DNA of 64,000 nucleotides from a virus. Location of the stretch: the IMG/VR virus record IMGVR_UViG_3300029914_000015, positions 1-64,000 of that record; one strand, written 5' to 3'. This document shows, piece after piece, positions 1 through 64,000 of this stretch. The translations under genes and the position numbers were made by a program. Position 1 is the first letter of the stretch. Every line of letters begins with the position of its first letter. The notes below the pieces were generated by a model, which saw only the letters and a program-made list of their open reading frames with translations, was not told the DNA's origin and made no database searches.

Positions 1-537
1 GAATTCATTGATAAAGCAAATATAGTTCATAATTTTAAATATGATTACAGCAAATCCATATATGCAAATAATCATACCAAAATCATAATAATTTGCAAAA
101 AATGTCATAATGAATTTACTCAAACTCCCCACAATCATTTAGCAGCAAAAGGATGCGCACAATGCTGTGAATCAAAAGGAGAAAAAATAATTAGAAAATA
201 TTTACTTGAAAATAACATTAATTTTGAAAACCAATTTAAAATTTCAAAATGTAAAAATAAAAGAATGCTATCATTTGATTTTTCAATTTTTGAAGCAGAA
301 AAATTAATTGGATTGATAGAATTTCAAGGAATGCAACATTATAAATCTATTAAAAGCTGGGATGGCGAAAAAGGATTTATTCAAAGAAAATTTAGAGACT
401 CTATAAAATCCAATTTTTGCAGAGAAAACAATATTCCTCTACTTATTATTCCATATTGGAATAAAAATAATATAGAAGAAATATTAAATAATTTTATCAT
501 AAATATTAATAGGTGCAAATATGACGAAACTATTTGA
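1..537 (+). CDS. Zinc-repeat, Vsr/PD-(D/E)XK-like free-standing endonuclease, 5' end outside window
   Basis: The reading frame is open from base 1, so the N-terminus lies upstream. The visible 178 residues hold one HNF-K-Y-DYSKS repeat with paired cysteines (CKKC, then CAQCC), followed by a C-terminal nuclease-like module: a D in SFDFSIF, the motif EFQGMQHY, and the closing IPLLIIPYWN. The same architecture occurs at 9828, 47877 (minus) and 62884. The E-x-Q-G-x-QHY signature suits a Vsr or PD-(D/E)XK fold, as known for some phage homing enzymes; that assignment is inference from motifs. It overlaps the next gene by 17 bases. No intron is visible, so it would be a free-standing mobile gene. 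Confidence 0.7.
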   Translation, partial: EFIDKANIVHNFKYDYSKSIYANNHTKIIIICKKCHNEFTQTPHNHLAAKGCAQCCESKGEKIIRKYLLENNINFENQFKISKCKNKRMLSFDFSIFEAEKLIGLIEFQGMQHYKSIKSWDGEKGFIQRKFRDSIKSNFCRENNIPLLIIPYWNKNNIEEILNNFIININRCKYDETI

Positions 538-1087
538 AGGATTTGAAGTAAGTGATTTGGTAAATGTATTGGAACCAAAAATTCATATAGACGAATTCAA
601 CTCAAAAATGGGAAAAGACGATGATATAATTGTTCTGTCTTTTTTGATTAATGACAAACAAGCAAGTATCGATTTTATTGATTTTATAGAAAGAGGATAT
701 AATTTCGTGCTGGACTGTGATATATCAGATAGCGAATTAAAGCCAGGTAGTTATTTAGTTTTCGTAGAATTATTAAGAAGACGACGAGTTATTGATCAAA
801 TTTTTCAGTTGCTTTCTGATTTATCTGCTGCAAGTCAACTAAATATAAACGATTGGAAGTTTCGTTATATGAATTCAGAAAATTACTATCCAGTGACTGC
901 CAAAGAAATGAAACTACATATTCCGTTATATCCAAGAGCTTACAATGAAAAATATAATAAGCCAATTGAAGATGTAAAACAACTTGCAGGTCTTCAAACT
1001 GAAAATTATTATTATAAAGATTCATTAATTGAACAATTACAATTTAATGCAGGTGTACACAATGTCAATAAAAACAGTAATCTCTAA
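521..1087 (+). CDS. Conserved T4-like phage protein of unknown function
   Basis: A 188-residue soluble protein preceded by the weak ribosome site AGGTG. It has an MTKLFEGF start, an IGKDD-like acidic segment (MGKDDDIIVLSF), and a YLVFVELLRRRR segment. I recognise this pattern from uncharacterised conserved proteins of T4-like marine phages; no function is known to me and none is claimed. There is no signal peptide or membrane segment. It sits between an endonuclease fragment and the lysis-type block and overlaps the long form of the next frame by about 26 bases, so it is probably co-transcribed with it. Confidence 0.65.
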   Translation: MTKLFEGFEVSDLVNVLEPKIHIDEFNSKMGKDDDIIVLSFLINDKQASIDFIDFIERGYNFVLDCDISDSELKPGSYLVFVELLRRRRVIDQIFQLLSDLSAASQLNINDWKFRYMNSENYYPVTAKEMKLHIPLYPRAYNEKYNKPIEDVKQLAGLQTENYYYKDSLIEQLQFNAGVHNVNKNSNL

Positions 1088-1208
1088 TTTATTTTCATCA
1101 AAATCTACGAGTCAACCAGTTCCTGAGATAAATAAAACTGAACCAATTACATTGGCAGCGCAGCCAATAATTACTAACACGTTAACCCTTCAGAAGGAGT
1201 CTATTAAT

Positions 1209-1652
1209 ATGTCAATCATTAAAGATATAGAATCATTTGCAAGCAAGTTTGAAGCTGAATTTACCAAGTTATGGGGCAAAGCTCCAACCGTTTCAACAAT
1301 TGCATTAACAACCATAAAATTTGCTGCTCCATTAATTGAATCTGTTGTTGGTATTGAAGCTGGAGCAGGTGCAAGCACAGAAGTAACAGAAATATTAGAT
1401 GATGTTGAGCACAGTCTTGTTGCTGCTGCTGGATTAGTAACAGCAGTAGGTCCAACTGTTTCTGTTACAAATCTAATTACTGGTATTTCCAACGATTTGA
1501 CTGCACTTTTGGCTGCTGGACATGTAACTAACTCCACCAGTGTTTCAAATATTACTCTTGTAGTTAAAGAATTGGCTGCATTGCTTGGATCACTTCCAGC
1601 ACCAGCGCCAGTGTCAACTGTTCCAGTTGTAGCAACTGTAGCAACTGTTTAA
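1209..1652 (+). CDS. Small hydrophobic Ala/Val-rich protein, possible holin-type or virion protein
   Basis: 147 residues from the ATG at 1209, which has a strong AAGGAG site nine bases upstream. The same frame is open from an ATG at 1062 (site AGGTG), which would add 49 residues; the two possible N-termini (MSIKTVI and MSIIKDI) resemble each other. The centre is a run of Ala, Val, Ile and Thr with weakly hydrophobic stretches (SLVAAAGLVTAVG, DLTALLAAG), and the end is an APAPV/VATVATV low-complexity tail. It lies upstream of a membrane protein and an endolysin, which suggests a lysis role. That is only inference from position; a structural protein is equally possible. Confidence 0.5.
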   Translation: MSIIKDIESFASKFEAEFTKLWGKAPTVSTIALTTIKFAAPLIESVVGIEAGAGASTEVTEILDDVEHSLVAAAGLVTAVGPTVSVTNLITGISNDLTALLAAGHVTNSTSVSNITLVVKELAALLGSLPAPAPVSTVPVVATVATV

Positions 1653-1665
1653 TTTTTATTAAACC

Positions 1666-1702
1666 AAAAAACCACTTGTAATTATTACAAGTGGTTTTTT
1701 AT
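1666..1702 (+). terminator. Rho-independent terminator
   Basis: An 11-bp perfect stem, ACCACTTGTAA (1671-1681) with TTACAAGTGGT (1685-1695), has a 3-base loop and is flanked by an A5 run and a T6 run. It should end the transcript of the hydrophobic protein gene just before the next late promoter. Confidence 0.9.
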
Positions 1703-1717
1703 TTCCTTTCTTCTTTG

Positions 1718-1725
1718 CATAAATA
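1718..1725 (+). promoter_or_regulatory. T4-type late promoter, CATAAATA
   Basis: The octamer CATAAATA lies between a terminator and the membrane-protein gene. The transcript would start near 1731 and keep a short leader with the site AGAGG before the ATG at 1742, so this late mRNA is not leaderless. Confidence 0.65.
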
Positions 1726-1741
1726 TATCCAGTAGAGGTCA

Positions 1742-2485
1742 ATGATGTTAGAAAATAATATTTTGTTGTATTCAAAAATTGCTGCTTTTATAAGCCTGTT
1801 TCTGTTTTTTATTTCAATGAGCGTATTGGTTTGGAGTGGTCTTAAACTTCCCAATCAAATATCATCATTAATGTCTCAAACACAAACTGATTTAGTCCAA
1901 ACTCATATTCTATTGAACAATTTAAATGATACTATTACTAGAACTAACCTTACATTAGATTCTGTTAATAGACAGTGCGGGGTTTCTGAAAAACCATGCG
2001 GAACTTTAGCTGATATAAATAAAACACTGGGAACTATTCGCGGAACATTTGGTCAAATTGAAATCGCTGCAAATCATGAAGATAAAAATCTTTATACACT
2101 AGATTCGCAAGAAACACAAATATTTAAAGATTCTCATCAATTAATTATCAACGGAAATACATCTTTATTCGCATTAACTTCTACATTAAATACATTTAAT
2201 AATGCTGAGAAGAATTTACCTGCGTTATTTAACGTTACTACTGGAACTATTACTGATTTGGATGGAGCAGTAAAACGAATAAACAATAAATTAGATGATT
2301 CAAGGTTTGAATCTATTACTACTCATTTGGATAATATATCTGCTCATGTAGATGGAATGACTGCTGATACTCAATATAAAATGCATCAATTATTTCATCC
2401 AGATAAAGTTAAATTAACTTTCTGGTCTGGAACAGATGCTACGCTAATGTATATTCACTCTCACATTTTGCCACCATTATTTTAA
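1742..2485 (+). CDS. N-terminally membrane-anchored protein with long helical ectodomain
   Basis: 247 residues. Residues about 10-33 form one strong membrane helix (IAAFISLFLFFISMSVLVW), followed by a long Asn/Thr/Leu-rich segment likely to be helical or coiled-coil (QTQTDLVQTHILLNNLNDTI, LTSTLNTFNNAEK). Two cysteines sit close together in RQCGVSEKPCG. The topology is type II-like, with the bulk outside the cytoplasm. It lies directly before the endolysin, so a role in lysis (spanin- or antiholin-like) is possible but unproven; I do not recognise the family. It has a good AGAGG ribosome site, and the double ATG (1742, 1745) leaves the exact start open. Confidence 0.6.
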   Translation: MMLENNILLYSKIAAFISLFLFFISMSVLVWSGLKLPNQISSLMSQTQTDLVQTHILLNNLNDTITRTNLTLDSVNRQCGVSEKPCGTLADINKTLGTIRGTFGQIEIAANHEDKNLYTLDSQETQIFKDSHQLIINGNTSLFALTSTLNTFNNAEKNLPALFNVTTGTITDLDGAVKRINNKLDDSRFESITTHLDNISAHVDGMTADTQYKMHQLFHPDKVKLTFWSGTDATLMYIHSHILPPLF

Positions 2486-2528
2486 TAACCATATTTAACT
2501 TAAATAATTAAATTTAATCATAGAGGAA

Positions 2529-2936
2529 ATGATGGACATAACAGCAGGAATTGATTTGATAAAAGAATTTGAAGGATGTAGATTAACTGAATATCAAGAT
2601 ATTGCTGGAGTTTTAACAATTGGTTGGGGACACAAGATTTTATCCAATGAAAATTTTTCCGATGGAATAACTCAAGCTCAAGCTGATATTATTTTAAACT
2701 CTGATTTGATAGTAATCAAAAAATACTTAGAATCTATACCAAACTTAACTGACAACCAAGCATCCGCTTTGGCTGATTTTGGATACAATCTTGGGTTGGG
2801 AAGTTTAAAAACGATGGTTTTACATGGATTAAATAACGTCCAATCTCAAATTCTTCGTTGGAATAAAGCAGGAGGAGTGGTTGCTCCTGGTCTTGCTCGA
2901 AGACGACAAGCTGAACTTGCTTTATGGTCTTCATAA
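2529..2936 (+). CDS. Endolysin, GH24 lysozyme (muramidase)
   Basis: 135 residues matching the phage lysozyme family that cuts the beta-1,4 bond between N-acetylmuramic acid and N-acetylglucosamine. The catalytic triad is visible as E15 (KEFEGC), D24 (YQDIAG) and T30 (GVLTIGWGH). The C-terminus carries the typical APGLARRRQAELALW segment. There is no signal peptide or SAR anchor, so it should need a holin to reach the wall. The AGAGGAAATG start region gives a good ribosome site. A strong terminator follows, closing the lysis block. Length is normal for the family. Confidence 0.93.
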   Translation: MMDITAGIDLIKEFEGCRLTEYQDIAGVLTIGWGHKILSNENFSDGITQAQADIILNSDLIVIKKYLESIPNLTDNQASALADFGYNLGLGSLKTMVLHGLNNVQSQILRWNKAGGVVAPGLARRRQAELALWSS

Positions 2937-2940
2937 AATA

Positions 2941-2971
2941 AAAAAGAGCTGGTATACCAGCTCTTTTTTAA
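2941..2971 (+). terminator. Rho-independent terminator after endolysin
   Basis: The perfect inverted repeat GAGCTGG/CCAGCTC, extended by A5/T6 tracts at 2941-2971, forms a hairpin with a TAT-centred loop and a T run. It separates the lysis block from the hub gene. A late-promoter variant (ACTAAATA, 2975-2982) follows at once. Confidence 0.9.
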
Positions 2972-2997
2972 TGAACTAAATACTTTTGAGGAAATCA

Positions 2998-5244
2998 ATG
3001 TCCAATAAAAGAATGGGAAGTAAAAGTGCTCCATATATGAGAACAGACAACACTGGCCTTTTTCATAGCCCTGGACCATATATTGCAATTGTAAAGAATA
3101 ATATAGATCCCAGTCGTGCTGGGAGATTGCAAGTTTATATCCCACAATTTGGAGGAAGCGATGAAAATAATCCATCCAATTGGTTGACTGTTTCTTATGC
3201 TTCTCCTTTTGCTGGACAAACACGGCAACGAATTGACGTAAATTCATACGTTGATACCAACATAGACGTAACTAATCAATATGAGAATAGCTTTCAAAGT
3301 TATGGATTTTGGTTCGTTCCGCCTGATTTAAATGGTCGAGTGTTGGTTATTTTTGCTAACGGTGATCCATCACAAGGATATTATTTTGCTTGTATTAGAG
3401 ATTCTATGGATTCACATATGACTCCTGGAATTGGTGCCGTAAAAGCATCAAAAAGTGCAACAGATGGTGGCTATATTTGGCGTCCTACTGGGGCAAATGC
3501 TATAGCAACTCATACAATGCTGCAATCTTATATTGAATTAACTCAAAATGGTAAATCTGAGATTCCTTTTAGATTACCAGTAAGCGAACCTGTATTAATA
3601 GCTCAAGCAAATTCATCTCCTTCCACCCCGTTGCAAGTTCAAATGGTTCCGCAAGTTTATCAAACAAAACAATTAGGAATGCAAGGACTAGCTTTTGATT
3701 TTATTAGAGGGTCCACTAGCGCATCTAGTGTAAGGGAAAATCCTAGTCAAGTATTTGGTATTAGTACTCCAGGTAGATTAATATCTTTTGCTAATGTAGC
3801 AACTAGTGCAAGTGTCATTTCACAAATTCAAGAATTTTTAAATTCTAATCAAGTAGAAATAGTTAGTAACAATCAAGAAAATCAAGATTCTTTAACAAAA
3901 TCTCTTACTTGCACATATAGAACAGGAGGCCATTCATTTGTAATGGATGATGGCACCATCGATGGATTTGATCAAGGGATAAGAATCAGAACAACTTCTG
4001 GCAATGAAATTTTGATGGATGATACTAATGGGCAAATTTACATAATTAATAGCCAAGGAACAGCTTGGGTTGAACTTTCTCCTTCTGGGTATATTGACAT
4101 ATTTTCAGCTAATAATTTTTCTATTAGAAGTCAAGGTGATATTAATTTTCATGCTGATAAAAATATCAATATGAATGCAATTGGAAAAATTAAAATTCAT
4201 AGCGGAGACACGACTCAAATTGATAGCATTGGCTCTTTAACTACCAGATCATCCAGTGATTTTACACTATACAGTACTGATTCAATACAATTAGGGACTT
4301 CTGGAACAGTAGCCATAGATTCAAAAGGAGCAGGAAGCATTCAAAGTGGAGATGTATTAAATATTAAAGGAACTAAAATAAATTTGAATAGCGGAAGCGG
4401 AAAGAATGTTAAAGATCCTGGAATATTACAGCAAAGTAAACAAATTGATGTTATTCAATCTGATGGAAGTAAAGTATGGTGGTCCAATGGTAAATTTGAC
4501 TCTATTTGTTCTCGTGCTCCTGCTCATGAACCTTGGCCAAATCATGAGATAAATGGTATCAAAACTACTGCGGCTCAAGGAAATGATTCAGGCCAATCAA
4601 TAGTTAGACCGCAAACAGGAACTACAAGTTCTGGAGTTCGCGGCACAACAACAGGAAAAACAATAAATGAATCTCAAATTGCTTCCCAGCCAGTAGTTGG
4701 AGTTTTATGCGGATTAACTGTTAGACAAACTCAAGCGTTATTGGCGCAAATTGGACAAAATGAAAATAGTGGAAATTATTCTGGTCAAAATTCATTGGGA
4801 TTTGCTGGAAAATATCAACTTGGAGCAGATGCTCTCATTGATTGTGGGTTAATGAAACAAGGAAGTCATTCGTCTGGAACTAATTTAACAGCAATAAATA
4901 ATCCAGCTAATTGGACCGGAAATCCATGCAGTAGTGTTTCTGATTTCTTAAATAATCCATCTATTCAAGAACAAGCAATAATGTTATATACAAAAAAGCA
5001 TTGCATATCATTACAAAAGGCAAAAGTTATAACTTCAGCATCTACACCAGAAGAAATTGGGGGTTATTTAATGGCTGCTCATTTAGTGGGAGTTGGAGGA
5101 GCAATCAAGTTATTTCAAATTCAAAATAATTTACAATCGTCGTCATCTGCTTTAACTAAAGATGCAAATGGAACAACAAGTAATTACTATTTTGCTCAAG
5201 GCTCAAATGCAGTTGCTTTGGGAAGCAGTTCAGAAAAAGCATAA
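2998..5244 (+). CDS. gp5: Baseplate hub spike protein, gp5-like, with C-terminal lysozyme-like domain
   Basis: 748 residues from the ATG at 2998, chosen because GAGGAAA lies just upstream; the longer frame begins only at a TTG. The N-terminus (GPYIAIVKNNIDPSRAGRLQV) is the OB-fold of T4 gp5-type hub proteins. Residues about 300-470 are a beta-helix-like stretch rich in GxI/SxxD turns, fitting the membrane-piercing needle. The C-terminal 200 residues (QIGQNENSGNYSG, LGFAGKYQLGADAL) look like a transglycosylase/lysozyme-type fold. In T4 the lysozyme domain is internal, so here it seems to be moved to the end. It should pierce the envelope and open the wall locally. Confidence 0.85.
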   Translation: MSNKRMGSKSAPYMRTDNTGLFHSPGPYIAIVKNNIDPSRAGRLQVYIPQFGGSDENNPSNWLTVSYASPFAGQTRQRIDVNSYVDTNIDVTNQYENSFQSYGFWFVPPDLNGRVLVIFANGDPSQGYYFACIRDSMDSHMTPGIGAVKASKSATDGGYIWRPTGANAIATHTMLQSYIELTQNGKSEIPFRLPVSEPVLIAQANSSPSTPLQVQMVPQVYQTKQLGMQGLAFDFIRGSTSASSVRENPSQVFGISTPGRLISFANVATSASVISQIQEFLNSNQVEIVSNNQENQDSLTKSLTCTYRTGGHSFVMDDGTIDGFDQGIRIRTTSGNEILMDDTNGQIYIINSQGTAWVELSPSGYIDIFSANNFSIRSQGDINFHADKNINMNAIGKIKIHSGDTTQIDSIGSLTTRSSSDFTLYSTDSIQLGTSGTVAIDSKGAGSIQSGDVLNIKGTKINLNSGSGKNVKDPGILQQSKQIDVIQSDGSKVWWSNGKFDSICSRAPAHEPWPNHEINGIKTTAAQGNDSGQSIVRPQTGTTSSGVRGTTTGKTINESQIASQPVVGVLCGLTVRQTQALLAQIGQNENSGNYSGQNSLGFAGKYQLGADALIDCGLMKQGSHSSGTNLTAINNPANWTGNPCSSVSDFLNNPSIQEQAIMLYTKKHCISLQKAKVITSASTPEEIGGYLMAAHLVGVGGAIKLFQIQNNLQSSSSALTKDANGTTSNYYFAQGSNAVALGSSSEKA

Positions 5245-5423
5245 ATGGGAATGCATCCAAATAATGCTTGCCTGCTCTATCACATCTGGCTGCTCAAGAA
5301 ATATGGAATCATAATGCTATAAAATCAAATAAAAATGGAATTGAATTAATAACTATTTGGGAAATAGATTGGAACAAAAATAAAGAGCAAATCAAACAAG
5401 ACTTGCTCTGTAAATTAAAATAA
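5245..5423 (+). pseudogene. Remnant of an endonuclease C-terminus, frame broken
   Basis: Just after the hub stop, about 180 bases hold coding-like sequence in two frames. One starts MGMHPNNAC; the other reads HLAAQEIWNHNAI, then GIELITIWEIDWNKNKEQIK, and stops at 5423. The GIxLITIWExDW ending is typical of Vsr-like or related phage endonucleases, and no start or upstream domain remains. I read it as the eroded tail of a mobile gene between two convergent genes. A hairpin (AGAGCAA 5384-5390 with TTGCTCT 5403-5409) inside it may help separate the converging transcripts. Confidence 0.4.
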
Positions 5424-5427
5424 TATT

Positions 5428-8310
5428 TTATTCATTAAAATTAAACGAAGTATATCCATTTTCTTTTGTAACAGTTAATACACTATTACACTTACTTATC
5501 AATTCATCTTTATGACTAATAATCCAAACATCTCTGTTTTGCTGTCTAGACATATCTCTTAATAGTTTAATGGCTGATTCTGTTCCTGAAACATCAATGC
5601 CAGCATCAATCATTTCATCCAATCCCAAAAGATTAATTTTTTGATATAAGCTTTCGTGAACATCTCTGAAAGCAAATGATAGTCCCAATTGAAGTCTCGC
5701 CATTTCTCCGCGAGATAAATTTCCAGGGCTCAATTCTCTTCCCAATTCACTTATATTAACATCTAAATCATTTTGAAATATTACTGTATGCGGAAGTCCC
5801 AATGCTGTTAGATAATAATCCAATCGAATATTTAAATAACTAAGATTTTGTTCAATAATCTTCTTTCTAATAAATGAGTCTTTATTAGTCAATAACTTCA
5901 TTAAAAATTCTTGATGGTCAACCAAACTTGAAAAAGCATTCATTGTAGATAAATCAATTGTTTCAATCGCAGTATTTTGCATTTCTGAAATCTGATCTTT
6001 ATATGGGTCGATTTCATTATATTTTTGCTCATACTGTTGAATCAAAAGATTTAATTTATTTTTATGTTCATAAACGTCAGATAGTGCATTATATACTTTT
6101 TCTTTTGGTTTAATAACATTGGGAATTATACTAAAAGAAGCCAACACTTCATTTATTTTATCATACCATTGTTGAATATCTTTTTCGGTTTGATTATATT
6201 CTTTTTTTATCTTTAATAATAATTCTTTATGCACATCATCATGAATTTTTTGATGGCACGTTTGGCAACATTGATTTTCTAAACTAAGCAAATCGTCATT
6301 TAACTTCATTAAAATTTTATTTTCTTTATTTAATGAAGTTTCATAATGTTTTTTCTGTTGTTCCAATTGCTCTTTATTAGCAGCAGCAGTGTTATACTCA
6401 TCCCAACTTGAATGAATTTTTATTTCTTCTTCAATGTCAATTTTAGAAAGGAAATCAATAGATTTCTCCAATTTAATTAATTCTTCATTTTTAGAACGCT
6501 CCCACAACTTCTGCCTTCTAATTAAACTATTAATCTGATCTTGTATTCTCTTGTTGGCTTCTTGGACGCTTTTAATACGAATATCTTCTTTTAACACATC
6601 TTCTTTTGCAATTTTAATTTCTTCTTTTAATTTTTCAGCTTTTTCGCTGAGTAAAGTAATTCCCAACAACTGTTCAATAATGGTTCTTTGGTCACTAACT
6701 TTTTGAAATAAGAAAGGCGTTGTATAAGTATTTAATGCAACAATTTGACAAAACATATCATGGCTCATATTCAAAATTGTTTCAATTTCTTTTTGAGTTT
6801 CCCGACTATCTCCTTGTGATGTATCGTTCAAATCTAAAGCAATATCTTTTTCTTCTTTCTTAATTCCATTTTCAAAAAATTCAAATACTCTTGGTTTTAA
6901 GCCTCGATTAATTATATATTCTTTGCCATCAGATTCAAATTCAATGGTGACTAACATATTTTTACCATTGGTTTTATTAATGAGATGTTCTTTCTTAATA
7001 TTGGAAATGGGCCATGAAAATAATGCGTAACTCAATCCATTCATTATAGTAGTATTATGAGTTACAACAAAATTATCAGTAACATATAAATGCTCTGGAT
7101 CATCAACCATGATGCACTGACATTCTTTTTTGCCAATAAATTCAATACTTTTTATTTGTGATCGCAACTGTGTTTCATATTGATATTTTTTTGATAATCT
7201 TTCTCTTTTTCTGGGTAGAGATACGATGTTACGCATATTATAATATCTAATATTTACATTATAGGAATCTTTACAAGGAACACGTTTTCCTTTATAACTA
7301 TATGTTTTATTTTTTTTATGAAAAATTCTAGCTAACCCTCCAATACTACGAACAATATATGTAATATCATTTGCTAGTTGTCTGCTTGTTGTGCAAATAG
7401 AGAAGCCTCCATTTTTTCCAATATAACCATTAGTGTCCATTAATCCAGCAAGTAATTCTTCTTTTTGCCTTACACTAGAAGATTTATAAATTTCTGGTAT
7501 AAATTTAGTATCACTATGCGTTCCGCATAAATTCAATTGTTTTATAATTCTATTAAATTTATTTGGATTTTTTAAAACGTTACTTTCATAATTATTATTA
7601 CTAACAACTCTATAATCATATAAATTAGTCGAATTACCTTTATAACTTAACGAACAATTAAATTCAGAATTTAATTTTTCATTCATTTTATTTTTCATAA
7701 ATTCATCAGCAGTAGTAAAAGTAACACTAGATGATACTGATAATCCTGCATAACCTAAAGTAGCTCCTAATAACCATGGATCGATAGGTAAGCATATATC
7801 CGATATATTTTCTGGTTTAATTAATGGTGTGTAAATATAAGCTGAAGGATTTTTATTTTCATATTTTTTTAAATGTTCTATAATTTCGCCTGTAGTTAAA
7901 ATACTTTCTTTATTAATATATTTTTTTGATGTAAATTTATGGCTATAAGTTTTCCATAAATGATCATATGAAGCCTCAACTGTTCTTCCATCAACAAAAG
8001 TAATAAGATAAGTATCAAGCATCCCTTGACCATAAATACCTGTTACTTTAGCTTGTTTACCTTTTGGTGTTATAATCAAATCATTTAAACATAAATCTCC
8101 CATTTTTTTCCAACCAGATTTTGTTAAAATATTAGATGTCAATGGTTGCGCCTTGCCGCATCCATTACGGCTTCCAGAATCTTCTCCACCCATATCTAAA
8201 TTTTCTCCAAGAACCAATACTAACTCTTCTCGATTAAAATTTAATGTTTGCGGTGCATTGCCAATACTTAGAAAATTTCGTAATGTCAAATTTTTAACTA
8301 TTATTGCCAT
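5428..8310 (-). CDS. gp46: Recombination endonuclease large subunit gp46 (SbcC/Rad50-like) with in-frame intein
   Basis: 960 residues, of which 54-419 are an intein; the spliced protein is 594 residues, close to T4 gp46. The Walker A loop is split by the intein: GSRNGCGK, then TTIMNGLSYALF after it. Other parts are a Q-loop region (FCQIVALNTYT), long coiled coils, a zinc hook CQTC at 682-685, the ABC signature (PGNLSRGEMARLQLG) and Walker B (LLGLDEMIDAG). With gp47 it resects DNA ends for recombination-dependent replication and repair. Its ATG overlaps the TAA of the macro-like gene by one base, so the genes are translationally coupled. No ATPase activity is expected before splicing. Confidence 0.95.
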   Translation of the reverse strand: MAIIVKNLTLRNFLSIGNAPQTLNFNREELVLVLGENLDMGGEDSGSRNGCGKAQPLTSNILTKSGWKKMGDLCLNDLIITPKGKQAKVTGIYGQGMLDTYLITFVDGRTVEASYDHLWKTYSHKFTSKKYINKESILTTGEIIEHLKKYENKNPSAYIYTPLIKPENISDICLPIDPWLLGATLGYAGLSVSSSVTFTTADEFMKNKMNEKLNSEFNCSLSYKGNSTNLYDYRVVSNNNYESNVLKNPNKFNRIIKQLNLCGTHSDTKFIPEIYKSSSVRQKEELLAGLMDTNGYIGKNGGFSICTTSRQLANDITYIVRSIGGLARIFHKKNKTYSYKGKRVPCKDSYNVNIRYYNMRNIVSLPRKRERLSKKYQYETQLRSQIKSIEFIGKKECQCIMVDDPEHLYVTDNFVVTHNTTIMNGLSYALFSWPISNIKKEHLINKTNGKNMLVTIEFESDGKEYIINRGLKPRVFEFFENGIKKEEKDIALDLNDTSQGDSRETQKEIETILNMSHDMFCQIVALNTYTTPFLFQKVSDQRTIIEQLLGITLLSEKAEKLKEEIKIAKEDVLKEDIRIKSVQEANKRIQDQINSLIRRQKLWERSKNEELIKLEKSIDFLSKIDIEEEIKIHSSWDEYNTAAANKEQLEQQKKHYETSLNKENKILMKLNDDLLSLENQCCQTCHQKIHDDVHKELLLKIKKEYNQTEKDIQQWYDKINEVLASFSIIPNVIKPKEKVYNALSDVYEHKNKLNLLIQQYEQKYNEIDPYKDQISEMQNTAIETIDLSTMNAFSSLVDHQEFLMKLLTNKDSFIRKKIIEQNLSYLNIRLDYYLTALGLPHTVIFQNDLDVNISELGRELSPGNLSRGEMARLQLGLSFAFRDVHESLYQKINLLGLDEMIDAGIDVSGTESAIKLLRDMSRQQNRDVWIISHKDELISKCNSVLTVTKENGYTSFNFNE
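7054..8151 (-). mobile_element. Intein in the gp46 P-loop, class 3-like, with LAGLIDADG domain
   Basis: 366 residues (54-419 of the host protein) separate GCGK from TT of the Walker A motif. The intein starts with Ala rather than Cys or Ser, ends VVTHN, and is followed by Thr. It shows the W-C-T set of class 3 inteins as I know it: Trp two after the block B His (YDHLW, W119), Cys in block F (CQCIMVD, C399) and Thr before the final HN (T417). Splicing would start at the block F Cys. A LAGLIDADG pair is present, LLGATLGYAG and LLAGLMDTNG, but the first lacks the usual Asp (Tyr instead), so cutting activity may be lost. Confidence 0.88.
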
Positions 8311-8690
8311 TATTCCTCATTATCTTTTTCTTGAAAAGGTAACCATTCCAGCGGAAATATAACATTTTCAGATGCTCCTCTAAACATTGGAGCAATTTGA
8401 AAATGACTATATCCAGCCAATCCAGTACCAACCGCAGTCAATATAAAAGTATCTTCTGAATGATTTCTTGCATACTCTAAAAATATTGTAACATATTCTT
8501 TTATCTTATTCAACGGTAATGTTTTTATATATCTGTCTTTTGTTGGAATCGCATATGATCCACCATCAATTCCAACTCCTTGAATTCCATGTCCACAAAA
8601 TTGAATTGCTCCCCAATTTTTACGGGCTTCCAACGCAGCGCCTTTGCCATTTATTCCAGCTTCATTGCTTCCGTAAACAAAAACGTTCAT
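8310..8690 (-). CDS. Macro-domain-like phage protein (A1S_2505-type)
   Basis: 126 residues beginning MNVFVYGSNEAGINGKGAA, with GHGIQG, SYAIPTKD and FILTAVGTGLAGYSH. This matches the group often labelled A1S_2505 family phage non-structural protein, which looks like a short macro/ADP-ribose-binding type fold with glycine-rich loops. The biochemical role is not established to my knowledge. It has a good AAAGGAG site, sits between gp47 and gp46 and overlaps gp46 by one base, so it is co-expressed with the recombination nuclease. Given the ADP-ribosyltransferase-like genes elsewhere in the window, ADP-ribose handling is a tempting but unproven idea. Confidence 0.7.
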   Translation of the reverse strand: MNVFVYGSNEAGINGKGAALEARKNWGAIQFCGHGIQGVGIDGGSYAIPTKDRYIKTLPLNKIKEYVTIFLEYARNHSEDTFILTAVGTGLAGYSHFQIAPMFRGASENVIFPLEWLPFQEKDNEE

Positions 8691-8702
8691 TATATTACTC
8701 CT

Positions 8703-9722
8703 TTAAATCCCACGATATATTTCAAGTAACAAACTATTATCAAAAAACTGAGATTCTATAGCACCAAGTTGTGACTGAACAATTGTATCAACTGACTGAA
8801 AAGCTACATTACCTCCATGCGCCAAGTCTTCTGAAAAAGTACTTTTTTTCATTGATATTAATGACATTTCTCTTAACGAATATTCATCTACTAAAGTTTC
8901 TTTCAAATATGCAGCTTCTTCATATGACACTTCTGAATCTAACATTAATTTTATATAACCATTGATTGGTAAATATAATGATGGATCAACAACCAATTGG
9001 CTAATTTTAACTATTCTGTATTTTGGAGCTTTCGGCCAAGAAATATATTTCGGAGTTCCTCCATATGGCAAAATCATCATTCCTCGATCATCATCTCCAG
9101 AATCCCCAAAATTATGAGGGAATGCATTTCCTACATAATGAATATTATTCTGCTGCTGTCTCATATGAAAATGGCCAGAATAAACTTCTTCAATTTGTTT
9201 TAACTGATCAATTTTTATATCTCCAACATCTGGCATCGGCACTCGACTGTTCATCATAAATCCAGGTAATTCCAAATGTCCAAATATATATTTTGATCTA
9301 ATATTTTCTATTTTAGAAAAATCTTGCTCATTTAGCCAAGGTAGAAAAGTAACATCATTTTCAGTATATATATCATTAACAATTTCAATATTCGGAATAT
9401 GTTCTGCCCAAGCAATACTATGAATGGTTCTATTGGATTTATAGTAATTATCATGATTGCCAGTAAGAACAATTACTCTATCAAAAGCATCACTGAGCAA
9501 TCTTAATATTTGTAATCCATAATTTAACGAAATTAAATTTACATTATTTCTATTATTAAAAAAATCTCCCAAAAATATACAAATATCACAGTTTTCTTCG
9601 CTAGATTTTTGTATGAACCATTCAACAAAATTTTTACAATCTTCCAAATGAACAAGACTGTTTGTTTTTAGTCCAATATGCAAGTCAGTAAAAATTGCTG
9701 CTTTTTTAAATAAATTGGTCAT
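8703..9722 (-). CDS. gp47: Recombination endonuclease subunit gp47 (SbcD/Mre11-like)
   Basis: 339 residues from the ATG at 9722. Metallophosphoesterase motifs are in order: FTDLHIG (D, H), FLGDFFNNR (GD), LTGNHD, FGHLELPG and YSGHFHMRQ. These bind two metal ions for exo- and endonuclease action with gp46. The frame stays open upstream to 9806, but the added 28 residues overlie a host-type promoter and lack family similarity, so I use the inner start. That start falls six bases after a -10 hexamer, implying a leaderless message. The order gp47, macro-like protein, gp46 forms one minus-strand operon. Confidence 0.93.
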   Translation of the reverse strand: MTNLFKKAAIFTDLHIGLKTNSLVHLEDCKNFVEWFIQKSSEENCDICIFLGDFFNNRNNVNLISLNYGLQILRLLSDAFDRVIVLTGNHDNYYKSNRTIHSIAWAEHIPNIEIVNDIYTENDVTFLPWLNEQDFSKIENIRSKYIFGHLELPGFMMNSRVPMPDVGDIKIDQLKQIEEVYSGHFHMRQQQNNIHYVGNAFPHNFGDSGDDDRGMMILPYGGTPKYISWPKAPKYRIVKISQLVVDPSLYLPINGYIKLMLDSEVSYEEAAYLKETLVDEYSLREMSLISMKKSTFSEDLAHGGNVAFQSVDTIVQSQLGAIESQFFDNSLLLEIYRGI

Positions 9723-9728
9723 ACTTCG

Positions 9729-9757
9729 ATGATAAGTCCTTTGTAATGTTTTGTCAA
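9729..9757 (-). promoter_or_regulatory. Host sigma70-type promoter for gp47, leaderless
   Basis: On the minus strand TTGACA (9757-9752) and TATCAT (9734-9729) are separated by 17 bases. Six bases then precede the gp47 ATG at 9722, so transcription should start on the A of the start codon. Confidence 0.6.
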
Positions 9758-9827
9758 GATAAATAATGTCAGTCACGATGTTAGCCCATCCACTGACTCT
9801 AATCATTCATGGAGGAACAATCAGCTT

Positions 9828-10775
9828 ATGCGTATTTATACAACTACTGATTTCATATTATCGTCTATTTCTAAACATAATAATGAATTGCTTTCTTATG
9901 AAAAAACTATTTTCACTAGTAAAAACTCCAAAGTAATTATTACTTGCAAACTTCACGGCGATTTTGAGCAAATAGCAAAAATTCATTTGAAGGGGCATAG
10001 TTGCCCTCAGTGCGGCCATAATTATCGAGCCAATTTAAATAGATTAACCACTGAACATTTTATTAATGATGCTAATAAAATTCATAATTTTTTCTTTTCA
10101 TATGATAATTCTTTTTATATTGGTAGAAATCGCAAAATAACTATTACTTGTCCCTTTCATGGTGAGTTTAATCAAATGGCAGGAAATCATTTAAATGGCT
10201 TTGGGTGTCCCAGTTGTTCTGGTTGCAAAAAATTAACAACTGAAGAATTTGTAAGAAAAGCCAATATTAAACATAATTTTAAATTTGATTATAGCAAGTC
10301 AATTTATATAGGTGCTCATTCAAAAGTTATTATAAGTTGCCCAGAACATGGTGAGTTTACTCAGAAACCAAATTGTCATTTATCTGGCGCTGGCTGTCCT
10401 GTGTGTAAAGAATCAAAAGGAGAACGAGAAATTCGCATAAATCTTAAAGAATTAAAAATGAATTTCAAATACCAATACTCTTTTAAAAATTGCAAAAATA
10501 TAAAACCACTGCCATTTGATTTTGCATTATTTAATAATAAAAAATTAATTGGTCTAATAGAATATCAAGGTATACAGCATTATAAAGTAGGTTCTTTTGG
10601 TAGTAAATCAAAATCAATAGAAGATAAAATTAAAGATTTATATGAAATTCAATCTAGAGACTTAATTAAACTAAATTATTGCAAAACAAATAAAATTCCT
10701 CTTTTAATTATTCCTTATTGGAATCTGAGTAATATCAAAAATATTTTGTCTAATTATTCATATCCACCATCATAG
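9828..10775 (+). CDS. Zinc-repeat, Vsr-like free-standing endonuclease
   Basis: 315 residues, complete. Three zinc-type repeats (each with CxxHGxF then CPxC, for example CKLHGDF and CPQCG) are followed by the nuclease-like module: PFDFALF, IEYQGIQHY and IPLLIIPYWN. GGAGGAA precedes the ATG. It lies between the divergently placed gp47 and the convergent gp55, overlapping the gp55 end by 22 bases. Codons 3-5 (ATT TAT AC) carry, on the other strand, a perfect late promoter octamer at 9833-9840. Function as a homing-type mobile endonuclease is inferred from the motifs and the repeated copies in this window. Confidence 0.75.
   Translation: MRIYTTTDFILSSISKHNNELLSYEKTIFTSKNSKVIITCKLHGDFEQIAKIHLKGHSCPQCGHNYRANLNRLTTEHFINDANKIHNFFFSYDNSFYIGRNRKITITCPFHGEFNQMAGNHLNGFGCPSCSGCKKLTTEEFVRKANIKHNFKFDYSKSIYIGAHSKVIISCPEHGEFTQKPNCHLSGAGCPVCKESKGEREIRINLKELKMNFKYQYSFKNCKNIKPLPFDFALFNNKKLIGLIEYQGIQHYKVGSFGSKSKSIEDKIKDLYEIQSRDLIKLNYCKTNKIPLLIIPYWNLSNIKNILSNYSYPPS
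9833..9840 (-). promoter_or_regulatory. Late promoter TATAAATA on the minus strand inside the endonuclease start
   Basis: The complement of bases 6-13 of the endonuclease gene is TATAAATA. It points toward gp47 and would add late transcription to the gp47-macro-gp46 operon. The same placement recurs at 48771-48778. Confidence 0.6.
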
Positions 10776-11617
10776 CTATTAATATCTTTATTTGTGCGCG
10801 AATAGCTGGGATTCATAGAATTTTTTATAAGCAGATCATCTCGTATCTGCTGATTTTTCTTTTCAATATTTAGTATTCGTAAGAAAGAGTTATGACATAT
10901 AGATGTAAAAAATGCAAAAGGATTGGCTGATTTTGATTCATCGAACTGAAGGGCTACTTGGCAAAGTTGCATTACTGCCTGACCTTTAAATTCTTCAACA
11001 TAAGAATAATTTCTCCAGTTTCCTTTACTCGCATATTTGTCTGTTAATTTCATAATCATTCTTGCCAAAGTATCTGTAAAATATCCGTGAGTCTTGCAAA
11101 ATTGTCCATTATCCAAATCTCCAATCCAATGACTTTTAGCAACTACACGCAAAATATTATTTTCATCAAATCTATAATTGTAAAACGGAGGGAAATTAAT
11201 TCTAATATGGTCAGCTTTTAAATTACTCAGCGGCACAATATTTAAACTTTCCAAATCATCATCTTCATCTTCTAAAACAAAATCATCATTGTCAATTACA
11301 CTATCAAAAAATCTATCTATACTTTTTCCTGGAACAATTTCAGCCAACATCTTTTCTGATTTAGAAATTTTCGGAGGAAGCATTGGTATGTGTTCCCAAG
11401 TCATAATTCTAAAAACTAAATTAGTTGTTGGTAAGTTGTCTATATTTACTTTTTCTCCAGTTTCTCTTAAAATTCTGGCTACTTTGTTTTGCTTTGCTAA
11501 AATAATATTTTGATAATTTATTTCTTTAGTGTCAAATAATATTATATCATATTGGTGATCAGTTTCTTTGTTTAGAAATGAACAAAACGTATTCTTTGAA
11601 AGATGAATTTCTTTCAT
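10754..11617 (-). CDS. gp55: Late transcription sigma factor gp55-like
   Basis: 287 residues. The C-terminal half is clear gp55: SHWIGDLDNGQF, GNWRNYSYVEEFKGQAV, LQFDESKSANPFAFFTSI and NSFLRILNIEKKNQQIRDDLL, the region 2-like core that binds RNA polymerase and reads the TATAAATA box. T4 gp55 is 185 residues; here about 140 extra residues precede it, including LPTTNLVFRIMTWEHIP and an acidic linker (FVLEDEDDDLES). The extra part may bind a partner or be a lineage-specific extension. Its presence agrees with the many late promoters in this window. The 3' end overlaps the convergent endonuclease gene. Confidence 0.9.
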   Translation of the reverse strand: MKEIHLSKNTFCSFLNKETDHQYDIILFDTKEINYQNIILAKQNKVARILRETGEKVNIDNLPTTNLVFRIMTWEHIPMLPPKISKSEKMLAEIVPGKSIDRFFDSVIDNDDFVLEDEDDDLESLNIVPLSNLKADHIRINFPPFYNYRFDENNILRVVAKSHWIGDLDNGQFCKTHGYFTDTLARMIMKLTDKYASKGNWRNYSYVEEFKGQAVMQLCQVALQFDESKSANPFAFFTSICHNSFLRILNIEKKNQQIRDDLLIKNSMNPSYSRTNKDINSYDGGYE

Positions 11618-11666
11618 TATATCTCTATTATTTAAATAATTCTGTTTGATGGTGTCCCCCGAAAAT

Positions 11667-11914
11667 CTATTTAATTTTTAAATTATTTGCCAATTCGTTA
11701 TATATATTTTCAATTTCTTCTTTAGAAAGTTCTGGCTGATTATTCTTTTTTAATCTTTTATTATACCGGTCAATTATTTTTTGTGGGATATACTATATTC
11801 TTTTTTCAATTCTTCCAATTTTTCCGGTGCCAACGGAAAGTTACCTAATGTGCTTGCTACCATTCCTTCCATATTTTGTATTTTCGCTATGTTATATAGC
11901 CTTCTATTTCTCAT
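11667..11914 (-). CDS. Small conserved-looking protein in two frames, broken or frameshifted at an A6 tract
   Basis: From the ATG at 11914 (site GAGGA) the frame reads 46 residues, MRNRRLYNIAKIQNMEGM to EYSISHKK, and stops at TAA right after six A (T on the plus strand, 11777-11782). One extra A would continue smoothly: IIDRYNKRLKKN, then PELSKEEIENIYNELANNLKIK, ending at 11667, for 82 residues. The two halves read as one short helical, charged protein. It may be a frameshift mutation, a homopolymer error, or slippage-dependent expression. It lies just upstream of gp55 and may share its transcript. I cannot assign a family. Confidence 0.5.
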
Positions 11915-11934
11915 AATTGTTCCTCATTTTGTTG

Positions 11935-11942
11935 CATAAATA
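11935..11942 (+). promoter_or_regulatory. Late promoter CATAAATA before the baseplate block
   Basis: CATAAATA is followed about 40 bases later by a very strong GAAGGAGG site and the ATG at 11990. This late message has a leader and opens the plus-strand baseplate cluster. Confidence 0.7.
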
Positions 11943-11989
11943 CTTATATAATAAGTATATATTTTCTATAGAAGGAGGTCAAGAAAAAA

Positions 11990-12904
11990 ATGAGTATTAA
12001 TTCCAGCGCATCATTTACTGACCCATCTTCTTTACGACTCGATAGTTTAAATATGTCATCTGTTAATAAAATTGCACCCACAGTTACTTATTCTGGAAAT
12101 AGTTTAAATGATAAAAGAGTTCGTATCAGTATGTTTCCAAATAGTCCGAAAATTTTTTATAATGATCCAAAAAATAATCTATTAAATATTTTGGCAGCAA
12201 CAGGTGGTCTTGTATTTCCATTTCAACCAAAAGTTGATATTTCTTATTCTGCCAACTATGATAGTACAGAAGTAGTTCATAGTAATTTTGCATTCAAATC
12301 TTATAAAAATAGTGAAATGAAAGCAATTGATTTATCATGCAATTTTCCAGTTAGAACTCCTTACGAAGGGCAATATGTTATTGCTGCTATACATTTTTTG
12401 AGATGTTTAACTATGATGTTTACTGGAAATGATTCAGGTGACTCATTGGGAGTTTATAACTTAGGAGGTTCACCGCCATTAGTTGTAAGTCTTTCTGGAA
12501 TGGGATTTGCAGGATTAGATAATATTCCTGTAGGCGTAACCAATATAACTGCTTCATATCCTGATAATGTTGATTATTTAACAATTGCAATTCCAGGGTT
12601 AAATGGAGAACTAACTAAAATTCCAGCCCAAATGATTATTTCAGTAAATCTTCAACCAATGTTCAGTCGGGCGTATGCATCTGCTTTTGGTTTGAAGGAT
12701 TTTTCATATGGAAAAACAAGATTACTTGGTCCAAATCCAACATTTCCAACTGCTAGTTCTGTTACTGAAACTCCAACTAATGCTGGGATAACTACCATAC
12801 CACTACAACGAGATACCAGTTTAGATAATAATTTTCTGGAGACTACTCCATTACAATCTTTGCCATTATCAAGTAATAATTCTACTGTGTCTCCTATAAC
12901 TTAA
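11990..12904 (+). CDS. Baseplate tail-tube junction protein (gp48/gp54-like)
   Basis: 304 residues. The pattern FPFQPKVDISYSANYDSTEVVHSNFAFKSY split by short gaps, then RTPYEGQYVIAAIHFLRCLT and DNVDYLTIAIP, matches the tail-tube cap or initiator proteins of T4-like marine phages, which join the baseplate to the tail tube. I cannot decide between gp48 and gp54. The C-terminus is a Thr/Ser-rich tail. The gene has an excellent ribosome site and begins the baseplate operon, with gp53 next. No signal peptide is seen; it should be a cytoplasmically assembled virion part. Confidence 0.7.
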   Translation: MSINSSASFTDPSSLRLDSLNMSSVNKIAPTVTYSGNSLNDKRVRISMFPNSPKIFYNDPKNNLLNILAATGGLVFPFQPKVDISYSANYDSTEVVHSNFAFKSYKNSEMKAIDLSCNFPVRTPYEGQYVIAAIHFLRCLTMMFTGNDSGDSLGVYNLGGSPPLVVSLSGMGFAGLDNIPVGVTNITASYPDNVDYLTIAIPGLNGELTKIPAQMIISVNLQPMFSRAYASAFGLKDFSYGKTRLLGPNPTFPTASSVTETPTNAGITTIPLQRDTSLDNNFLETTPLQSLPLSSNNSTVSPIT

Positions 12905-12978
12905 TCAGATGACCTTGCTATTGGATCATCTTGACAGGCAATTAATGCGAAGAAGCTCAACTGGAAGCTATTTTCCAG

Positions 12979-12986
12979 TATAAATT
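12979..12986 (+). promoter_or_regulatory. Late-promoter-like TATAAATT before gp53
   Basis: TATAAATT lies after a small hairpin (ACTGGAA with TTCCAGT) in the 97-base gap, which also holds an imperfect AGATGA/TCATCT stem near 12905-12930. The start would be near 12992, leaving a short leader to the ATG at 13002. Confidence 0.45.
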
Positions 12987-13001
12987 TCATAGAGAATAAT
13001 T

Positions 13002-13310
13002 ATGACTACCACATATTTGAGTTCAAGTGCTTATTATAACACGCAAATTAGTTCAACTGGAATCATGGGGATATGGAATCCACGATATGTCCCTGCCAGC
13101 CCTTCAGATCAATTGATTTCCATTAGTCATGCTTATAATCTTCGACCAGATTTATTAGCCAATGATTTATATGGAGATCCCAATCTATGGTGGGTTTTTG
13201 CTCAAAGAAATCCAAATATTTTGGCATCTGATCCTTTGGGAAATTTTGTATCAGGGATACAAATATATATTCCTGATGCGTCTGCATTAAAATCAGCGTT
13301 GGAGAATTAA
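13002..13310 (+). CDS. gp53: Baseplate wedge protein gp53
   Basis: 102 residues with the gp53 pattern: ISHAYNLRPDLLANDLYGDPNLWWVFAQRNPN broken by short gaps, DPLGNF, and GIQIYIP. This LysM-like small wedge subunit connects wedges around the hub. T4 gp53 is longer (196 residues), so this is a compact form, as is common in marine T4-like phages. It lies between the tube-junction protein and the large structural protein, spaced by 3 bases from the next gene, consistent with one late operon. Confidence 0.85.
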   Translation: MTTTYLSSSAYYNTQISSTGIMGIWNPRYVPASPSDQLISISHAYNLRPDLLANDLYGDPNLWWVFAQRNPNILASDPLGNFVSGIQIYIPDASALKSALEN

Positions 13311-13313
13311 TTT

Positions 13314-15734
13314 ATGGCATTAACTCTGGAACAAAGAAAAGCTGCGACAGCGGCTGAAGTTGCTTCATTGGCCAATCCTCCAATTAAAGCACCAGCAGCA
13401 AATCAAGATGATAAAAATCAAAAATCGCAACCAGTAGACAATACCACAGTGCCTTATTCTTTAAAACCAAATCTTTTAAAAGAATATTCAAGTTTTACTC
13501 CTCTTGTTAGTTTTCAAGTAACTACTCCACAAAAATATAATAATATGATGTTGACTCAAAAATATAATCCAGCAGACTGGAACATAATTTGTCAATCTGG
13601 CGGAGTTGGTCCAATAAAAACTTCTGTTCCAGGTTCAGACACTAAATATTTTGCTCGTGATTTATTCATTGATGATTTTGAAATGCATACTATTACAGGA
13701 TTAAATCAACAAAATAGAGGAAGCAATGTAACTGATTTAAGTTGGACTATTGTTGAACCAAATGGAATGGATTTAATTGAAGAATTATTTGATTTCTGCA
13801 AAGAATTGGGAGAAGATAATTATACCAAATTACCATATTTAATAAAATTATCATTTCGCGGGTATAAAGATGATGGAACATCAGATATAATTGCAGGAAC
13901 TACAAAATATATTCCAATCATTTTATTAAATATGGAAATAAAAGCACAAAGCACTGGATCAACATATAAAGTAACAGCCGTTCCTTATAATGAAACTAGC
14001 AATTTTGAAGCTTGTGGTAGAGTAGATTCAAATATAGAAACTTGGGGAGCAACAGTCGCTGATTTCTGTGGATTTTTAACTTGGGCATTGAATGAACACC
14101 AAAAACAATATGTTAAAGACGGAACATATGAATTTGCTGATCAATATGAAGTAATTGGTATACCTATGATAAGCTCTGAAAAAAATGGCGGAACCATAGA
14201 TATAGGATCTTATTTAGTTGTTAATCCTGTATGGTCAAATACTATTGTAGCTAAAGATTCAAAAATGGGAGATCCTGCCAGCACTGGAACTCAAACTATT
14301 ATCAACAATATAGCATCAAACATTGCAGGAAACCTTAATCCCAATACATTGAAAACAACTCAAGTTACTGAAAATCTTCCAGATGGCACGACACAAACAG
14401 TTAACGTAACTTCAATTTCTGATAGCACTGATTCAGCAAATTTTTCAAATCAAGCAACAGTAGGTGGACAATTAACTGGGAAAAATGCAATTAGATTTAA
14501 TGCGGGAAGTAATATAATTGATTGTATAAATGCAATAATAATTAATAGCAGTTATATTACTACACAAATTAAAACATATCAATCAAAAATTGATAATATT
14601 ATTACTCAAGCAAATAAAATAGGACCATCAGCAAAAGATGATTCTGATATTCAGTCACTAATCACACAATTAAATTATCCATTTCAATGGTTTATGATTA
14701 TTCCTCAAATGCAATTTTTGCCAATACCAACAACTTCCAATGATGGCACTATAACTATTCCTTCCAGTGCGCAATATGATCATAAAAGAGGATGTTATGC
14801 AGCGAAATATACATATTATGTTCAGCCATATATGATAGACAATGCAAGATTATTAGCTGTTCCAAATAATGATCCAAGATTAAGAGTAGTAAAAGAATAT
14901 GATTACATTCTAACTGGAAAAAATACTGAAATTTTAGATTTCGATATGGATTTTAAATTTTCATTTTTGACGTATGCTCAGAGTAATATTAATACCAAAC
15001 AGCAAGGGAGCGGATCACCCACACCTGCAAAAGATCAAGTTGCCCCCCAATCAACGCAAACTTCTGCAATGTTAGTTACTGGTAATACTCCAATTAATTC
15101 TCCAATTATTCAAGTTGCTGCTCCAAATAGTGCTAAAAATATTGGAACTGCTGGAGAACAAAGTCCAGAAAGAAATACAGCAGCAGATGTCGCAGCCACA
15201 ATTTATGCTCCTGCTGAAATGATTCAATCAACTCTTAAAATAAACGGCGATCCAGATTATATTAAGCAAGATGGATTGTTTGTAAATCCTTCCGGTGGTT
15301 CTACATTATCTCCTTGGTTTTTAATTAACAATAATCAAGGAATACAATTTAATTGCGGGGAGATATTCATAAATTTAAATTTCTTAGTTCCAAGAGATTT
15401 AAATCAATCAACAGGATTAATTGAAAAGGTCGATAACACTACCACATCTTTTAGACGAAATGTATTTAGTGGACAATTTAAAATAATTGATGTTAATAAT
15501 AAAATTAATAAAGGAATTTTCACTCAAGAATTGCAGCTAATAAGAATTAATGATAGTCATAATTTAGAAATCGTTGCTCCAAAACCATTAACACAATATC
15601 AGCAAGATGTTATTAATAGGCCAGGAGTTCCTGTACATTCAGCGCCACAATTAAATCCCATAACATCTTTGCACGCCACTGAATCAACAGCTTCCAAAGA
15701 TGTTACTTACTTGCCAATTTTTTATCCGCATTAA
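13314..15734 (+). CDS. Large baseplate/virion structural protein
   Basis: 806 residues. After a Pro/Gln-rich N-terminus comes a conserved core: RDLFIDDFEMHTITGLN, VEPNGMDLIEELFDFCKELG, YLIKLSFRGYKDDG and EIKAQSTGSTYKV. I recognise this arrangement from large structural proteins encoded in baseplate clusters of T4-like marine phages; a precise T4 equivalent is not clear to me (gp27-like hub or an added wedge protein are possible). A later half contains YDYILTGKNTEILDFDMDF and a Gln/Ser-rich spacer. It has no membrane segment. The gene is placed between gp53 and gp25 and so belongs to the baseplate. Confidence 0.6.
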   Translation: MALTLEQRKAATAAEVASLANPPIKAPAANQDDKNQKSQPVDNTTVPYSLKPNLLKEYSSFTPLVSFQVTTPQKYNNMMLTQKYNPADWNIICQSGGVGPIKTSVPGSDTKYFARDLFIDDFEMHTITGLNQQNRGSNVTDLSWTIVEPNGMDLIEELFDFCKELGEDNYTKLPYLIKLSFRGYKDDGTSDIIAGTTKYIPIILLNMEIKAQSTGSTYKVTAVPYNETSNFEACGRVDSNIETWGATVADFCGFLTWALNEHQKQYVKDGTYEFADQYEVIGIPMISSEKNGGTIDIGSYLVVNPVWSNTIVAKDSKMGDPASTGTQTIINNIASNIAGNLNPNTLKTTQVTENLPDGTTQTVNVTSISDSTDSANFSNQATVGGQLTGKNAIRFNAGSNIIDCINAIIINSSYITTQIKTYQSKIDNIITQANKIGPSAKDDSDIQSLITQLNYPFQWFMIIPQMQFLPIPTTSNDGTITIPSSAQYDHKRGCYAAKYTYYVQPYMIDNARLLAVPNNDPRLRVVKEYDYILTGKNTEILDFDMDFKFSFLTYAQSNINTKQQGSGSPTPAKDQVAPQSTQTSAMLVTGNTPINSPIIQVAAPNSAKNIGTAGEQSPERNTAADVAATIYAPAEMIQSTLKINGDPDYIKQDGLFVNPSGGSTLSPWFLINNNQGIQFNCGEIFINLNFLVPRDLNQSTGLIEKVDNTTTSFRRNVFSGQFKIIDVNNKINKGIFTQELQLIRINDSHNLEIVAPKPLTQYQQDVINRPGVPVHSAPQLNPITSLHATESTASKDVTYLPIFYPH

Positions 15735-15758
15735 ACTAAATATTAATAGGTGATAAAA

Positions 15759-16094
15759 ATGAGAATTTATGAGTTATTTGAAGACTTACCTGGCTTAATG
15801 AATATTCCAAAACTAGGAACCATGAAACCAACTGGGACTACTACTGCTAATACAAGTCAAGCAAATACACAACCAACTATAAATTCTATTCCCCCAAACA
15901 CACAACAACAATTTACTCGTGGAACTACTGTAACTGTACCAGAAGGTCCAGGAAATGTAAAAACTCAACTGAAAATTAATGCAGTGGATCCTATGAATAA
16001 AACTGTAACTGTAGTTAATCCACTTAAACCAAATGATCCTGGATTAACTTATAAACAAGCAGATTTTGCGAATGTAATGGCATCGCACTCATAA
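15759..16094 (+). CDS. Small protein with capsid-tag-like N-terminus in baseplate operon
   Basis: 111 residues from ATG 15759 (site AGGTG). The in-frame ATG nine bases earlier lies within the AGGTGATA site and is less likely. The N-terminus MRIYELFEDL matches the M-x-[I/L]-x-E pattern shared by many accessory proteins in this window. A Thr/Gln/Asn-rich linker follows, then a small beta-type domain (GTTVTVPEGPGN, KTVTVVNPL). Family unknown to me. A late-promoter variant ACTAAATA lies at 15735-15742 just upstream. It could be a virion protein or an internal head protein that happens to be in this operon. Confidence 0.55.
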   Translation: MRIYELFEDLPGLMNIPKLGTMKPTGTTTANTSQANTQPTINSIPPNTQQQFTRGTTVTVPEGPGNVKTQLKINAVDPMNKTVTVVNPLKPNDPGLTYKQADFANVMASHS

Positions 16095-16106
16095 ACAAGG
16101 TGAATT

Positions 16107-16469
16107 ATGGCAATATATAGCGGATTTTCCACAGTTAATTCCAAGTCTCAAAAAAAATTTACATTGACTGGAAAAAATCTCATAAAACAAGATTTAATGA
16201 ATGCTCTCATGGCTAGAAGAGGGCAGAGAGTAATGCAGCCGAATTTTGGTTGCATTGTTTGGGAGAAGTTATTTGAAAATTTATCTCCTACAGATGTTAA
16301 TGATATTGCAGCAAATATTTCTCAAATTATAAACAGTGATCCAAGAGTTGTAGTTTTGAGTGTTGATGTGTCGCCATCGCAAAATACTATAGTAGTCACT
16401 ACCATAATTCAATATGTTGGGACAGATGAAACAGATCAATTAATTTTAAATTATAATACATCGCTTTAG
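16107..16469 (+). CDS. gp25: Baseplate wedge protein gp25 (GPW/gp25 family)
   Basis: 120 residues with the family pattern: LIKQDLMNALMARRGQRVMQPNFGC, interrupted only for length here, then IVWEKLFENL and INSDPRVVVLSVDV. gp25 is the small sheath-initiator-like wedge protein homologous to type VI TssE. The ATG follows an AGGTG site. gp6 follows, the normal neighbour order in T4-like baseplate clusters. The size is close to T4 gp25 (132 residues). Confidence 0.92.
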   Translation: MAIYSGFSTVNSKSQKKFTLTGKNLIKQDLMNALMARRGQRVMQPNFGCIVWEKLFENLSPTDVNDIAANISQIINSDPRVVVLSVDVSPSQNTIVVTTIIQYVGTDETDQLILNYNTSL

Positions 16470-16500
16470 AAATAATACCCAAATTGAGTCGATTTTATAG

Positions 16501-16508
16501 CATAAATA
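16501..16508 (+). promoter_or_regulatory. Late promoter CATAAATA giving a leaderless gp6 message
   Basis: CATAAATA is followed by AATAAT-type spacing of five bases and then ATG at 16514. No Shine-Dalgarno site lies upstream of that ATG. Confidence 0.65.
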
Positions 16509-16513
16509 ATAAT

Positions 16514-19500
16514 ATGGCCACGTCATCTCAAATAACGACAAATTTTGGTGTTCAAGACTGGACAAAAATTTATCAGTCGTTCAGCAATCCTGATTTATCC
16601 AGTTATGATTTTGCAACATTAAGAAAATCATTCATAAATTATCTGCAAGCACATAATCCAGAGAATTTTAATGACTACATAAATTCAAGCGAATATATTG
16701 CTCTTGTTGACCTCATAGCATTTATGGGTCAAAGCATGTCTTTTCGTTTTGATATGAATGCTCGTGAAAATTTTCTTTCTACTGCCCAAACAAGAAATTC
16801 AGTAAATTATCTTGCAAATTTAGTAAATTATCAACCTACTAGAAATTTAGAAGCAAATGGTTACTTAAAAATTAATAGCATTTCTATTAATGAAAATGTA
16901 TATGATAGTCTGGGTAATAATCTAAATGGTATTGCTATTAATTGGAACGATCATACTAATACAAATTGGTTAGACCAATGGAACAGCATTGTAAATGCAA
17001 TATTGGTAAATTCACAAACTATTGGAAATCCAGGCAATTCAAATATCATAAATGGAATAAATTGTTCTGAATATGGGGTATCTACATCAACTGGCCAAAT
17101 TCCTCCATATACATTCAATGCAATAATTGACAACGACAGTATGAATTTTGAAATTGTAAACCCAACATCTGTTGGCCAATCATATATTTATGAAGTTGAC
17201 CCAGAAAATTCATCTCAATTCAATTTATTATACGAAACTGATGGCTTGGGATATAGTAGTGTTAATACTGGTTTCTTTTTATATTTCAAACAAGGTAGTT
17301 TAACATCACAATCATTTAACATAGCTTCTCCACTGCCAAACACTACCATTAGTTTGGCAGCAACTGGAATCAATAACTCAGATGTTTGGTTATATCAGTT
17401 AAATTCAGACGGAAGTTTAACTTTATGGTCACAAGTCCCAGCAATATATGGAGAAAATACTACATTTAATAATTTACCAACAACTGAACAAACAATCTAT
17501 TCTATTACAAATAATACAAATGATGCAGTAACATTGGTGTTTGGTGATGGAGTATTTGGAGCAATGCCTATTGGAACTTTTATATGTTTTACTAGAAGTT
17601 CTAATGGTTTGACATATAGAATTAATCCAAGCGAAATGTCAAATATCACATTATCTATTCCATATAATAGTAAAACCAATAGAAACCAATTATTTACAGT
17701 CAGAGCTAGTTTACAATATACAGTAGGAAATAGTGCTGGAACTGAAACTTTGGCTAATATAAAATTAAAAGCCCCACAAAGTTTTTATTCTCAAAATAGA
17801 ATGGTGAATGGACAAGATTATAATTCTTTTCCATTTACTCAATTCAGCAATTTATTGCAAATCAAAGCTGTAAATCGAACATCCAGCGGAGTTAGCAGAT
17901 ATTTAGATGTTATTGATCCTACTGGCAAATATAGTAGTACAAATATTTTTGGTGATGATGGATTTATGTATTTGGATTCCAGTATTATAACTAATAATTA
18001 TACTTATTCAAATATTAATAATTTAGCTTCCATCATAGAAACACAAATTGCCAATATAATTTCTGGTAGCAGCACATTGAATTTTATTCTAAATAATTAT
18101 CCTTTAATTTCACCAACAGATAATATCATATGGAATATGGTGCTAACTGATAACACATCCAGTAGCGGATGGTTAAGCAATGCTGCAACTGGAAATTTAA
18201 TAACTCTGTCTGATCCAACATTTAATGGATATTTAAACACTTCTCTTGGAAATATTTTGCAATTTACTGCTCCTGGACCATCAGCACTATTTCCTTTTGG
18301 GCAAGCGTTTGATACTAATAATAATATCGTTGCCAAAACATCATCCACATTATCATTTAATCAAAAAGCATATATTTATGCAGCCATAACTGGAAATCCA
18401 GTAAATAATGGTATTGGAAATGATATTAGTATGAATGGTGTAAATGTTGACGGCACTGGAGCAATATTATTGACTCAAAAAATTCCATTAGGCGCAGTAT
18501 TAAGCAATATTTTGCCATTCTTTAGTCCATTTCTTCCGCAAAATGTAATTCAAAATATGATTAATTATATAAATGCTGGTAATGCATTTTCATTGGAATA
18601 TCATCCTGAAAATATAATTAATAATCAACCATCATTTTGGGTTATCAATCAAGGATTGCCATTAAATTTTAATCCAGCAATTTATGGATCAAGTTTTATT
18701 GCTCCAACTGCTGTTGGTGCTACTGTAACTAATAGTTGGACTTTAGCATTTGTTCCTGGCACATCACCAAATAATTTTACAGTTTATCAACGACAAAATA
18801 CATATTACTTTGGAAGTCAGATACAAACATCATTCTATTTTGATTCTAATGCAAAAGTTTATGATCCCATTAATTCAACAACATTAACTGATACTATAAC
18901 TGTTCTTCAAACAAATAGTGCTCCTGTAAATACATTAAATCTCGGCCTAACTCAAGATATACCAGTTGATGTTTCAGCAACAGTTAACGAAATAAATGGC
19001 ACTGTTGATACCAGTCGCGTTGTTATTGAATCATCTGGTATAGAATCTACTGGTATACCAATAAATCCATTTTTCTTTAATGATTGTGTAGGAAATAATA
19101 ATTTTATATTTTTGGTAACTGATAATTCGCAAAATACTACCACTTTAATACCATCTGGAACTACTCAAGTTGTAATTGTTACTTCCCCTTCTATTATTAA
19201 TAACAATTTATATTCTTATGCTGATGGAACTATTGTTTTTTCATCATCTAACCAAGCATTTTATAAAATTTCTAGAAGCGGGGCAGTTGCTTCTAAAACC
19301 ATGTTGAACAATCCAGGAGACACATTAACTTATTCATATTATATTGGTCGCCAGAATTTAAAATTTCAATATCAGCACAATGCAGCAGATTCACGAAGAA
19401 TTGATCCAAGTCCTGCAAATATTATTGATATGTATTGCTTGGAAGCAAGTTATGCAACCGCTTATCAACAATATGTTACTGACCAAACTGGTCAAATATC

Positions 19501-19972
19501 AAAACCAACTCCACCAACAACTGATACATTAAGTAATGATTTTTCAACGCTTACTAATTTCAAAATGATTTCAGATGAGCTTATATTTAACTCCGCTCAG
19601 TTCGTTCCACTATTTGGGAGTAAAGCAGACTATTCACTTCAAGCAACTTTTGTTGTTGTAGCAAATCAAAATATTTCTATTGGTTCTGGAGAAATTGCAA
19701 GTCAAGTCATTAATAATGTCAACAACTATTTCTCTATTGGTAATTTTAGCTTTGGTCAAACTTTCTATTGGGCACAATTAAGTAATTATATTTTAAGTCA
19801 AATGGGAAATATTATTAGCGCAATTCATTTAGTTCCAAGTGCTGGCAACTTGTCTTATGGTGCTCTTGAACAAATTTTATGCAACCCATATGAAATATTT
19901 ATAAGTTCTGCAACTGTTCAGAATGTATCAGTTGTTGCTTCTTTAAACAATTTGAATTTGAGGATTAGCTAA
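16514..19972 (+). CDS. gp6: Baseplate wedge protein gp6-like
   Basis: 1152 residues. The N-terminal core is typical of gp6/baseplate J proteins: YDFATLRKSFINYLQAHNP, FNDYINSSEYIALVDLIAF, MGQSMSFRFDMNARENFL and SVNYLANLVNYQPTR. Two gp6 copies per wedge join wedges into the baseplate ring. T4 gp6 is 660 residues, so about 500 residues are added, mostly Ser/Thr/Asn-rich beta-type sequence in the middle and C-terminal half. An upstream in-frame ATG would add ten residues (MSRFYSINNN), but the late promoter lies inside that stretch, so I use 16514. That ATG sits exactly five bases after the octamer. Confidence 0.88.
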   Translation: MATSSQITTNFGVQDWTKIYQSFSNPDLSSYDFATLRKSFINYLQAHNPENFNDYINSSEYIALVDLIAFMGQSMSFRFDMNARENFLSTAQTRNSVNYLANLVNYQPTRNLEANGYLKINSISINENVYDSLGNNLNGIAINWNDHTNTNWLDQWNSIVNAILVNSQTIGNPGNSNIINGINCSEYGVSTSTGQIPPYTFNAIIDNDSMNFEIVNPTSVGQSYIYEVDPENSSQFNLLYETDGLGYSSVNTGFFLYFKQGSLTSQSFNIASPLPNTTISLAATGINNSDVWLYQLNSDGSLTLWSQVPAIYGENTTFNNLPTTEQTIYSITNNTNDAVTLVFGDGVFGAMPIGTFICFTRSSNGLTYRINPSEMSNITLSIPYNSKTNRNQLFTVRASLQYTVGNSAGTETLANIKLKAPQSFYSQNRMVNGQDYNSFPFTQFSNLLQIKAVNRTSSGVSRYLDVIDPTGKYSSTNIFGDDGFMYLDSSIITNNYTYSNINNLASIIETQIANIISGSSTLNFILNNYPLISPTDNIIWNMVLTDNTSSSGWLSNAATGNLITLSDPTFNGYLNTSLGNILQFTAPGPSALFPFGQAFDTNNNIVAKTSSTLSFNQKAYIYAAITGNPVNNGIGNDISMNGVNVDGTGAILLTQKIPLGAVLSNILPFFSPFLPQNVIQNMINYINAGNAFSLEYHPENIINNQPSFWVINQGLPLNFNPAIYGSSFIAPTAVGATVTNSWTLAFVPGTSPNNFTVYQRQNTYYFGSQIQTSFYFDSNAKVYDPINSTTLTDTITVLQTNSAPVNTLNLGLTQDIPVDVSATVNEINGTVDTSRVVIESSGIESTGIPINPFFFNDCVGNNNFIFLVTDNSQNTTTLIPSGTTQVVIVTSPSIINNNLYSYADGTIVFSSSNQAFYKISRSGAVASKTMLNNPGDTLTYSYYIGRQNLKFQYQHNAADSRRIDPSPANIIDMYCLEASYATAYQQYVTDQTGQISKPTPPTTDTLSNDFSTLTNFKMISDELIFNSAQFVPLFGSKADYSLQATFVVVANQNISIGSGEIASQVINNVNNYFSIGNFSFGQTFYWAQLSNYILSQMGNIISAIHLVPSAGNLSYGALEQILCNPYEIFISSATVQNVSVVASLNNLNLRIS

Positions 19973-20011
19973 GCAAATATAATTATATTCTTGATATACG
20001 GTATTTTCAAT

Positions 20012-20019
20012 CATAAATA
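20012..20019 (+). promoter_or_regulatory. Late promoter CATAAATA, leaderless, before the 12-kb gene
   Basis: CATAAATA, five bases (CTATT), then ATG at 20025. There is no ribosome site between the promoter and the start. Confidence 0.7.
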
Positions 20020-20024
20020 CTATT

Positions 20025-23000
20025 ATGGCAACCACATCTACATTTCTTCCTCCATATTTAAATACGATACCCAATAAGAGATTCCTTAATGGTACTCTTG
20101 ATCTACTGACCAGCGCCCCTCAACTAGCAAGGTTTGATGGATTTATCGGTCGTCAATTTAATAATGGTAAATTATTGGAAGGATCATATCTATTAGAATC
20201 CACTGCGCCAAGGCAAAATTATCAATTAGAACCTGCATTTGTAACTTATGATTCAAATAATAACATTACAAATATTTCAAACTTCATTGATCTATTAAAT
20301 ACTTGCGCCAACAAAGAATCAATTACAAGCTCTTGGAATAGATTGCTTACATCTGGAGTGTATAGCTGGAAAGGATTTACAGATACAGATAAAATCATCA
20401 ATTATCAAAATTATTGTTGGATGGGAAAATCACTTGCAGCAAATAATGATTGGTATTGGACTAGCAATATTGCAATCAATGATATATCAACCAATGTTAT
20501 TGGAAAAACAAATTACACTACATTAAATGGAATAAAACTATTAAATGGCATGATTGTTTCATTTAATGATACTTCAGAACCTGCAATTGTTGAAGGTATT
20601 GGAGAAGAAATTATACTCATACCTTTATCAAATATAATTATTCCAACATTTGCAAATGATCAAAATAATCCACCAGATTATATAACCATTAATCGTTCTG
20701 CGGTAGATTTAAATTTATGGTCCAGAAGCAATTTATGGGTTCACAAAGACACTCTGAATGCAATTATTTCAATATTATCTATCACGAATAACTCTGAATT
20801 TCAATTTGCAGTTAGACCAATCTTAGAATTCATACCAATGGTATTATTTGGCCATGGAAAAGTAGGTTTAACTCCTGCAACTTATTATGATGCTTATACT
20901 CCTGATGCAATATCCATAATTCAAGGAACAACTAATTTTACAGTAGATGGATTTCAATTAAATGATGGAGATTCTGTAATATTTGCTGCTGATAAAAATC
21001 AAACAGTTAGAGATGCAATTTACGATGTAAATTTCGTCGATCCTTCTATTACTACTCAACTTTCAAGACTTTATCCAGTTCAAGCAGCAACTACATCCAA
21101 TATTATTGCTTTTGGATCACAAACTATAGATGGGTACATAACATCTGTTGGAGATAGAATTCTTGCTGTTAATCAATCTAATATTCCAAACGGAATTTAT
21201 ATTGTTACTAATGAAGATTGGAAACTAGCTCCTGACTTCATTTCAATTAATCCAAATGAAAATGAAATAGGGGTACTAGTGTTGTCAGGTCTTTCTTTGA
21301 AAGGAACTTATTTTATTTGGATTCCATTCACACACAATTTTACAATCGCTACCAATATTCCAGTAATTCAACTTACTCAAAGAGAAATACCAACAAATAA
21401 CAATTGTGTTCTTATAACCAGCGGAAATACTTATGTAGATAATACTGTTTCATGGGGAGGATCATACTGGAAAATTGATTCTCAAATTAAAACAGCAATA
21501 AATCAATCACCATTGTTTGATGTTTTTGATTTAAATAATATTAGTTTTAGTAATATATCTGTTTATCCTGAATCCAGTTTTGCTGGAAGCAAATTATTTT
21601 CTTACGAAATTGGGGTAGGCCCCAATGATCCAATTTTAGGTATGCCGCTTACTTACGGACCAATTGGAAATTTAAATGATGTGATATTTAATAACAATTA
21701 TTTTACTGATTCTTTTTCATTTACTACTTCTGAAAATGTTCCAGAAAGTATTGTGTCTGGAAGAGCACATATTATCGATGGTATAACCAAAATAGAAAAT
21801 GTTTATGACACATGGCAATATATTAATAGTAATTTAGAATTATATCAAAACTTGGTTGCAGTTGGGTCCAATGTAATTAATTTTACTGGAAAGTTACTTA
21901 TAAAAAGCACCCCAAATGCTTTTCAAACACAAGTTTTCGTTGATGGAATTCAACTTTCCTCTGATGAGTTTTCTGTGGCTGAATCTAACGGAATTGTTAC
22001 TGTCACAATATCATCATCAATAACAGCGACCAGTTTGATTTTTATAAAAATATTGTGCTCTACTCCTATTGCCAATGCATGGTATGACGTTCCTCCCTCA
22101 TTTGAATCAAATTCATTGGGAGAAAATTTACAATCATTTAGCATGAGTGATATAAGAAATCATGCAACAACTTCTAATATAAATTCAAATAATACTTCAG
22201 ATATAATAAATCTTCAATTAAATGAATTTCAAGGAACACCAGGAAGCATATTATTCAATGAATCATTAAGCATATTACCAACTTTATTATTAACTAATAA
22301 TAATTTTGATATTGATCAAGCCATTAAAGTTGCTGGAAATGCATATATTATATTCAAACAGAAATTAATTAATGTATTTTCTCAAATATCAAATATTCAA
22401 AATCTTAATAATAAGCAAGCAGTTGATCAAGCATTGCAACAATTAGCTCTTGGTTATACAAATTCTCAACCGTGGAATACTAGTGATATGTGTTTCTGGG
22501 GAGGAAATGTTCAAAATGTAACCATTTCTAGTATTAAAAAAGTTAATTTCAATTTACAACAAACTTATATTTGGGATCAACCAAATTATCTAGCACTACA
22601 AGTATATTTAAATTGCTCTCAGCTTATTAATAACATTGATTACTATACTGCTGGAAATATTTTGACCATCACTCATGCTCTTAATACTGGTGATAATTTA
22701 TCAATCTATGAAATTCCAAATACCACTGGTTCTTTTATTCCTGCAACACCCACCAAACTTGGATTATCTGCTGCGTATGTTCCGCAAATTTATGTAGATA
22801 ATACATATCAAATTCCTCGTAATGTTTTACAAGGTCACGATGGTAGCATAACTGAATGCTTCAATGATTATCGTGATAATCTTTTATTGGATTATGAAAT
22901 AAGAGTTTACAATAACTTAAAGGTTAATAATCAATTATTAACTGATATCATACAAACACATGTTCCTCAAAATGGTAGATTCAGAAATGAATTAGCATAT

Positions 23001-26000
23001 GATTTTTCTCCGTATTCTCCTTCTGAACAATTAACTATTTCTCAAAGAATGTTTTTTGAATGGGCAGCACAATATAATATAAATTATACCAATTTCTACG
23101 ATGCCAATAATATGTTTACTTGGAATTGGAGTAGTAGTTTAGATAAATTTTCAGATAGCCAACCATTATTGGGATACTGGCGCGGAATTTATAATTGGTT
23201 TTATGATAGCGAAAATCCAAATACTCGACCATGGGAAATGTTAAACATCTCTGTAAAACCAGCTTGGTGGGATTCAATTTATGGACCAGGCCCATATACT
23301 GGAGGAAACTTAATTCTATGGAACGATATTGCAAATGGAATTATAAGAAATCCATCAGGAATAACAACAAGCAGTTATGGTATTAGATATTATAATACCA
23401 ATTCAGTTTTATCAGTTATACCTGTTGATTCATATGGAATTCTATTAAATCCAAATCAAAGTATTATTGGGACTTATAATGATTCTGCTGCTGAAAATAG
23501 TTTTGTTTTTGGCGACAGCGGCCCTGTCGAAACTGCTTGGAAGCGCAGCAGTATATACCCATTTTCAAAGTTAAGATCAAAAATTTTACAAAATCCTTTG
23601 TTCATGCTTGGCACTTTATGGGATACCAATAATTATCTTCCAACAGTTGAATTAAATCAATTTAGATTTCAAAATGGATTATTGGGAAGCATTAAACAAG
23701 TTGCACTTAATAGTGTAGATAATAATGGATTGGCTCAAATAAATAGTATTCTTAATTATTCAATTGAATATCTTAGAAATGAAGGAAAAGATCCTTCTTT
23801 ACTAAGAACTGCCATCGATAATACTAATGTAAATCTTGTATATAATTTGGGGGGATATGCAGACGCAAATAATTTGACTGTGTTAGCAACTCCAAATAAC
23901 CCAAATGACGTTGGAGCTGCTGAATTAATTTCCAATGAGGATTACTCTCTTTTCCTAAATGAAAGTTCTCCAGTTGGTGTTCTAACATATAGTGGTATAA
24001 TAATTACAACGGCTGCAAATGGGCAAGGATATCAAATTTCTGGGTATGATAAGGGAAATCCATATTTTATGATATATCCTGCGCTATCATTTGTTTCTGG
24101 ACCAACTATTGGCATATCTCCAAATTTATTTACTTACCCCAAACAGTTTGATTCTAACCCTAGCATAGTCTCATATAACACTATCTTTGGGACACAACAA
24201 GAAGTAATTAATTTTATTGCTGGCTATGAACAATTTTTAATTTCCAATGGGCTAAATTTTAATACAAATCCAACTCAAGATAAAATTGATTATGCTGCTG
24301 CTGCTTTGCAATTTGTTAAGTGGAGTTTAGTAAATTGGAACAATTCTCAAAATATATCACTAATTATAAATCCAGCAGCTTCTATCATAGAATATGATGC
24401 ATTAACTGGAACATTACATGATTTAACTGATTCAACTTCTAGCTTATTATTGGATGTAAATGGAAACATTATTGATGGAAAATATTTAGATGTTTTTAGA
24501 GACATAAACACAGTAACTATTACTCATCAAGGTGGAGGAGTATTTTCTTGCATTCGTGCAAATATTATAAATTATGAACATAGATTTACAATTAACAATA
24601 TATCTTCGTTTAATGATACTATCTATGATCCAATAACTGGAAATAGACAATTGCGTTTGAAAATATCTGGACAAAAAACTGCAAATTGGACTGGTTCATT
24701 AGATTTTCCAGGATTTTTGATTTGCACAAATCAAGTCAATCTTTGGAATCCAAATCAAGATTATTTGATTGGGTCTATCGTTCAATGGAAAAATTCAAAT
24801 TATGTAGCTACAACAAATATTATTGGATCATCAACTTTTCAATATTCACAATTTAGTTTAATAACTACAAAATTTACAAATTCTATTTTACCAAATCTCT
24901 CATTAAAAGCGACTGATTATAGTCACGCGTATGATCCAAATTACCGTCCATATATTAATGATTTGGTTTCTCTTCGCAATAATACTATTGGTTATATTGA
25001 GAGAGATTGGCTTAATTCTTTGAATATTGATTTGTCAGCGCAATCTAATTTTTATAGAGGATGGATTAAAGAAAAAGGAACTCTAAATTCATTGAACAGT
25101 TATAGTAGAGGATCTACTCCTGGATTAAATACGCAAGTTATTCTTAATGAAGAATACGCTATGAAAGTTGGAGAGTATGGTTCAGATAGTAGAACTGGAT
25201 ATGGAGAAGTGAGTTTGCCGCCTACTGTAAATTCTCAAAATCCATTAGTTATTTCTTTTGTATCTTCTCCCAATTCTGAAGACACTACAACAACTCAAAT
25301 AGTTCCTTTTAATTTATATGAAAAATCTATAAATTGGACCAACGATTTTATTCAAAATTTTGGGAATTTAAAAGCAACCACTTCTTCATTTGAATCTGCT
25401 GGTCCTGTTATTCCTAGCAGATTAATAACTCAATCTTATCAAAATATTCCTGGTTTTGAAAAATCAGATGAAGATTCATTATTTTTTTCTAATGTGCAAA
25501 CTCTGATAAACAGCACATCTCAAAATAGTATTATAAAAATAGCTGAAAATAATGGTTCTTTTTGGTTAGAAACAAACCAAATATCTGCTGGCCCAAATCA
25601 GTGGGATATTATTACTTTTTCTCCTGCAATCACTAATATTTTATCTATAACTCAACTTAACCCACAAACATTAAGTTTTAATTTAACATCAAATATAAAT
25701 GCGATTATTAATAGCGTTATCATTATCGATCATGTTGATCCATCTGCAAACATATCAATACAAGGATCTTTTATAGTTTCAGATTATTTCTTGCAAAATG
25801 GTTACGCAAATTTAATTGTTGCCACTAGCAATAATATATTAAATGGAAATATTATCACTTATAATCCTGCATGGAATTCAACTTCGATCTATACAAGCAA
25901 AAGTTTGCGAAGCAATTCTATTGCAGAAAGCAATATTTCATTATCAGATACTACTCGATATGTGGATAAAGATAACATTACTTGGGCTGAATATGAATTA

Positions 26001-29000
26001 ATTGCTCCATATACTAATCAAATAACTTATCCAGATGTTGCTTTTCAATTACCAATTACGTCTGTTGCGTATGATGATATTAATCAACTATTATGGTCTG
26101 GAAAACCTTCAGCTATAGGAAATAATGGATTAGTAGAACTTAGACAATTGACTGAAAATATATCTTCCACTGATATTTTGGTATCTGTTATTGGTGGAAG
26201 TGTCTATGATATTGAAACTATTAGGCCAGATACTGCTCTTCTTGGATCAGCAGTAGTGTGCGCTAACGGATTTGCTGTAGCAACAGCAACCAGTTCTAAT
26301 GCTACTGCTAATATTAATAATATTGGTCAAATATATATTATCAAAAATAATACAAATGGATTATACCCAGAAATAACTCAAATTCTTAGCGCAGACGCTG
26401 TTCCAGCGATATATTTAAATGGTGCAAATTTTGGAAAGAATTTAGCCATAAGCGATGATGGAAATTGGCTGTATGTAGTTATTGATAATTTTGATGGTAC
26501 AGGACATGGGGGAATCAATGCGTATCAATTAAAAACTAACGCTAATGCTTCTTCATATACATTGGCAGAGCCTCCAAATAATACATTAATTAAAGTTACT
26601 ACACCAATCTTTAATGCTGATTCGTACAGCATTACTGTAACAGTGTCAGTTCCAAACGAAATACCAATTATATTAATACCTCATATGGATTATTCTGTTA
26701 ATCCTTTCGACCCAACTGATATTTTCTTATTTGGAAATCCAATTCCGAATATTGTGGGTACTACTGTTTCTGTCGAAGGTCTTTCTCAATATTATGCTTG
26801 GGTTGATACATTGGTAACTCCGTTGGGATCAAATACCAATTTCGGAGCGTCAATATCTTGTGATGCAACTGGAGAAGTAATAACAGTTGGAGCACCTGAT
26901 TATAATAATGGTGCAGTTATTATATACAGAAGAATTATTGAAAACTTATATAATCCGACAACTGGTGTATACACTCAAACATTTCCATCGCTAAATTCAT
27001 TAAAATTTGAGTTATCTCAAATTTTGAACGCACCAAATTCATATGATTCTCAATTTGGTGCTTCTGTTGCTATCCAAAATAATCAATTATTGGTGGGAAG
27101 TCCTAATAGCACAATAAATAATAAACTCAATAAAGGAGTTATATATTGCTATTCATTAGACACCCAAGTTCAAACTCAAAAAAATGTACCAGTAGCAAAT
27201 TTAACTTTTCCAATTTTACCTTTTAGAATTAATAATTGGATAACAACAAATACCTCTTTGGATATTTCATCATTACTAACAAATATAAATTCATTATCTA
27301 ATTATTCTGGAGTTACAGCGACTCTAATAAATTCAAATATTATATTGACTATAAATGAGACGTTGCATACTTCAGGTTTGACTCCAGCTTTAATTTTTTG
27401 GAATATAGATTCTCCATTATTTAATAATGGACCATTATTCAGTGAATTCACATTAACAAATACTTTATATTCAAATTCAATTAACTCCACCAATTTTGGT
27501 CAAAATATAAAATGGATTGCATCTGACTTATTCGGAGAAATTGAAAATATTGGATTTAATCAAGTAAATACCCCTGATTCCACTGATGGCACTTACTATG
27601 ATGGCGGAAATACTAATTTCAATGAAACAACCAATCAATATTCTCAGAATTTAAAAATTTATCAAGTTTTGAAATCCAATCGATCTTGGATACATTCAAA
27701 TTCTGATTTGTTGCAACCAATTGTTGTTTTTACAAAAACAATATCTGGTATAAACTATCCATCTATAATATATGCCGCAGATATTACAAATCTGTTTGTG
27801 ATAGATAGTAACAATCCAACAAAATCAGTTGAAGTATTTAACAATGAAAATTTTGCTCATGGCTGGACTGTAGCAACCGCTCAAGAATTTCCAATTGATT
27901 CTACTAGCATCAGTAGAGCATGGATTTATGATTCTATTACAAATATTAAACTTTCTGATTTAGAAATAGTTGATTTAAATGCTGGAATTTTACCAGGAGC
28001 AATTGCCAGCGATCTGGATTTTATTTGTGATAATGATCCTGCTAATTATAATACACAAAAATGGAATCCTGGAACATTATATAATATGGGAGATAGAGTT
28101 ATATACAATAACCAATTGTATGCAGCATTATTTTCTGGAAAAAGTGGCAGCATATTTAATTCTTCTTTATGGGAATTATTGAGTCTTCAAAAAACATTTG
28201 AAGCTTTTGGTCCATCTTTATGGGGATCGCACCAAAAAGGCATGACATGGTTCAAAACTAATAATTTAAAAACTGTAAATGCACAATTGGGAAATATATC
28301 TGAACGCGCTGCAAATTGGAATACTTGGTTTCCAAATTCAAATATTGAAGTTTATGAATGGGTTACAAGCTCTGTTCCTCCCAATTCATATATATCCAAT
28401 GACACAAATGGATTCATCATAGATATTAATTGCCCATATACATTTGATAATTCAACAAAAATATATGGCTTCTGGGTTTATAATAAATCCATACCTGGTT
28501 CTTTGCATACAGTTTCTACCAATCAGCTTATATCATCATTATCTGATATTCAAAATTCTGGAATTCCCATGATTACTGCTATTGATAATAATGTTATATC
28601 TATTTGGAATATCAATCAATTTATTTCCAATAATACAGCAATTCTCCACATAGATTATGTTGTGGCAAATGGAAATAATCAATTACATAATGAATTCGCC
28701 CTTATCAGCAATGATGGGAAAAAATCTTGGTATAAAACTCCAATCTATTCTAAATTCATTGATAGTTTGAGTGGCATGACTGATTTAAATCAATTAGTAC
28801 CAGATATTACTTTACCAATAAATCAGCAAACAGGAATATTAATAAATCCTCAACAATCTATTTTTGTTGATAGAATACAAGCAGCAAATATATATTTTAC
28901 TGTAATAAATCAGAACTTATCAAATTTGGCAGTCGCATCATCATCAGTTATTTCTTTATTAAGTGCATCTGATCCTATTCCAACTACTGGATTTTTGCAA

Positions 29001-32000
29001 CAAATTCCAGACAGAGATGTTTTGAATGAATTAAATATTAATGATTATCCAGAACATTATAAAATTTTATTGACTACTGATGATCTTCTATCTCCTGCTG
29101 GATGGTCAATAGTAGAAGCTATTAATGGAAATTGGGAATTTTTTAAAGTACAATTATATAATTTAACCAATAACTGGAAATATGCTGATTGGTTTTCTTC
29201 AAACTATGTAAAGTCTACTCCAATGTTTGTTTTGAATAATATTGGAGAACTACCAAGCATAGTATACAATATAAATGATATTATTCAGATTAATACCAAT
29301 GGAAATAACAATAAAATAATTTATAAAGTTCTTTCCAATGAGTTAAATCCTGATATTTTGGAGTTAAATCCTATATTTATTCAAAACGGAACCATTCAAT
29401 TTTTGTCGAATATTTATGATTTTGGATTTGACATTGACGCATTTGATACTACTCCTTTTGATGATGATCCATACATTGAACTTCGTATGATTACTCAAAT
29501 ACTAAATGATTATATTTTAACTGGAAGCAAAGATTTAACAACAGCAGCCGACGATGCATTTTATGCAGTGTTACAATATGTCATTCATGAAAATAAAAAT
29601 CTTGATTGGTTATTTAAAACTAGTTTTATTACTGTCAATTACATTAATAGAAATTTAAATATTCAAGGATCATATGAACCTGATAATCAATCTATTATTG
29701 AAGACTTTGTAAATGAATCTACTCCTTTTCATACTCGTATCAGAGCATTTTATGATACTTACACTGCCAATGATTATGGAAACATTGGAACTGTAGATTT
29801 TGATTTGCCAGCACAGTATGATGAAAATTATGCCAATATTGTATTAAATTACAGCGATAATGTAAAACCAAACGGATTATTGCAATTAAGTCAATTTGGC
29901 CAAAATGTTGGAATGGCTGCTGATTTTGATTCTTTTTATATTACATCAACTGGCATTCCTATTATTTCTCAAAGTAATGATAGTATATCACAAGATTGGA
30001 TTTTTGGATTTAAACAGCATGTGTATTCTGATTCTATTAATTTTAATACTGTTCCCAATAACATTGGGCCTATTGCTTCTGCAATAGACGGTGTGCCATT
30101 CTACAGCGCAAATAGTGGAATTATGGAAACATTATACCAAACTGGAAACTTAATAAATTCACAAACATTTACAATTAATACTGTATGGCTAGATCAACAA
30201 AATAATATAGATACTGGTATAGGGCTACCAAATGAATTGGGAATTTGCCAATATCTATCAGATCCTTATTTATTATATAATAAAAATGTTTTAACACATA
30301 GTCCATTACTAGGATATGCTTGGGACGGAGTTCCTATATATGGTCCTTATGGATATGTAGAAAATAATGGAGACGGCGGAATTTTTATTAACACTAGCAG
30401 TTATAAGTTATTAACTACTCCTAGATTAGATAAAACTGGATTTTCAATTGTTAATGGTTTGCAATTGGCAAATTATAATATGCCAACTGGAGAATATATT
30501 GAAGATTATGAATATGTTCCTGGTTTTGGTAGTCTTGATCAAAATAATGGAAGATATTGCACAACACCAGAATATCCATTAGGAACATATGCATACTTTA
30601 TTTCTGTCGATTCAATTTTTCTAAAACCAGTATATCCATATGTAATTGGGCCAACTTATTACGGAATTCCTTATGGATTAAAATATTCATATGTTAATGG
30701 TATTAGTACACCAGTTTATCAAAATGGAAAAGTTGCTCTGCCTCAAATTAATATAGCAAATAGTGCCAATTTCATTAGAACACCAGATGGTTCTGTTAGT
30801 TCTGATTCTTTAACTTTACAGAAACCAATTTATGCTCCTTGGAATGATAATTATATTAACAATAGTCAGTTGATTAGGCATCTCAATACCACAATAAGAT
30901 TTGATAGAGTTAATAAAGAAATTGAATATTTAACTGCAAACACATCTTATCCAGCCAAAGAAGTATTATTTAATTCAAATTCTGGAATATTTATGCAATC
31001 GTTAGTTGCCAATGCCAACAGCGCAAATATTATAGATGCAAATATTTGGGGAGTAGCAAATTCAATGGCAATTGCAACTTCTACAGCAATGAACCGAATA
31101 ACAGCAGAATATTCGCCGTCTTCCAACATGTTTGCCAATCAAGCAAGATTACTAATGGACGGTATTGATTATTCTGGTGTAATAGTAAAAAATGAAAATT
31201 TTGTTGATTCATATTCTGTTCCAACAGGTTCATTGTTTGATTTAGATGATTCTTTTGCAGCAAACACTTCATTAAATATTTCTTGGAGGCCAGGATTGAT
31301 TACCAGTTCTGCATTATCCAGCGAAGTTTATAGATTTGGTAACTCATCTGGAGCATTCAATACCAAAACTAAACAATATATATCTGCAAATTTAATGAGT
31401 GATGATATTTCTGCTCTGAGTATCAATTCTAGTAATTTTACATTGGAATTTTTCGTTAACTTCAGCAATTTAAATGCTGGCAATATCATGGTTATGGTAG
31501 ATACGAGAGATTATTACTATTCCCCATCTGGCTTAGTAATATATAAAAATAATGGCAATCTTTGTTTGGGATCAAATACTTCCATGCCATTGTTATCATA
31601 TAATTTACCACCATTACCACAAAATGAATGGCAATTTATTACTGCACAAGGATATACTACTAATATTAATGGAAATCTTTCTAGCAATCTATACATGTAT
31701 TTGAATGGGCAATTAATAAATAGTATAATGCAATATTACAATTTTTCCGATTCAAATTTAACTTTAGGTGCTGATGTTATTGGAGGGAATGTATGTTGTG
31801 GATATATGGACGAAATCAGATTAACCAAAAATATTAATCGTTATGATTATAATGCTATAAATATTAATGTTCCATCCAGTCCATTTCCAAGAGAGAATGA
31901 TCCATATCTTAATATAATAGATACTCCTTTGTTGTTTGGATTTGAATCTTTTAATAATGAAGGTCCAGCGTCAATAACATTTAATTCAATTAATTCGCAA

Positions 32001-32126
32001 ACATTAATTAATGATTTATCATGGAATACTAAAACTCTAGAGCTTGTAAACTATAATGCTGGAAATGTTATTGTAGATTCTTCTCTAATAAACAATCAAA
32101 ATTTTTCCGTAAAACTAAATCAATAG
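20025..32126 (+). CDS. Giant virion structural protein (baseplate/tail, gp7-position)
   Basis: 4033 residues in one frame. It stands where gp7 follows gp6. Landmarks: residues about 1140-1210 GDSGPVETAWKRSSIYPF; about 2140-2400 FG-GAP-type propeller repeats (NFGKNLAISDDGNW, NFGASISCDATGE, QFGASVAIQNN); about 3145 FDTTPFDDDPYIELR with NLDWLFKTSFI; about 3425 a YHYH-type motif HSPLLGYAWDGVPIYGPYG; about 3770-3960 a LamG/lectin-like beta-sandwich. Composition is very Asn/Ser/Ile-rich. I recognise segments from very large structural proteins next to gp6 in T4-like marine phages. The mix of propeller and lectin modules suggests an external, receptor-contacting role, but that is inference. Confidence 0.75.
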   Translation: MATTSTFLPPYLNTIPNKRFLNGTLDLLTSAPQLARFDGFIGRQFNNGKLLEGSYLLESTAPRQNYQLEPAFVTYDSNNNITNISNFIDLLNTCANKESITSSWNRLLTSGVYSWKGFTDTDKIINYQNYCWMGKSLAANNDWYWTSNIAINDISTNVIGKTNYTTLNGIKLLNGMIVSFNDTSEPAIVEGIGEEIILIPLSNIIIPTFANDQNNPPDYITINRSAVDLNLWSRSNLWVHKDTLNAIISILSITNNSEFQFAVRPILEFIPMVLFGHGKVGLTPATYYDAYTPDAISIIQGTTNFTVDGFQLNDGDSVIFAADKNQTVRDAIYDVNFVDPSITTQLSRLYPVQAATTSNIIAFGSQTIDGYITSVGDRILAVNQSNIPNGIYIVTNEDWKLAPDFISINPNENEIGVLVLSGLSLKGTYFIWIPFTHNFTIATNIPVIQLTQREIPTNNNCVLITSGNTYVDNTVSWGGSYWKIDSQIKTAINQSPLFDVFDLNNISFSNISVYPESSFAGSKLFSYEIGVGPNDPILGMPLTYGPIGNLNDVIFNNNYFTDSFSFTTSENVPESIVSGRAHIIDGITKIENVYDTWQYINSNLELYQNLVAVGSNVINFTGKLLIKSTPNAFQTQVFVDGIQLSSDEFSVAESNGIVTVTISSSITATSLIFIKILCSTPIANAWYDVPPSFESNSLGENLQSFSMSDIRNHATTSNINSNNTSDIINLQLNEFQGTPGSILFNESLSILPTLLLTNNNFDIDQAIKVAGNAYIIFKQKLINVFSQISNIQNLNNKQAVDQALQQLALGYTNSQPWNTSDMCFWGGNVQNVTISSIKKVNFNLQQTYIWDQPNYLALQVYLNCSQLINNIDYYTAGNILTITHALNTGDNLSIYEIPNTTGSFIPATPTKLGLSAAYVPQIYVDNTYQIPRNVLQGHDGSITECFNDYRDNLLLDYEIRVYNNLKVNNQLLTDIIQTHVPQNGRFRNELAYDFSPYSPSEQLTISQRMFFEWAAQYNINYTNFYDANNMFTWNWSSSLDKFSDSQPLLGYWRGIYNWFYDSENPNTRPWEMLNISVKPAWWDSIYGPGPYTGGNLILWNDIANGIIRNPSGITTSSYGIRYYNTNSVLSVIPVDSYGILLNPNQSIIGTYNDSAAENSFVFGDSGPVETAWKRSSIYPFSKLRSKILQNPLFMLGTLWDTNNYLPTVELNQFRFQNGLLGSIKQVALNSVDNNGLAQINSILNYSIEYLRNEGKDPSLLRTAIDNTNVNLVYNLGGYADANNLTVLATPNNPNDVGAAELISNEDYSLFLNESSPVGVLTYSGIIITTAANGQGYQISGYDKGNPYFMIYPALSFVSGPTIGISPNLFTYPKQFDSNPSIVSYNTIFGTQQEVINFIAGYEQFLISNGLNFNTNPTQDKIDYAAAALQFVKWSLVNWNNSQNISLIINPAASIIEYDALTGTLHDLTDSTSSLLLDVNGNIIDGKYLDVFRDINTVTITHQGGGVFSCIRANIINYEHRFTINNISSFNDTIYDPITGNRQLRLKISGQKTANWTGSLDFPGFLICTNQVNLWNPNQDYLIGSIVQWKNSNYVATTNIIGSSTFQYSQFSLITTKFTNSILPNLSLKATDYSHAYDPNYRPYINDLVSLRNNTIGYIERDWLNSLNIDLSAQSNFYRGWIKEKGTLNSLNSYSRGSTPGLNTQVILNEEYAMKVGEYGSDSRTGYGEVSLPPTVNSQNPLVISFVSSPNSEDTTTTQIVPFNLYEKSINWTNDFIQNFGNLKATTSSFESAGPVIPSRLITQSYQNIPGFEKSDEDSLFFSNVQTLINSTSQNSIIKIAENNGSFWLETNQISAGPNQWDIITFSPAITNILSITQLNPQTLSFNLTSNINAIINSVIIIDHVDPSANISIQGSFIVSDYFLQNGYANLIVATSNNILNGNIITYNPAWNSTSIYTSKSLRSNSIAESNISLSDTTRYVDKDNITWAEYELIAPYTNQITYPDVAFQLPITSVAYDDINQLLWSGKPSAIGNNGLVELRQLTENISSTDILVSVIGGSVYDIETIRPDTALLGSAVVCANGFAVATATSSNATANINNIGQIYIIKNNTNGLYPEITQILSADAVPAIYLNGANFGKNLAISDDGNWLYVVIDNFDGTGHGGINAYQLKTNANASSYTLAEPPNNTLIKVTTPIFNADSYSITVTVSVPNEIPIILIPHMDYSVNPFDPTDIFLFGNPIPNIVGTTVSVEGLSQYYAWVDTLVTPLGSNTNFGASISCDATGEVITVGAPDYNNGAVIIYRRIIENLYNPTTGVYTQTFPSLNSLKFELSQILNAPNSYDSQFGASVAIQNNQLLVGSPNSTINNKLNKGVIYCYSLDTQVQTQKNVPVANLTFPILPFRINNWITTNTSLDISSLLTNINSLSNYSGVTATLINSNIILTINETLHTSGLTPALIFWNIDSPLFNNGPLFSEFTLTNTLYSNSINSTNFGQNIKWIASDLFGEIENIGFNQVNTPDSTDGTYYDGGNTNFNETTNQYSQNLKIYQVLKSNRSWIHSNSDLLQPIVVFTKTISGINYPSIIYAADITNLFVIDSNNPTKSVEVFNNENFAHGWTVATAQEFPIDSTSISRAWIYDSITNIKLSDLEIVDLNAGILPGAIASDLDFICDNDPANYNTQKWNPGTLYNMGDRVIYNNQLYAALFSGKSGSIFNSSLWELLSLQKTFEAFGPSLWGSHQKGMTWFKTNNLKTVNAQLGNISERAANWNTWFPNSNIEVYEWVTSSVPPNSYISNDTNGFIIDINCPYTFDNSTKIYGFWVYNKSIPGSLHTVSTNQLISSLSDIQNSGIPMITAIDNNVISIWNINQFISNNTAILHIDYVVANGNNQLHNEFALISNDGKKSWYKTPIYSKFIDSLSGMTDLNQLVPDITLPINQQTGILINPQQSIFVDRIQAANIYFTVINQNLSNLAVASSSVISLLSASDPIPTTGFLQQIPDRDVLNELNINDYPEHYKILLTTDDLLSPAGWSIVEAINGNWEFFKVQLYNLTNNWKYADWFSSNYVKSTPMFVLNNIGELPSIVYNINDIIQINTNGNNNKIIYKVLSNELNPDILELNPIFIQNGTIQFLSNIYDFGFDIDAFDTTPFDDDPYIELRMITQILNDYILTGSKDLTTAADDAFYAVLQYVIHENKNLDWLFKTSFITVNYINRNLNIQGSYEPDNQSIIEDFVNESTPFHTRIRAFYDTYTANDYGNIGTVDFDLPAQYDENYANIVLNYSDNVKPNGLLQLSQFGQNVGMAADFDSFYITSTGIPIISQSNDSISQDWIFGFKQHVYSDSINFNTVPNNIGPIASAIDGVPFYSANSGIMETLYQTGNLINSQTFTINTVWLDQQNNIDTGIGLPNELGICQYLSDPYLLYNKNVLTHSPLLGYAWDGVPIYGPYGYVENNGDGGIFINTSSYKLLTTPRLDKTGFSIVNGLQLANYNMPTGEYIEDYEYVPGFGSLDQNNGRYCTTPEYPLGTYAYFISVDSIFLKPVYPYVIGPTYYGIPYGLKYSYVNGISTPVYQNGKVALPQINIANSANFIRTPDGSVSSDSLTLQKPIYAPWNDNYINNSQLIRHLNTTIRFDRVNKEIEYLTANTSYPAKEVLFNSNSGIFMQSLVANANSANIIDANIWGVANSMAIATSTAMNRITAEYSPSSNMFANQARLLMDGIDYSGVIVKNENFVDSYSVPTGSLFDLDDSFAANTSLNISWRPGLITSSALSSEVYRFGNSSGAFNTKTKQYISANLMSDDISALSINSSNFTLEFFVNFSNLNAGNIMVMVDTRDYYYSPSGLVIYKNNGNLCLGSNTSMPLLSYNLPPLPQNEWQFITAQGYTTNINGNLSSNLYMYLNGQLINSIMQYYNFSDSNLTLGADVIGGNVCCGYMDEIRLTKNINRYDYNAININVPSSPFPRENDPYLNIIDTPLLFGFESFNNEGPASITFNSINSQTLINDLSWNTKTLELVNYNAGNVIVDSSLINNQNFSVKLNQ

Positions 32127-32134
32127 GAATAAAC

Positions 32135-33586
32135 ATGAGCACACCAGGATATATTCGGGCTGCTGGGGACCAAAATTATAATTTTGGAAATAATGATTTC
32201 ACTGTGGAATTTTTTGCAAGTACTATAAGCAATAACTATCCTCAGACATTATTTGAAATTTCAAATAATGAATCTTTTGCAGCCAATAATTATAATCAAA
32301 CTCGTTTTATAACAGCTATAGAAAATGGCAATATCAATTCTTATGCTTTACAAACTAATAACAATTCTTTATTATTTTCCATAAATGGTAATGAATTTTC
32401 TCCAAATGTTACTCACTTTATAAGTGCAGAAAGAAAGAACAATAAATTTTATCTGTTTTTGGATGGAGTTTCTCAAAGTCAACCCGTTAATGCTGCTATT
32501 CCAATTCCTGCACAATATATTATAAATAACTCGAATAGTATGCAATTACCAAGAATAAACAGCTCAGCATTGATTACAATAGGTGCTGATAAAAATGGGG
32601 CAAATACTTTCATTGGAAGTTTTGGAGATTTTAGAGTAACCAATGGAATTGCGCGTCATGTAAGAGAATCACAAGTACAAAACAAAATCACCAGTGAATT
32701 TACTGATATTGTCTTAGGAACTAGAGCAGAAGATATCAATATTGCTGGAGGAAATTTTATAGATAGTATATCAAGTCATTATCCAGAAGAATTGGTGCCA
32801 GGGCAAATGTTTGATGCTTTAAACATATCTGTGTATCAAAATTCAAATTGCGCAAATTTAAGTTCCAATATAGCTAATATTCAAGCAATAACAACAAATA
32901 CACCAAATCCATCATTTAATGCAAATTCAGTATTGCTTGGTTTTAGAATATTTAAAGATACAATAGAGATTGGACCAATTGGAGAATATAATTTTAACAC
33001 TGAAAATTCTCTAGGAATCTTTCCAGTTCCATGGTCGTCGATATCTTCTGATTCTGGAACTGTATCAATAAATGGAAATATTATTGATTCTTCTCTATGG
33101 AATATACAAGCCAATAAATTATATTTATATGTTACTGCTCCATTAAATAGCAATATACAAATTATTGCAACTGGACCAACTTCGTATTATAGTATTGGTG
33201 CCAATGCCATAACCACGTTATCTAAAAATTTATATTCAACTGATTCTCTAATTTCAGCGAGTAATGTGGCTGGATTTATAACTCCAAACCCTTTAACAAA
33301 CACCCGCGGAAAATTGTTTATTAATGGAGAATGTATAACTTATCTATATATTGATAGAATTGGAAATACTTTATCAGGATTAAGAAGAGGAGTTAATGGA
33401 ACAGGAGTTCCAAATATATACATAGCCAATGCTAATATTCAAGTTATAAGTGCATCATATGATCGGGAACTTCCTGGCAATCCAGGAGAATTTATTTGGT
33501 ATAATAATTCAAATTCAAATTTGGCTGCTACCAATTCTAATATTTCAAATTTTTTAATTAATCAAGGGACTATTCCTCCAGTATAA
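32135..33586 (+). CDS. Virion protein with LamG/concanavalin-like domain
   Basis: 483 residues, starting nine bases after the giant gene with an AGGA site. Residues 1-180 form a second LamG-like unit: NDFTVEFFASTI, FYLFLDGVSQ and FIGSFGDFRVTNGIARH, closely resembling the lectin-like end of the preceding 4033-residue protein (FTLEFFVNF, YMDEIRLTKNINRY). The rest is beta-rich, ending in LSGLRRGVNGTG, common in phage structural proteins. The likeness suggests that the two genes share a duplicated module, perhaps split from one ancestor. Probable role: tail or baseplate surface protein binding glycans; inference only. Confidence 0.65.
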   Translation: MSTPGYIRAAGDQNYNFGNNDFTVEFFASTISNNYPQTLFEISNNESFAANNYNQTRFITAIENGNINSYALQTNNNSLLFSINGNEFSPNVTHFISAERKNNKFYLFLDGVSQSQPVNAAIPIPAQYIINNSNSMQLPRINSSALITIGADKNGANTFIGSFGDFRVTNGIARHVRESQVQNKITSEFTDIVLGTRAEDINIAGGNFIDSISSHYPEELVPGQMFDALNISVYQNSNCANLSSNIANIQAITTNTPNPSFNANSVLLGFRIFKDTIEIGPIGEYNFNTENSLGIFPVPWSSISSDSGTVSINGNIIDSSLWNIQANKLYLYVTAPLNSNIQIIATGPTSYYSIGANAITTLSKNLYSTDSLISASNVAGFITPNPLTNTRGKLFINGECITYLYIDRIGNTLSGLRRGVNGTGVPNIYIANANIQVISASYDRELPGNPGEFIWYNNSNSNLAATNSNISNFLINQGTIPPV

Positions 33587-33589
33587 ATA
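33582..33589 (+). promoter_or_regulatory. Late promoter TATAAATA, leaderless
   Basis: A perfect octamer, which overlaps the stop codon of the lectin-like gene, is followed by five bases (CATAT) and ATG at 33595. Confidence 0.7.
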
Positions 33590-33594
33590 CATAT

Positions 33595-33729
33595 ATGAAT
33601 ATGAAACCTGATGAATTTCCAGCAATATCTGTTACTGAACATTTAAAAATTAAAGTAACTGAAAAAAATAGTAACTCATCAATTATAACTGAAAAAGTTT
33701 GCCTTAACAAGAGAGTGAAAAATGAATAA
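33595..33729 (+). CDS. 44-residue protein, partial duplicate of the next gene's N-terminus
   Basis: A small frame (MNMKPDEF to KRVKNE) starting exactly five bases after a late promoter and overlapping the next ATG by eight bases. Its HLKIKVTEKNSNSSIITEK segment resembles HVKITDAITNEILVEKTNAI at the start of the following protein, so it looks like a duplicated and shortened N-terminal module. It may also serve to carry ribosomes into the next gene. Function unknown. Confidence 0.5.
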   Translation: MNMKPDEFPAISVTEHLKIKVTEKNSNSSIITEKVCLNKRVKNE

Positions 33730-34327
33730 ACAAATACCAATGAGTTTTGGTCATGTTAAAATTACAGATGCAATAACTAATGAAATTTTAGTTGAAAAAA
33801 CCAACGCTATAAATTTTGAAAATTTATCTGTTGCTATTGCTCAAAGTTTATTATCAGGACCATTAAATGCAACTTCTGGTCCTGGATTTATTTATACTAT
33901 GGCTTTTGGAAACGGAGGAACAACAGTTAGTAATACAGGAATTATAATATATAATTCACCAAATACTATCGGAAGTTCAGCAACGTTATATAATGAAACT
34001 TATAGCAAAGTTATCAATAATTATTTTTCATCTAATTTGGATCCTATCAATAATAACATTGTTTATAATCACATTCCTGGAAAAGCATATACTGATATTG
34101 TAGTTTCTTGTCAATTAGATTATAATGAACCATCTGGGCAAACTGCGTTTGATAATGCAAGTAGTTTAAATAGTAGTCAATTTTCTTTTGATGAAATAGG
34201 ACTTGTTAGCTTTAACGGGCAACTGTTGACTCATTGCATTTATTCTCCTGTGTTAAAAAGCGCCAATAGATTATACAATATTACTTACACACTAAGAATT
34301 TCAACATTATCTTCATTAATCGCGTAA
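33722..34327 (+). CDS. Virion structural protein, probable tail or fibre-associated
   Basis: 201 residues, beta-rich, with GHVKITDAITNEILVEKTNA, a Gly/Thr-rich middle (FGNGGTTVSNTGII) and DEIGLVSFNGQLLTHCIY near the end. I recognise the general type from structural proteins beside fibre genes of T4-like marine phages but not a named family. GAGAG lies just before the ATG. It overlaps the upstream 44-residue frame and is followed by the fibre gene 10 bases later with an AAGGA site. Confidence 0.55.
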   Translation: MNKQIPMSFGHVKITDAITNEILVEKTNAINFENLSVAIAQSLLSGPLNATSGPGFIYTMAFGNGGTTVSNTGIIIYNSPNTIGSSATLYNETYSKVINNYFSSNLDPINNNIVYNHIPGKAYTDIVVSCQLDYNEPSGQTAFDNASSLNSSQFSFDEIGLVSFNGQLLTHCIYSPVLKSANRLYNITYTLRISTLSSLIA

Positions 34328-34337
34328 GGATTTAAAT

Positions 34338-35936
34338 ATGGCATATGAAATTTTAAAAACTAATGGAACAGTATTAACATCAATCCCAGATGGTCAATTG
34401 GTATCTTCTTATGGCGGATTAACTCTAATGGGCCACAAATATCCTGCCATCGGTACTATATTAAATACTGACTTGGTTCATATTGTAGAAAATTTTGCAA
34501 GCACTACTCCTCCAACAAATCCATTAATTGGTCAATTATGGTATGATAGTGTTTCAAATACTATTAATTTTTGGAATGGTAACGAATTTAATTCCATTAG
34601 TGTGATTACCAGCGCAGAAACCGCTCCACTAAGTCCAATAGGAGGAGATGAATGGTTTAACACTATAACTAATCAACTTTATATTTGGTCTGGAAATCAA
34701 TGGATTCTTGTCGGCCCACCAGGAGCATCTGGTGGTGGGACTGAAGGTTTGGTAGTTCAATCCATTAATGTAAATGGTAATCAAATTTATTATATTGAAT
34801 TATATGCAAATAATCAATTATTAGGTATTATATCAACTGAAGAAATATTACAACCAGGAATTGATGGTTTTGGGAATATTAGACCTGGTTTAAATTTTGT
34901 AATTTCACCAACTTTAGGATTGGCTTCTGGTGGTATTTTTAACATAAATGAACTAACTATTGGAGATTCTGATCAAATTGATATAACTTTAGATTCTAAA
35001 GATAATTTGGTTCTTGCTTTAAATGAAAATAATAATGGTGGCAATATTCTGATTGCTGCTACAAATGGAAACACTCCTTCAGAAATTTCTTCATTAATTG
35101 GAACTGTTTATGTTAATAATTTAGTAGCAATTGGAAGTTTATCAGGGAATGTGCCTGGGGCAGACGGCCATATATTATTCAATAACCATGGTATAACTGA
35201 TGCTTTATTAAATTTATATGCTTCAACTGATCGATCCAGTATAAATATTCCAACTATATTAAATGTAAATAATATTAATGCCAATAGCGAAATAATTAAT
35301 GGTCCATTATCTGTTTCTGGTAGTTCAACAACAAATACATTGACTGTTAATCTAACTGCAAATATTTCTACTTTAGATGTTACTGGAACTACCACAACAT
35401 CAACATTAGATGTTACTGGAACCACCACAACATCAACATTAGATGTTACTGGAAATGCTACAATTGTGGGACCAGCATCTTTTCAACATCCTGTTACATT
35501 TAATTATTCATCTGCAAATGCTTTCATTCTTCCGCCATCTGCTGGTATAATTGGGCAAGCAGTTACTTCAAATGGAAACGGAACTACTTCTTGGAGTAAT
35601 ATAGCTGGAGCAAAGTCTTTATCTCCATCATCAACTTCATTTACTGGAACTAATACCACTGGATCAGTGGCAGGTTACCAAATATTACCTGGTGGATTAA
35701 TTTTGCAATGGGGGACTGTTACTGGAAGTGGCGGATTCAGCACGCCAAACGGAAGTTTTAATTATTTAATTGCTTTTCCTAATACAGTACTATCAGTAAT
35801 TGGATCTATTTTATCAGCAAGTCAAGATGGATTTGTGATGTTTTCTTCTTATTCTTCTTCTGCGGCCAATTTTAAACTTCATTTTGACGCTGATATATCA
35901 GGATGGACTTTCAATTGGTTTGCAGTAGGATTCTAA
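34338..35936 (+). CDS. Tail fibre protein
   Basis: 532 residues. The N-terminus (GLTLMGHKYPAIGTILNTDLVH, broken by length; IGQLWYDSVSNTINFWNG; DEWFNTITNQLYIWSGNQW) is the wedge- or baseplate-binding pattern found in T4-like marine phage fibres. A GPPGASGGG linker follows, then a repetitive shaft with LDVTGTTTTST units, and a C-terminal gp53-like fibre tip (GGLILQWGTVTGSGGFSTP, SGWTFNWFAVGF). The tip should contact the host receptor. The gene ends one base before the next ATG. The DNA repeats in the shaft could change fibre length by slippage. Confidence 0.8.
   Translation: MAYEILKTNGTVLTSIPDGQLVSSYGGLTLMGHKYPAIGTILNTDLVHIVENFASTTPPTNPLIGQLWYDSVSNTINFWNGNEFNSISVITSAETAPLSPIGGDEWFNTITNQLYIWSGNQWILVGPPGASGGGTEGLVVQSINVNGNQIYYIELYANNQLLGIISTEEILQPGIDGFGNIRPGLNFVISPTLGLASGGIFNINELTIGDSDQIDITLDSKDNLVLALNENNNGGNILIAATNGNTPSEISSLIGTVYVNNLVAIGSLSGNVPGADGHILFNNHGITDALLNLYASTDRSSINIPTILNVNNINANSEIINGPLSVSGSSTTNTLTVNLTANISTLDVTGTTTTSTLDVTGTTTTSTLDVTGNATIVGPASFQHPVTFNYSSANAFILPPSAGIIGQAVTSNGNGTTSWSNIAGAKSLSPSSTSFTGTNTTGSVAGYQILPGGLILQWGTVTGSGGFSTPNGSFNYLIAFPNTVLSVIGSILSASQDGFVMFSSYSSSAANFKLHFDADISGWTFNWFAVGF
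35370..35453 (+). repeat. 33-bp tandem repeats in the fibre shaft
   Basis: About two and a half copies of an 11-codon unit encoding LDVTGTTTTST, nearly identical at DNA level. Being a multiple of three, copy-number change would keep the frame. Confidence 0.85.
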
Positions 35937-35937
35937 A

Positions 35938-36531
35938 ATGAAAATATTTGAAGTAATTGATCCTTTAAATTTCAACTCGATAAAAGAATTTATAGAAATC
36001 AATTGCTCAGATATACTTAAATTTTATAAAGAAACTGGAAATATGCTATATCGAGGCATAAAAAACAATAAACCATATTTAATTAACAATCCTGTTAAAT
36101 ATAGAACACCAGTAGATACTCCTGTGAACATTCAATATATAGTAGATGTGAAACTTGAGGCAGCAGGATTTACAGCATTAAGATCAAACAGCATTTTTTG
36201 TTTTGGAAATTCTTATAATCCCAAATTTTATGGTAGAGTATATATGGTTTTTCCTTTCAATGGTTTTTCATATACTTGGTCTTTAAAAATTAAAGATTTA
36301 TATGACGACTATGCTAGTGTATCTATGTTTTCAGGTAAAGCAATTAAAGATATGGAAAATATGTCTCCAAAAGAAGTCGTTGATATTTTTGATTTTGTTT
36401 CAACAAATTTAAAAACTGCTTGTAATACTCCCAATGAAATACTAATTCATGGAAAATGTTTATTAGTAAACGCTGAATTATATGAAAATAAAATAAATAA
36501 ATTTATCTCTTTTTATTATTATCCCAATTAA
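35938..36531 (+). CDS. ADP-ribosyltransferase-like accessory protein, paralog 1
   Basis: 197 residues, tag-like start MKIFEV. Family signature in order: LYRG with R39, FTALRSNSIFCFG around residues 78-90, YGRVYMVFPFNGFSYTW around 98-114, and NEILIHG with E167. These fit the R-S-E layout of ADP-ribosyltransferases (Arg on strand 1, Ser motif on strand 2, Glu near the end), but the match is by eye. Five related genes lie at 52197, 53312, 53908, 54704 and 60505 (minus). This copy is separated from them, directly after the fibre gene. If packaged, it would act in the host at injection, as T4 Alt does. Confidence 0.5.
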   Translation: MKIFEVIDPLNFNSIKEFIEINCSDILKFYKETGNMLYRGIKNNKPYLINNPVKYRTPVDTPVNIQYIVDVKLEAAGFTALRSNSIFCFGNSYNPKFYGRVYMVFPFNGFSYTWSLKIKDLYDDYASVSMFSGKAIKDMENMSPKEVVDIFDFVSTNLKTACNTPNEILIHGKCLLVNAELYENKINKFISFYYYPN

Positions 36532-36536
36532 TTATC

Positions 36537-36565
36537 TTGACATCTTTATAAAAATAAACTATAAT
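36537..36565 (+). promoter_or_regulatory. Consensus sigma70-type promoter, leaderless
   Basis: TTGACA (36537-36542), 17 bases, TATAAT (36560-36565), then six bases and ATG at 36572. Both hexamers are perfect. No ribosome site lies between -10 and ATG. Confidence 0.85.
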
Positions 36566-36571
36566 TAAAGC

Positions 36572-37879
36572 ATGATTAAATTTGTATCAGCGTTGTGTGG
36601 ATCAGGAAAGACAGAATTTGCATTAAATCTGTCAAAAGAACTCATTAAAAAGAAAATGAGAGTTCTTTTCGTTTGTCCATCCCTCGAATTACAAAATGAA
36701 ATATCTAAAAGATTAAATAATACACCACATCGTATTATAAATTATAAAAATACGATTGCTGGCCAAGGAGTAGTAGGATCAATTGAAAAATATCTGCGAC
36801 GACCAGCAAAATATGAAATTTTAATTATTACTCATGCTTCATTTAAATCCATTTCTCATTTTCCAAATAAAAAAAATTGGACTGTATTTATAGACGAAGA
36901 GACAGAAATTTTTGATTTTATGTCTTTTAATTCTTGCGATGCAGCAAATTATGGGTATGGCAATGATCTAATTGAAGATATGTTAAAAATAAGCACATTC
37001 TCTTTAAATGAAGGCGGATTTACGTCAATACAACCCAAATCATTATCCAAATCAGATAAAGGTTATTTAAAATCAATTTCATATGGCGGGAAAGATAGTA
37101 CATATGTATATCCTCCATTTCAAAAATTTATTCAGCATTTATTAAATCCAAATATGGCACTATATGGCGATACTACAACAATGGTTGCTTTTCGTTTTGG
37201 AGACACAAATGCAGAAATGTGGGCTGAATTAGATACTAATATTTTTGAGGATTTCGCTGATTTATATTTAATGGGAGCAGAGATTCAAAGAAGCAAATTG
37301 GCTGCATATTTAAATTTAAAAGGAATTAAAACTGAAAATTTATTAATATCAAAAAGGTTTGAAACTCACGATCAACCTATTATAATTAAATGGATGACAA
37401 CACATTCTCCATGGAGCAAAAATTATTATAATGAACCAAATAAAATTGAATCCACAGTTACTAATTTTGAATTATATGACATGTTGGTTGGTTTAACCAT
37501 TGGAGAAGAAGAAATACTAGTGCAAAATAATATTGGAAATCCATTTAAGCATATAAAAAATATGATTCAAATGAATTTTGAGATTAAGGGATTAAATAAA
37601 TATAATAATTATGCTCACTATGCTGAGTCAGGTGCTTACAATGTCCCGCCAGCTTGCAATAAAAAAATGACAGATTTGGGTTTTGATATGGAAGAATTGC
37701 AGTTGCATCATGCATTATCTCACGCATATCAAGGATTTCTTAGGTCGAGTATTAGGAATAATATATTTTTAAATAATATTATGTTTCTTCCAACTGAGCA
37801 AATGGCAATGAATATGAGAAATATATATTTTCCCAATGCTGCTGTCTCACAAATAGAGGGAGCAAAATATTTTTTTTAA
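36572..37879 (+). CDS. DEAD-like helicase/ATPase
   Basis: 435 residues. Walker A is CGSGKTEFAL (K13), motif Ia-like is VLFVCPSLELQNEI, and Walker B is TVFIDEETEIF, together an SF2-type helicase N-terminal domain. TGAG-type motif III and a clear C-terminal motif VI were not identified, though ALSHAYQGFLRSSIRNN near the end could be a divergent version. The likely role is nucleic-acid unwinding early in infection. It is expressed from its own perfect host-type promoter, unlike its late neighbours, and its message should be leaderless. The exact substrate is unknown. Confidence 0.7.
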   Translation: MIKFVSALCGSGKTEFALNLSKELIKKKMRVLFVCPSLELQNEISKRLNNTPHRIINYKNTIAGQGVVGSIEKYLRRPAKYEILIITHASFKSISHFPNKKNWTVFIDEETEIFDFMSFNSCDAANYGYGNDLIEDMLKISTFSLNEGGFTSIQPKSLSKSDKGYLKSISYGGKDSTYVYPPFQKFIQHLLNPNMALYGDTTTMVAFRFGDTNAEMWAELDTNIFEDFADLYLMGAEIQRSKLAAYLNLKGIKTENLLISKRFETHDQPIIIKWMTTHSPWSKNYYNEPNKIESTVTNFELYDMLVGLTIGEEEILVQNNIGNPFKHIKNMIQMNFEIKGLNKYNNYAHYAESGAYNVPPACNKKMTDLGFDMEELQLHHALSHAYQGFLRSSIRNNIFLNNIMFLPTEQMAMNMRNIYFPNAAVSQIEGAKYFF

Positions 37880-37906
37880 TGTATAGCAATTTTGATGTTT
37901 AGGTAG

Positions 37907-37914
37907 TATAAATA
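37907..37914 (+). promoter_or_regulatory. Late promoter TATAAATA with no gene behind it
   Basis: A perfect octamer, predicted start near 37920, opening a stretch of about 1 kb without a convincing protein gene. It therefore probably drives a non-coding RNA. Confidence 0.65.
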
Positions 37915-37919
37915 GAATT

Positions 37920-38520
37920 AATATGGAAGATACATGGCAAGTAACAATTACTTTTATGGCTTAAATTATGGTGAAGTAAACAATTACTTTTATGGCTTAA
38001 ATTATGGTGAAGTAAACAATTACTTTTATGGCTTAAATTATGGTGAAGTAAACATGGCGAAATAATACAATTTGAGTAATAAAAGTAATCGACTTTCAAA
38101 CTATGTCTTTTTAGTTTCGATTTCAGTGGTAAAGAATTACTAGGCGGGTCCAACCTTCAATAGTAGCTATCATGGCTTGAGTAAAGTGACAGAATAGAGT
38201 GGGAAAGAACATAAGATAATCTTCAATAACCCACAAAAATATATAATGTTAATGAGAACTGTTATATATTTTGCGCTGTTAGTAAAATTATTAATATAAG
38301 TCGTAATACAGGCTTTGAGGGATACAGGATAGCCATCCCAAAATTCAAAGAAGATACGCTGGGTTTATACACAAAAAGTGTCCAGTTTATAATGCAAATA
38401 GTATTATAAGACGGTTGTAATATCAGTGATCGTTGTGGAGTTTGAAATATTAAAATTCTCATATAATATATTATTTTGATATATTATTTTTCCGCAAAAG
38501 ACGCCCAATGGCGTTCTTGT
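37920..38520 (+). ncRNA. Candidate structured non-coding RNA of about 600 nt
   Basis: Bounded by a late promoter (37907) and a hairpin terminator (38496-38525), with no convincing frame inside. Strong local stems: 11 bp AAAATATATAA (38236-38246) with TTATATATTTT (38262-38272); CTTTGA+GGGAT (38313-38323) with ATCCC (38335-38339) and TCAAAG (38345-38350); CTGG and ACAC (38359-38372) with GTGT+CCAG (38378-38385). The 5' part holds three 36-bp repeats. Base composition is less extreme than in nearby intergenic DNA. Size and position recall the large ornate phage RNAs (ROOL, GOLLD), but I cannot assign a class. Confidence 0.45.
37945..38052 (+). repeat. Three perfect 36-bp tandem repeats
   Basis: Unit of 36 bases starting CAATTACTTTTATGG, three identical copies head to tail with no spacers, preceded by a partial copy from about 37940. 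Each unit can fold (TTACTT with AAGTAA). The unit length is a multiple of three, but every copy contains TAA in one frame. Confidence 0.9.
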
Positions 38521-38525
38521 CTTTA
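38496..38525 (+). terminator. Hairpin terminator, possibly bidirectional
   Basis: AAGACGCC (38498-38505), loop CAAT, GGCGTTCTT (38510-38518) with one bulged T, then a T-rich stretch. The minus strand also reads as stem plus CTTTT. Confidence 0.55.
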
Positions 38526-38579
38526 AATAAATCTAAATTTTTAAAGCGTTTTATTAAAAAATAATCATTATTAAAAAAT

Positions 38580-38950
38580 TATTGAGTGCGTAAGCACGAA
38601 ATAATTTTATTTATAATTAGTATTTTTTGTAGGCGAACAGAGCGAAGCGAATGTTCGCTCTACGACAAAATTAAATATATAAACTCTAAAAATAAATAGT
38701 GTTCTTAAAAAGAAAGAACTGGCCATAATTATATCTCTAATTCAAGAGATTAAATATTTGTTTATATAAATGTTGGTATTATTTTTCTTGGACTTCGGCT
38801 TCGCCCTGTATTGCTTCGCAATACAGACAAAGGCTAAAGGAATTAACTCGTTTTTCCTTGGGCTCGTGTCGCTCCGCTCCACTGCGCCAGTCAAAACTCG
38901 TTTATTGGTTTGCTTCGCCCCATTTCTTTTTTTGAAGAACCAAAGGTTTA
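38580..38950. repeat. Cluster of GC-rich palindromes in a gene-free stretch
   Basis: Against an AT-rich background this stretch holds several GC-rich inverted repeats: GTGC-GTAA-GCAC (38586-38597); GCGAACA (38633-38639) with TGTTCGC (38652-38658); CTGTATTG-CTTCG-CAATACAG (38806-38826). The word GCTTCGC or its complement recurs (38644, 38797, 38812, 38922 areas), with CGCTCCGCTCC near 38870. Open frames across it on both strands are by-products of the palindromes. It looks like imported or mobile palindromic repeat DNA; no function is visible. Confidence 0.6.
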
Positions 38951-38961
38951 TTCTTTTTTTG

Positions 38962-38969
38962 TATAAATA
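38962..38969 (+). promoter_or_regulatory. Late promoter TATAAATA, leaderless
   Basis: A perfect octamer, five bases (CTTAT), then ATG at 38975. It ends the palindrome region. Confidence 0.7.
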
Positions 38970-38974
38970 CTTAT

Positions 38975-39436
38975 ATGGAAATAGATATATTAGATACTGG
39001 TCATTGGATTGCCCCATGGAAATTTGATGTAAATAAATTTGTTGGATTTCAATATAGAATTACTCAAATCTCTACAAATAGACAATATATCGGCAAAAAA
39101 TTTTTTTATTCTATAACAAGAAAAATAGTCAAAAACAAAAAAAATAGAAAAAAAATAATTAAAGAATCAAATTGGAAAAACTATTGCGGGTCGTGTAAGT
39201 GGCTTCTATCTGAAATAGAAAAGTGTGGAAAAGAAGATTTTATATTTCAAATAGAATCATTGTGTGAATCTCGATCAAATCTTGCATGGAGAGAAGTAGA
39301 ACGATTAGTTAAAGAAAATGTGTTGAGAGAGAAATTACAAGATGGGAGTCCAAAGTACTTTAACGGAATCATTCCGCCAGTAAAATTTAAAATTTGTGAA
39401 GAAACCCAAAATGAAAAGGAATATAAAATTGATTAA
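38975..39436 (+). CDS. GIY-YIG-like nuclease
   Basis: 153 residues. FQYRITQISTNRQYIGKKFF is a GIY-YIG variant (YRI followed by YIG). ESNWKNYCGSCKWLLSEIEKCG and AWREVERLVKENVL carry the charged residues (the Glu of WREVE) expected for the metal site. This compact type is common in T4-like marine phages, where it is annotated as a Seg-like or unknown nuclease. The late, leaderless start suggests a role late in infection, such as DNA packaging or junction trimming, rather than pure homing; that is speculation. Confidence 0.65.
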   Translation: MEIDILDTGHWIAPWKFDVNKFVGFQYRITQISTNRQYIGKKFFYSITRKIVKNKKNRKKIIKESNWKNYCGSCKWLLSEIEKCGKEDFIFQIESLCESRSNLAWREVERLVKENVLREKLQDGSPKYFNGIIPPVKFKICEETQNEKEYKID

Positions 39437-39452
39437 AACGAGGTAAATTCTA

Positions 39453-40073
39453 ATGGCTATTTCAAATTCAACCCCACTATTAAATAGCCAATTAAAAAGT
39501 GCTTATCGAATATTGGCCAAAGAATGCCATCCAGATGTTAATCCAAATGATCCTGAAGCGACTGAAAAATTTCAAAAATTACAAGAAAAATATAAAGATT
39601 GTTTGCAAGCCATTATTCAAAATAAAAAAATATATTGTGTAACAGTTATTATATCTTTACAAGATTCTATTTTGGGTTGTGACAGATATTTTTCATCTAA
39701 TGATGAAAAACGTAGATTCATATTAAAAATTCCACCTGGAATTATCAGCAATGACACTATAAAATATAGAAATATTCAGATGGAAGAAAATTCTTTAAGT
39801 GTTTTGGAAGTTAAAGTTATCGTTGACTTTCCACCAAACTACTTATATAAGAATGGAAAATTATTTAGGTCTCTATCAATTCCTTTTTGGAAATTGTTTT
39901 TCGGTGGAGAAAAAGTTTTTAATGGTCCAGATAATGCGAGAATCAGAGTCGTAATTCCACCCAAAACAAAATCTGGAACATTATTCTATATCCCAAATGA
40001 AGGATTGCTGGATAAATTAACCAAAAAAAGAGAAATTTTATATATTAGAATTAAATCTTCAATATTTTGTTGA
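39453..40073 (+). CDS. DnaJ/CbpA-like co-chaperone with shortened J-domain
   Basis: 206 residues. QLKSAYRILAKECHPDVNPND gives helix II and the HPD motif, followed by helix III (ATEKFQKLQEKYKDCL); helix I is missing. There is no Gly/Phe region and no zinc finger. From residue 60 come the two beta-sandwich client-binding modules (RRFILKIPPGI, RIRVVIPPKTKSGTLFYIPNEG). It could recruit host DnaK, though loss of helix I may weaken that. GAGG precedes the ATG. Its stop codon overlaps the first of two -35-like repeats before the ClpA-like gene, so chaperone and unfoldase lie side by side. Confidence 0.75.
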   Translation: MAISNSTPLLNSQLKSAYRILAKECHPDVNPNDPEATEKFQKLQEKYKDCLQAIIQNKKIYCVTVIISLQDSILGCDRYFSSNDEKRRFILKIPPGIISNDTIKYRNIQMEENSLSVLEVKVIVDFPPNYLYKNGKLFRSLSIPFWKLFFGGEKVFNGPDNARIRVVIPPKTKSGTLFYIPNEGLLDKLTKKREILYIRIKSSIFC

Positions 40074-40091
40074 CAATCACGCTATATTTTG

Positions 40092-40120
40092 TTGACAATC
40101 GCGCCAAACAATGATAATAT
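40092..40120 (+). promoter_or_regulatory. Sigma70-type promoter with duplicated -35 segment
   Basis: TTGACA (40092-40097), 17 bases, TAATAT (40115-40120), before the ClpA-like gene; a 24-base leader with AAAGGA follows. A 22-bp tandem duplication (40062-40083 and 40084-40105) repeats the TTGACA box, but the first copy lacks a matching -10. Confidence 0.7.
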
Positions 40121-40144
40121 CTAAATATATCGAAAGGACAAAAC

Positions 40145-42397
40145 ATGCCAGAATTTAATAATCAATCATTTTTAATTAAGAATATCATTGATATGAGTTT
40201 TCAGTTGGCTATTGGTTTAAATCAAACCACTATCACTTCTGAACATATTTTATATATAGCAATTCAAAATTCTAAAGTAAAAGAATTTTTTAATAATCAA
40301 GGTATTGAAACTCAAAGTTTATTAAATGATATTTTTAATTACATCAAATCTCAATCCCATTTATTGAAAAATCAAATTTTTAATGAAAATCCAGACGTTA
40401 TGACTGGTCAAATTACTGCATCAGTTCAAATGATCATTGTTAATGCTGCAACTGACGCCCGAAAAAATAATCGTGAAATTTCACATTATGATATATTTAA
40501 CAATATTTTGAAAAATACTGAATCATATGCCAGTTATTTTATGACAAAATATGGAATTGATGAGGAAATGATTAAAAAAATGAATGATGCTGTTGATATT
40601 AATAAATCAGCTTTGGATGAATTTTGTATTAATCTTAACGAAAAAGTAAAAAAGAATTATGATGTTCTTATTGGCAGAGAGACAGAATTGTTCAGTATTG
40701 CTCATACTTTGGCAAAAAAGAAGAAGAGCAATGTTTTAATGATTGGCGATCCTGGAGTGGGAAAGTCGCAGATTGTGGAAGGTTTGGCACACAATATTAA
40801 TATTGGAAAAGTACCCAAAATTCTAAAAGATAAGATTATTTTTAGTTTGGATGTGGGTGGTGTGCTGGCTGGTTGCAGATATCGCGGAGATTTTGAAGAA
40901 AAAATCAAAAATATTATTTCAGAATTAGTTGCAAATCCAAAAGCTATTTTATTTGTAGACGAAGCTCATCAGATGGATGCTGGTGAAGGAAAGAGTCAAT
41001 CAGGTGTTGGTTTTTCAGCAATGTTGAAGCCAGAACTTTCTCGCGGAAACATTAAAGTTCTAGCAGCGACTACATGGGAAGGATACCGTCAAACATTTGA
41101 AAAAGATTCTGCTTTGATGCGCAGATTTAGGGTTCTGAATATCGATGAGCCTTCTCATGAAGAAACTATTTTGATTCTTAATGGCAATAAACTTTCCATG
41201 GAGAAATTTCATCATTGCAAAATTAATCAAGATGCAATTAAAGCAGCCGTTGAATTAACTGGAAGATATCAAACTGATAGAAAATTTCCAGATAAAGCAA
41301 TTGATGTTATTGATAGCGCGTGCGCAAGAACTCAAGTTTTATCATTAAAAAATAAAATTGTTAATAGAGAATCTATAGTTGCTGAAGTTTCAGAAATCAC
41401 TGGGATTCATATTAAAGATACTGATACAAAAACTTCAATGGATATTTTGACAATTGGAAGTATATTAAAAAATAAAGTATTTCATCAAGATAACGCTATT
41501 GATTCTGTATCTGAAGGCTTGATTATTGCTCAATCTGGTCTGCGTGATCCAAATAAACCAATTGGAAGTTATGTATTTACTGGTCCTTCTGGCGTAGGAA
41601 AAACATTTCTCGCCAAGCAAATCGCTGCTCATATGAATATGTCATTACTTAAATATGATATGAGTGAATTTCAAGAAAAGCATACTCTTGCTCGTTTGAT
41701 TGGAGCACCTCCTGGATATGTAGGGTTTGGTGATGGCGGGACAGGCGAAGGTCAACTTATTAATGATATTATCAAACATCCGAATTCAGTAATTTTGTTC
41801 GATGAAATGGAAAAAGCACATCCTGATATTTTTACTATTCTTCTCCAATTATTAGATGATGGCAAAATTACAGGAACAACTGGAAAAGTAGCTGATTGCA
41901 GAAATTCAATTGTGGTAATGTGCAGCAATCTTGGCTCTAAAGAAAGTGAAAAATTGAATTTAGGATTCAATACCAATAATAGTGGAAAGAGTGAAACTTC
42001 AAAAGCAGTTGATTCATTTATGTTAACAGAACTTCGTGGAAGAATCACTGGTATTGTTGAATTTAACAAATTGGACGATATTAGCCTTCGTAGAATAGTT
42101 AATGAAAGAATTTTAGATATTGAATCTTTATTAAAGGATAAGAGCATTAAGCTCATCCCCAGTGAAAATTTAATAGATCATATTCTTTCACTAAATACTG
42201 ATAGTCAATATGGTGCTCGAAAGATTGCAAAAATTGTTGATTCAACAATTAAGTATCCTTTAAGCGTAAAATTATTAAATGGCGATATATCTAATAATTC
42301 AAATGTTCATTTGGATTGGTGTAATAATGTTTTAACTGTAAATCATTCTATTTCTACTGTTAAAATAATGAAAAAAGTTGCCCAACCAACAATTTAG
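40145..42397 (+). CDS. ClpA-like AAA+ unfoldase
   Basis: 750 residues. A Clp N-domain (1-140) is followed by two AAA+ modules: D1 with GDPGVGKS and LFVDEAHQMDAGEG, D2 with TGPSGVGKT, VILFDEMEKAHPDIF and sensor YGARKIAKIV. There is no long ClpB middle domain, so it is ClpA-type. After the strand VVMCSNLG lies SEKLNLGFNTNN; LGF sits where ClpA has its IGL/IGF loop for docking ClpP. The phage version may therefore feed proteins to host ClpP or to a phage peptidase not in this window. Expressed from its own host-type promoter with a clear AAAGGA site. Confidence 0.9.
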   Translation: MPEFNNQSFLIKNIIDMSFQLAIGLNQTTITSEHILYIAIQNSKVKEFFNNQGIETQSLLNDIFNYIKSQSHLLKNQIFNENPDVMTGQITASVQMIIVNAATDARKNNREISHYDIFNNILKNTESYASYFMTKYGIDEEMIKKMNDAVDINKSALDEFCINLNEKVKKNYDVLIGRETELFSIAHTLAKKKKSNVLMIGDPGVGKSQIVEGLAHNINIGKVPKILKDKIIFSLDVGGVLAGCRYRGDFEEKIKNIISELVANPKAILFVDEAHQMDAGEGKSQSGVGFSAMLKPELSRGNIKVLAATTWEGYRQTFEKDSALMRRFRVLNIDEPSHEETILILNGNKLSMEKFHHCKINQDAIKAAVELTGRYQTDRKFPDKAIDVIDSACARTQVLSLKNKIVNRESIVAEVSEITGIHIKDTDTKTSMDILTIGSILKNKVFHQDNAIDSVSEGLIIAQSGLRDPNKPIGSYVFTGPSGVGKTFLAKQIAAHMNMSLLKYDMSEFQEKHTLARLIGAPPGYVGFGDGGTGEGQLINDIIKHPNSVILFDEMEKAHPDIFTILLQLLDDGKITGTTGKVADCRNSIVVMCSNLGSKESEKLNLGFNTNNSGKSETSKAVDSFMLTELRGRITGIVEFNKLDDISLRRIVNERILDIESLLKDKSIKLIPSENLIDHILSLNTDSQYGARKIAKIVDSTIKYPLSVKLLNGDISNNSNVHLDWCNNVLTVNHSISTVKIMKKVAQPTI

Positions 42398-42405
42398 GAG
42401 AATTT

Positions 42406-42576
42406 ATGGCAAGAATACATACGACTAAAATAGTGCTATCTTTGAGTACTATTTTGAAAGATAAAGAATCAGAGCCAGAAGAAATGATATCTGTTGGAAA
42501 ATTGATAACTCTTTTGGAAGCAGTTGAAGCAATAATTGACGATCAAAAAATTATTGTGGAAATGATAGCGGAATAA
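42406..42576 (+). CDS. 56-residue acidic helical protein
   Basis: MARIHTTKIVLSLSTILKD to VEMIAE, starting after a strong TAGGAG site eight bases downstream of the ClpA-like stop and ending two bases before the next ATG. The second half is predicted helical and hydrophobic-acidic (GKLITLLEAVEAIIDD). Tight packing between two genes and the good ribosome site support it as real. No family recognised; a ClpA adaptor is a guess from position only. Confidence 0.6.
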   Translation: MARIHTTKIVLSLSTILKDKESEPEEMISVGKLITLLEAVEAIIDDQKIIVEMIAE

Positions 42577-42578
42577 TT

Positions 42579-43010
42579 ATGACGGATTTTGGCAATGTGT
42601 TGATTTCAGGGTTGGATTATGATGGGGGTATTGGTACTAATACCACCAAAGTATCTAATTTTATTTCTCATCCAGTAAAAGGTGCAGGGTTAGTTAATAG
42701 ATCAAATGGGCAACACACAATTCAAATTATTGCATCTAATCTTACTGCAAATGTTGCAATTGAAGCAACATTAAATAAATATCCAAATATTGGTCCTTGG
42801 ATTCCAGTAGAATTGGTTAGTGGGATGGATGGAAGTTCTGTAAGTAATTTAGTATTTGATTACACTCCATTAGTTCCAGGTATTCAAGAATCTGGCAAGC
42901 CTGTAGTCACAAATAAGTTTTTTACAATTACTGGCCAATATGCGTGGTTAAGAGCTAATGTAAGCAATATGAGTCATGGAATTATTCAAAGCATAAAACT
43001 TAGTTTTTAG
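42579..43010 (+). CDS. Small beta-rich protein, possibly virion decoration
   Basis: 143 residues with alternating hydrophobic and Asn/Thr/Gly segments (HTIQIIASNLTANVAIEATLN, FFTITGQYAWLRANVSN), the look of a single beta-sandwich. No motif or membrane segment. It follows the 56-residue gene by two bases and is closed by a terminator. I do not recognise the family; a structural or decoration protein is the best guess from composition. Confidence 0.5.
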   Translation: MTDFGNVLISGLDYDGGIGTNTTKVSNFISHPVKGAGLVNRSNGQHTIQIIASNLTANVAIEATLNKYPNIGPWIPVELVSGMDGSSVSNLVFDYTPLVPGIQESGKPVVTNKFFTITGQYAWLRANVSNMSHGIIQSIKLSF

Positions 43011-43019
43011 TTATTTTAC

Positions 43020-43058
43020 AAAAGATAAGTTAAGAAAAATCTTGACTTATCTTTTTGT
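43020..43058 (+). terminator. Hairpin terminator overlapping a promoter -35 box
   Basis: AAAAGATAAGT (43020-43030) pairs with ACTTATCTTTT (43045-43055), then TTGTTT. The 3' arm contains most of the TTGACT -35 box of the next promoter (43042-43047). Confidence 0.7.
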
Positions 43059-43070
43059 TTGTGTTTAAAT
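43042..43070 (+). promoter_or_regulatory. Sigma70-type promoter, leaderless
   Basis: TTGACT, 17 bases, TTAAAT (43065-43070), six bases, then ATG at 43077: the same spacing as at gp47 and the helicase gene. Confidence 0.6.
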
Positions 43071-43076
43071 AAATGT

Positions 43077-43373
43077 ATGAATGTTGATATCATACAAAAA
43101 ATTTCTGAAGCAAAAAATAAATTTAGAATTTTGAAAGATTGGATTATTATTCCCAACGATGAAGGAATATATTCTGGGCAAATTTGCATAAATGAAAAGA
43201 AAAGAGTGGCAGAATTATTTCTGTGGATTAAAGATGATAATCCACCAGATGATTTTTATATACATGAAATGCTTCATGTTGCTTTTAAAGCTTTAAAAGC
43301 ATTACCTAGAAAAAACAAATATGATGCTGAAGAAGAGCTAGTGCAAGATATTTGTAAAATTATATTAACTTGA
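43077..43373 (+). CDS. Mini zinc metallopeptidase-like protein (HExxH)
   Basis: 98 residues from ATG 43077; the in-frame TTG-type extension to 43059 lies inside the promoter. The motif YIHEMLHVAF holds HEMLH, the zinc-binding HExxH of zincins, and EEELVQDIC downstream could supply the third ligand Glu. Such tiny single-domain proteins are found in phages near nucleotide and host-takeover genes; substrates are unknown. It starts an early-type operon of closely spaced genes (43077-44763) driven by the leaderless promoter. Confidence 0.65.
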   Translation: MNVDIIQKISEAKNKFRILKDWIIIPNDEGIYSGQICINEKKRVAELFLWIKDDNPPDDFYIHEMLHVAFKALKALPRKNKYDAEEELVQDICKIILT

Positions 43374-43380
43374 GGAAATT

Positions 43381-43926
43381 ATGAATAAACAAGAAATTGA
43401 AGCATATAAAAATGTTAGAGAAATAGCTGTAAAATTAACCACAGGACAGTTAATTCCTAATAATTGGCGTAAAATTCTTACTTATGCAGATGAAGTAATG
43501 AGTTGTGGAGAATTTACAACAAATGAAGATCATAAACATGTTTATCACTGTGATATAGATTCTCCAATATCAGGTATACCAGTTTGTAATTGTGGAGAAA
43601 CATACAAATACTCAGTAAAAGATGAAATAGGATTGATGGAACAATCTTCAACAGAATCAGAATCATTTAATAAGCAATTATCAAGATTGCTGAATAAATT
43701 TAGTTTAGAAAATACCTCCAACACACCTGATTTTATGTTAGCTGAATATTTGATCGATTGCTTAGTAGCGTACAATAAAATATCAGTTTGGAACTATAAA
43801 TGGCATTCAGTTGATGGTGTTCCGAAGAATGAAAGAGATGAAGGGCCATGCTTAGATAGACCATATAGTTCTAAGACAAAATATAAAGAAGCACAAGAAA
43901 TTTGTGATTTCTTAGATAGAAAATAA
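43381..43926 (+). CDS. Conserved phage protein of unknown function
   Basis: 181 residues. A Cys/His group (CDIDSPISGIPVCNCGE with HVYHC before it) may bind a metal. The segment FNKQLSRLLNKFSLENTSNTPDF, then LAEYLIDCLVAYNK, is a pattern I have seen in many uncharacterised phage early proteins. The site TTGAGGAAATT precedes the ATG. It overlaps the following HAD gene by one base, indicating translational coupling. Confidence 0.6.
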   Translation: MNKQEIEAYKNVREIAVKLTTGQLIPNNWRKILTYADEVMSCGEFTTNEDHKHVYHCDIDSPISGIPVCNCGETYKYSVKDEIGLMEQSSTESESFNKQLSRLLNKFSLENTSNTPDFMLAEYLIDCLVAYNKISVWNYKWHSVDGVPKNERDEGPCLDRPYSSKTKYKEAQEICDFLDRK

Positions 43927-44390
43927 TGAAAATAATATTTTTAGATATTGATGGTGTTTTGGTTATAACATCTGATTTTAAAGATCGTGTTGGCAAATCA
44001 ATGGTTGCTGACGAAAATTGCATCAAACAATTAAATAAGATAACAGAAGAAACTAAAGCAAAAATAGTTATCACTAGCTCTTGGAAATATTGTGGTCAAC
44101 AAGAACTTTCTCTAATAATGAAATATTGGGGAATAACAGGTAAAGTTATTGGTTTGGCACCAGAGTTAAGTTCACATTGGGAAGAAGGAAAAGAATTTCA
44201 TGCTGTTGATCGTGGTTTGGAAGTTCAACAATTTTTAGATATTAAAAAAGATGTAAAATCTTTTGTCATTATTGATGATTTTGATATAAATCATTTAAAG
44301 TGTCATTTGATTAAAACAGAATTTAAAACAGGGCTAACAAAAGAATTGGCGAAAAAAGCAATTGAAATGTTGAAAGGAAACGATGAATAA
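43926..44390 (+). CDS. HAD-superfamily phosphatase-like protein (SAK type)
   Basis: 154 residues. FLDIDGVL is HAD motif I with the nucleophile D and acid D, IVITSSWK is motif II (Thr/Ser), and SFVIIDDFD is motif IV. The short cap-less form matches the HAD domains often linked to RNA repair systems. It could act as a nucleotide or nucleic-acid end phosphatase; substrate not visible. It overlaps its neighbours by 1 and 8 bases, so it is part of a tight operon. Confidence 0.8.
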   Translation: MKIIFLDIDGVLVITSDFKDRVGKSMVADENCIKQLNKITEETKAKIVITSSWKYCGQQELSLIMKYWGITGKVIGLAPELSSHWEEGKEFHAVDRGLEVQQFLDIKKDVKSFVIIDDFDINHLKCHLIKTEFKTGLTKELAKKAIEMLKGNDE

Positions 44391-44763
44391 AGCAAGCGAG
44401 ATATTTTGGGATGCTTTTGTAGATGGTGGCAGTATCGCCACTGAATGTTCTTGTGGGAGAACTCATTTTTCTTATTCAGAAGATAATGATTGGGAAGAAA
44501 ATGAATTGGAAGAACTTCTGGAAAAGCAGAAAGAATATCCAGATAAATATATTGGAACAGAAGATGATTGTGTGGCAGTCGCCATGATTCAAGGAAATCC
44601 AGTTTGTTACAATTGCCCTTGTAATATCGCTGCAAAATATGAAAATTTTATTCTCCAACACGAAACAGAAATAATCAAATACTTTAAAATTAAAGCCTCT
44701 AAAGAATGGGCTAAAGCAACAAAATCTCAATCAGAATTGCAAAGTTTAGAATTGTTTAAGTAA
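44383..44763 (+). CDS. Cys-rich small protein, possible zinc binder
   Basis: 126 residues. TECSCGRTHF near residue 20 and NPVCYNCPCNIAAKY around 75 form a plausible zinc-ribbon-like set of cysteines. The rest is acidic and helical. It overlaps the HAD gene start by eight bases and is followed 3 bases later by a GIY-YIG gene. No family recognised with certainty. Confidence 0.55.
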   Translation: MNKASEIFWDAFVDGGSIATECSCGRTHFSYSEDNDWEENELEELLEKQKEYPDKYIGTEDDCVAVAMIQGNPVCYNCPCNIAAKYENFILQHETEIIKYFKIKASKEWAKATKSQSELQSLELFK

Positions 44764-44766
44764 ATT

Positions 44767-45678
44767 ATGAAAGAAAATAATACAAATCAATTTTATGTTT
44801 ATCAATATATTAGAAAGAATGATTCTAAAAATGGATTAGCTGGAACTCCTTATTATATTGGTAAAGGAAAAAATAATAGAGCATATCAAAGAGTGCATGG
44901 TAATAATGTTTCAGTTCCAACAGAACTATTCAGAATTCAAATAATTTCAGAAAATTTAACTGAAGAAGCAGCTTTTCAATTAGAAATTGAATTAATTAAA
45001 AAATATGGCAGGATAGATAAAAGAAATGGTTGTTTACAAAATAGAACATCTGGAGGAATGGGGTTTAAAGGAAAAATAAATTCACCAAAATGTAGAAAGT
45101 TAATTTCAGAAAACAATTTAGGAACAATTGTAATAAGTAATGAAAAAACGAAAATATGCAAACGAATTAAACCAGAAAATTTAAAAATATATATGCAAAG
45201 AGGATTTAAACTTGGATATTTGAAAGAAAGTTCAGAAATTCGATCTAAAGCGTTAAAAGGAAAAAATATATGGACATCAAAACAACTTTGGATTACTAAT
45301 GGCTATATTGAAAAATTAATTAAATCAGAAAATAAAGAAGAATTTTTAAATAATAATTTTAAGTTGGGTAGATTGAAAAATTCAGAAGAAACTATTATTA
45401 AAAAATCAAATAATCAGAAAAATAAACGATGGGTTAGAAACGATAAAGAAGAAAAATTGGTTAATTTGGTTGAATATGAAACATATTTATTGAATGGTTA
45501 TATTAAAGGAAGATTTGCAATGAGAGAAGATACAAAGAAAAAGAAATCAATTATTACGCATACCAAACGATGGGTTAATGATGAAATTACAAATTTTTAT
45601 ATTAATGAATCATTAGTACCAGAATTCATTAATAAAGGATATAAATTAGGAATGATACATAAGGATAAAAATAAATGA
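44767..45678 (+). CDS. GIY-YIG homing endonuclease with repeated DNA-binding modules
   Basis: 303 residues. FYVYQYIR then GTPYYIGKGK is the GIY-YIG core, with E at EIELIKKYG. Three C-terminal units share W-[IV]-x-[ND]-[GD]-x...G-[YF]-x-x-G (WITNGYIEKLI with FKLGRLKN; WVRNDKEEKLV with GYIKGRF; WVNDEITNFYI with GYKLGM), resembling the repeated binding modules of phage homing nucleases. It overlaps the glycosyltransferase by four bases (ATGA). A free-standing mobile gene inserted in the operon is the likely reading. Confidence 0.8.
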   Translation: MKENNTNQFYVYQYIRKNDSKNGLAGTPYYIGKGKNNRAYQRVHGNNVSVPTELFRIQIISENLTEEAAFQLEIELIKKYGRIDKRNGCLQNRTSGGMGFKGKINSPKCRKLISENNLGTIVISNEKTKICKRIKPENLKIYMQRGFKLGYLKESSEIRSKALKGKNIWTSKQLWITNGYIEKLIKSENKEEFLNNNFKLGRLKNSEETIIKKSNNQKNKRWVRNDKEEKLVNLVEYETYLLNGYIKGRFAMREDTKKKKSIITHTKRWVNDEITNFYINESLVPEFINKGYKLGMIHKDKNK

Positions 45679-46562
45679 ATATAACTCAAGAACAAATAGA
45701 GTTCTTACGCAAAGAACACATTCAATTTGCTATTCCATGTTTTGCGGGACTTGTTCATGAAGTAGTAATGACAAGTTTGATTAAGTTTGTAATTTATGCT
45801 CAAAGAATTGGTTTGCCGTTTAGTATTGACACAATGACAAACGAATCATTAATTACACGAGCTAGAAATCATTTGGTTGCAAAATTTTTGGAAAATTCCG
45901 CAGCAACGAGGCTCATGTTTATTGACAGCGATATTGGGTTTGAACCAGAACATATTTTTAAATTAATATTACATGATAAAGATTTAGTTGGAGGACTTTA
46001 CCCAAAGAAAACTCTCCCCCCAGATTTTGTAGTTAACTGTAATCCAGAATGTGTGGATGAAAATGGACAAATAAAAGTGGCTGATGGTATGATACCAGTT
46101 AGTAGATTAGGAACAGGATTCATGTTAATTAAACGAGAAGTTTTTAATAAGATGATGGTTGCATATCCACAAACAAAATTTACCAACAATATTGGTCTTG
46201 ATCCAAAGTATAACAAATATTGTTATGCTCTGTTTGATTGTGCTATTAGCCCTGATACTATGGAATATCTATCAGAGGATTGGCTTTTTTCGGCTAGGTA
46301 TAGAGCAATTGGTGGTGAAATTTTTGCTGATCCAACAATTAGATTAAATCACTGTGGAACATTTACATTTCCTGGTGATCCAACTGCTCTTTATAATTCA
46401 ATGGGACTTTCAATAGAAACAAATCCACAGTTAAACCCAAAAATAGCAGTTAGGCCTGACGAAACAAAACACAAAGATTCTATGTTAGCCATTAAACCAA
46501 ATATGGAAGCATTAACTGAATATGAGGCTAAAAAGAAAGAAATTAATATTGAAATTAAATAA
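45675..46562 (+). CDS. GT-A type glycosyltransferase
   Basis: 295 residues. RLMFIDSDIGFEPEHIF carries the DxD sugar-nucleotide/metal motif; VGGLYPKK, GTGFMLIKREVF and SEDWLFSARYRAIGG follow the order seen in family 2-like glycosyltransferases. Similar proteins are frequent in large T4-like marine phages, where they may modify virion proteins, DNA bases or host surface glycans; the target is not evident here. The start overlaps the GIY-YIG gene, so that mobile gene has inserted without separating it from upstream translation. Confidence 0.8.
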   Translation: MNITQEQIEFLRKEHIQFAIPCFAGLVHEVVMTSLIKFVIYAQRIGLPFSIDTMTNESLITRARNHLVAKFLENSAATRLMFIDSDIGFEPEHIFKLILHDKDLVGGLYPKKTLPPDFVVNCNPECVDENGQIKVADGMIPVSRLGTGFMLIKREVFNKMMVAYPQTKFTNNIGLDPKYNKYCYALFDCAISPDTMEYLSEDWLFSARYRAIGGEIFADPTIRLNHCGTFTFPGDPTALYNSMGLSIETNPQLNPKIAVRPDETKHKDSMLAIKPNMEALTEYEAKKKEINIEIK

Positions 46563-46585
46563 TTGTATTATGAGATACATAACTT

Positions 46586-46801
46586 ATGAATATTTGCGCT
46601 GTCAGTAATAAAATTCCATTTACTTATCTTGTAACTCAAAAATCAACAGGAAAAAGATATTATGAATCAAAATATGGAAAAAATTGTCATCCATCTGATA
46701 TTGGAACAAAATATTTTACTTCGAGTAAAGAAATTAAAAAATTTAATATTTCTCCCAAAACTGTTAGAAATATAGTTAAAATAAAAACTTGGAAATATTG
46801 A
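46586..46801 (+). pseudogene. Truncated GIY-YIG nuclease fragment
   Basis: 71 residues. PFTYLVTQKSTGKRYYESKYG is the N-terminal strand pair of a GIY-YIG fold, and CHPSDIGTKYFTSSKEIKK follows as in longer phage enzymes. The catalytic helix with Glu and the DNA-binding half are absent. It ends at the late promoter of the next gene. Either a remnant or a small separate protein. Confidence 0.5.
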
Positions 46802-46807
46802 TAAATA
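46800..46807 (+). promoter_or_regulatory. Late-type promoter GATAAATA, leaderless
   Basis: GATAAATA, five bases (TCAAT), ATG at 46813. The same octamer-N5-ATG layout as elsewhere. Confidence 0.6.
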
Positions 46808-46812
46808 TCAAT

Positions 46813-47337
46813 ATGAGACTATATGAAATTAAAGAAGATCAAAAAATATACATTGATTTGGATGGAGTGCTTGTAGATTGTGTAAAAGCTGCCTCTGATT
46901 TCAATAATATTGATGTTCAAGATTTTATAGATTCTGGATATCATAATAAGTATTGGAAAAATTTTGTGGATCATGCAGATATTAAAAAAGAATTTACTAA
47001 TATGGCTTGGGAAAGCAATGGTAAAAAAATATATCATTGGTTTACTCAGAGAGACATTCCAGTTACCATCTTAACTAGACCAGTTGGAGAACCACATACT
47101 AATGATTGTATTGCAGGTAAAAAATTATGGTTGAAAAAACATAATTTGGATATTCCTGTTATTTTTGAGAGAGATAAAGAAAAATATGCTGGTGATGGTA
47201 ATATTCTTATAGATGATGATAGTAGAAATATTGATGCGTGGAATAAAGCTGGTGGGGTGGGAATTCTCTATAAAAATGACAAATATGAAGATGTAATTAA
47301 GAAATTGAATAAATTATTACAAAGCCACCCAATTTGA
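46813..47337 (+). CDS. HAD-type 5'(3')-nucleotidase-like protein with N-terminal tag
   Basis: 174 residues from ATG 46813 (an upstream in-frame ATG at 46789 lies before the promoter). The tag-like start MRLYEI is followed at once by KIYIDLDGVLVDC, HAD motif I; TILTRPVG is motif II and NILIDDDSRNIDAW motif IV. Length and motifs fit the 5'-deoxyribonucleotidase-like group. With its tag and late leaderless promoter it may be a packaged enzyme that acts on nucleotides at the start of infection; that is inference. A terminator overlaps its stop. Confidence 0.75.
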   Translation: MRLYEIKEDQKIYIDLDGVLVDCVKAASDFNNIDVQDFIDSGYHNKYWKNFVDHADIKKEFTNMAWESNGKKIYHWFTQRDIPVTILTRPVGEPHTNDCIAGKKLWLKKHNLDIPVIFERDKEKYAGDGNILIDDDSRNIDAWNKAGGVGILYKNDKYEDVIKKLNKLLQSHPI

Positions 47338-47350
47338 GTGGTTTTTCTTT
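47321..47350 (+). terminator. Hairpin terminator overlapping the HAD gene stop
   Basis: AGCCAC (47323-47328) pairs with GTGGTT (47338-47343), followed by TTTCTTTTT. The stem overlaps the last codons. Confidence 0.65.
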
Positions 47351-47361
47351 TTGAATTAAAT

Positions 47362-47369
47362 TATAAATA
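47362..47369 (+). promoter_or_regulatory. Late promoter TATAAATA, leaderless
   Basis: A perfect octamer, five bases (TAAGT), ATG at 47375. Confidence 0.75.
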
Positions 47370-47374
47370 TAAGT

Positions 47375-47893
47375 ATGAAGATTAATGAAGTCATTATCGA
47401 TAATGAAAATGGATTAGGAGGAGTTTCATATAATCAAGAAATTGATTATCTTGGTCTTAGAGTGCTAATGTATCCATCCACATTTTTAAGCCTAGCATAT
47501 TATAGAAGTCGAAACGATTTAGGAAATGTTGACTATATAAAAAATTATATTAAAAATGGTGGGACTATTGGCGCTCCATTCCTTCAAATAAGTATTCCTA
47601 ATAGATGGGAGAATGATGATTATTCTATTCCATCCATAGTTATTGGTCATGAAGGAAGAAATAGAATGATGGCACTCGATGAACTTCAAGATGAAGGATT
47701 AGAACCTGATGTGCCAGTTGAAACTCATTTATTGTTTTATAAATATAGAGCCAGGCATTTAAAACCAGAATGGATAATACAATTAAATAAACAACTTTAT
47801 AATCAAAATACAGAATATGAATATCATTCTGGAGAAGTGGCTTATACAGATAGCCCTATAACCAAAGGGCCATTGTTTAAGGTTGTAAATTAG
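47375..47893 (+). CDS. ParB/sulfiredoxin-like tagged protein
   Basis: 172 residues, start MKINEV. IDYLGLRVLMYPSTFLSLA, GAPFLQISIP and VIGHEGRNRMMALDEL form the pattern; the GHEGRNR box resembles the GxxRxx nucleotide loop of ParB/Srx-like folds. I recognise the same layout from unannotated T4-like phage proteins. A related box (ILDGFHRTISAKIRGD) is in the next plus-strand protein. The function (nuclease, CTPase or kinase-like) is not decided. Its 3' end overlaps the convergent endonuclease gene by 17 bases. Confidence 0.55.
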   Translation: MKINEVIIDNENGLGGVSYNQEIDYLGLRVLMYPSTFLSLAYYRSRNDLGNVDYIKNYIKNGGTIGAPFLQISIPNRWENDDYSIPSIVIGHEGRNRMMALDELQDEGLEPDVPVETHLLFYKYRARHLKPEWIIQLNKQLYNQNTEYEYHSGEVAYTDSPITKGPLFKVVN

Positions 47894-48783
47894 ATATAAA
47901 AGATTTTACTAAATTATCAATATTTTCTTTATTCCAATATGGAATTATTAATAATGGAATATTATTAATATTACAATAATTATATTTTATATAATCATTT
48001 TTCTTAGTAGATTCAAAATATTTTTGAAAAATAGGTTCATAATGTTGTTTTCCTTGGTATTCAATTAATCCTATAATTTTATTATTTTTAATAATCCCTA
48101 TATCAAAAGGTAATGGATATTTATTTTTGCATAATGTAATTCTTATTTGTTCATCAAATTCTATTGGTAATGATTCCAACGTTTTTATAATTTTTAATTC
48201 TCCAGAACTTCTTTTACATTTTGGACATTTTCTTCCCATTAAGTGTTTATTTGGGCTTTGCCAAAAAGAGCCATGCTTCTTACATATTATTTCAACTTTT
48301 TGGCGTGAAGTTAAATAATTTACATTATCATAAATAAATTCATTTTTGTGTATGATAATAGCTTTTGTTATAAATTCTTTTGTATTGCTTGTTTTTGTTT
48401 TAGAAATACTGTTAAATCCACATTGTGGACAACCAATTTTTTGTAAATGCACGCCGGGGGCTTGTTTAAAAATTCCATGTTCCTTACATTTTATATCCAT
48501 TTTCTTTTTGGCGTTGTAATAAGTTTTAGAAATATAAGAATATTTAAAATTATGAATAATATTTGCAGAGTTAACAAATTCTGTAAATGTTCTATTAAAT
48601 CCACAGCATTTTGGGCAACCATTTCCTGATAAATGTGCATGAGAAGATTGCAAAAATTCTCCATGAATTGGGCAAATAATTATTAATTTGTTTTTTGCAT
48701 TAATGTATATAGATTTACTATAATTATATTTAAAATTATGAATTTGATTTTGATATAAAATATGCAGTAGTATAAATAGTCAT
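47877..48783 (-). CDS. Zinc-repeat, Vsr-like endonuclease, N-terminus frameshifted
   Basis: The uninterrupted frame covers 47877 to about 48767. Zinc repeats (CPIHGEF, CPKCC, CKEHGIF, CPQCG, CKKHGSF, CPKC) are followed by PFDIGII, IEYQGKQHY and IPLLIIPYWN. No ATG begins that frame. An ATG at 48783 with GGAGG upstream gives MTIYTTAYFISKSN, homologous to the 9828 start, but is out of frame (one base too many or two too few near 48742) and stops at 48736. So this copy is probably inactivated or makes a shortened protein from TTG 48653. Codons 2-5 again hold an antisense late promoter. Confidence 0.7.
48771..48778 (+). promoter_or_regulatory. Late promoter TATAAATA inside the minus-strand endonuclease start
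   Basis: A perfect octamer reading plus-ward, out of the endonuclease gene toward the gene at 48877. It lies at bases 6-13 of the minus-strand gene, as at 9833-9840. Confidence 0.65.
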
Positions 48784-48863
48784 AGCTGAATGACCTCCAG
48801 TGGTCTTTAGAGCGAGTAGATGTCGAAATCATCGTGACTCGCATTTGTATTTATATGAAAAAG

Positions 48864-48871
48864 AATAAATA
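48864..48871 (+). promoter_or_regulatory. Late-type promoter AATAAATA, leaderless
   Basis: AATAAATA, five bases (TAAGT), ATG at 48877; a second late promoter about 90 bases after the one at 48771. Confidence 0.6.
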
Positions 48872-48876
48872 TAAGT

Positions 48877-51800
48877 ATGAGATTACAAAATTTGTTTGAA
48901 GAAAAAATAAAACAAACAACTGCAACAATTTTTAGCGGTGGGTTTCACCCATTCCTTCCACAACATTTATATTGCTGGGAATATTTGATTTCAAAATTTC
49001 CAAATGCACATCATTATATAGCTTCCACTAATAATATAAGTGAGCGACCATTTTCATTTAAGCAAAAACAATTTTTAGCAGTGCAAGCTGGCATACCTAA
49101 AAATGGATTTGTACAAGTAACAAGTCCTTATAAAGCATTGGAGATAACTAGTAAATATGATTCAAACAATACTATTGTTATATTTGGTTTAAGTGAAAAA
49201 GATGCAGAAAGACTCGGACCAACGATAAAGAAAGATGGGACCCTGTCATTTTTACTACCATATCCTGGGCCTTCTACTCCACTAGAAACTTTGAATAAAC
49301 ATGCATATTATGTAATTATTCCTGTCCATAAGTATAGAGTTTTGGGACAAGAGATAACCTCTGCTTCTCAAATAAGAAAGATGTATACTTCTTCTAATGA
49401 AAGCGATAGATATACTATTATTCGAGAATTATATCCAAATTCTATGAAAGTTGGAGAGATTAAAAAAATATTTGATCAAGTTTTGCTTGCTCCAATAAAT
49501 GAAGATATATATGACGTGATTTATAGACCAAAAAACGTTTATAATATAGAAGCGAATGAATATCCAGAATTTATGTTAGATGGGGATGTTCAACGTATGA
49601 TATATGATTTGCACCAACAGGAAGAGATTGATGCTGGCTCTGATATTTGGGATAGAATGGATAGTGTCTGGTATAAGTTACAAAATGTTTCTATAAAAAA
49701 ATTAGATAACATAAATGATTTAGATGAAGATGATGACCAATATTCTGATGAAATAACTCCTTTTCCTCCAATAGTATTAACAAAAAGAGGGGAAATATTA
49801 GATGGATTTCATAGGACTATTTCTGCTAAAATTCGTGGTGATAAAACAATTAGAGCATATGTTCCTTGCAAAAAACCAATTAATGAATCTAAAGCTGGAT
49901 TAGAATATAAATTAAAACTTGGAAACAAAAAATCTGTAATAGATTCAAGTGGCTGGCTATTTCCAGATAAAACTTTTGTTCCACTTGTTCCAGGAACAAC
50001 TCACGAAACAATGGCTACAAGATTGGGATATAATGGTTATGAAGGAATATATAAAATTGGATGTGTAAGAGTTTCCCGTCCAATTTATGCTCCGGGTAAA
50101 ATTTATATAGAAACAATACAAAAATTGAGTGATAGTACTTATAAGCTAATTATGAATATTATTCATAGAATAAAAGTGGATGTTAAAATAGATGTTACTG
50201 TTGGATCAGGTAATGGATATTTTCAACATTATAAATGGGATTTCAAAGATAGACAATTGCATAAAACAAATTTTTATGAGTCAGTTATAAATGAAGAACC
50301 TGATTTTAATTATACAAAATTTAATAATAGAGATGAAGAGCTTTCAAGATTAAAATTTGATTATTCAGTAATACCCAGTAATAATGACGGAATTGGTGGA
50401 TTTTGGATAATTGTAAATAACTCCTCTGGTGTTAGTGTGGCAGATATTGATTTGGTGGAAGTTAATTCAAAAACATTAGTAATTTCTTTTATTAGAATTA
50501 ATTTAAAATGGAAAGGTACTGGACTTGGGCAAATTCTGTATGACAAAGCGATTAAAAAAGCCAAACAATTAGGATATAAATATTTTCGATCAGATACTGA
50601 TAGATCAGCGGCTGCTGAAAAAGCGTGGAAAAGATTGGCAGCAAGATATACAGTTAAGTACAAAGAAGGCAAAGAATTTAATAAAGGGTATTATGAAATT
50701 GATCTAAGTAAAGTTCAATTAAAAGAATCATTTGATTATTCCTATAGAGCTAAATTATTTCAACTTAGACCACAAATGATTAAAGCTGCACAAAAAATAT
50801 ATGATAAATGGGAAGGAGGAGAAGTTGGTTTGTGTGATAGTATTGCAGAGTCAATTTCTGATTGTGTATTAAAAAATATAAAGAATATTGATTCATACGT
50901 GGTTGGCCATAAAAATCCAAAATTGCATGAACTTCATTTTTGGGTAAGAGTAGATTTTAATAATGGAGAAAAATATTATGATATTGACTTACCATTTGGA
51001 AAATATGAAAGATATGATAATAAAAAACATTATTTTGTAAAAATACCAAATGTAAAATTTCAATTAAATGATTTATTAATATATCAATCATCTTTAAATT
51101 ATAATAAAGCTCCTTGGGAAATAAGAAATAGTTATACTCCACATAAATCAGATAGTTATTTTATCAGCGAATCTATTGCACAAGAAGTTATAAAAGTTGG
51201 TAAAAGCAATGATGAAATTATAAAATTAATCAAAGAAGCTACAAAATATAAATTATATGTTCCTACATTTACAGCGCAAAAAGAATTTGGTTGGATATTA
51301 CAAACAGGAAATAAAGGTAAAATAAGTAAAATGGCTATGATGTATGTTAACAACATGCCTGTCGCTTGGATCATTTATTGGAAACATGGAAGTTTTATGT
51401 CTGACTCTAATCCAAGAACAGAAAATGACAAATATTGGAGATTTACTAAAAAAGAATTTAGAAATATAGGTTATTATCATAAATTAAAAAAAGCTTTATG
51501 GAATATAATTAATGAGGCACCAGATTTTGGCTACAAAAGTTTTAATGATAGAGATGAAGATATAAGCAAATTAAAGTGGGAAATTGATAAAAGACCATTT
51601 AAAGATTGGAATAGTGATGAGGAACACCTAGGAATAATAATTAGGGCAAGAAATCCAGAAACTAATGAAGTAGAAGGTTTTATAACTTCTAATGAGATAA
51701 CCAAGAAAACATTAAAAATTTCAAGAAGTCAATTAACATCTAATCATAATTGGCAATCGACTGGTCTTGGACAAATGTTATATGATAAACTTATTAACGT

Positions 51801-51894
51801 TGCAAAAGAATTAGGTTTTGATTATGTAGACAGTGATTATATTTTATCTGTGGATGCTAGAAAAGCTCTGAAAGATATCCAGTGCAAAAATTAA
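48877..51894 (+). CDS. Mosaic enzyme: nucleotidyltransferase, ParB-like box, two GNAT acetyltransferases
   Basis: 1005 residues, start MRLQNLFEE. Residues 14-190: cytidylyltransferase/NMN-adenylyltransferase fold (SGGFHPFLPQHLYCW, then TSASQIRKMY), as in tagged cytidylyltransferase-like proteins of T4-like marine phages. About 305: ILDGFHRTISAKIRGD, ParB-like. About 488-608: GNAT domain (KWKGTGLGQILYDKAI). About 615-760: unknown alpha/beta unit with SIAESISDCV and LHFWVRVDF. About 895 to the end: second GNAT (NWQSTGLGQMLYDKLI) whose last part is cut by a frameshift near 51877; the missing tail (KLKHDGENYLSIELSKI) continues in another frame to TGA 51939-51941. Substrates unknown; probable injected modifier. 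Confidence 0.75.
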   Translation: MRLQNLFEEKIKQTTATIFSGGFHPFLPQHLYCWEYLISKFPNAHHYIASTNNISERPFSFKQKQFLAVQAGIPKNGFVQVTSPYKALEITSKYDSNNTIVIFGLSEKDAERLGPTIKKDGTLSFLLPYPGPSTPLETLNKHAYYVIIPVHKYRVLGQEITSASQIRKMYTSSNESDRYTIIRELYPNSMKVGEIKKIFDQVLLAPINEDIYDVIYRPKNVYNIEANEYPEFMLDGDVQRMIYDLHQQEEIDAGSDIWDRMDSVWYKLQNVSIKKLDNINDLDEDDDQYSDEITPFPPIVLTKRGEILDGFHRTISAKIRGDKTIRAYVPCKKPINESKAGLEYKLKLGNKKSVIDSSGWLFPDKTFVPLVPGTTHETMATRLGYNGYEGIYKIGCVRVSRPIYAPGKIYIETIQKLSDSTYKLIMNIIHRIKVDVKIDVTVGSGNGYFQHYKWDFKDRQLHKTNFYESVINEEPDFNYTKFNNRDEELSRLKFDYSVIPSNNDGIGGFWIIVNNSSGVSVADIDLVEVNSKTLVISFIRINLKWKGTGLGQILYDKAIKKAKQLGYKYFRSDTDRSAAAEKAWKRLAARYTVKYKEGKEFNKGYYEIDLSKVQLKESFDYSYRAKLFQLRPQMIKAAQKIYDKWEGGEVGLCDSIAESISDCVLKNIKNIDSYVVGHKNPKLHELHFWVRVDFNNGEKYYDIDLPFGKYERYDNKKHYFVKIPNVKFQLNDLLIYQSSLNYNKAPWEIRNSYTPHKSDSYFISESIAQEVIKVGKSNDEIIKLIKEATKYKLYVPTFTAQKEFGWILQTGNKGKISKMAMMYVNNMPVAWIIYWKHGSFMSDSNPRTENDKYWRFTKKEFRNIGYYHKLKKALWNIINEAPDFGYKSFNDRDEDISKLKWEIDKRPFKDWNSDEEHLGIIIRARNPETNEVEGFITSNEITKKTLKISRSQLTSNHNWQSTGLGQMLYDKLINVAKELGFDYVDSDYILSVDARKALKDIQCKN

Positions 51895-51937
51895 AGCATG
51901 ATGGAGAAAATTATTTAAGTATTGAATTGAGTAAAAT

Positions 51938-52207
51938 ATGAGAATAAGCGAAGTTAACAATTCGACGTTAGATATAACTAAATTGAAGTGGAAAGGAGAA
52001 CTTCAAAAGAAATCGTATCAATTGAGAGTTAGCGGAGAAGGATATGGCGAAGTTGGTATGTTTTTAACAACCAATAATAAAAATGATTGGAAAATTTTTT
52101 ATGTATTTGTAGATAATGATTGGAAGAATACAAATTTGAAACATATGATGTATGTAAAAATGAAAGAAATTGCTAAAAAATACGGAGCAAAATTACATGC
52201 TGCTTAA
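51938..52207 (+). CDS. Short tagged GNAT-like protein
   Basis: 89 residues, start MRISEV. The stretch KIFYVFVDNDWKNTNLKHMMYVKMKEIAKKYGA (shown in parts: VFVDNDWKNT, LKHMMYVKMKEIA) matches the acetyl-CoA-binding strand-helix part of the GNAT domains in the preceding protein, but the Q/RxxGxG/A loop is altered to NTNLKH. It is probably a shortened, inactive or regulatory relative. Its ATG overlaps the ancestral TGA of the upstream gene (ATGA), and its end overlaps the next start by 11 bases. Confidence 0.5.
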   Translation: MRISEVNNSTLDITKLKWKGELQKKSYQLRVSGEGYGEVGMFLTTNNKNDWKIFYVFVDNDWKNTNLKHMMYVKMKEIAKKYGAKLHAA

Positions 52208-52874
52208 TGAATTTGACAAATCGAAAGGTTTTTCAGCTTATGTAAAAGAAGATGAGACTAAAATTTTAATATTCTTAAATAAGCATTGCAGTGAAATTAT
52301 GTCTTTGTATAGAGAATATGGAAAAGTATTGTATCGCGGCATCACACGATATTTTGGCAGTAATATATATAATTTCAAAGATGGAGATGTATTTTTCGGA
52401 AAATCCCCATCTGATAGACACCCAATAGATATACCATCTTCAGTACAGAAGCAAATAGATAGTAAATTACAAAAAAGTGGGTTTGAAGCATTAAGATCAA
52501 ACAGCATTTTTTGTTGTTCTTCTAAACTATCAGCGCAAAAATATGGTGACCTACATATTATATTTCCATTGGATGGATTTTCATATACATGGTGTAATAC
52601 TGCTATTGATTTATATGACGAATATGTAAGAGCTTTGACTCCCACTCCTTGGGGTGAGACACCATCACAAGAAGATATTAATAAAGCAGAAATATTTAAA
52701 GAAAATTTATATAAGCTTTCTTCAACTGATTTTATTAGAGATTATGGTTTCAAGAATACAGATTTAACTCATGCAATTATTAGAAATAATGAAATTTTAA
52801 TTCATGGTGACTATATCGCAATGAGCGAGAAATTAGGAAATAAAATAATATTTAGTAATAGGAGAAGTATATAA
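52197..52874 (+). CDS. ADP-ribosyltransferase-like accessory protein, paralog 2
   Basis: 225 residues from ATG 52197 (GGAG nine bases upstream); start MLLNEF. It keeps all three motif positions: LYRGI with R47, FEALRSNSIFCCSS around residues 96-109, YGDLHIIFPLDGFSYTW, and NNEILIHGDYIAMSE near 200. This is the most complete-looking copy and the best candidate for an active enzyme. It overlaps the GNAT-like gene and touches the Dps-like gene, so the cluster is co-translated. The target, if any, is unknown; T4 Alt and Mod modify host RNA polymerase, which is only an analogy. Confidence 0.5.
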   Translation: MLLNEFDKSKGFSAYVKEDETKILIFLNKHCSEIMSLYREYGKVLYRGITRYFGSNIYNFKDGDVFFGKSPSDRHPIDIPSSVQKQIDSKLQKSGFEALRSNSIFCCSSKLSAQKYGDLHIIFPLDGFSYTWCNTAIDLYDEYVRALTPTPWGETPSQEDINKAEIFKENLYKLSSTDFIRDYGFKNTDLTHAIIRNNEILIHGDYIAMSEKLGNKIIFSNRRSI

Positions 52875-53311
52875 TGAATAACTTAGAAATGAGTCTGAAA
52901 GTGGCGACTGCAACTGTTTTTCATTTAGGAATTAAATTTCATATTGGGCATTTTAATATAACTGGTCCAAGATTTTTCGAGTTACATTTATTGCTTGAAA
53001 AAATATATCAAAATCTTGAAAGTAATTTTGACAGTATTGGTGAGCAACTTAGAGCATTGGATATATTTGTTCCATCGTCCGTAAATGAATTACTTAGTTT
53101 ATCAGTTATAGAAGATTTTCAAGAAGTATTGCCAGCAAATGAAATGATTCATGAATTATTGATTGACAATGATAAATTATTGGAAATGCTAACTGAAGTT
53201 GATAAATTGGCAGTAAATCATATTGGTCTTCAAAATTATATTGAAGGATTAGCAGATCAACAAGAAAAGTTTGGTTGGTTTTTAAGAGCAACATTACAAG
53301 CAGTAAAATAA
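52874..53311 (+). CDS. Dps/ferritin-like protein
   Basis: 145 residues. VFHLGIKFHIGHFNITGPRFFELH carries the Dps pattern (shown in parts: FHIGHFNITGP; FFELHLLLEK; FDSIGEQLRAL; DQQEKFGWFLRA), that is the four-helix bundle with the H...D...E ferroxidase positions at subunit interfaces. Dps proteins form 12-subunit shells that store iron and shield DNA from oxidation. A phage copy among putatively injected effectors is unusual. It has no tag itself. It could protect incoming DNA or manage host iron; inference. It overlaps the preceding stop by one base. Confidence 0.75.
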   Translation: MNNLEMSLKVATATVFHLGIKFHIGHFNITGPRFFELHLLLEKIYQNLESNFDSIGEQLRALDIFVPSSVNELLSLSVIEDFQEVLPANEMIHELLIDNDKLLEMLTEVDKLAVNHIGLQNYIEGLADQQEKFGWFLRATLQAVK

Positions 53312-53911
53312 ATGAAAATATGTGAACTACATATCGATGCTTCTGCTTTTGAACAGCAAGGATTAATTCTTAAAAAAGCTTTGGAAGAAGTGTCAGTATT
53401 ATGCTCAGAATTTTTAAAATTTTATGAAGAAGCTGGACCAATGTATCATGGATTTCAATCAGCACCAAGTAATATTTTTGTAGGGGAACCACATACAGAT
53501 AGAAAACCATTATCGCTTACTTATAAAGAACAATATGAGATAGATAAAAAATTATCATTGGCAGGATTTCATCAATTGCGTGGCAATAGTTTGTTCTGTA
53601 TAGGAAATATTACAACAGCATCTGAGTATGGTGCAGTTTATCAAATTTTTCCAAAGAATGGTTTTAGATATACTTGGAGTGATTTTTGCGATTTAGTTAC
53701 AGATATAAGATATACAGAAATGATGTATGATCTTCATTCTTTAAGTCCCAATGATTTTGCTGATAAGTATGAATTTAGGGAAAATATGGGATTATCATTG
53801 GCTTTACAACAAGGAAAAGAAATATATCTTGGTGGAGAATTTATTGCAATATCAGAATTAATGGTAACTAGACATTCAAATACATATTTACAGTGGACAA
53901 AAACTTTATGA
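53312..53911 (+). CDS. ADP-ribosyltransferase-like accessory protein, paralog 3 (Arg replaced)
   Basis: 199 residues, start MKICEL. Same layout as its relatives: FHQLRGNSLFCIG, YGAVYQIFPKNGFRYTW and GKEIYLGGEFIAISE. The first motif reads MYHGF where others have LYRG, so the presumed NAD-binding Arg is His. It may be inactive, or use another residue, or have a binding role. It begins directly after the Dps-like stop and ends with an ATGA overlap into paralog 4. Confidence 0.5.
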   Translation: MKICELHIDASAFEQQGLILKKALEEVSVLCSEFLKFYEEAGPMYHGFQSAPSNIFVGEPHTDRKPLSLTYKEQYEIDKKLSLAGFHQLRGNSLFCIGNITTASEYGAVYQIFPKNGFRYTWSDFCDLVTDIRYTEMMYDLHSLSPNDFADKYEFRENMGLSLALQQGKEIYLGGEFIAISELMVTRHSNTYLQWTKTL

Positions 53912-54723
53912 AAATAAACGAAATCAGTAAAAAAATAAAGATTGGAATGCATCCCTCAAATGAGCCAGAAGATAAAATTGTTCAGTTCATTAAGAAAAAC
54001 TGTTCTCAAATTGTAAAAGTTTATGAAAACAGTCATAGTAATTTTTTATTCAGTGGGAAAGAGTCTTATAGTGATGTATTTTTTGGCAAACCTATTAATA
54101 ATAGAGCACCACTGGGAACAGACCGCAAGATCAATAATAAATTAAATAGTGTTCTAAGACAAGTTGGATTTAAAGCACGACGAGATAATAGTATTTTTAC
54201 TACTTCTATGGAAGTTACAGCGCAGGAATATGGCAAAGTATATATAATTTTTCCATTGAATGGTTTTGACTATTCGTGGTGTGCTCTTGCTGAAGATTTA
54301 ACTATGGAGTTTGATATTGGCGAAAAAAAATATAGTGTCTCCAGAGAGAATAATGAATTTTACAATGATTTGATTACATTGCTGCCACAAGAGTTTGTTC
54401 AAAAATATCATTTTAAAAATAATGAAGGATTTGAATATGCATTGACAAATGGATTTGAAATTTTGATACACGGAAGTTATGTTGCAATTAGCGAAGAATC
54501 TTCTTTATTAGAAATAATATTACCATTTTATAGATTTAATGAAGATAACGATTTAGAAGAATCAGCATCGTGCGGATCAACTAGTTCTGGATCGATTGCA
54601 ACTGTCAACGGAACAAACACTCCTCCATCTGGGCAATTTTTTGGTGGAGATCCTAATAGTTCAGTATATGGAAAAATTAAGAGAAATCGTAGGAGAAGAA
54701 AGAATGCTACTCCGAGAGTTTGA
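53908..54723 (+). CDS. ADP-ribosyltransferase-like accessory protein, paralog 4, with basic C-terminal tail
   Basis: 271 residues from ATG 53908; start MKINEI. Core: FKARRDNSIFTTSME, YGKVYIIFPLNGFDYSW, FEILIHGSYVAISE. The first motif is FLFSGK, lacking Arg. Residues about 220-271 are an added tail rich in Gly/Ser (CGSTSSGSIATV) ending in a basic patch (KIKRNRRRRK), which could bind nucleic acid or the packaged genome. The last 20 bases overlap paralog 5, whose AGGAG ribosome site lies in the region coding for the basic patch. Confidence 0.5.
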   Translation: MKINEISKKIKIGMHPSNEPEDKIVQFIKKNCSQIVKVYENSHSNFLFSGKESYSDVFFGKPINNRAPLGTDRKINNKLNSVLRQVGFKARRDNSIFTTSMEVTAQEYGKVYIIFPLNGFDYSWCALAEDLTMEFDIGEKKYSVSRENNEFYNDLITLLPQEFVQKYHFKNNEGFEYALTNGFEILIHGSYVAISEESSLLEIILPFYRFNEDNDLEESASCGSTSSGSIATVNGTNTPPSGQFFGGDPNSSVYGKIKRNRRRRKNATPRV

Positions 54724-55591
54724 TTTGGATATGTCAAAACTAAGTTCAGGAGATGTTAAAGAAATCAATGCTAATGTTGAATCTTTATCTCTATGGATAA
54801 AAGATCATTGTTCAGAATTTTTGAAAATGAAAGGAGCAAATGATCTCGTTCGAGGTGTTAGAGAAAACTCACCAAGTATTTTTATGGGATATCCAAGAAA
54901 AAATAGAAGAAGTATTGAAGGAGAAATATCTACTGAGCTTACTAAAATAGTAGACAAATATATGCAAATGACTGGTTTTACTGCTCTTCGAGGAAATAGT
55001 TTATTTTGTAATAGTGATCCTGAAATGGCTGAACCATGGGGTGAATTATATGTCATATTCCCTATAAATGGATTTACTTTTGCGTATAGTAAACGACATA
55101 CTTGTTGTTCAGGGGCAAGTTATATATTTCCAACAGAAGCTATTGACGAAAATTTACGCACATATGTAGACCAAATTTCTGATTTTTGGAATCGTAAAAA
55201 ATACGATGTCCATGGATATTCAGAAAATATAAAAAAATTTTTAAAATATTGGTATACTCTTAATGAGTTTTATTCCAAAAAAGTAAATTATTTTAATATT
55301 ACTACAGTAATAAGAAATATTATTAAGACGTACAATTCTTTTACTAACGACGAAAAGGTTATGTTATCTGGTTCAGTAGTTGATCGTGCAATTATTGATC
55401 TTGGAAGAGAATTGAAACAGTTAGGAACAGATGAAATAATTGCTAAAAAATTCATAGTAAACAATAAATTGACCAATAAAAATTTGAAATGGGCTTTAGA
55501 AAATAGCTATGATGTGTGGATTCACGGAGCATATATTGCCATTGACAGAGAATTATATATACATAATTTTGATTTATTTGAAAAACTATAA
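54704..55591 (+). CDS. ADP-ribosyltransferase-like accessory protein, paralog 5, with helical insert
   Basis: 295 residues from ATG 54704 (AGGAG upstream; the frame is open further up but only over the previous gene). Start MLLREF. Motifs: DLVRGV with Arg, FTALRGNSLFCNS, WGELYVIFPINGFTFAYS, and YDVWIHGAYIAID, where Asp stands for the usual Glu. Between the third and last motif is a 130-residue helical insert (FLKYWYTLNEFYSKK, VDRAIIDLGRELKQLG) not found in the other copies. It closes the co-translated cluster that began at 51938. Confidence 0.5.
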   Translation: MLLREFDLDMSKLSSGDVKEINANVESLSLWIKDHCSEFLKMKGANDLVRGVRENSPSIFMGYPRKNRRSIEGEISTELTKIVDKYMQMTGFTALRGNSLFCNSDPEMAEPWGELYVIFPINGFTFAYSKRHTCCSGASYIFPTEAIDENLRTYVDQISDFWNRKKYDVHGYSENIKKFLKYWYTLNEFYSKKVNYFNITTVIRNIIKTYNSFTNDEKVMLSGSVVDRAIIDLGRELKQLGTDEIIAKKFIVNNKLTNKNLKWALENSYDVWIHGAYIAIDRELYIHNFDLFEKL

Positions 55592-55594
55592 ATA
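55587..55594 (+). promoter_or_regulatory. Late promoter TATAAATA with leader
   Basis: A perfect octamer overlapping the end of paralog 5; the start would be near 55600, leaving a 25-base leader with TTGGAG before ATG 55625. Confidence 0.7.
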
Positions 55595-55624
55595 CTAAAG
55601 AGAATAAATTATTGGAGTAACTAT

Positions 55625-58600
55625 ATGAAAAAGAAATCATTATTGGGATCAACAAAACCATACAGAAATCCAAAGTGGCTTGGCCCACAAGATAAAGTTG
55701 ACAATCTTGGCCCAATTCTTGGAGCAAAACCAAAAAAATCAAAAGTTTTGAGCACAAAATTCATGGGATGCAGCAAAAATATGACTAATAAAAATATCAT
55801 TGCGGAAAATAATAAATATTCATCAAATGAAAAAGCACAACTGGCTGCTGTTCGACGAGATGGTTATGCAATTGAATGGATTGACAATCCAAGCGAAGCT
55901 GTGCAAATGGCTGCTGTTAAACAAAATGGTTATGCAATTGGATACATCAGCAAGCCAAGCGAAGCTGTGCAAATGGCTGCTATTCAACGAAATTATCGTG
56001 CAATTGAATACATCGACAAACCAAGCGAAGCTGTGCAAATGGCTGCTGTTCGACAAGATGGTTGGGCAATTGAATACATCGACAATCCAAGCGAAGCTGT
56101 GCAACTTGCTGCTGTTCAACAAAATGGTCGTGCAATTCAATTCATAAAAAAGCCAACAATTAATGTCAAATTAATGGCTAAATCAAAAGTTTTGAGCACG
56201 AAATTTCAAGGTTGTTCCATAGATCGCTCCAATAGCAATATTATTTCTGAATATAAAGATGATTATAATCCATCCAATGAAGAATGGCTTAAAAATGAAA
56301 TTGATTACGCCTATGAAATTTTTAATAATGAGGAATTTCCAAGAGTGGACAGAGAAGAAGCTCATCGAAGAATAAAGCTTTTAAATGCTGAAGCAAAAAA
56401 GAAAGGATATATTGATAAGTGGAATAAAGAAGCGCAAGAAGAAGCAGAAAAGACTCATATTAAACCAGAACTTTTAGATGTTCTTGATGATGTACGAGGC
56501 TATATTCATCACGGGAAAACTATAAACAAAGCTGATAGTAATATGTTACATAGTATGGGAATTAGTGAAGCTGTAAACAAATATCCAATTTCTGCCAGAA
56601 TAAATCCAAGATCATTAAAAAAATTATCTTTGTTGGGGCCAGAAGATAAACTTGGATTTGGAGCAGGATTAATAACAATCACTAATAAAGTATATATTGC
56701 AGCATGGCATTCAGAAATTCGTGCAAAACGTGGTTATGATATTTGTAGATTAAGTGAAGGAGCAATTAGAATTAGACAGGGTGGTTGGGATTGCGGAGAT
56801 AATACAATAATTGAGTTTGGAAAATATGATGATGACACAATTTATAGACTTAAACAAATAATTCCATATGTTACTTCTCCAACAAATAAATTTAAATTAG
56901 AGTGTGATGCTCGTGGAATAAATAATGATCATTTATATGTGACTGGAAATAAAGAATATATTATGGCAGAATTGGAAGAATGGTTAACTCCAAGACAAAA
57001 AGTTCCACTTCCAGGAAGTGTTATGGCATTTCATATGCAAGAATCAAAAGAAACTCCAAAATTAACATATAGAGAGTTTGCAAACGCAAGCAAAGCAAAG
57101 AATAAGAAGTGCCCAACTTGTGAAAGCGAATTTAAGAATGTTCACTCAGCGAATCAAAAATATTGTTCCTCGGATTGTGAAGTGAAAGGAGAGACAGTTA
57201 AAAAATTACAAGAAGCGTTTGATAAATCAATAATAAGAAAAGCTGGATTTATTCCTTATTATTTTGATAACTTTGGAAAACTCAGAATGATGTTTGTTAT
57301 GAGCAGTGATCCAACTTATGGCGGAAGCAAGTGGATGATAGCTAAAGGGCATATCGATGGAAAAGAAACAGATTTACAAGCTGCTTTACGAGAAGGAAAC
57401 GAAGAGTGTGGGGTTAAGCAGTCAAATATTAAATTTATTAAACTTGGGTGGAAAGGTTTAATAAAAGGTTACACAGAATCTTCTGAAATGACAATTTATA
57501 TTGGAGAAGTTAAAGACCCAGTTGATTTTGATAAACCAGGTAACGAAATAAAAGCTGTTAAATGGATAACTCCAGAAGAATTTAATTCGATTGGAAGAAA
57601 TAGTCAAAAATTTATTGTTGAAGCATGTGTAAACAAAATTGGAGATAAAATGCGATTTTCTGAAATAAAAGAATCAAGAAAATTTACAGTTTATAAAGAT
57701 GGTGGTTTTTATGGCCCAAAATATGAATATGGATACATAGGAGTTCAAGACGAAGATGGGCATGATATGACTTATATTGGAAAGAAAAGTGTTCCCAATA
57801 TGAATATACAGCAAGCAATATCAGCCCTTAAACAACAATTTCCAGGATGTGAAGTGAAAATTAAACTATCAAAAATATCTGAAGGTATGCTCAATGGACT
57901 AACTGTTATGTCTCTCGATCAATTTTTGGATGGCGAAAATCCAGAAGAAACTGAATTGGAAGACGAGATGTTGGGAGAAGCTGGAGAATTTGGTCTTGGT
58001 TCTAAATATCGAAACGCAAGTCATAAAGAAATGCAGGATTATCTTGATAGAACAGTATTCAAGAAGAAAAATAAACTTGATCCATACACTATGCCATATA
58101 TTCACCCAAGCAATGTAAAAAAGAATGCAGATGGTTCAGTTCCTATTATTGATGAAAATGGCGATAAGTATGATCTTGATGCTTTAAGAGATGCTATTAC
58201 TAAAAGACCTAGTGGCTTACTTAAACAGAATGAGAAGATGAAACACAGTAATGGTACTGCCACAGTTTATTATAATGTTGGTTTGCCAGCATTAAAAGGA
58301 TTGTCAGTTAATGAAGAAACAGGAGAATTTGTAGTTGTTGATACTTGCCCTGGTGCAGGTATTTGCAAAAATTATTGTTTCGCAATGAAAGGAAGCTATA
58401 TTATGTTTCCTGGAGTTAGCATGAAGTCTGCGCAAACATTAAATTATTTATTGAATGATCCAGAAGGATTTAAAGCAGAATTAATTGGTGAAATTTCAAA
58501 AGCAATCGCTAAATGGGATAATTTTACAGATAAAGATTTTAATAAAGGAGATGTTGAAGTTTCAATAAGGTGGCATGATTCAGGAGACTTCTTCAGTCCT

Positions 58601-59086
58601 GAATATATGGATATGGCTTGGGATGTTGCTAGAGAATTCCCAAATAATTTGTTTTATGCTTACACCAAAATAGCTGATGTTGCAAATTCAGAGGACAAGC
58701 CAGATAATTTTGTAATTAATTTTAGTGCTGGTGCATCTTCAACGCAAAGCAATTTAGTTAATATAAGTGCAGTTAAACATAGCCAAGTAGTGCCCAAAGA
58801 TTTATTCTATGATTTAATTGCACGCAAAGGTATTAAGCTTATTAAAAATGCAGCAGGAGCCACACAATTTAGAGGTCCAGAAGAATGGAATGAATTAAAA
58901 GATAGATTGGCTGAAAAATATGATATAGATGTTGATACTATTTTAAGTTATGATGAATTTGTGGAAAAGAAGATGAATAAAACGCTCGGCACTAAACCAA
59001 AATGGAATGTTACAGTTCTTCCTGGAGAAGGAGACGTTTCAGCAACAGATCCTACAGTAAAAGGTACATACTTAATGTTTCACTAA
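55625..59086 (+). CDS. Mosaic protein: DUF4116 repeats, zinc knuckle, Nudix hydrolase, GP88 domain
   Basis: 1153 residues. Residues 69-178: five 22-residue DUF4116 repeats (AAVRQDGWAIEYIDNPSEAV type). The flank SKVLSTKF-x-GCS occurs on both sides (38-50, 187-198). About 495-520: CPTC ... YCSSDC zinc knuckle. About 540-690: Nudix hydrolase with a perfect box (G at 575, then E, then REGNEECGV). Residue 676: internal MRFSEI, the tag of neighbouring proteins, as if a second gene had fused here. About 870-1153: GP88-type domain (TCPGAGICKNYCFAMKG, RWHDSGDFFSPEYMD, FYAYTKI), known from phage gene 88 proteins of unknown function. Nudix substrates could be NAD-related or capped nucleotides; unproven. 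Confidence 0.8.
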   Translation: MKKKSLLGSTKPYRNPKWLGPQDKVDNLGPILGAKPKKSKVLSTKFMGCSKNMTNKNIIAENNKYSSNEKAQLAAVRRDGYAIEWIDNPSEAVQMAAVKQNGYAIGYISKPSEAVQMAAIQRNYRAIEYIDKPSEAVQMAAVRQDGWAIEYIDNPSEAVQLAAVQQNGRAIQFIKKPTINVKLMAKSKVLSTKFQGCSIDRSNSNIISEYKDDYNPSNEEWLKNEIDYAYEIFNNEEFPRVDREEAHRRIKLLNAEAKKKGYIDKWNKEAQEEAEKTHIKPELLDVLDDVRGYIHHGKTINKADSNMLHSMGISEAVNKYPISARINPRSLKKLSLLGPEDKLGFGAGLITITNKVYIAAWHSEIRAKRGYDICRLSEGAIRIRQGGWDCGDNTIIEFGKYDDDTIYRLKQIIPYVTSPTNKFKLECDARGINNDHLYVTGNKEYIMAELEEWLTPRQKVPLPGSVMAFHMQESKETPKLTYREFANASKAKNKKCPTCESEFKNVHSANQKYCSSDCEVKGETVKKLQEAFDKSIIRKAGFIPYYFDNFGKLRMMFVMSSDPTYGGSKWMIAKGHIDGKETDLQAALREGNEECGVKQSNIKFIKLGWKGLIKGYTESSEMTIYIGEVKDPVDFDKPGNEIKAVKWITPEEFNSIGRNSQKFIVEACVNKIGDKMRFSEIKESRKFTVYKDGGFYGPKYEYGYIGVQDEDGHDMTYIGKKSVPNMNIQQAISALKQQFPGCEVKIKLSKISEGMLNGLTVMSLDQFLDGENPEETELEDEMLGEAGEFGLGSKYRNASHKEMQDYLDRTVFKKKNKLDPYTMPYIHPSNVKKNADGSVPIIDENGDKYDLDALRDAITKRPSGLLKQNEKMKHSNGTATVYYNVGLPALKGLSVNEETGEFVVVDTCPGAGICKNYCFAMKGSYIMFPGVSMKSAQTLNYLLNDPEGFKAELIGEISKAIAKWDNFTDKDFNKGDVEVSIRWHDSGDFFSPEYMDMAWDVAREFPNNLFYAYTKIADVANSEDKPDNFVINFSAGASSTQSNLVNISAVKHSQVVPKDLFYDLIARKGIKLIKNAAGATQFRGPEEWNELKDRLAEKYDIDVDTILSYDEFVEKKMNKTLGTKPKWNVTVLPGEGDVSATDPTVKGTYLMFH
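55829..56158 (+). repeat. Five 66-bp tandem repeats (DUF4116 units)
   Basis: Five 22-codon units, highly similar at DNA level (the segment CCAAGCGAAGCTGTGCAA recurs nearly exactly). Copy number could vary in frame. Confidence 0.9.
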
Positions 59087-59094
59087 GGAAAAAT

Positions 59095-59708
59095 ATGAGA
59101 CTAGATGAATATTCAAAACCAAGAGTTCCTGTAAAAGTTTTTAAAGTAGTTGATGATGAAGTTCGTACTTCATCATCTTCATTGAATATGGACCAAAAAT
59201 TAGAAAAACTTGGTTGGGAATTTTTTAACGGAGGGTCTTTTGCAGCAGTATATACAAATCCTAAAAAACCATATATTCTAAAAATCAATAAACAACCGGA
59301 TAAAGCTTATGCTTATTATGTGTCAATAATAAGAAAATTGCATAATAAACATTTTCCAAAAATAAGTGATTTGAAATTTATAGAAGTTAATGGTGGTCGA
59401 TATTACATATATCTTATTGAGAAATTACATAAGGCAAAATATGGAGTAGCAATAGCTAGTAGACTAGATTTTATTATGAATAATTATGAAATTCCTCTGA
59501 AAAAATAGAGCAAGATTATTATAGATTATATGATACAAAAGCAGGATTTGAATATTTTGAAAAACATCTTGATTTATTTAAAGCTGCACAAATTATTGGA
59601 AAAAATAAAGAAACAAGTAATGTGCCAGGATTATTTTTTGATATGCATTCTGGAAATATTATGCAGAGAAAAGACGGAACAATTGTTATAACTGATCCAT
59701 ACTTCTAA
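59095..59708 (+). CDS. Kinase-like tagged protein, paralog 1, frame interrupted at an A6 tract
   Basis: From ATG 59095 (TAAGGA site), start MRLDEY. First frame, 137 residues: FNGGSFAAVYTNPKKPYILKIN is the nucleotide loop with the invariant-type Lys; RYYIYLIEKL is hinge-like. It stops at TAG 59506-59508 right after six A. The next frame continues EQDYYRLYD to FFDMHSGNIMQRKDGTIVITDPYF, the catalytic and metal loops (DMHxxN, D of ITDP), ending at 59708. With one extra A, the whole is 204 residues like its three relatives. Either a frameshift mutation or slippage-dependent expression. APH/protein-kinase-like fold by motifs. Confidence 0.6.
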
Positions 59709-59716
59709 GGATAACT

Positions 59717-60307
59717 ATGAATTTAAATGAATTATACAAACCGAAAATATCTAAAGATATTGATAATGAAATAAATTATCATTTCAATTATGGCGCTGGA
59801 AATACTCAGCAACTAAGAAATCGTCTTAAAAAATTTGGATGGATATATTTAGATGAAGGAGTTTATAGTTCAGTTTGGGGAAATGTTAAAAAATCTTATA
59901 TTCTTAAAATAAATAAAGTTCCTGATAGAGCATTCGATCATTATGTTAATATAATTAAGAAAAGTAAAAATCCTCATTTTCCAAAAATAAGTGATATGAG
60001 AGAAATAGCTATTGGACCTAAAATTTATTGTGCTTATTTAATTGAAAAATTATTTAAAATTCCTGGCCATTTTGTTGGTGATAATTACTCAACTTTTTTC
60101 AATACAATTATTAATGCGGATCCAAAATATTCAATTTCTAAACTGTTTAATAACCATATTCCTACCATATTTAAAAAACAACCAAAACTAGTTGATGCAT
60201 TATGCATAGTTGGTTCTGAACACAATAACTATTTTATTGATATGCATTCTGGAAATATTATGCAAAGAAAAGATGGAACAATTGTTATAACTGATCCTTA
60301 TGCATAA
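59717..60307 (+). CDS. Kinase-like tagged protein, paralog 2
   Basis: 196 residues, intact; start MNLNEL. GVYSSVWGNVKKSYILKIN is a glycine-loop plus Lys pattern, YCAYLIEKLF the hinge, and DMHSGNIMQRKDGTIVITDP the catalytic loop (D, N) and metal-binding D. The short size and missing large helical lobe suggest a minimal kinase or a phosphotransferase-related fold. Closest neighbours in sequence are the copies at 59095, 61324 and 61865. It follows paralog 1 by eight bases with an AAGGA site. Substrate unknown; host protein phosphorylation on injection is a hypothesis. Confidence 0.6.
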   Translation: MNLNELYKPKISKDIDNEINYHFNYGAGNTQQLRNRLKKFGWIYLDEGVYSSVWGNVKKSYILKINKVPDRAFDHYVNIIKKSKNPHFPKISDMREIAIGPKIYCAYLIEKLFKIPGHFVGDNYSTFFNTIINADPKYSISKLFNNHIPTIFKKQPKLVDALCIVGSEHNNYFIDMHSGNIMQRKDGTIVITDPYA

Positions 60308-60331
60308 TTTTTATTAACTCTTTAATATCTT

Positions 60332-60388
60332 TTAACTTTCCATATAATAATCGATATCAATTTTTGGTTCTATTTCGTTTATTCTCAT
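60332..60388 (-). pseudogene. 18-codon tagged fragment
   Basis: On the minus strand, MRINEIEPKIDIDYYMES with a GGTGGA site. It starts inside the preceding 53-residue frame and carries the same N-terminal tag but no domain. Probably the stub of a lost tagged gene. Confidence 0.3.
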
Positions 60389-60518
60389 TATTCCACCACA
60401 ATGAATGATCACTCGTGTCTGGTTTACCAATGTACTCTAAATTTATTTCAACTTCTCCAGACGGTCTTTCTGGATATTCTCTAATGAGATTCCATTTTGG
60501 AATTTCATCGATTTTCAT
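60357..60518 (-). CDS. 53-residue tagged protein
   Basis: Minus strand, MKIDEIPKWNLIREYPE to NENKRNRTKN. Its ATG lies 14 bases inside the end of the upstream 268-residue gene, whose own start (MKIDEI) it repeats. The body is short, charged and partly beta-type (GEVEINLEYIGKPD). No family known. It could be a real small packaged peptide or a remnant created by duplication of the tag region. Confidence 0.45.
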   Translation of the reverse strand: MKIDEIPKWNLIREYPERPSGEVEINLEYIGKPDTSDHSLWWNNENKRNRTKN

Positions 60519-61311
60519 TTCTTATTTTCTCCAGCCAATCCAGATAATTCATCATAGGATTTCGTATATACCATGCCAATGTTTTATAATCTCTAAATTT
60601 CGTTTTAAATAAATCCTCTTTCAAGCTTGGAAATGTATTGTTCACTTCTATATTCATTCCTGGAATTTTATGCTTTCTATAATACACCAATTCTTTGGCA
60701 GCTTTTCCAACATATTTTTTAAGAAAAGTTCCAATATTAATTAAATAATATTCATCACAATCAAAAATTAATTCATTTTTAGTAAAATTCTTGGGAAGTC
60801 CTTCTCTATATGTAGATGCCATAGATGCTGGAATTCTTCTATCATCTGTCATATGCCCCATATTTCCTGTAATTATCATTCCATATTTGTCTGCATCTTC
60901 TCCAGCGACAGTATTACCACCAATATCAACCACTACTGGACTCCAAACAACTTTATAATTCTCTGTAGGAACAAAAATTCTAGCTTGGCCATGAAACAAA
61001 TATAATTCGCTTGGAGTGATCATAGTACAAAAAGTTGGATTTTTTATGTCCAATTTTTTCATTATATCTGTAAGAGAACTTGCAAACATTCCTTTTGCGT
61101 TATATTCAAAATTTTTATTTTCATGATTGGTAACTTTGATAATAGGAGTTTCTGGTGTTGTAGCATTAAATGCTCTATATATTAAAGGATAATTTCCCAT
61201 TCTATCGCAAAAACCTGCAACAATATTTGCACGGGCTCTAATATGCTGAATTTCAGCAGCATGTATAACAGCTTCTTCTAATTTCTCTTTTGTTATTTCA
61301 TCGATTTTCAT
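60505..61311 (-). CDS. ADP-ribosyltransferase-like accessory protein, divergent paralog 6
   Basis: 268 residues, start MKIDEI, with site GATGGG. The order of motifs parallels the other five: YPLIYRAF (Arg, residue about 46), PTFCTMITPSELYLFHGQARIFVP where relatives have the Ser motif and YG-x-x-x-IIFP, and KNELIFDCDEYYLIN where relatives have NEILIHG-x-YIAI. Between them is a longer central part (GNMGHMTDDRRIPASMAS). The likeness is weak and needs structure-level support. It lies on the minus strand with two kinase-like genes upstream, probably one operon. Confidence 0.4.
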   Translation of the reverse strand: MKIDEITKEKLEEAVIHAAEIQHIRARANIVAGFCDRMGNYPLIYRAFNATTPETPIIKVTNHENKNFEYNAKGMFASSLTDIMKKLDIKNPTFCTMITPSELYLFHGQARIFVPTENYKVVWSPVVVDIGGNTVAGEDADKYGMIITGNMGHMTDDRRIPASMASTYREGLPKNFTKNELIFDCDEYYLINIGTFLKKYVGKAAKELVYYRKHKIPGMNIEVNNTFPSLKEDLFKTKFRDYKTLAWYIRNPMMNYLDWLEKIRNENR

Positions 61312-61323
61312 TATATTTTCCCA

Positions 61324-61914
61324 TCAGCTTGCATAAGGATCAGTTATAACAATTGTTCCGTCTTTTCTCTGCATAATATTGCCGCCATGCATGTCATTGG
61401 AAATATATGGATTTTTGATATTGTGTTTAAATTTTCCAATAATTCTGAGTGCTGTAACTAATTCTGGATTTTGTTTTAAATAATCAAGTTGCGTATGAGA
61501 TGTATTAAAAAATGTTAGTGATGAATATGGACAATCTATTATTTCACTAAAAACATTAGCTAAATGTTTCATTTCAGAACGTACATCATCTAATTTCTCA
61601 ATAAGATATATGTAATATCGACCACCATTAACTTCTATAAATTTCAAATCACTTATTTTTGGAAAATGTTTATTGTTATATTTCTTTATTAAAGATACAT
61701 ATTGTGCATACGCAGTATCTTGTCTATCATTAACTTTTAACACATAAGATTTTTTTGGATTTGAATATACTGTACTATAATAACCAGCCCCTAGAAGAGT
61801 CCAACCCAATTTTTTTAATTTGCCTTCTATGGTATATTTATCAGTACTGCGATCAAACACAATTTTAGAAAATTTGGCTGGTATTCTCGTTTTTGAATAT
61901 TCGTCTAGTTTCAT
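61324..61914 (-). CDS. Kinase-like tagged protein, paralog 3
   Basis: 196 residues from ATG 61914 (GGGGG site), start MKLDEY, nearly the same as paralog 1. GAGYYSTVYSNPKKSYVLKVN, KFIEVNGGRYYIYLIEKL and DMHGGNIMQRKDGTIVITDPYAS give loop, hinge and catalytic parts. It aligns with paralog 1 over its whole length, including the LKFIEVNGGRYYIYLIEKL stretch, so the pair arose by a fairly recent duplication and inversion. It is intact where paralog 1 is interrupted, which makes it a good reference for the missing base there. Confidence 0.6.
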   Translation of the reverse strand: MKLDEYSKTRIPAKFSKIVFDRSTDKYTIEGKLKKLGWTLLGAGYYSTVYSNPKKSYVLKVNDRQDTAYAQYVSLIKKYNNKHFPKISDLKFIEVNGGRYYIYLIEKLDDVRSEMKHLANVFSEIIDCPYSSLTFFNTSHTQLDYLKQNPELVTALRIIGKFKHNIKNPYISNDMHGGNIMQRKDGTIVITDPYAS

Positions 61915-62524
61915 TATAACCCCCAATGTATGGATCAGTTATTACAATTGTTCCATCTTTTCTTTGCATAAAATTTTCGTCATGCAAATCAATCCTAAAA
62001 AATGGTTTAGATTCATAGCTAACTATACGCAATGCTTTAATTAATTTTGGTTGTTTTTTGAATATTTCAGGAATTGCTCCATACTCTTCAATTAGTGATT
62101 CTAAAGGTTTTTCTTCCATATTAAGATTAATTACAAAATTGAACATAGATGCATAATCTTCAGCAGTAGCTCTATTTGGAAATTCCTCTAATTTTTCAAT
62201 TAAATATGCATAATAACTTCTTCCTGTAATAAATATTTGTCTTCTATCACTAATTTTTGGAAAATGTGGATTTCTACTTCCTTTAATAACAGAAACATAA
62301 TGATCAAATCCAGGATCTGGTATTTTATTTATTTTAAGGATATATGATTTTTTGGGATTACTCCAAACCGAACTATAAACACCGGATCCTTCCAATTTCC
62401 AACCAAATTTTTCAAGTTGATTTTTTAAATATGGAATATTAAGAGGATTATTGAAAAGATGATTCGTTATAGCATAAGTTGCGCTCTTAGATATTTTCGG
62501 TTTGTAGAATTCATTTATAAGCAT
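61865..62524 (-). CDS. Kinase-like tagged protein, paralog 4
   Basis: 219 residues from ATG 62524, start MLINEF. GSGVYSSVWSNPKKSYILKIN, YYAYLIEKLEEF and DLHDENFMQRKDGTIVITDPY are the loop, hinge and catalytic segments (GN of the usual DMHSGN replaced by EN). Relatives stop one to two residues after ITDPY; here the frame runs 18 residues further (GGYNETRRIF...), overlapping the start of paralog 3 by 50 bases, as if the original stop was lost. Its ATG lies five bases after a late promoter octamer on the minus strand. Confidence 0.6.
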   Translation of the reverse strand: MLINEFYKPKISKSATYAITNHLFNNPLNIPYLKNQLEKFGWKLEGSGVYSSVWSNPKKSYILKINKIPDPGFDHYVSVIKGSRNPHFPKISDRRQIFITGRSYYAYLIEKLEEFPNRATAEDYASMFNFVINLNMEEKPLESLIEEYGAIPEIFKKQPKLIKALRIVSYESKPFFRIDLHDENFMQRKDGTIVITDPYIGGYNETRRIFKNENTSQIF

Positions 62525-62529
62525 ATAAG

Positions 62530-62537
62530 TATTTATT
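62530..62537 (-). promoter_or_regulatory. Late-type promoter AATAAATA, leaderless, minus strand
   Basis: Minus strand AATAAATA (62537-62530), five bases (CTTAT), ATG at 62524. It would drive the kinase, kinase, ADP-ribosyltransferase-like gene string. Confidence 0.6.
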
Positions 62538-62553
62538 GCTTTAATAAATATTA

Positions 62554-62582
62554 TTGCTATTAAACACGACTCATGATACAAT
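62554..62582 (+). promoter_or_regulatory. Sigma70-type promoter before the DsbA-like gene
   Basis: TTGCTA (62554-62559), 17 bases, TACAAT (62577-62582), then a leader with AAAGGAG before ATG 62608. Confidence 0.5.
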
Positions 62583-62607
62583 TAATTATAAACAAAGGAG
62601 CATTAAT

Positions 62608-62868
62608 ATGGCATTGACACAAGCATTAGGACCAGCAGAAATTCAAAGATTGAAAGATTTGGTATATGAAGGAGTTAAAGTAAAAGAGGAAGTGGAATCA
62701 TTAAATGAAGGCATGAATGAAACAGTTAAAGCCATTTCAGAGGAACTTCAGATTCCAGCGAAGCTGTTAAAGACTGCTATTACAGTGGCTCATAAAGGTA
62801 ATTTTAAAGATCACGAAGAAGATTTAAAAGATTTGGAAGCTATTCTTACAGCTATTGGACGCAAATAA
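62608..62868 (+). CDS. dsbA: DsbA-like double-stranded DNA-binding protein
   Basis: 86 residues from ATG 62608 (AAAGGAG). The helical, charged pattern VKVKEEVESLNEGMNETVK (in parts), ISEELQIPAKLLKTAITVAHKGNF and LKDLEAILTAIGRK resembles T4 DsbA and its marine-phage relatives, small dsDNA-binding proteins that assist transcription from late promoters. The size matches (T4 DsbA 89 residues). An upstream in-frame ATG at 62554 lies within the promoter and is not used here. It fits a phage with gp55 and many late promoters. Confidence 0.6.
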   Translation: MALTQALGPAEIQRLKDLVYEGVKVKEEVESLNEGMNETVKAISEELQIPAKLLKTAITVAHKGNFKDHEEDLKDLEAILTAIGRK

Positions 62869-62883
62869 TACGGAAACTTAATA

Positions 62884-64000
62884 ATGCGGGCAAATACCAC
62901 AGCGATCTTTATAAAAAAATCAAATATTGCTCATAATAGTAAATTTGGTTATCAAAAATCAGTATATATTAATAATAATACTAATATATGCGTTATTTGC
63001 CCAATTCACGGAGATTTATTGGTTAATCCAGCAAATCATATGAAAGGTCATGACTGTTTTGAATGTTCTAAAAATAATCGTCCCAGAAAATCAGTAGACG
63101 AATTTATTACTTTTTGTAATTCTTTATATAACAATAAATATGATTATTCTAAAGTTACAGAAACATATTCTATTATTAGAAATAAAGTATGTATAATATG
63201 CCTCATTCATGGAGAATTTTGGATTACTGCTGATAGTCATAAACATGGCCATGGTTGTATTCAATGTTCTAATAAACTTGGTGGAATTTTACGGCTAAAA
63301 ACACTAGAACAATTTATTAAATATGCAAATAAAATTCACAATTTTAGATATGATTATTCAAAATCTATATATCTCGGTGATAAAGCTAATATAGAAATTA
63401 TTTGTAAAACTCATGGAAGTTTCTGGCAAACTCCTAATAATCATTTAGCTGGAGAAAATTGCTTAGAGTGTGGGAGAGAATCTACTAGTGATAAATTGAG
63501 AGGGAATATAGTTGATATTATCAATAGAGCAAATATAGTACATAATTTCAGATATCAGTATAATTTAATCAATGAATATAAAAAATTCAGTCAAAAAGTT
63601 AAAATAATATGTCCTGATCATGGAGTCTTTGTTCAAACAATTGGCAGTCATTTATCTGGAAATGGGTGCCAAAATTGTAAATTATCTAATGGGGAATTAT
63701 TGATTAGAAATTATTTAAAGACTAATAATATTAGCTTTAATTCGCAAATAAAATTTAATGATTGCAAGAATATAAAAAGTTTACCATTTGATTTTGGTTT
63801 AAGAAATAAAGATAACAAATTAATAGCACTTATAGAATTTCAAGGTGGCCAGCATTACAAATCTATAGAATTGTTTGGTGGAGAAATAACATTTAAAAAT
63901 CAACAAAGAAATGATCAAATAAAATTTGATTTTTGTTTTAATAATAAAATTCCTTTGTTATGTATTCCTTATTGGAAGCAAAAGACTATTAATAAAATAC
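62884..64000 (+). CDS. Zinc-repeat, Vsr-like endonuclease, 3' end outside window
   Basis: Open from ATG 62884 to the window end, 372 residues visible. At least four zinc repeats (CPIHGDL/CFEC, CLIHGEF/CIQC, CKTHGSF/CLEC, CPDHGVF/CQNC), each preceded by an HNFxYxYSK-type segment, then PFDFGLR, IEFQGGQHY and IPLLCIPYWK. This is the longest copy of the family here. Start MRANTTAIFIKKSN aligns with the starts at 9828 and 48783, but the antisense late promoter is absent. It follows the DsbA-like gene by 15 bases. Confidence 0.75.
   Translation, partial: MRANTTAIFIKKSNIAHNSKFGYQKSVYINNNTNICVICPIHGDLLVNPANHMKGHDCFECSKNNRPRKSVDEFITFCNSLYNNKYDYSKVTETYSIIRNKVCIICLIHGEFWITADSHKHGHGCIQCSNKLGGILRLKTLEQFIKYANKIHNFRYDYSKSIYLGDKANIEIICKTHGSFWQTPNNHLAGENCLECGRESTSDKLRGNIVDIINRANIVHNFRYQYNLINEYKKFSQKVKIICPDHGVFVQTIGSHLSGNGCQNCKLSNGELLIRNYLKTNNISFNSQIKFNDCKNIKSLPFDFGLRNKDNKLIALIEFQGGQHYKSIELFGGEITFKNQQRNDQIKFDFCFNNKIPLLCIPYWKQKTINKI

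Follow-up and report, generated by a model that had tools for sequence, protein, structure and literature searches.

A class 3 intein with a most likely dead homing endonuclease divides the P-loop of a phage gp46/SbcC-like protein

The window analyzed here, a 64,000-base stretch of viral DNA with a GC content of 30%, is part of an 80,003-base IMG/VR virus record, which may itself be a fragment. Window coordinates below refer to the minus strand unless marked (+). An ORF at 5428-8310 encodes 960 amino acids and has a match to phrog_77, a family of SbcC-like phage proteins (E 1e-76). The gene for the SbcD-like partner, gp47, is found nearby (8703..9806; phrog_100, E 1.6e-65; PF00149). Judged from the phrog_77 match and the gp47 neighbor, the ORF encodes a gp46/SbcC-like (SbcC/Rad50-like) phage protein. 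A late sigma factor is also encoded near gp46 (phrog_12791, E 3.4e-63), and the order sigma-gp47-gp46 recurs in Pseudomonas phage Paride. Between gp46 and gp47 lies a gene for a 126-aa protein (8310-8690) of the function-unknown phage family phrog_2072 (E 5.2e-36). P0003, a free-standing homing-endonuclease-like gene (9828..10775, +; phrog_559, phrog_9084), occupies the interval between gp47 and the late sigma factor, and its end overlaps the sigma-factor ORF by 22 bases. P0003 carries treble-clef zinc repeats (DUF4379, DUF723) and has matches in 939 of 50,697 phage records. Two further IMG/VR records share 9,098 bp with the window at 100% identity.

Reading the gp46 ORF residue by residue, we found a 366-residue intein at 7054..8151 (ORF residues 54-419), running from AQPLTS to VVTHN, exactly where the earlier sequence-only reading had placed it. 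The intein divides the Walker A motif between Lys and Thr. The N-extein (8152..8310) has 53 residues and ends in SRNGCGK, which is Walker A as far as Lys; the C-extein (5428..7053), SbcC-like by its phrog_77 match, begins TTIMNGLS with the remaining P-loop, so that the +1 residue is Thr (ORF T420). The proposed insertion between GCGK and TT was confirmed from the ORF and from the nearest non-self gp46 loci, all 79 of which are uninterrupted at the junction and read GTGK then T, a count that does not estimate site occupancy because the set was ranked by uninterrupted matches. When the 80,003-base record was searched with the intein family model described below, the window intein was the sole match and no second intein was found.

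In the structure model described below, residues 1-72 (7936..8151) and 328-366 (7054..7170) make up the N- and C-parts of the splicing (HINT) domain. The N-part begins with Ala1 (8149-8151, codon GCG) and contains His64-Leu65-Trp66, with His64 at 7960-7962 and Trp66 (B:12; ORF W119) at 7954-7956. In the C-part are Cys344 (7120-7122; ORF C397), Cys346 (F:4; 7114-7116; ORF C399), Thr364 (G:5; 7060-7062; ORF T417), and the C-terminal His365-Asn366 (7054-7059). The residues singled out by the sequence-only reading, namely, Ala1, the Trp after the block B His, the block F Cys, the Thr before HN, and Thr+1, are thus all present.

The published signature of class 3 inteins, as given in PMC5222942, is Trp B:12, Cys F:4, and Thr G:5. 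The window intein has W66, C346, and T364 at these positions, together with H64, the terminal His-Asn, and Thr+1. Class 3 inteins can dispense with Cys, Ser, or Thr at position 1, and this one reads as Ala there. We aligned a hand-picked set of 59 sequences including the window's own (alignment A2), made up of 20 gp46-family P-loop inteins and 39 from other genes. Cys346, Thr364, and HN are invariant in this alignment (59/59 each), Trp B:12 is found in 58 rows, and Ala1 is found in 55. The family model built from it matches the window intein at E 4.6e-132, although the window sequence is itself one of the 59 rows of the model. Family matches (E 0.01 or better) occur in 806 of 50,697 phage records. 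Among IMG/VR candidates, 143 of 145 stretches were confirmed as members of the family, and the best 80 of the 143 were taken; of 231 candidates from species genomes, 187 passed confirmation, and the best 80 of these were used.

An AlphaFold2 model computed on alignment A2 (mean pLDDT 93.8, pTM 0.93) is predicted to have the HINT fold of a class 3 intein. By overall fold it matches the class 3 Msm DnaB intein 6bs8 (Z 20.1, rmsd 1.4 over 123 residues) and the Mch DnaB1 intein 6rix/6riy (Z 19.2), and these mycobacterial inteins share with it the Trp-Cys-Thr triplet as well as the splicing-domain fold. The Msm DnaBi1 intein also has a P-loop host site. Unlike the window intein, with its full, probably dead endonuclease domain, DnaBi1 is described as a mini-intein lacking an endonuclease (PMC6195587). 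Another class 3 comparison, the TerL1-a inteins of mycobacteriophages, is set apart by its description, the host there being a terminase rather than gp46. The model matches PI-SceI chains at Z up to 27.3, and PI-SceI has the same arrangement of HINT and LAGLIDADG domains, although it belongs to a different splicing class. With the sequence signature, the family alignment, and the fold match in agreement, the assignment to class 3 proposed by the sequence-only reading is well supported: the element in the gp46 P-loop is a class 3 intein, splicing competent as far as its sequence tells.

From the signature residues, splicing would follow the class 3 course. Cys346 would attack the N-terminal Lys-Ala junction, the acyl chain would be transferred from Cys346 to Thr+1, Asn366 would cyclize, and the exteins would join, restoring a GCGKTT P-loop. 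A precursor without a continuous P-loop should not use ATP before splicing.

The two parts of the splicing domain flank a LAGLIDADG homing-endonuclease domain (residues 116-327; 7171..7806), recognized by Pfam, by the model, and by its match to PI-SceI; the boundaries are our choice from the alignment and the model. Hom_end and LAGLIDADG_3 both score above the Pfam cut-off. The model predicts two LAGLIDADG helices, at residues 125-134 and 227-241, in the pseudo-twofold fold of such enzymes, and it matches I-Tsp061I (Z 14.1). An active LAGLIDADG enzyme should have a catalytic Asp ending each helix, and here the helices are predicted to end at Tyr134 and Asn241. PI-SceI keeps D218 and D326, which we take to be its catalytic residues. 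In the first motif, LLGATLGYAG, the earlier observation of Tyr in place of Asp held up: MAFFT sets Tyr134 (LGYAG; 7750..7752) in the Asp column. HMMER gives Tyr134 a gap and places Ala135 opposite D218 of PI-SceI; since neither residue is acidic, the acid of motif 1 is lost under either alignment. The second motif, AGLMDTNG, had been supposed to keep its Asp, and the alignments with PI-SceI and with the relatives rule this out for the catalytic residue. In a phmmer alignment, LIDSDG of PI-SceI lies opposite LMDTNG, with D326 facing N241 and D324 facing D239 (PI-SceI numbered along the printed chain), and most relatives read DTDG or DSDG here. The Asp that is kept, D239, is the noncatalytic one, and the catalytic position is occupied by Asn241 (7429..7431). 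The earlier suggestion of a defective homing domain therefore stands, with both active-site acids absent, but its statement that the second motif keeps Asp fails at the catalytic position.

The catalytic Asp is kept in 54 of the 59 rows at each of the two columns; at least one is missing in seven sequences (the window, L014, L026, L240, L254, L265, and L272), and both are missing in three (the window, L254, and L265). According to PMC8966425, the Block C and Block E LAGLIDADG helices carry the acidic catalytic residues, and the PhoVMA intein has lost its active-site Asp, retains the fold, and does not cut DNA. Our model matches PhoVMA (7qst) at Z 19.4, and the two inteins are alike in having lost both LAGLIDADG catalytic positions while keeping the endonuclease fold. 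They differ in that the second LAGLIDADG helix is shortened in PhoVMA and of full length in our model. In addition, PhoVMA is an archaeal VMA intein whose structure was solved as a C1A variant, so that its position 1 is the nucleophile Cys, whereas the window intein is of class 3 and from a phage (PMC8966425). Because neither catalytic residue is preserved, although the fold is otherwise intact, the homing endonuclease of the window intein is most likely dead, as published for PhoVMA.

We then considered inteins at the same site in other phages. A search with an exact DNA pattern encoding NGxGK|AQP gave 32 stretches; inteins with other starts are missed because the pattern fixes AQP. These sort into 20 distinct complete gp46-family inteins, including that of the window and L258, whose gp46 match is weak (E 6e-6); four duplicates (L250, L251, L263, and L269); one intein in another P-loop protein (L247); three incomplete sequences (L244, L246, and L256); and four stretches that are not inteins (L241, L243, L248, and L252). 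A junction search of cultured phages added a 21st gp46 P-loop intein, of 331 aa and at the same site, in ORF 539 of Salicola phage SCTP-2. The SCTP-2 gp46 gene (L354 2352-5117; MF360958 434885-437650) is annotated "hypothetical protein," with its class 3 intein unannotated. All 21 gp46 inteins have the Cys, the Thr, the His-Asn, and Ala1, and 20 have the Trp, which is Phe in L261. Catalytic Asp residues are lost in five of the 21, and both are lost in four of these five, the residues at the two positions being Tyr and Asn in the window, Asn and Asn in L254, Cys and Arg in L265, and Arg and Ile in SCTP-2; L240 has lost the second Asp only. Large parts of the endonuclease domain are gone from L240 (298 aa) and L254 (269 aa). 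The SCTP-2 intein resembles that of the window in insertion site, in the Trp-Cys-Thr triplet, and in the loss of both catalytic Asp residues, but its endonuclease motifs are far more eroded. Class 3 inteins of the gp46 P-loop form a family that is widespread in phages, with members at different stages of the homing cycle, and the window intein is ordinary in kind rather than unique.

In a quick tree of the 59 sequences, in which many forks are weak, the gp46 inteins cluster without forming a single clade: the tree requires 8 label changes, compared to a mean of 16.8 after shuffling, and none of 500 shuffles gave a value as low. By tree path, the nearest to the window are the gp46 inteins L249 and L264, followed by L006, from another P-loop protein. 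The simplest reading is a history of moves between like P-loop sites together with shared descent. Most probably the window intein came in by homing, at a time when its endonuclease was active. Loss of both catalytic aspartates, now Tyr134 and Asn241, with the fold kept, would then have ended both cutting and homing. We infer that the intein now persists because its precise loss is rare and because gp46 can be made only if it splices. It is, on sequence and model, very probably a class 3 intein at the Lys-Thr junction of the gp46 P-loop that once homed, has a dead endonuclease, and now persists as a member of a homing-cycle family; it was probably stranded when homing activity was lost.

A dead domain might be expected to decay, and we compared end branches on a fixed topology of 25 sequences, with the LAGLIDADG motifs left out of the endonuclease columns. 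For the window, the end branch measures 1.01 in the endonuclease columns and 0.60 in the splicing columns, a ratio of 1.67, with end branches of such length being near saturation. Among 21 relatives with intact motifs the median ratio is 1.45, and nine have a ratio at or above that of the window. Taken alone, the window's endonuclease branch is long, being equaled or exceeded by only one of the 21. For the shortened L254, the ratio is 9.17. Because the window ratio is not unusually high for a dead domain, either recent loss of the active site or continued constraint is indicated; the window intein retains the domain but not the active site, and the data fit both. The ordinary ratio is also compatible with a domain retained for a function, as a scaffold or DNA-binding module needed for splicing or for gp46 control, or with a domain retained because the neighboring free-standing endonuclease moves the intein in trans. 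We consider such retention unlikely, and prefer a dead domain stranded in a persisting intein.

The sequence-only reading had further suggested that splicing could act as a switch on recombination. An inactive precursor is no evidence of this, because it is expected of any P-loop intein, and we found no supporting signal. In one form of the idea, an oxidation-sensitive disulfide of Cys346 with Cys344 or with the Cys at position -3 would hold gp46 inactive until conditions become reducing. There is a precedent in the M. smegmatis class 3 P-loop intein DnaBi1, in which oxidation of the block F Cys is inhibitory, the disulfide partner being Cys48 (PMC6195587). The window has a second Cys two residues ahead of the nucleophile and a Cys at -3 (GCGK), where the 79 nearest empty gp46 loci all have Thr. 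However, in the alignment to 6bs8, Thr47 takes the place of the DnaBi1 partner Cys48, so that this known class 3 redox partner is missing, and Cys344 is not conserved among the aligned inteins. Cys at -3 occurs in only three of 20 gp46 inteins, Val or Thr being common (L247, a non-gp46 row, was excluded), and the empty gp46 of Salmonella phage Munch has Val. We also considered whether the -3 residue goes with occupancy (Cys or Val at occupied sites, Thr at empty ones) and rejected the association as confounded: given how rare Cys and how common Val and Thr are among the inteins, at least part of it reflects clade, and the empty Munch gene has Val. A search for empty relatives in the Val clade with a C-extein query gave only two loci, each being the query itself at 100% identity. 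We regard a redox switch as quite improbable, with Cys(-3) and Cys344 being leads only.

Movement of the dead intein in trans is possible but unsupported. P0003 would cut intein-free gp47/gp46 DNA, and the intein would be coconverted during repair, as has a precedent in T4 mobE and the defunct I-TevIII, named in the reference list of PMC2988022. In phage Munch, a homologue of P0003 is located a short way downstream of gp46, and in the intein-bearing L005 a related gene immediately precedes gp47. Munch gp46 lacks such an intein, however, and P0003 matches were present at only three of the 103 gp46 loci searched, one of them from the window's own phage. In other phages, the interval between the sigma factor and gp47 is occupied by unrelated genes and by genes that we read from their sequence as GIY-YIG-like. 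Since relatives carry varied inserts beside gp47, P0003 is not specific evidence, and we rejected a homing hot spot at this position as an argument for it. On balance, this route is very improbable. As an observation in its own right, the gap is an insertion hot spot, with differing extra genes in L005 (2024-2815) and L007 (994-2742) and varied genes before gp47 in L113, L134, L137, L139, L140, and L148.

The endonuclease might instead still work, by nicking or with other residues substituting for the lost acids. The modeled fold is intact, and apart from the lost acids the domain shows the conservation seen in intact relatives; both metal-binding acids are absent, though, and in PhoVMA their loss accompanies an absence of cutting (PMC8966425), which makes this highly improbable. 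That this is a class 1 intein whose position 1 was altered by a sequence error is hardly credible, because three records are identical and relatives share Ala1 (55/59) and Cys F:4 (59/59).

The preferred reading, a class 3 intein stranded with a dead endonuclease, adds gp46/SbcC to the P-loop ATPases known to us as class 3 intein hosts. The literature covered on inteins and on phage recombination proteins, chiefly open-access papers, yielded no report of a gp46 intein. At one site in one phage gene, the series presents active-looking endonucleases, a double catalytic loss in an apparently intact fold (the window), and shortened forms (L240 and L254). With this series, the homing cycle can be tested stage by stage in phages, among them SCTP-2, which is cultured and deposited.

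Three other ORFs of the window, all on the plus strand, have domain matches. A 1,005-aa multidomain protein (48877-51894) contains an acetyltransferase match, and in another multidomain protein (55625-59086) NUDIX, DUF4116, and GP88 match separate stretches. A 4,033-aa ORF (20025-32126) has a YHYH domain, a CBM_5_12 carbohydrate-binding match, and an FG-GAP match below the cut-off; our guess is that it encodes a giant surface or adhesion protein.

Follow-up and report, generated by a model that had tools for sequence, protein, structure and literature searches.

What occupies the longest interval without a convincing gene in this stretch of phage DNA? The DNA analysed here (the window: 64,000 nucleotides, part of an 80-kb IMG/VR record) contains an interval of 1,095 bases, positions 37880-38974, in which two short minus-strand frames were discounted. 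The interval follows an ORF for a DEAD-like helicase (36572-37879) and precedes a SegE-type GIY-YIG gene (38975-39436), which is followed by genes for DnaJ and a ClpA-like ATPase. An earlier sequence-only reading had proposed for this place a dedicated non-coding RNA, expressed late and some 600 nt long.

The genes nearby are similar to those of large T4-related phages. Relatives of ClpA are found in RaK2, PA5oct, Atu_ph07 and Phosso, and the phage also encodes a baseplate wedge protein and SbcCD-like nucleases. Elsewhere in the window, an SbcC/gp46-like protein (5431-8310, minus strand) carries at residues ~48-420 an inserted segment with a LAGLIDADG homing-endonuclease domain, which is probably an intein. 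Two related proteins (35938-36531 and 54596-55591) both match PHROG 11975, whose function is unknown, and two more long stretches without a convincing ORF (53912-54595 and 61312-61864) could give room for other RNAs.

Contig 3300028859_000024 is identical to the window phage. Comparison was made with three relatives: L004, whose RNA is 79% identical to that of the window and in which octamer, terminator and folded middle recur together; L013, which carries the RNA at the same locus; and L014, which probably carries a homologous RNA. The identical contigs L090-L093 represent the same phage as L013 and were not counted as independent; certain distinct homologs besides the window number at least two (L004 and L013). 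Searches with Rfam covariance models, suggested earlier as a check, gave no family match in the window or the three relatives at gathering and permissive thresholds (gathering score across the window and, for the region and the relatives, E values as high as 10 / 5).

The octamer TATAAATA is present at 37907-37914, as the sequence-only reading had placed it. Across the whole window the octamer is without overall enrichment (19 found, 21.1 expected). Besides the copy at the RNA, six of the 19 lie just upstream of an ORF, the highest figure for any of the 56 words sharing its composition. The phage encodes, at 10757-11617 on the minus strand, a T4 gp55-like late sigma factor (PHROG E 3e-63). The same octamer stands upstream of the L004 RNA (L004:85-92), and GATAAATA stands upstream of that in L013 (L013:4040). 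At the other end, the terminator claimed at 38496-38525 was found as a hairpin (38500-38515) plus a U-rich tail, and is the only terminator-like site within 37850-39000, where 0.3 would be expected. The terminator hairpin recurs in the relatives, and the tail motif GCGUUYYUGUCUUUAAA is shared by the window and L013, with close variants in L004 and L014. We infer late transcription from TATAAATA, with an expected start at about 37920 and an end near 38525; late expression of the RNA is predicted with reasonable confidence. The features of the locus are as follows.

37907-37914, plus strand: predicted T4-type late promoter TATAAATA (sequence, same octamer in L004, late sigma factor, promoter-like placement).
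37920-38525, plus strand: whole predicted non-coding RNA, about 605 nt (promoter-terminator frame, no conserved frame, homologs, covariation).
37943-38054, plus strand: a 36-nt unit in three perfect tandem copies, all of which include the 5' strand of helix P1.
38018-38089, plus strand: helix P1, formed by the last repeat and the stretch at about 38068-38089; L004 retains an equivalent.
38087-38122, plus strand: hairpin H0, 11 pairs, with four compensatory changes relative to L004; it begins within the final bases of P1.
38128-38141, plus strand: hairpin H1 with AGAA loop; stem GUAA/UUAC in the window, GUAG/CUAC in L004, AUUG/CAAU in L013.
38142-38156, plus strand: hairpin H2, AGG/CCU.
38165-38177, plus strand: hairpin H3 around UAUCAUGG; stem AGC/GCU, GAC/GUC and GCC/GGC in three phages.
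38199-38234, plus strand: helix H4, GUGGG/CCCAC, enclosing hairpin H4b.
38236-38272, plus strand: long hairpin H5, then UUGCGCUG.
38279-38315, plus strand: hairpins H6 and H7; L004 has the same pairs, hence no covariation information.
38319-38339, plus strand: hairpin H8, GGGAU/AUCCC; UA becomes UG in L004.
38344-38446, plus strand: helix PJ (38344-38349 with 38441-38446), closing a junction around H9, H10 and H11.
38463-38487, plus strand: hairpin H12, with two compensatory AU to GC changes.
38500-38525, plus strand: intrinsic terminator, the hairpin GACGCC-CAAU-GGCGUU (38500-38515) followed by the U-rich tail CUUGUCUUUA.

That the transcript would encode no protein was upheld, though the repeats do contain a plus-strand frame of 47 residues (43 from ATG), MASNNYFYGLNYGEV...NMAK, with a plausible ribosome site, GGAAGA, ahead of its start codon. 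Were this short peptide the product, the folded part would be its 3' UTR. The frame is open in the window, but in L004 the same start meets a stop after three codons, blastp gives only a 9-residue shared match (E 0.2), and L013 is without the repeat region, so that a peptide gene is most improbable. No open frame is cleanly common to the window RNA and a relative.

The three 36-bp repeats described earlier are indeed perfect copies. Each pairs equally well with the stretch around 38068-38089, forming 20 pairs with a single interruption at -17.9 kcal/mol, and in L004 the equivalent of P1 has changed letters, a shifted register and one such strand only. Any of the repeats thus seems able to serve as the 5' strand of a single long helix, and we infer that they are a slippage expansion of one helix strand. 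Copy number differs between the window (three) and L004; L013 is without repeats, yet the core is kept. A CRISPR array was rejected, as there are no spacers. Phage PhiTE escapes ToxIN by expanding pseudo-ToxI repeats (PMC3475682), and the present RNA resembles that system in having tandem units within a phage non-coding RNA at variable copy number (PMC3475682). The units might accordingly form an RNA decoy or antitoxin mimic, the remainder carrying or stabilising them: three perfect tandem units have the 36-nt ToxI unit length, and the copy-number difference from L004 has the PhiTE precedent. Of the marks of ToxI-like type III antitoxins, however, the tandem repeats of ~36 nt were found and an Rfam antitoxin family match was not. 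The units here, unlike those of ToxI and PhiTE, are P1 strands within a larger RNA with no evident pseudoknot, and the persistence of the core in L013 without repeats also speaks against a decoy, which we consider very unlikely.

Structure was assessed mainly by covariation. The curated structure comprises 94 pairs in 17 helices, 100% paired in both the window and L004 with none broken. In the alignment of the two it shows 13 two-sided compensatory and four one-sided changes. The 13 two-sided changes compare with a shuffled mean of 6.4 (0 of 500 shuffles reach 13) and with at most one in slid structures, a statistic that is optimistic because the helices were chosen with both sequences in view. 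When pairs were predicted blind from a single sequence, 51-53% of changed pairs were kept versus 22-46% in coding controls, a modest excess over coding regions. In an exhaustive helix scan, eight helices had at least two double changes; 60 shuffles averaged 1.25 such helices and never exceeded 4. There are 17 G-U and no A-C pairs in the structure, which points to the plus strand as the RNA.

The description of the region as strongly folding is moderately true: z is -2.4 for the whole RNA and for 38296-38445, but the conserved 5' core reaches only -0.7. The evidence for structure lies in covariation and not in folding energy. Of the stems proposed earlier, 38236-38272 and 38359-38385 exist and persist in L004. 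The stem at 38313-38350 persists only in its inner part, GGGAU/AUCCC at 38319-38339; the outer CUUUGA/UCAAAG loses two of its six pairs in L004, where its 3' strand has 38441-38446 as partner instead, and this pairing shows a compensatory change. A kissing contact of the H2 loop with the H8 loop covaries between the window and L004 but not in L013, and is not claimed.

A covariance model of H1-H5 (R1) was built from the window and L004, with L013 left as an independent test. R1 scored 61.3 bits on L013 (E 5.5e-12), where a sequence-only model scored 31.0 bits; about half of the score comes from structure. On L014 the best-scoring position for R1, at 12.3 bits (E ~0.006 over 0.9 kb), lines up with UUGCGCUG and H2, and the sequence-only model found nothing there. 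A model of the 3' half recognised neither L013 nor L014, and thus this half either diverges fast or is not shared. By-eye matches of H8-H12 in L013 and L014 are not claimed, the 3'-half model failing on both. By sequence comparison, the 5' core (H1-H5) appears conserved and the 3' half poorly conserved beyond the nearest relative, with a varying number of repeats. It had been anticipated that homologs lacking the stems would speak against the RNA; most stems are kept, while the outer half of one is lost and the 3' half is unrecognised in L013 and L014. The suggestion to build a new model from related phages and look for compensatory changes yielded the 13 compensatory pairs and L013 at the above E value; these, together with recurrence of the promoter-terminator frame in L004, support a dedicated late non-coding RNA. 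We consider it very probable that this is a genuine structured non-coding RNA. That the locus is a stand-alone, structured, late-expressed non-coding RNA gene of ~600 nt, representing a new family of a small clade of T4-related phages, is our main reading, with a probability of roughly 0.6.

The arrangement RNA, GCTTCGC-rich spacer, SegE, DnaJ, ClpA is found in at least four distinct phages, counting L014 as probable; in L014, more GIY-YIG frames sit between SegE and DnaJ. The upstream gene varies, being the helicase (36572-37879) in the window and a small probable lipoprotein in L013 (2707-3303) and L014 (1-585), which indicates that the RNA stays with SegE-DnaJ-ClpA and not with its upstream neighbour. 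Between the terminator and SegE lies a second conserved non-coding block (window 38530-38960), 82% identical to L004, dense in GCTTCGC/GCGAAGC mini-hairpins and without an additional terminator-like site. Its counterparts are L013:4460-4876 and L014:980-1320. The motif NATAAATA occurs in the window at 38962-38969 and 47362-47369, and at L004:1097, L013:4879, L014:1292 and L011:4841. It stands only a few to ~30 bases before start codons (~5 for the window SegE and the ORF at 47375). If it is a promoter, leaderless or nearly leaderless late messages would result.

The constant position upstream of SegE, and the conservation of the hairpin-rich spacer as well (82%), would also suit control of SegE by a long 5' leader or spacer whose hairpins serve only as terminators and mRNA-stability elements. 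Such a leader would be interrupted by the terminator at 38500-38525, however, and in the relatives a separate NATAAATA motif stands a few bases ahead of the SegE start. Moreover, L010-L012 (ClpA 61% identical) keep SegE-DnaJ-ClpA with no match to the RNA. A leader is therefore unlikely. Neither L011 nor L101 gave a match to the RNA, and the spacers of L016, L018, L020, L021, L064 and L065 contain small ORFs and not the RNA. INPHARED phages searched with the window and L013 RNAs gave chance matches only or none, and genome contig records searched with two RNA patterns gave none. With the helicase as anchor, only the phage's own contig was recovered, with no tblastn match in named phages. On the matches listed in the distant ClpA and SegE scans, which may miss further clade members, the known range of the RNA family is a small clade of large T4-related phages.

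GIY-YIG genes flank the RNA, SegE lying downstream in all cases, and in L013 a second one runs right up to the 5' side of the RNA. Such placement might suit a mobile ribozyme in degenerate or divergent form, for example a group I-like intron remnant tied to the adjoining homing endonucleases. The 5'-side endonuclease is, however, found in L013 only; the Rfam group I intron core was not recognised in the window or relatives, and no Rfam intron model matched the three homologs; and the RNA interrupts no gene, lying between complete genes with its own predicted promoter and terminator. An intron remnant is accordingly highly doubtful. Covarying structure with no shared frame, as looked for in large structured phage non-coding RNAs, was found, and the RNA is most likely a new family of this known kind and not ROOL, GOLLD, a group I intron or a type III antitoxin, since a defining test gave a negative result for each.

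How might such an RNA act? In the window, 11-13-mers complementary to phage messages are no commoner than same-strand ones, which favours action by fold. No RNA-guided nuclease is annotated among the neighbours, and no tRNA gene occurs in the 64-kb window. With no family match, antisense signal, tRNA or RNA-guided nuclease neighbour, the best guess is a late RNA acting by its fold. The RNA would be transcribed late from TATAAATA, ending near 38525, and may, though of this we are much less sure, accumulate to high copy late in infection. It would then act through its fold as a scaffold, a self-assembling RNA or a protein- or ribosome-binding RNA, like ROOL, GOLLD and the ICP1 RNA, and not by base-pairing to a message, with the 5' core H1-H5 as the conserved working part. 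By analogy, a scaffold or binding type of action is put forward tentatively. More speculative is a hairpin core, independent of ROOL and GOLLD, that would self-assemble or bind host translation or phage assembly machinery and be tuned by the number of 36-nt repeats supplying interchangeable helix strands. Large structured phage RNAs are few and their roles open, and a new family would provide another independent case for asking what they do. This one has a predicted late promoter, a conserved core that is compact, and neighbours that are known, and it supplies a covariance seed for finding more such RNAs.

ROOL is often, but not universally, found near tRNA genes, whereas the present RNA has no tRNA nearby. 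ROOL is a large, ornate, orf-less RNA of phages or prophages, of unknown function and reported to be very abundant (PMC12286853), and both it and GOLLD, likewise a phage RNA, assemble into cages (PMC12286853). The earlier note had compared the size of the RNA with these two, claiming no direct match; the likeness is indeed one of size and setting only, and the Rfam ROOL and GOLLD models matched neither the window nor the relatives. Like ROOL, this is a large orf-less phage RNA, here predicted from sequence; unlike ROOL, it consists largely of short hairpins in series, and one junction is supported. The most abundant transcript of ICP1, a lytic phage without tRNAs, is an orf-less RNA of ~800 nt (PMC7567579). 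The window RNA, which gave no nucleotide match among phage records, likewise has its own orf-less intergenic space in the absence of tRNAs, with expression known for ICP1 and predicted here. GOLLD rises during lysis and has one conserved and one variable half (PMC12286853). The window RNA, with no tRNA island, resembles it in having one conserved and one variable part, the conserved part being 5' here and 3' in GOLLD (PMC12286853).
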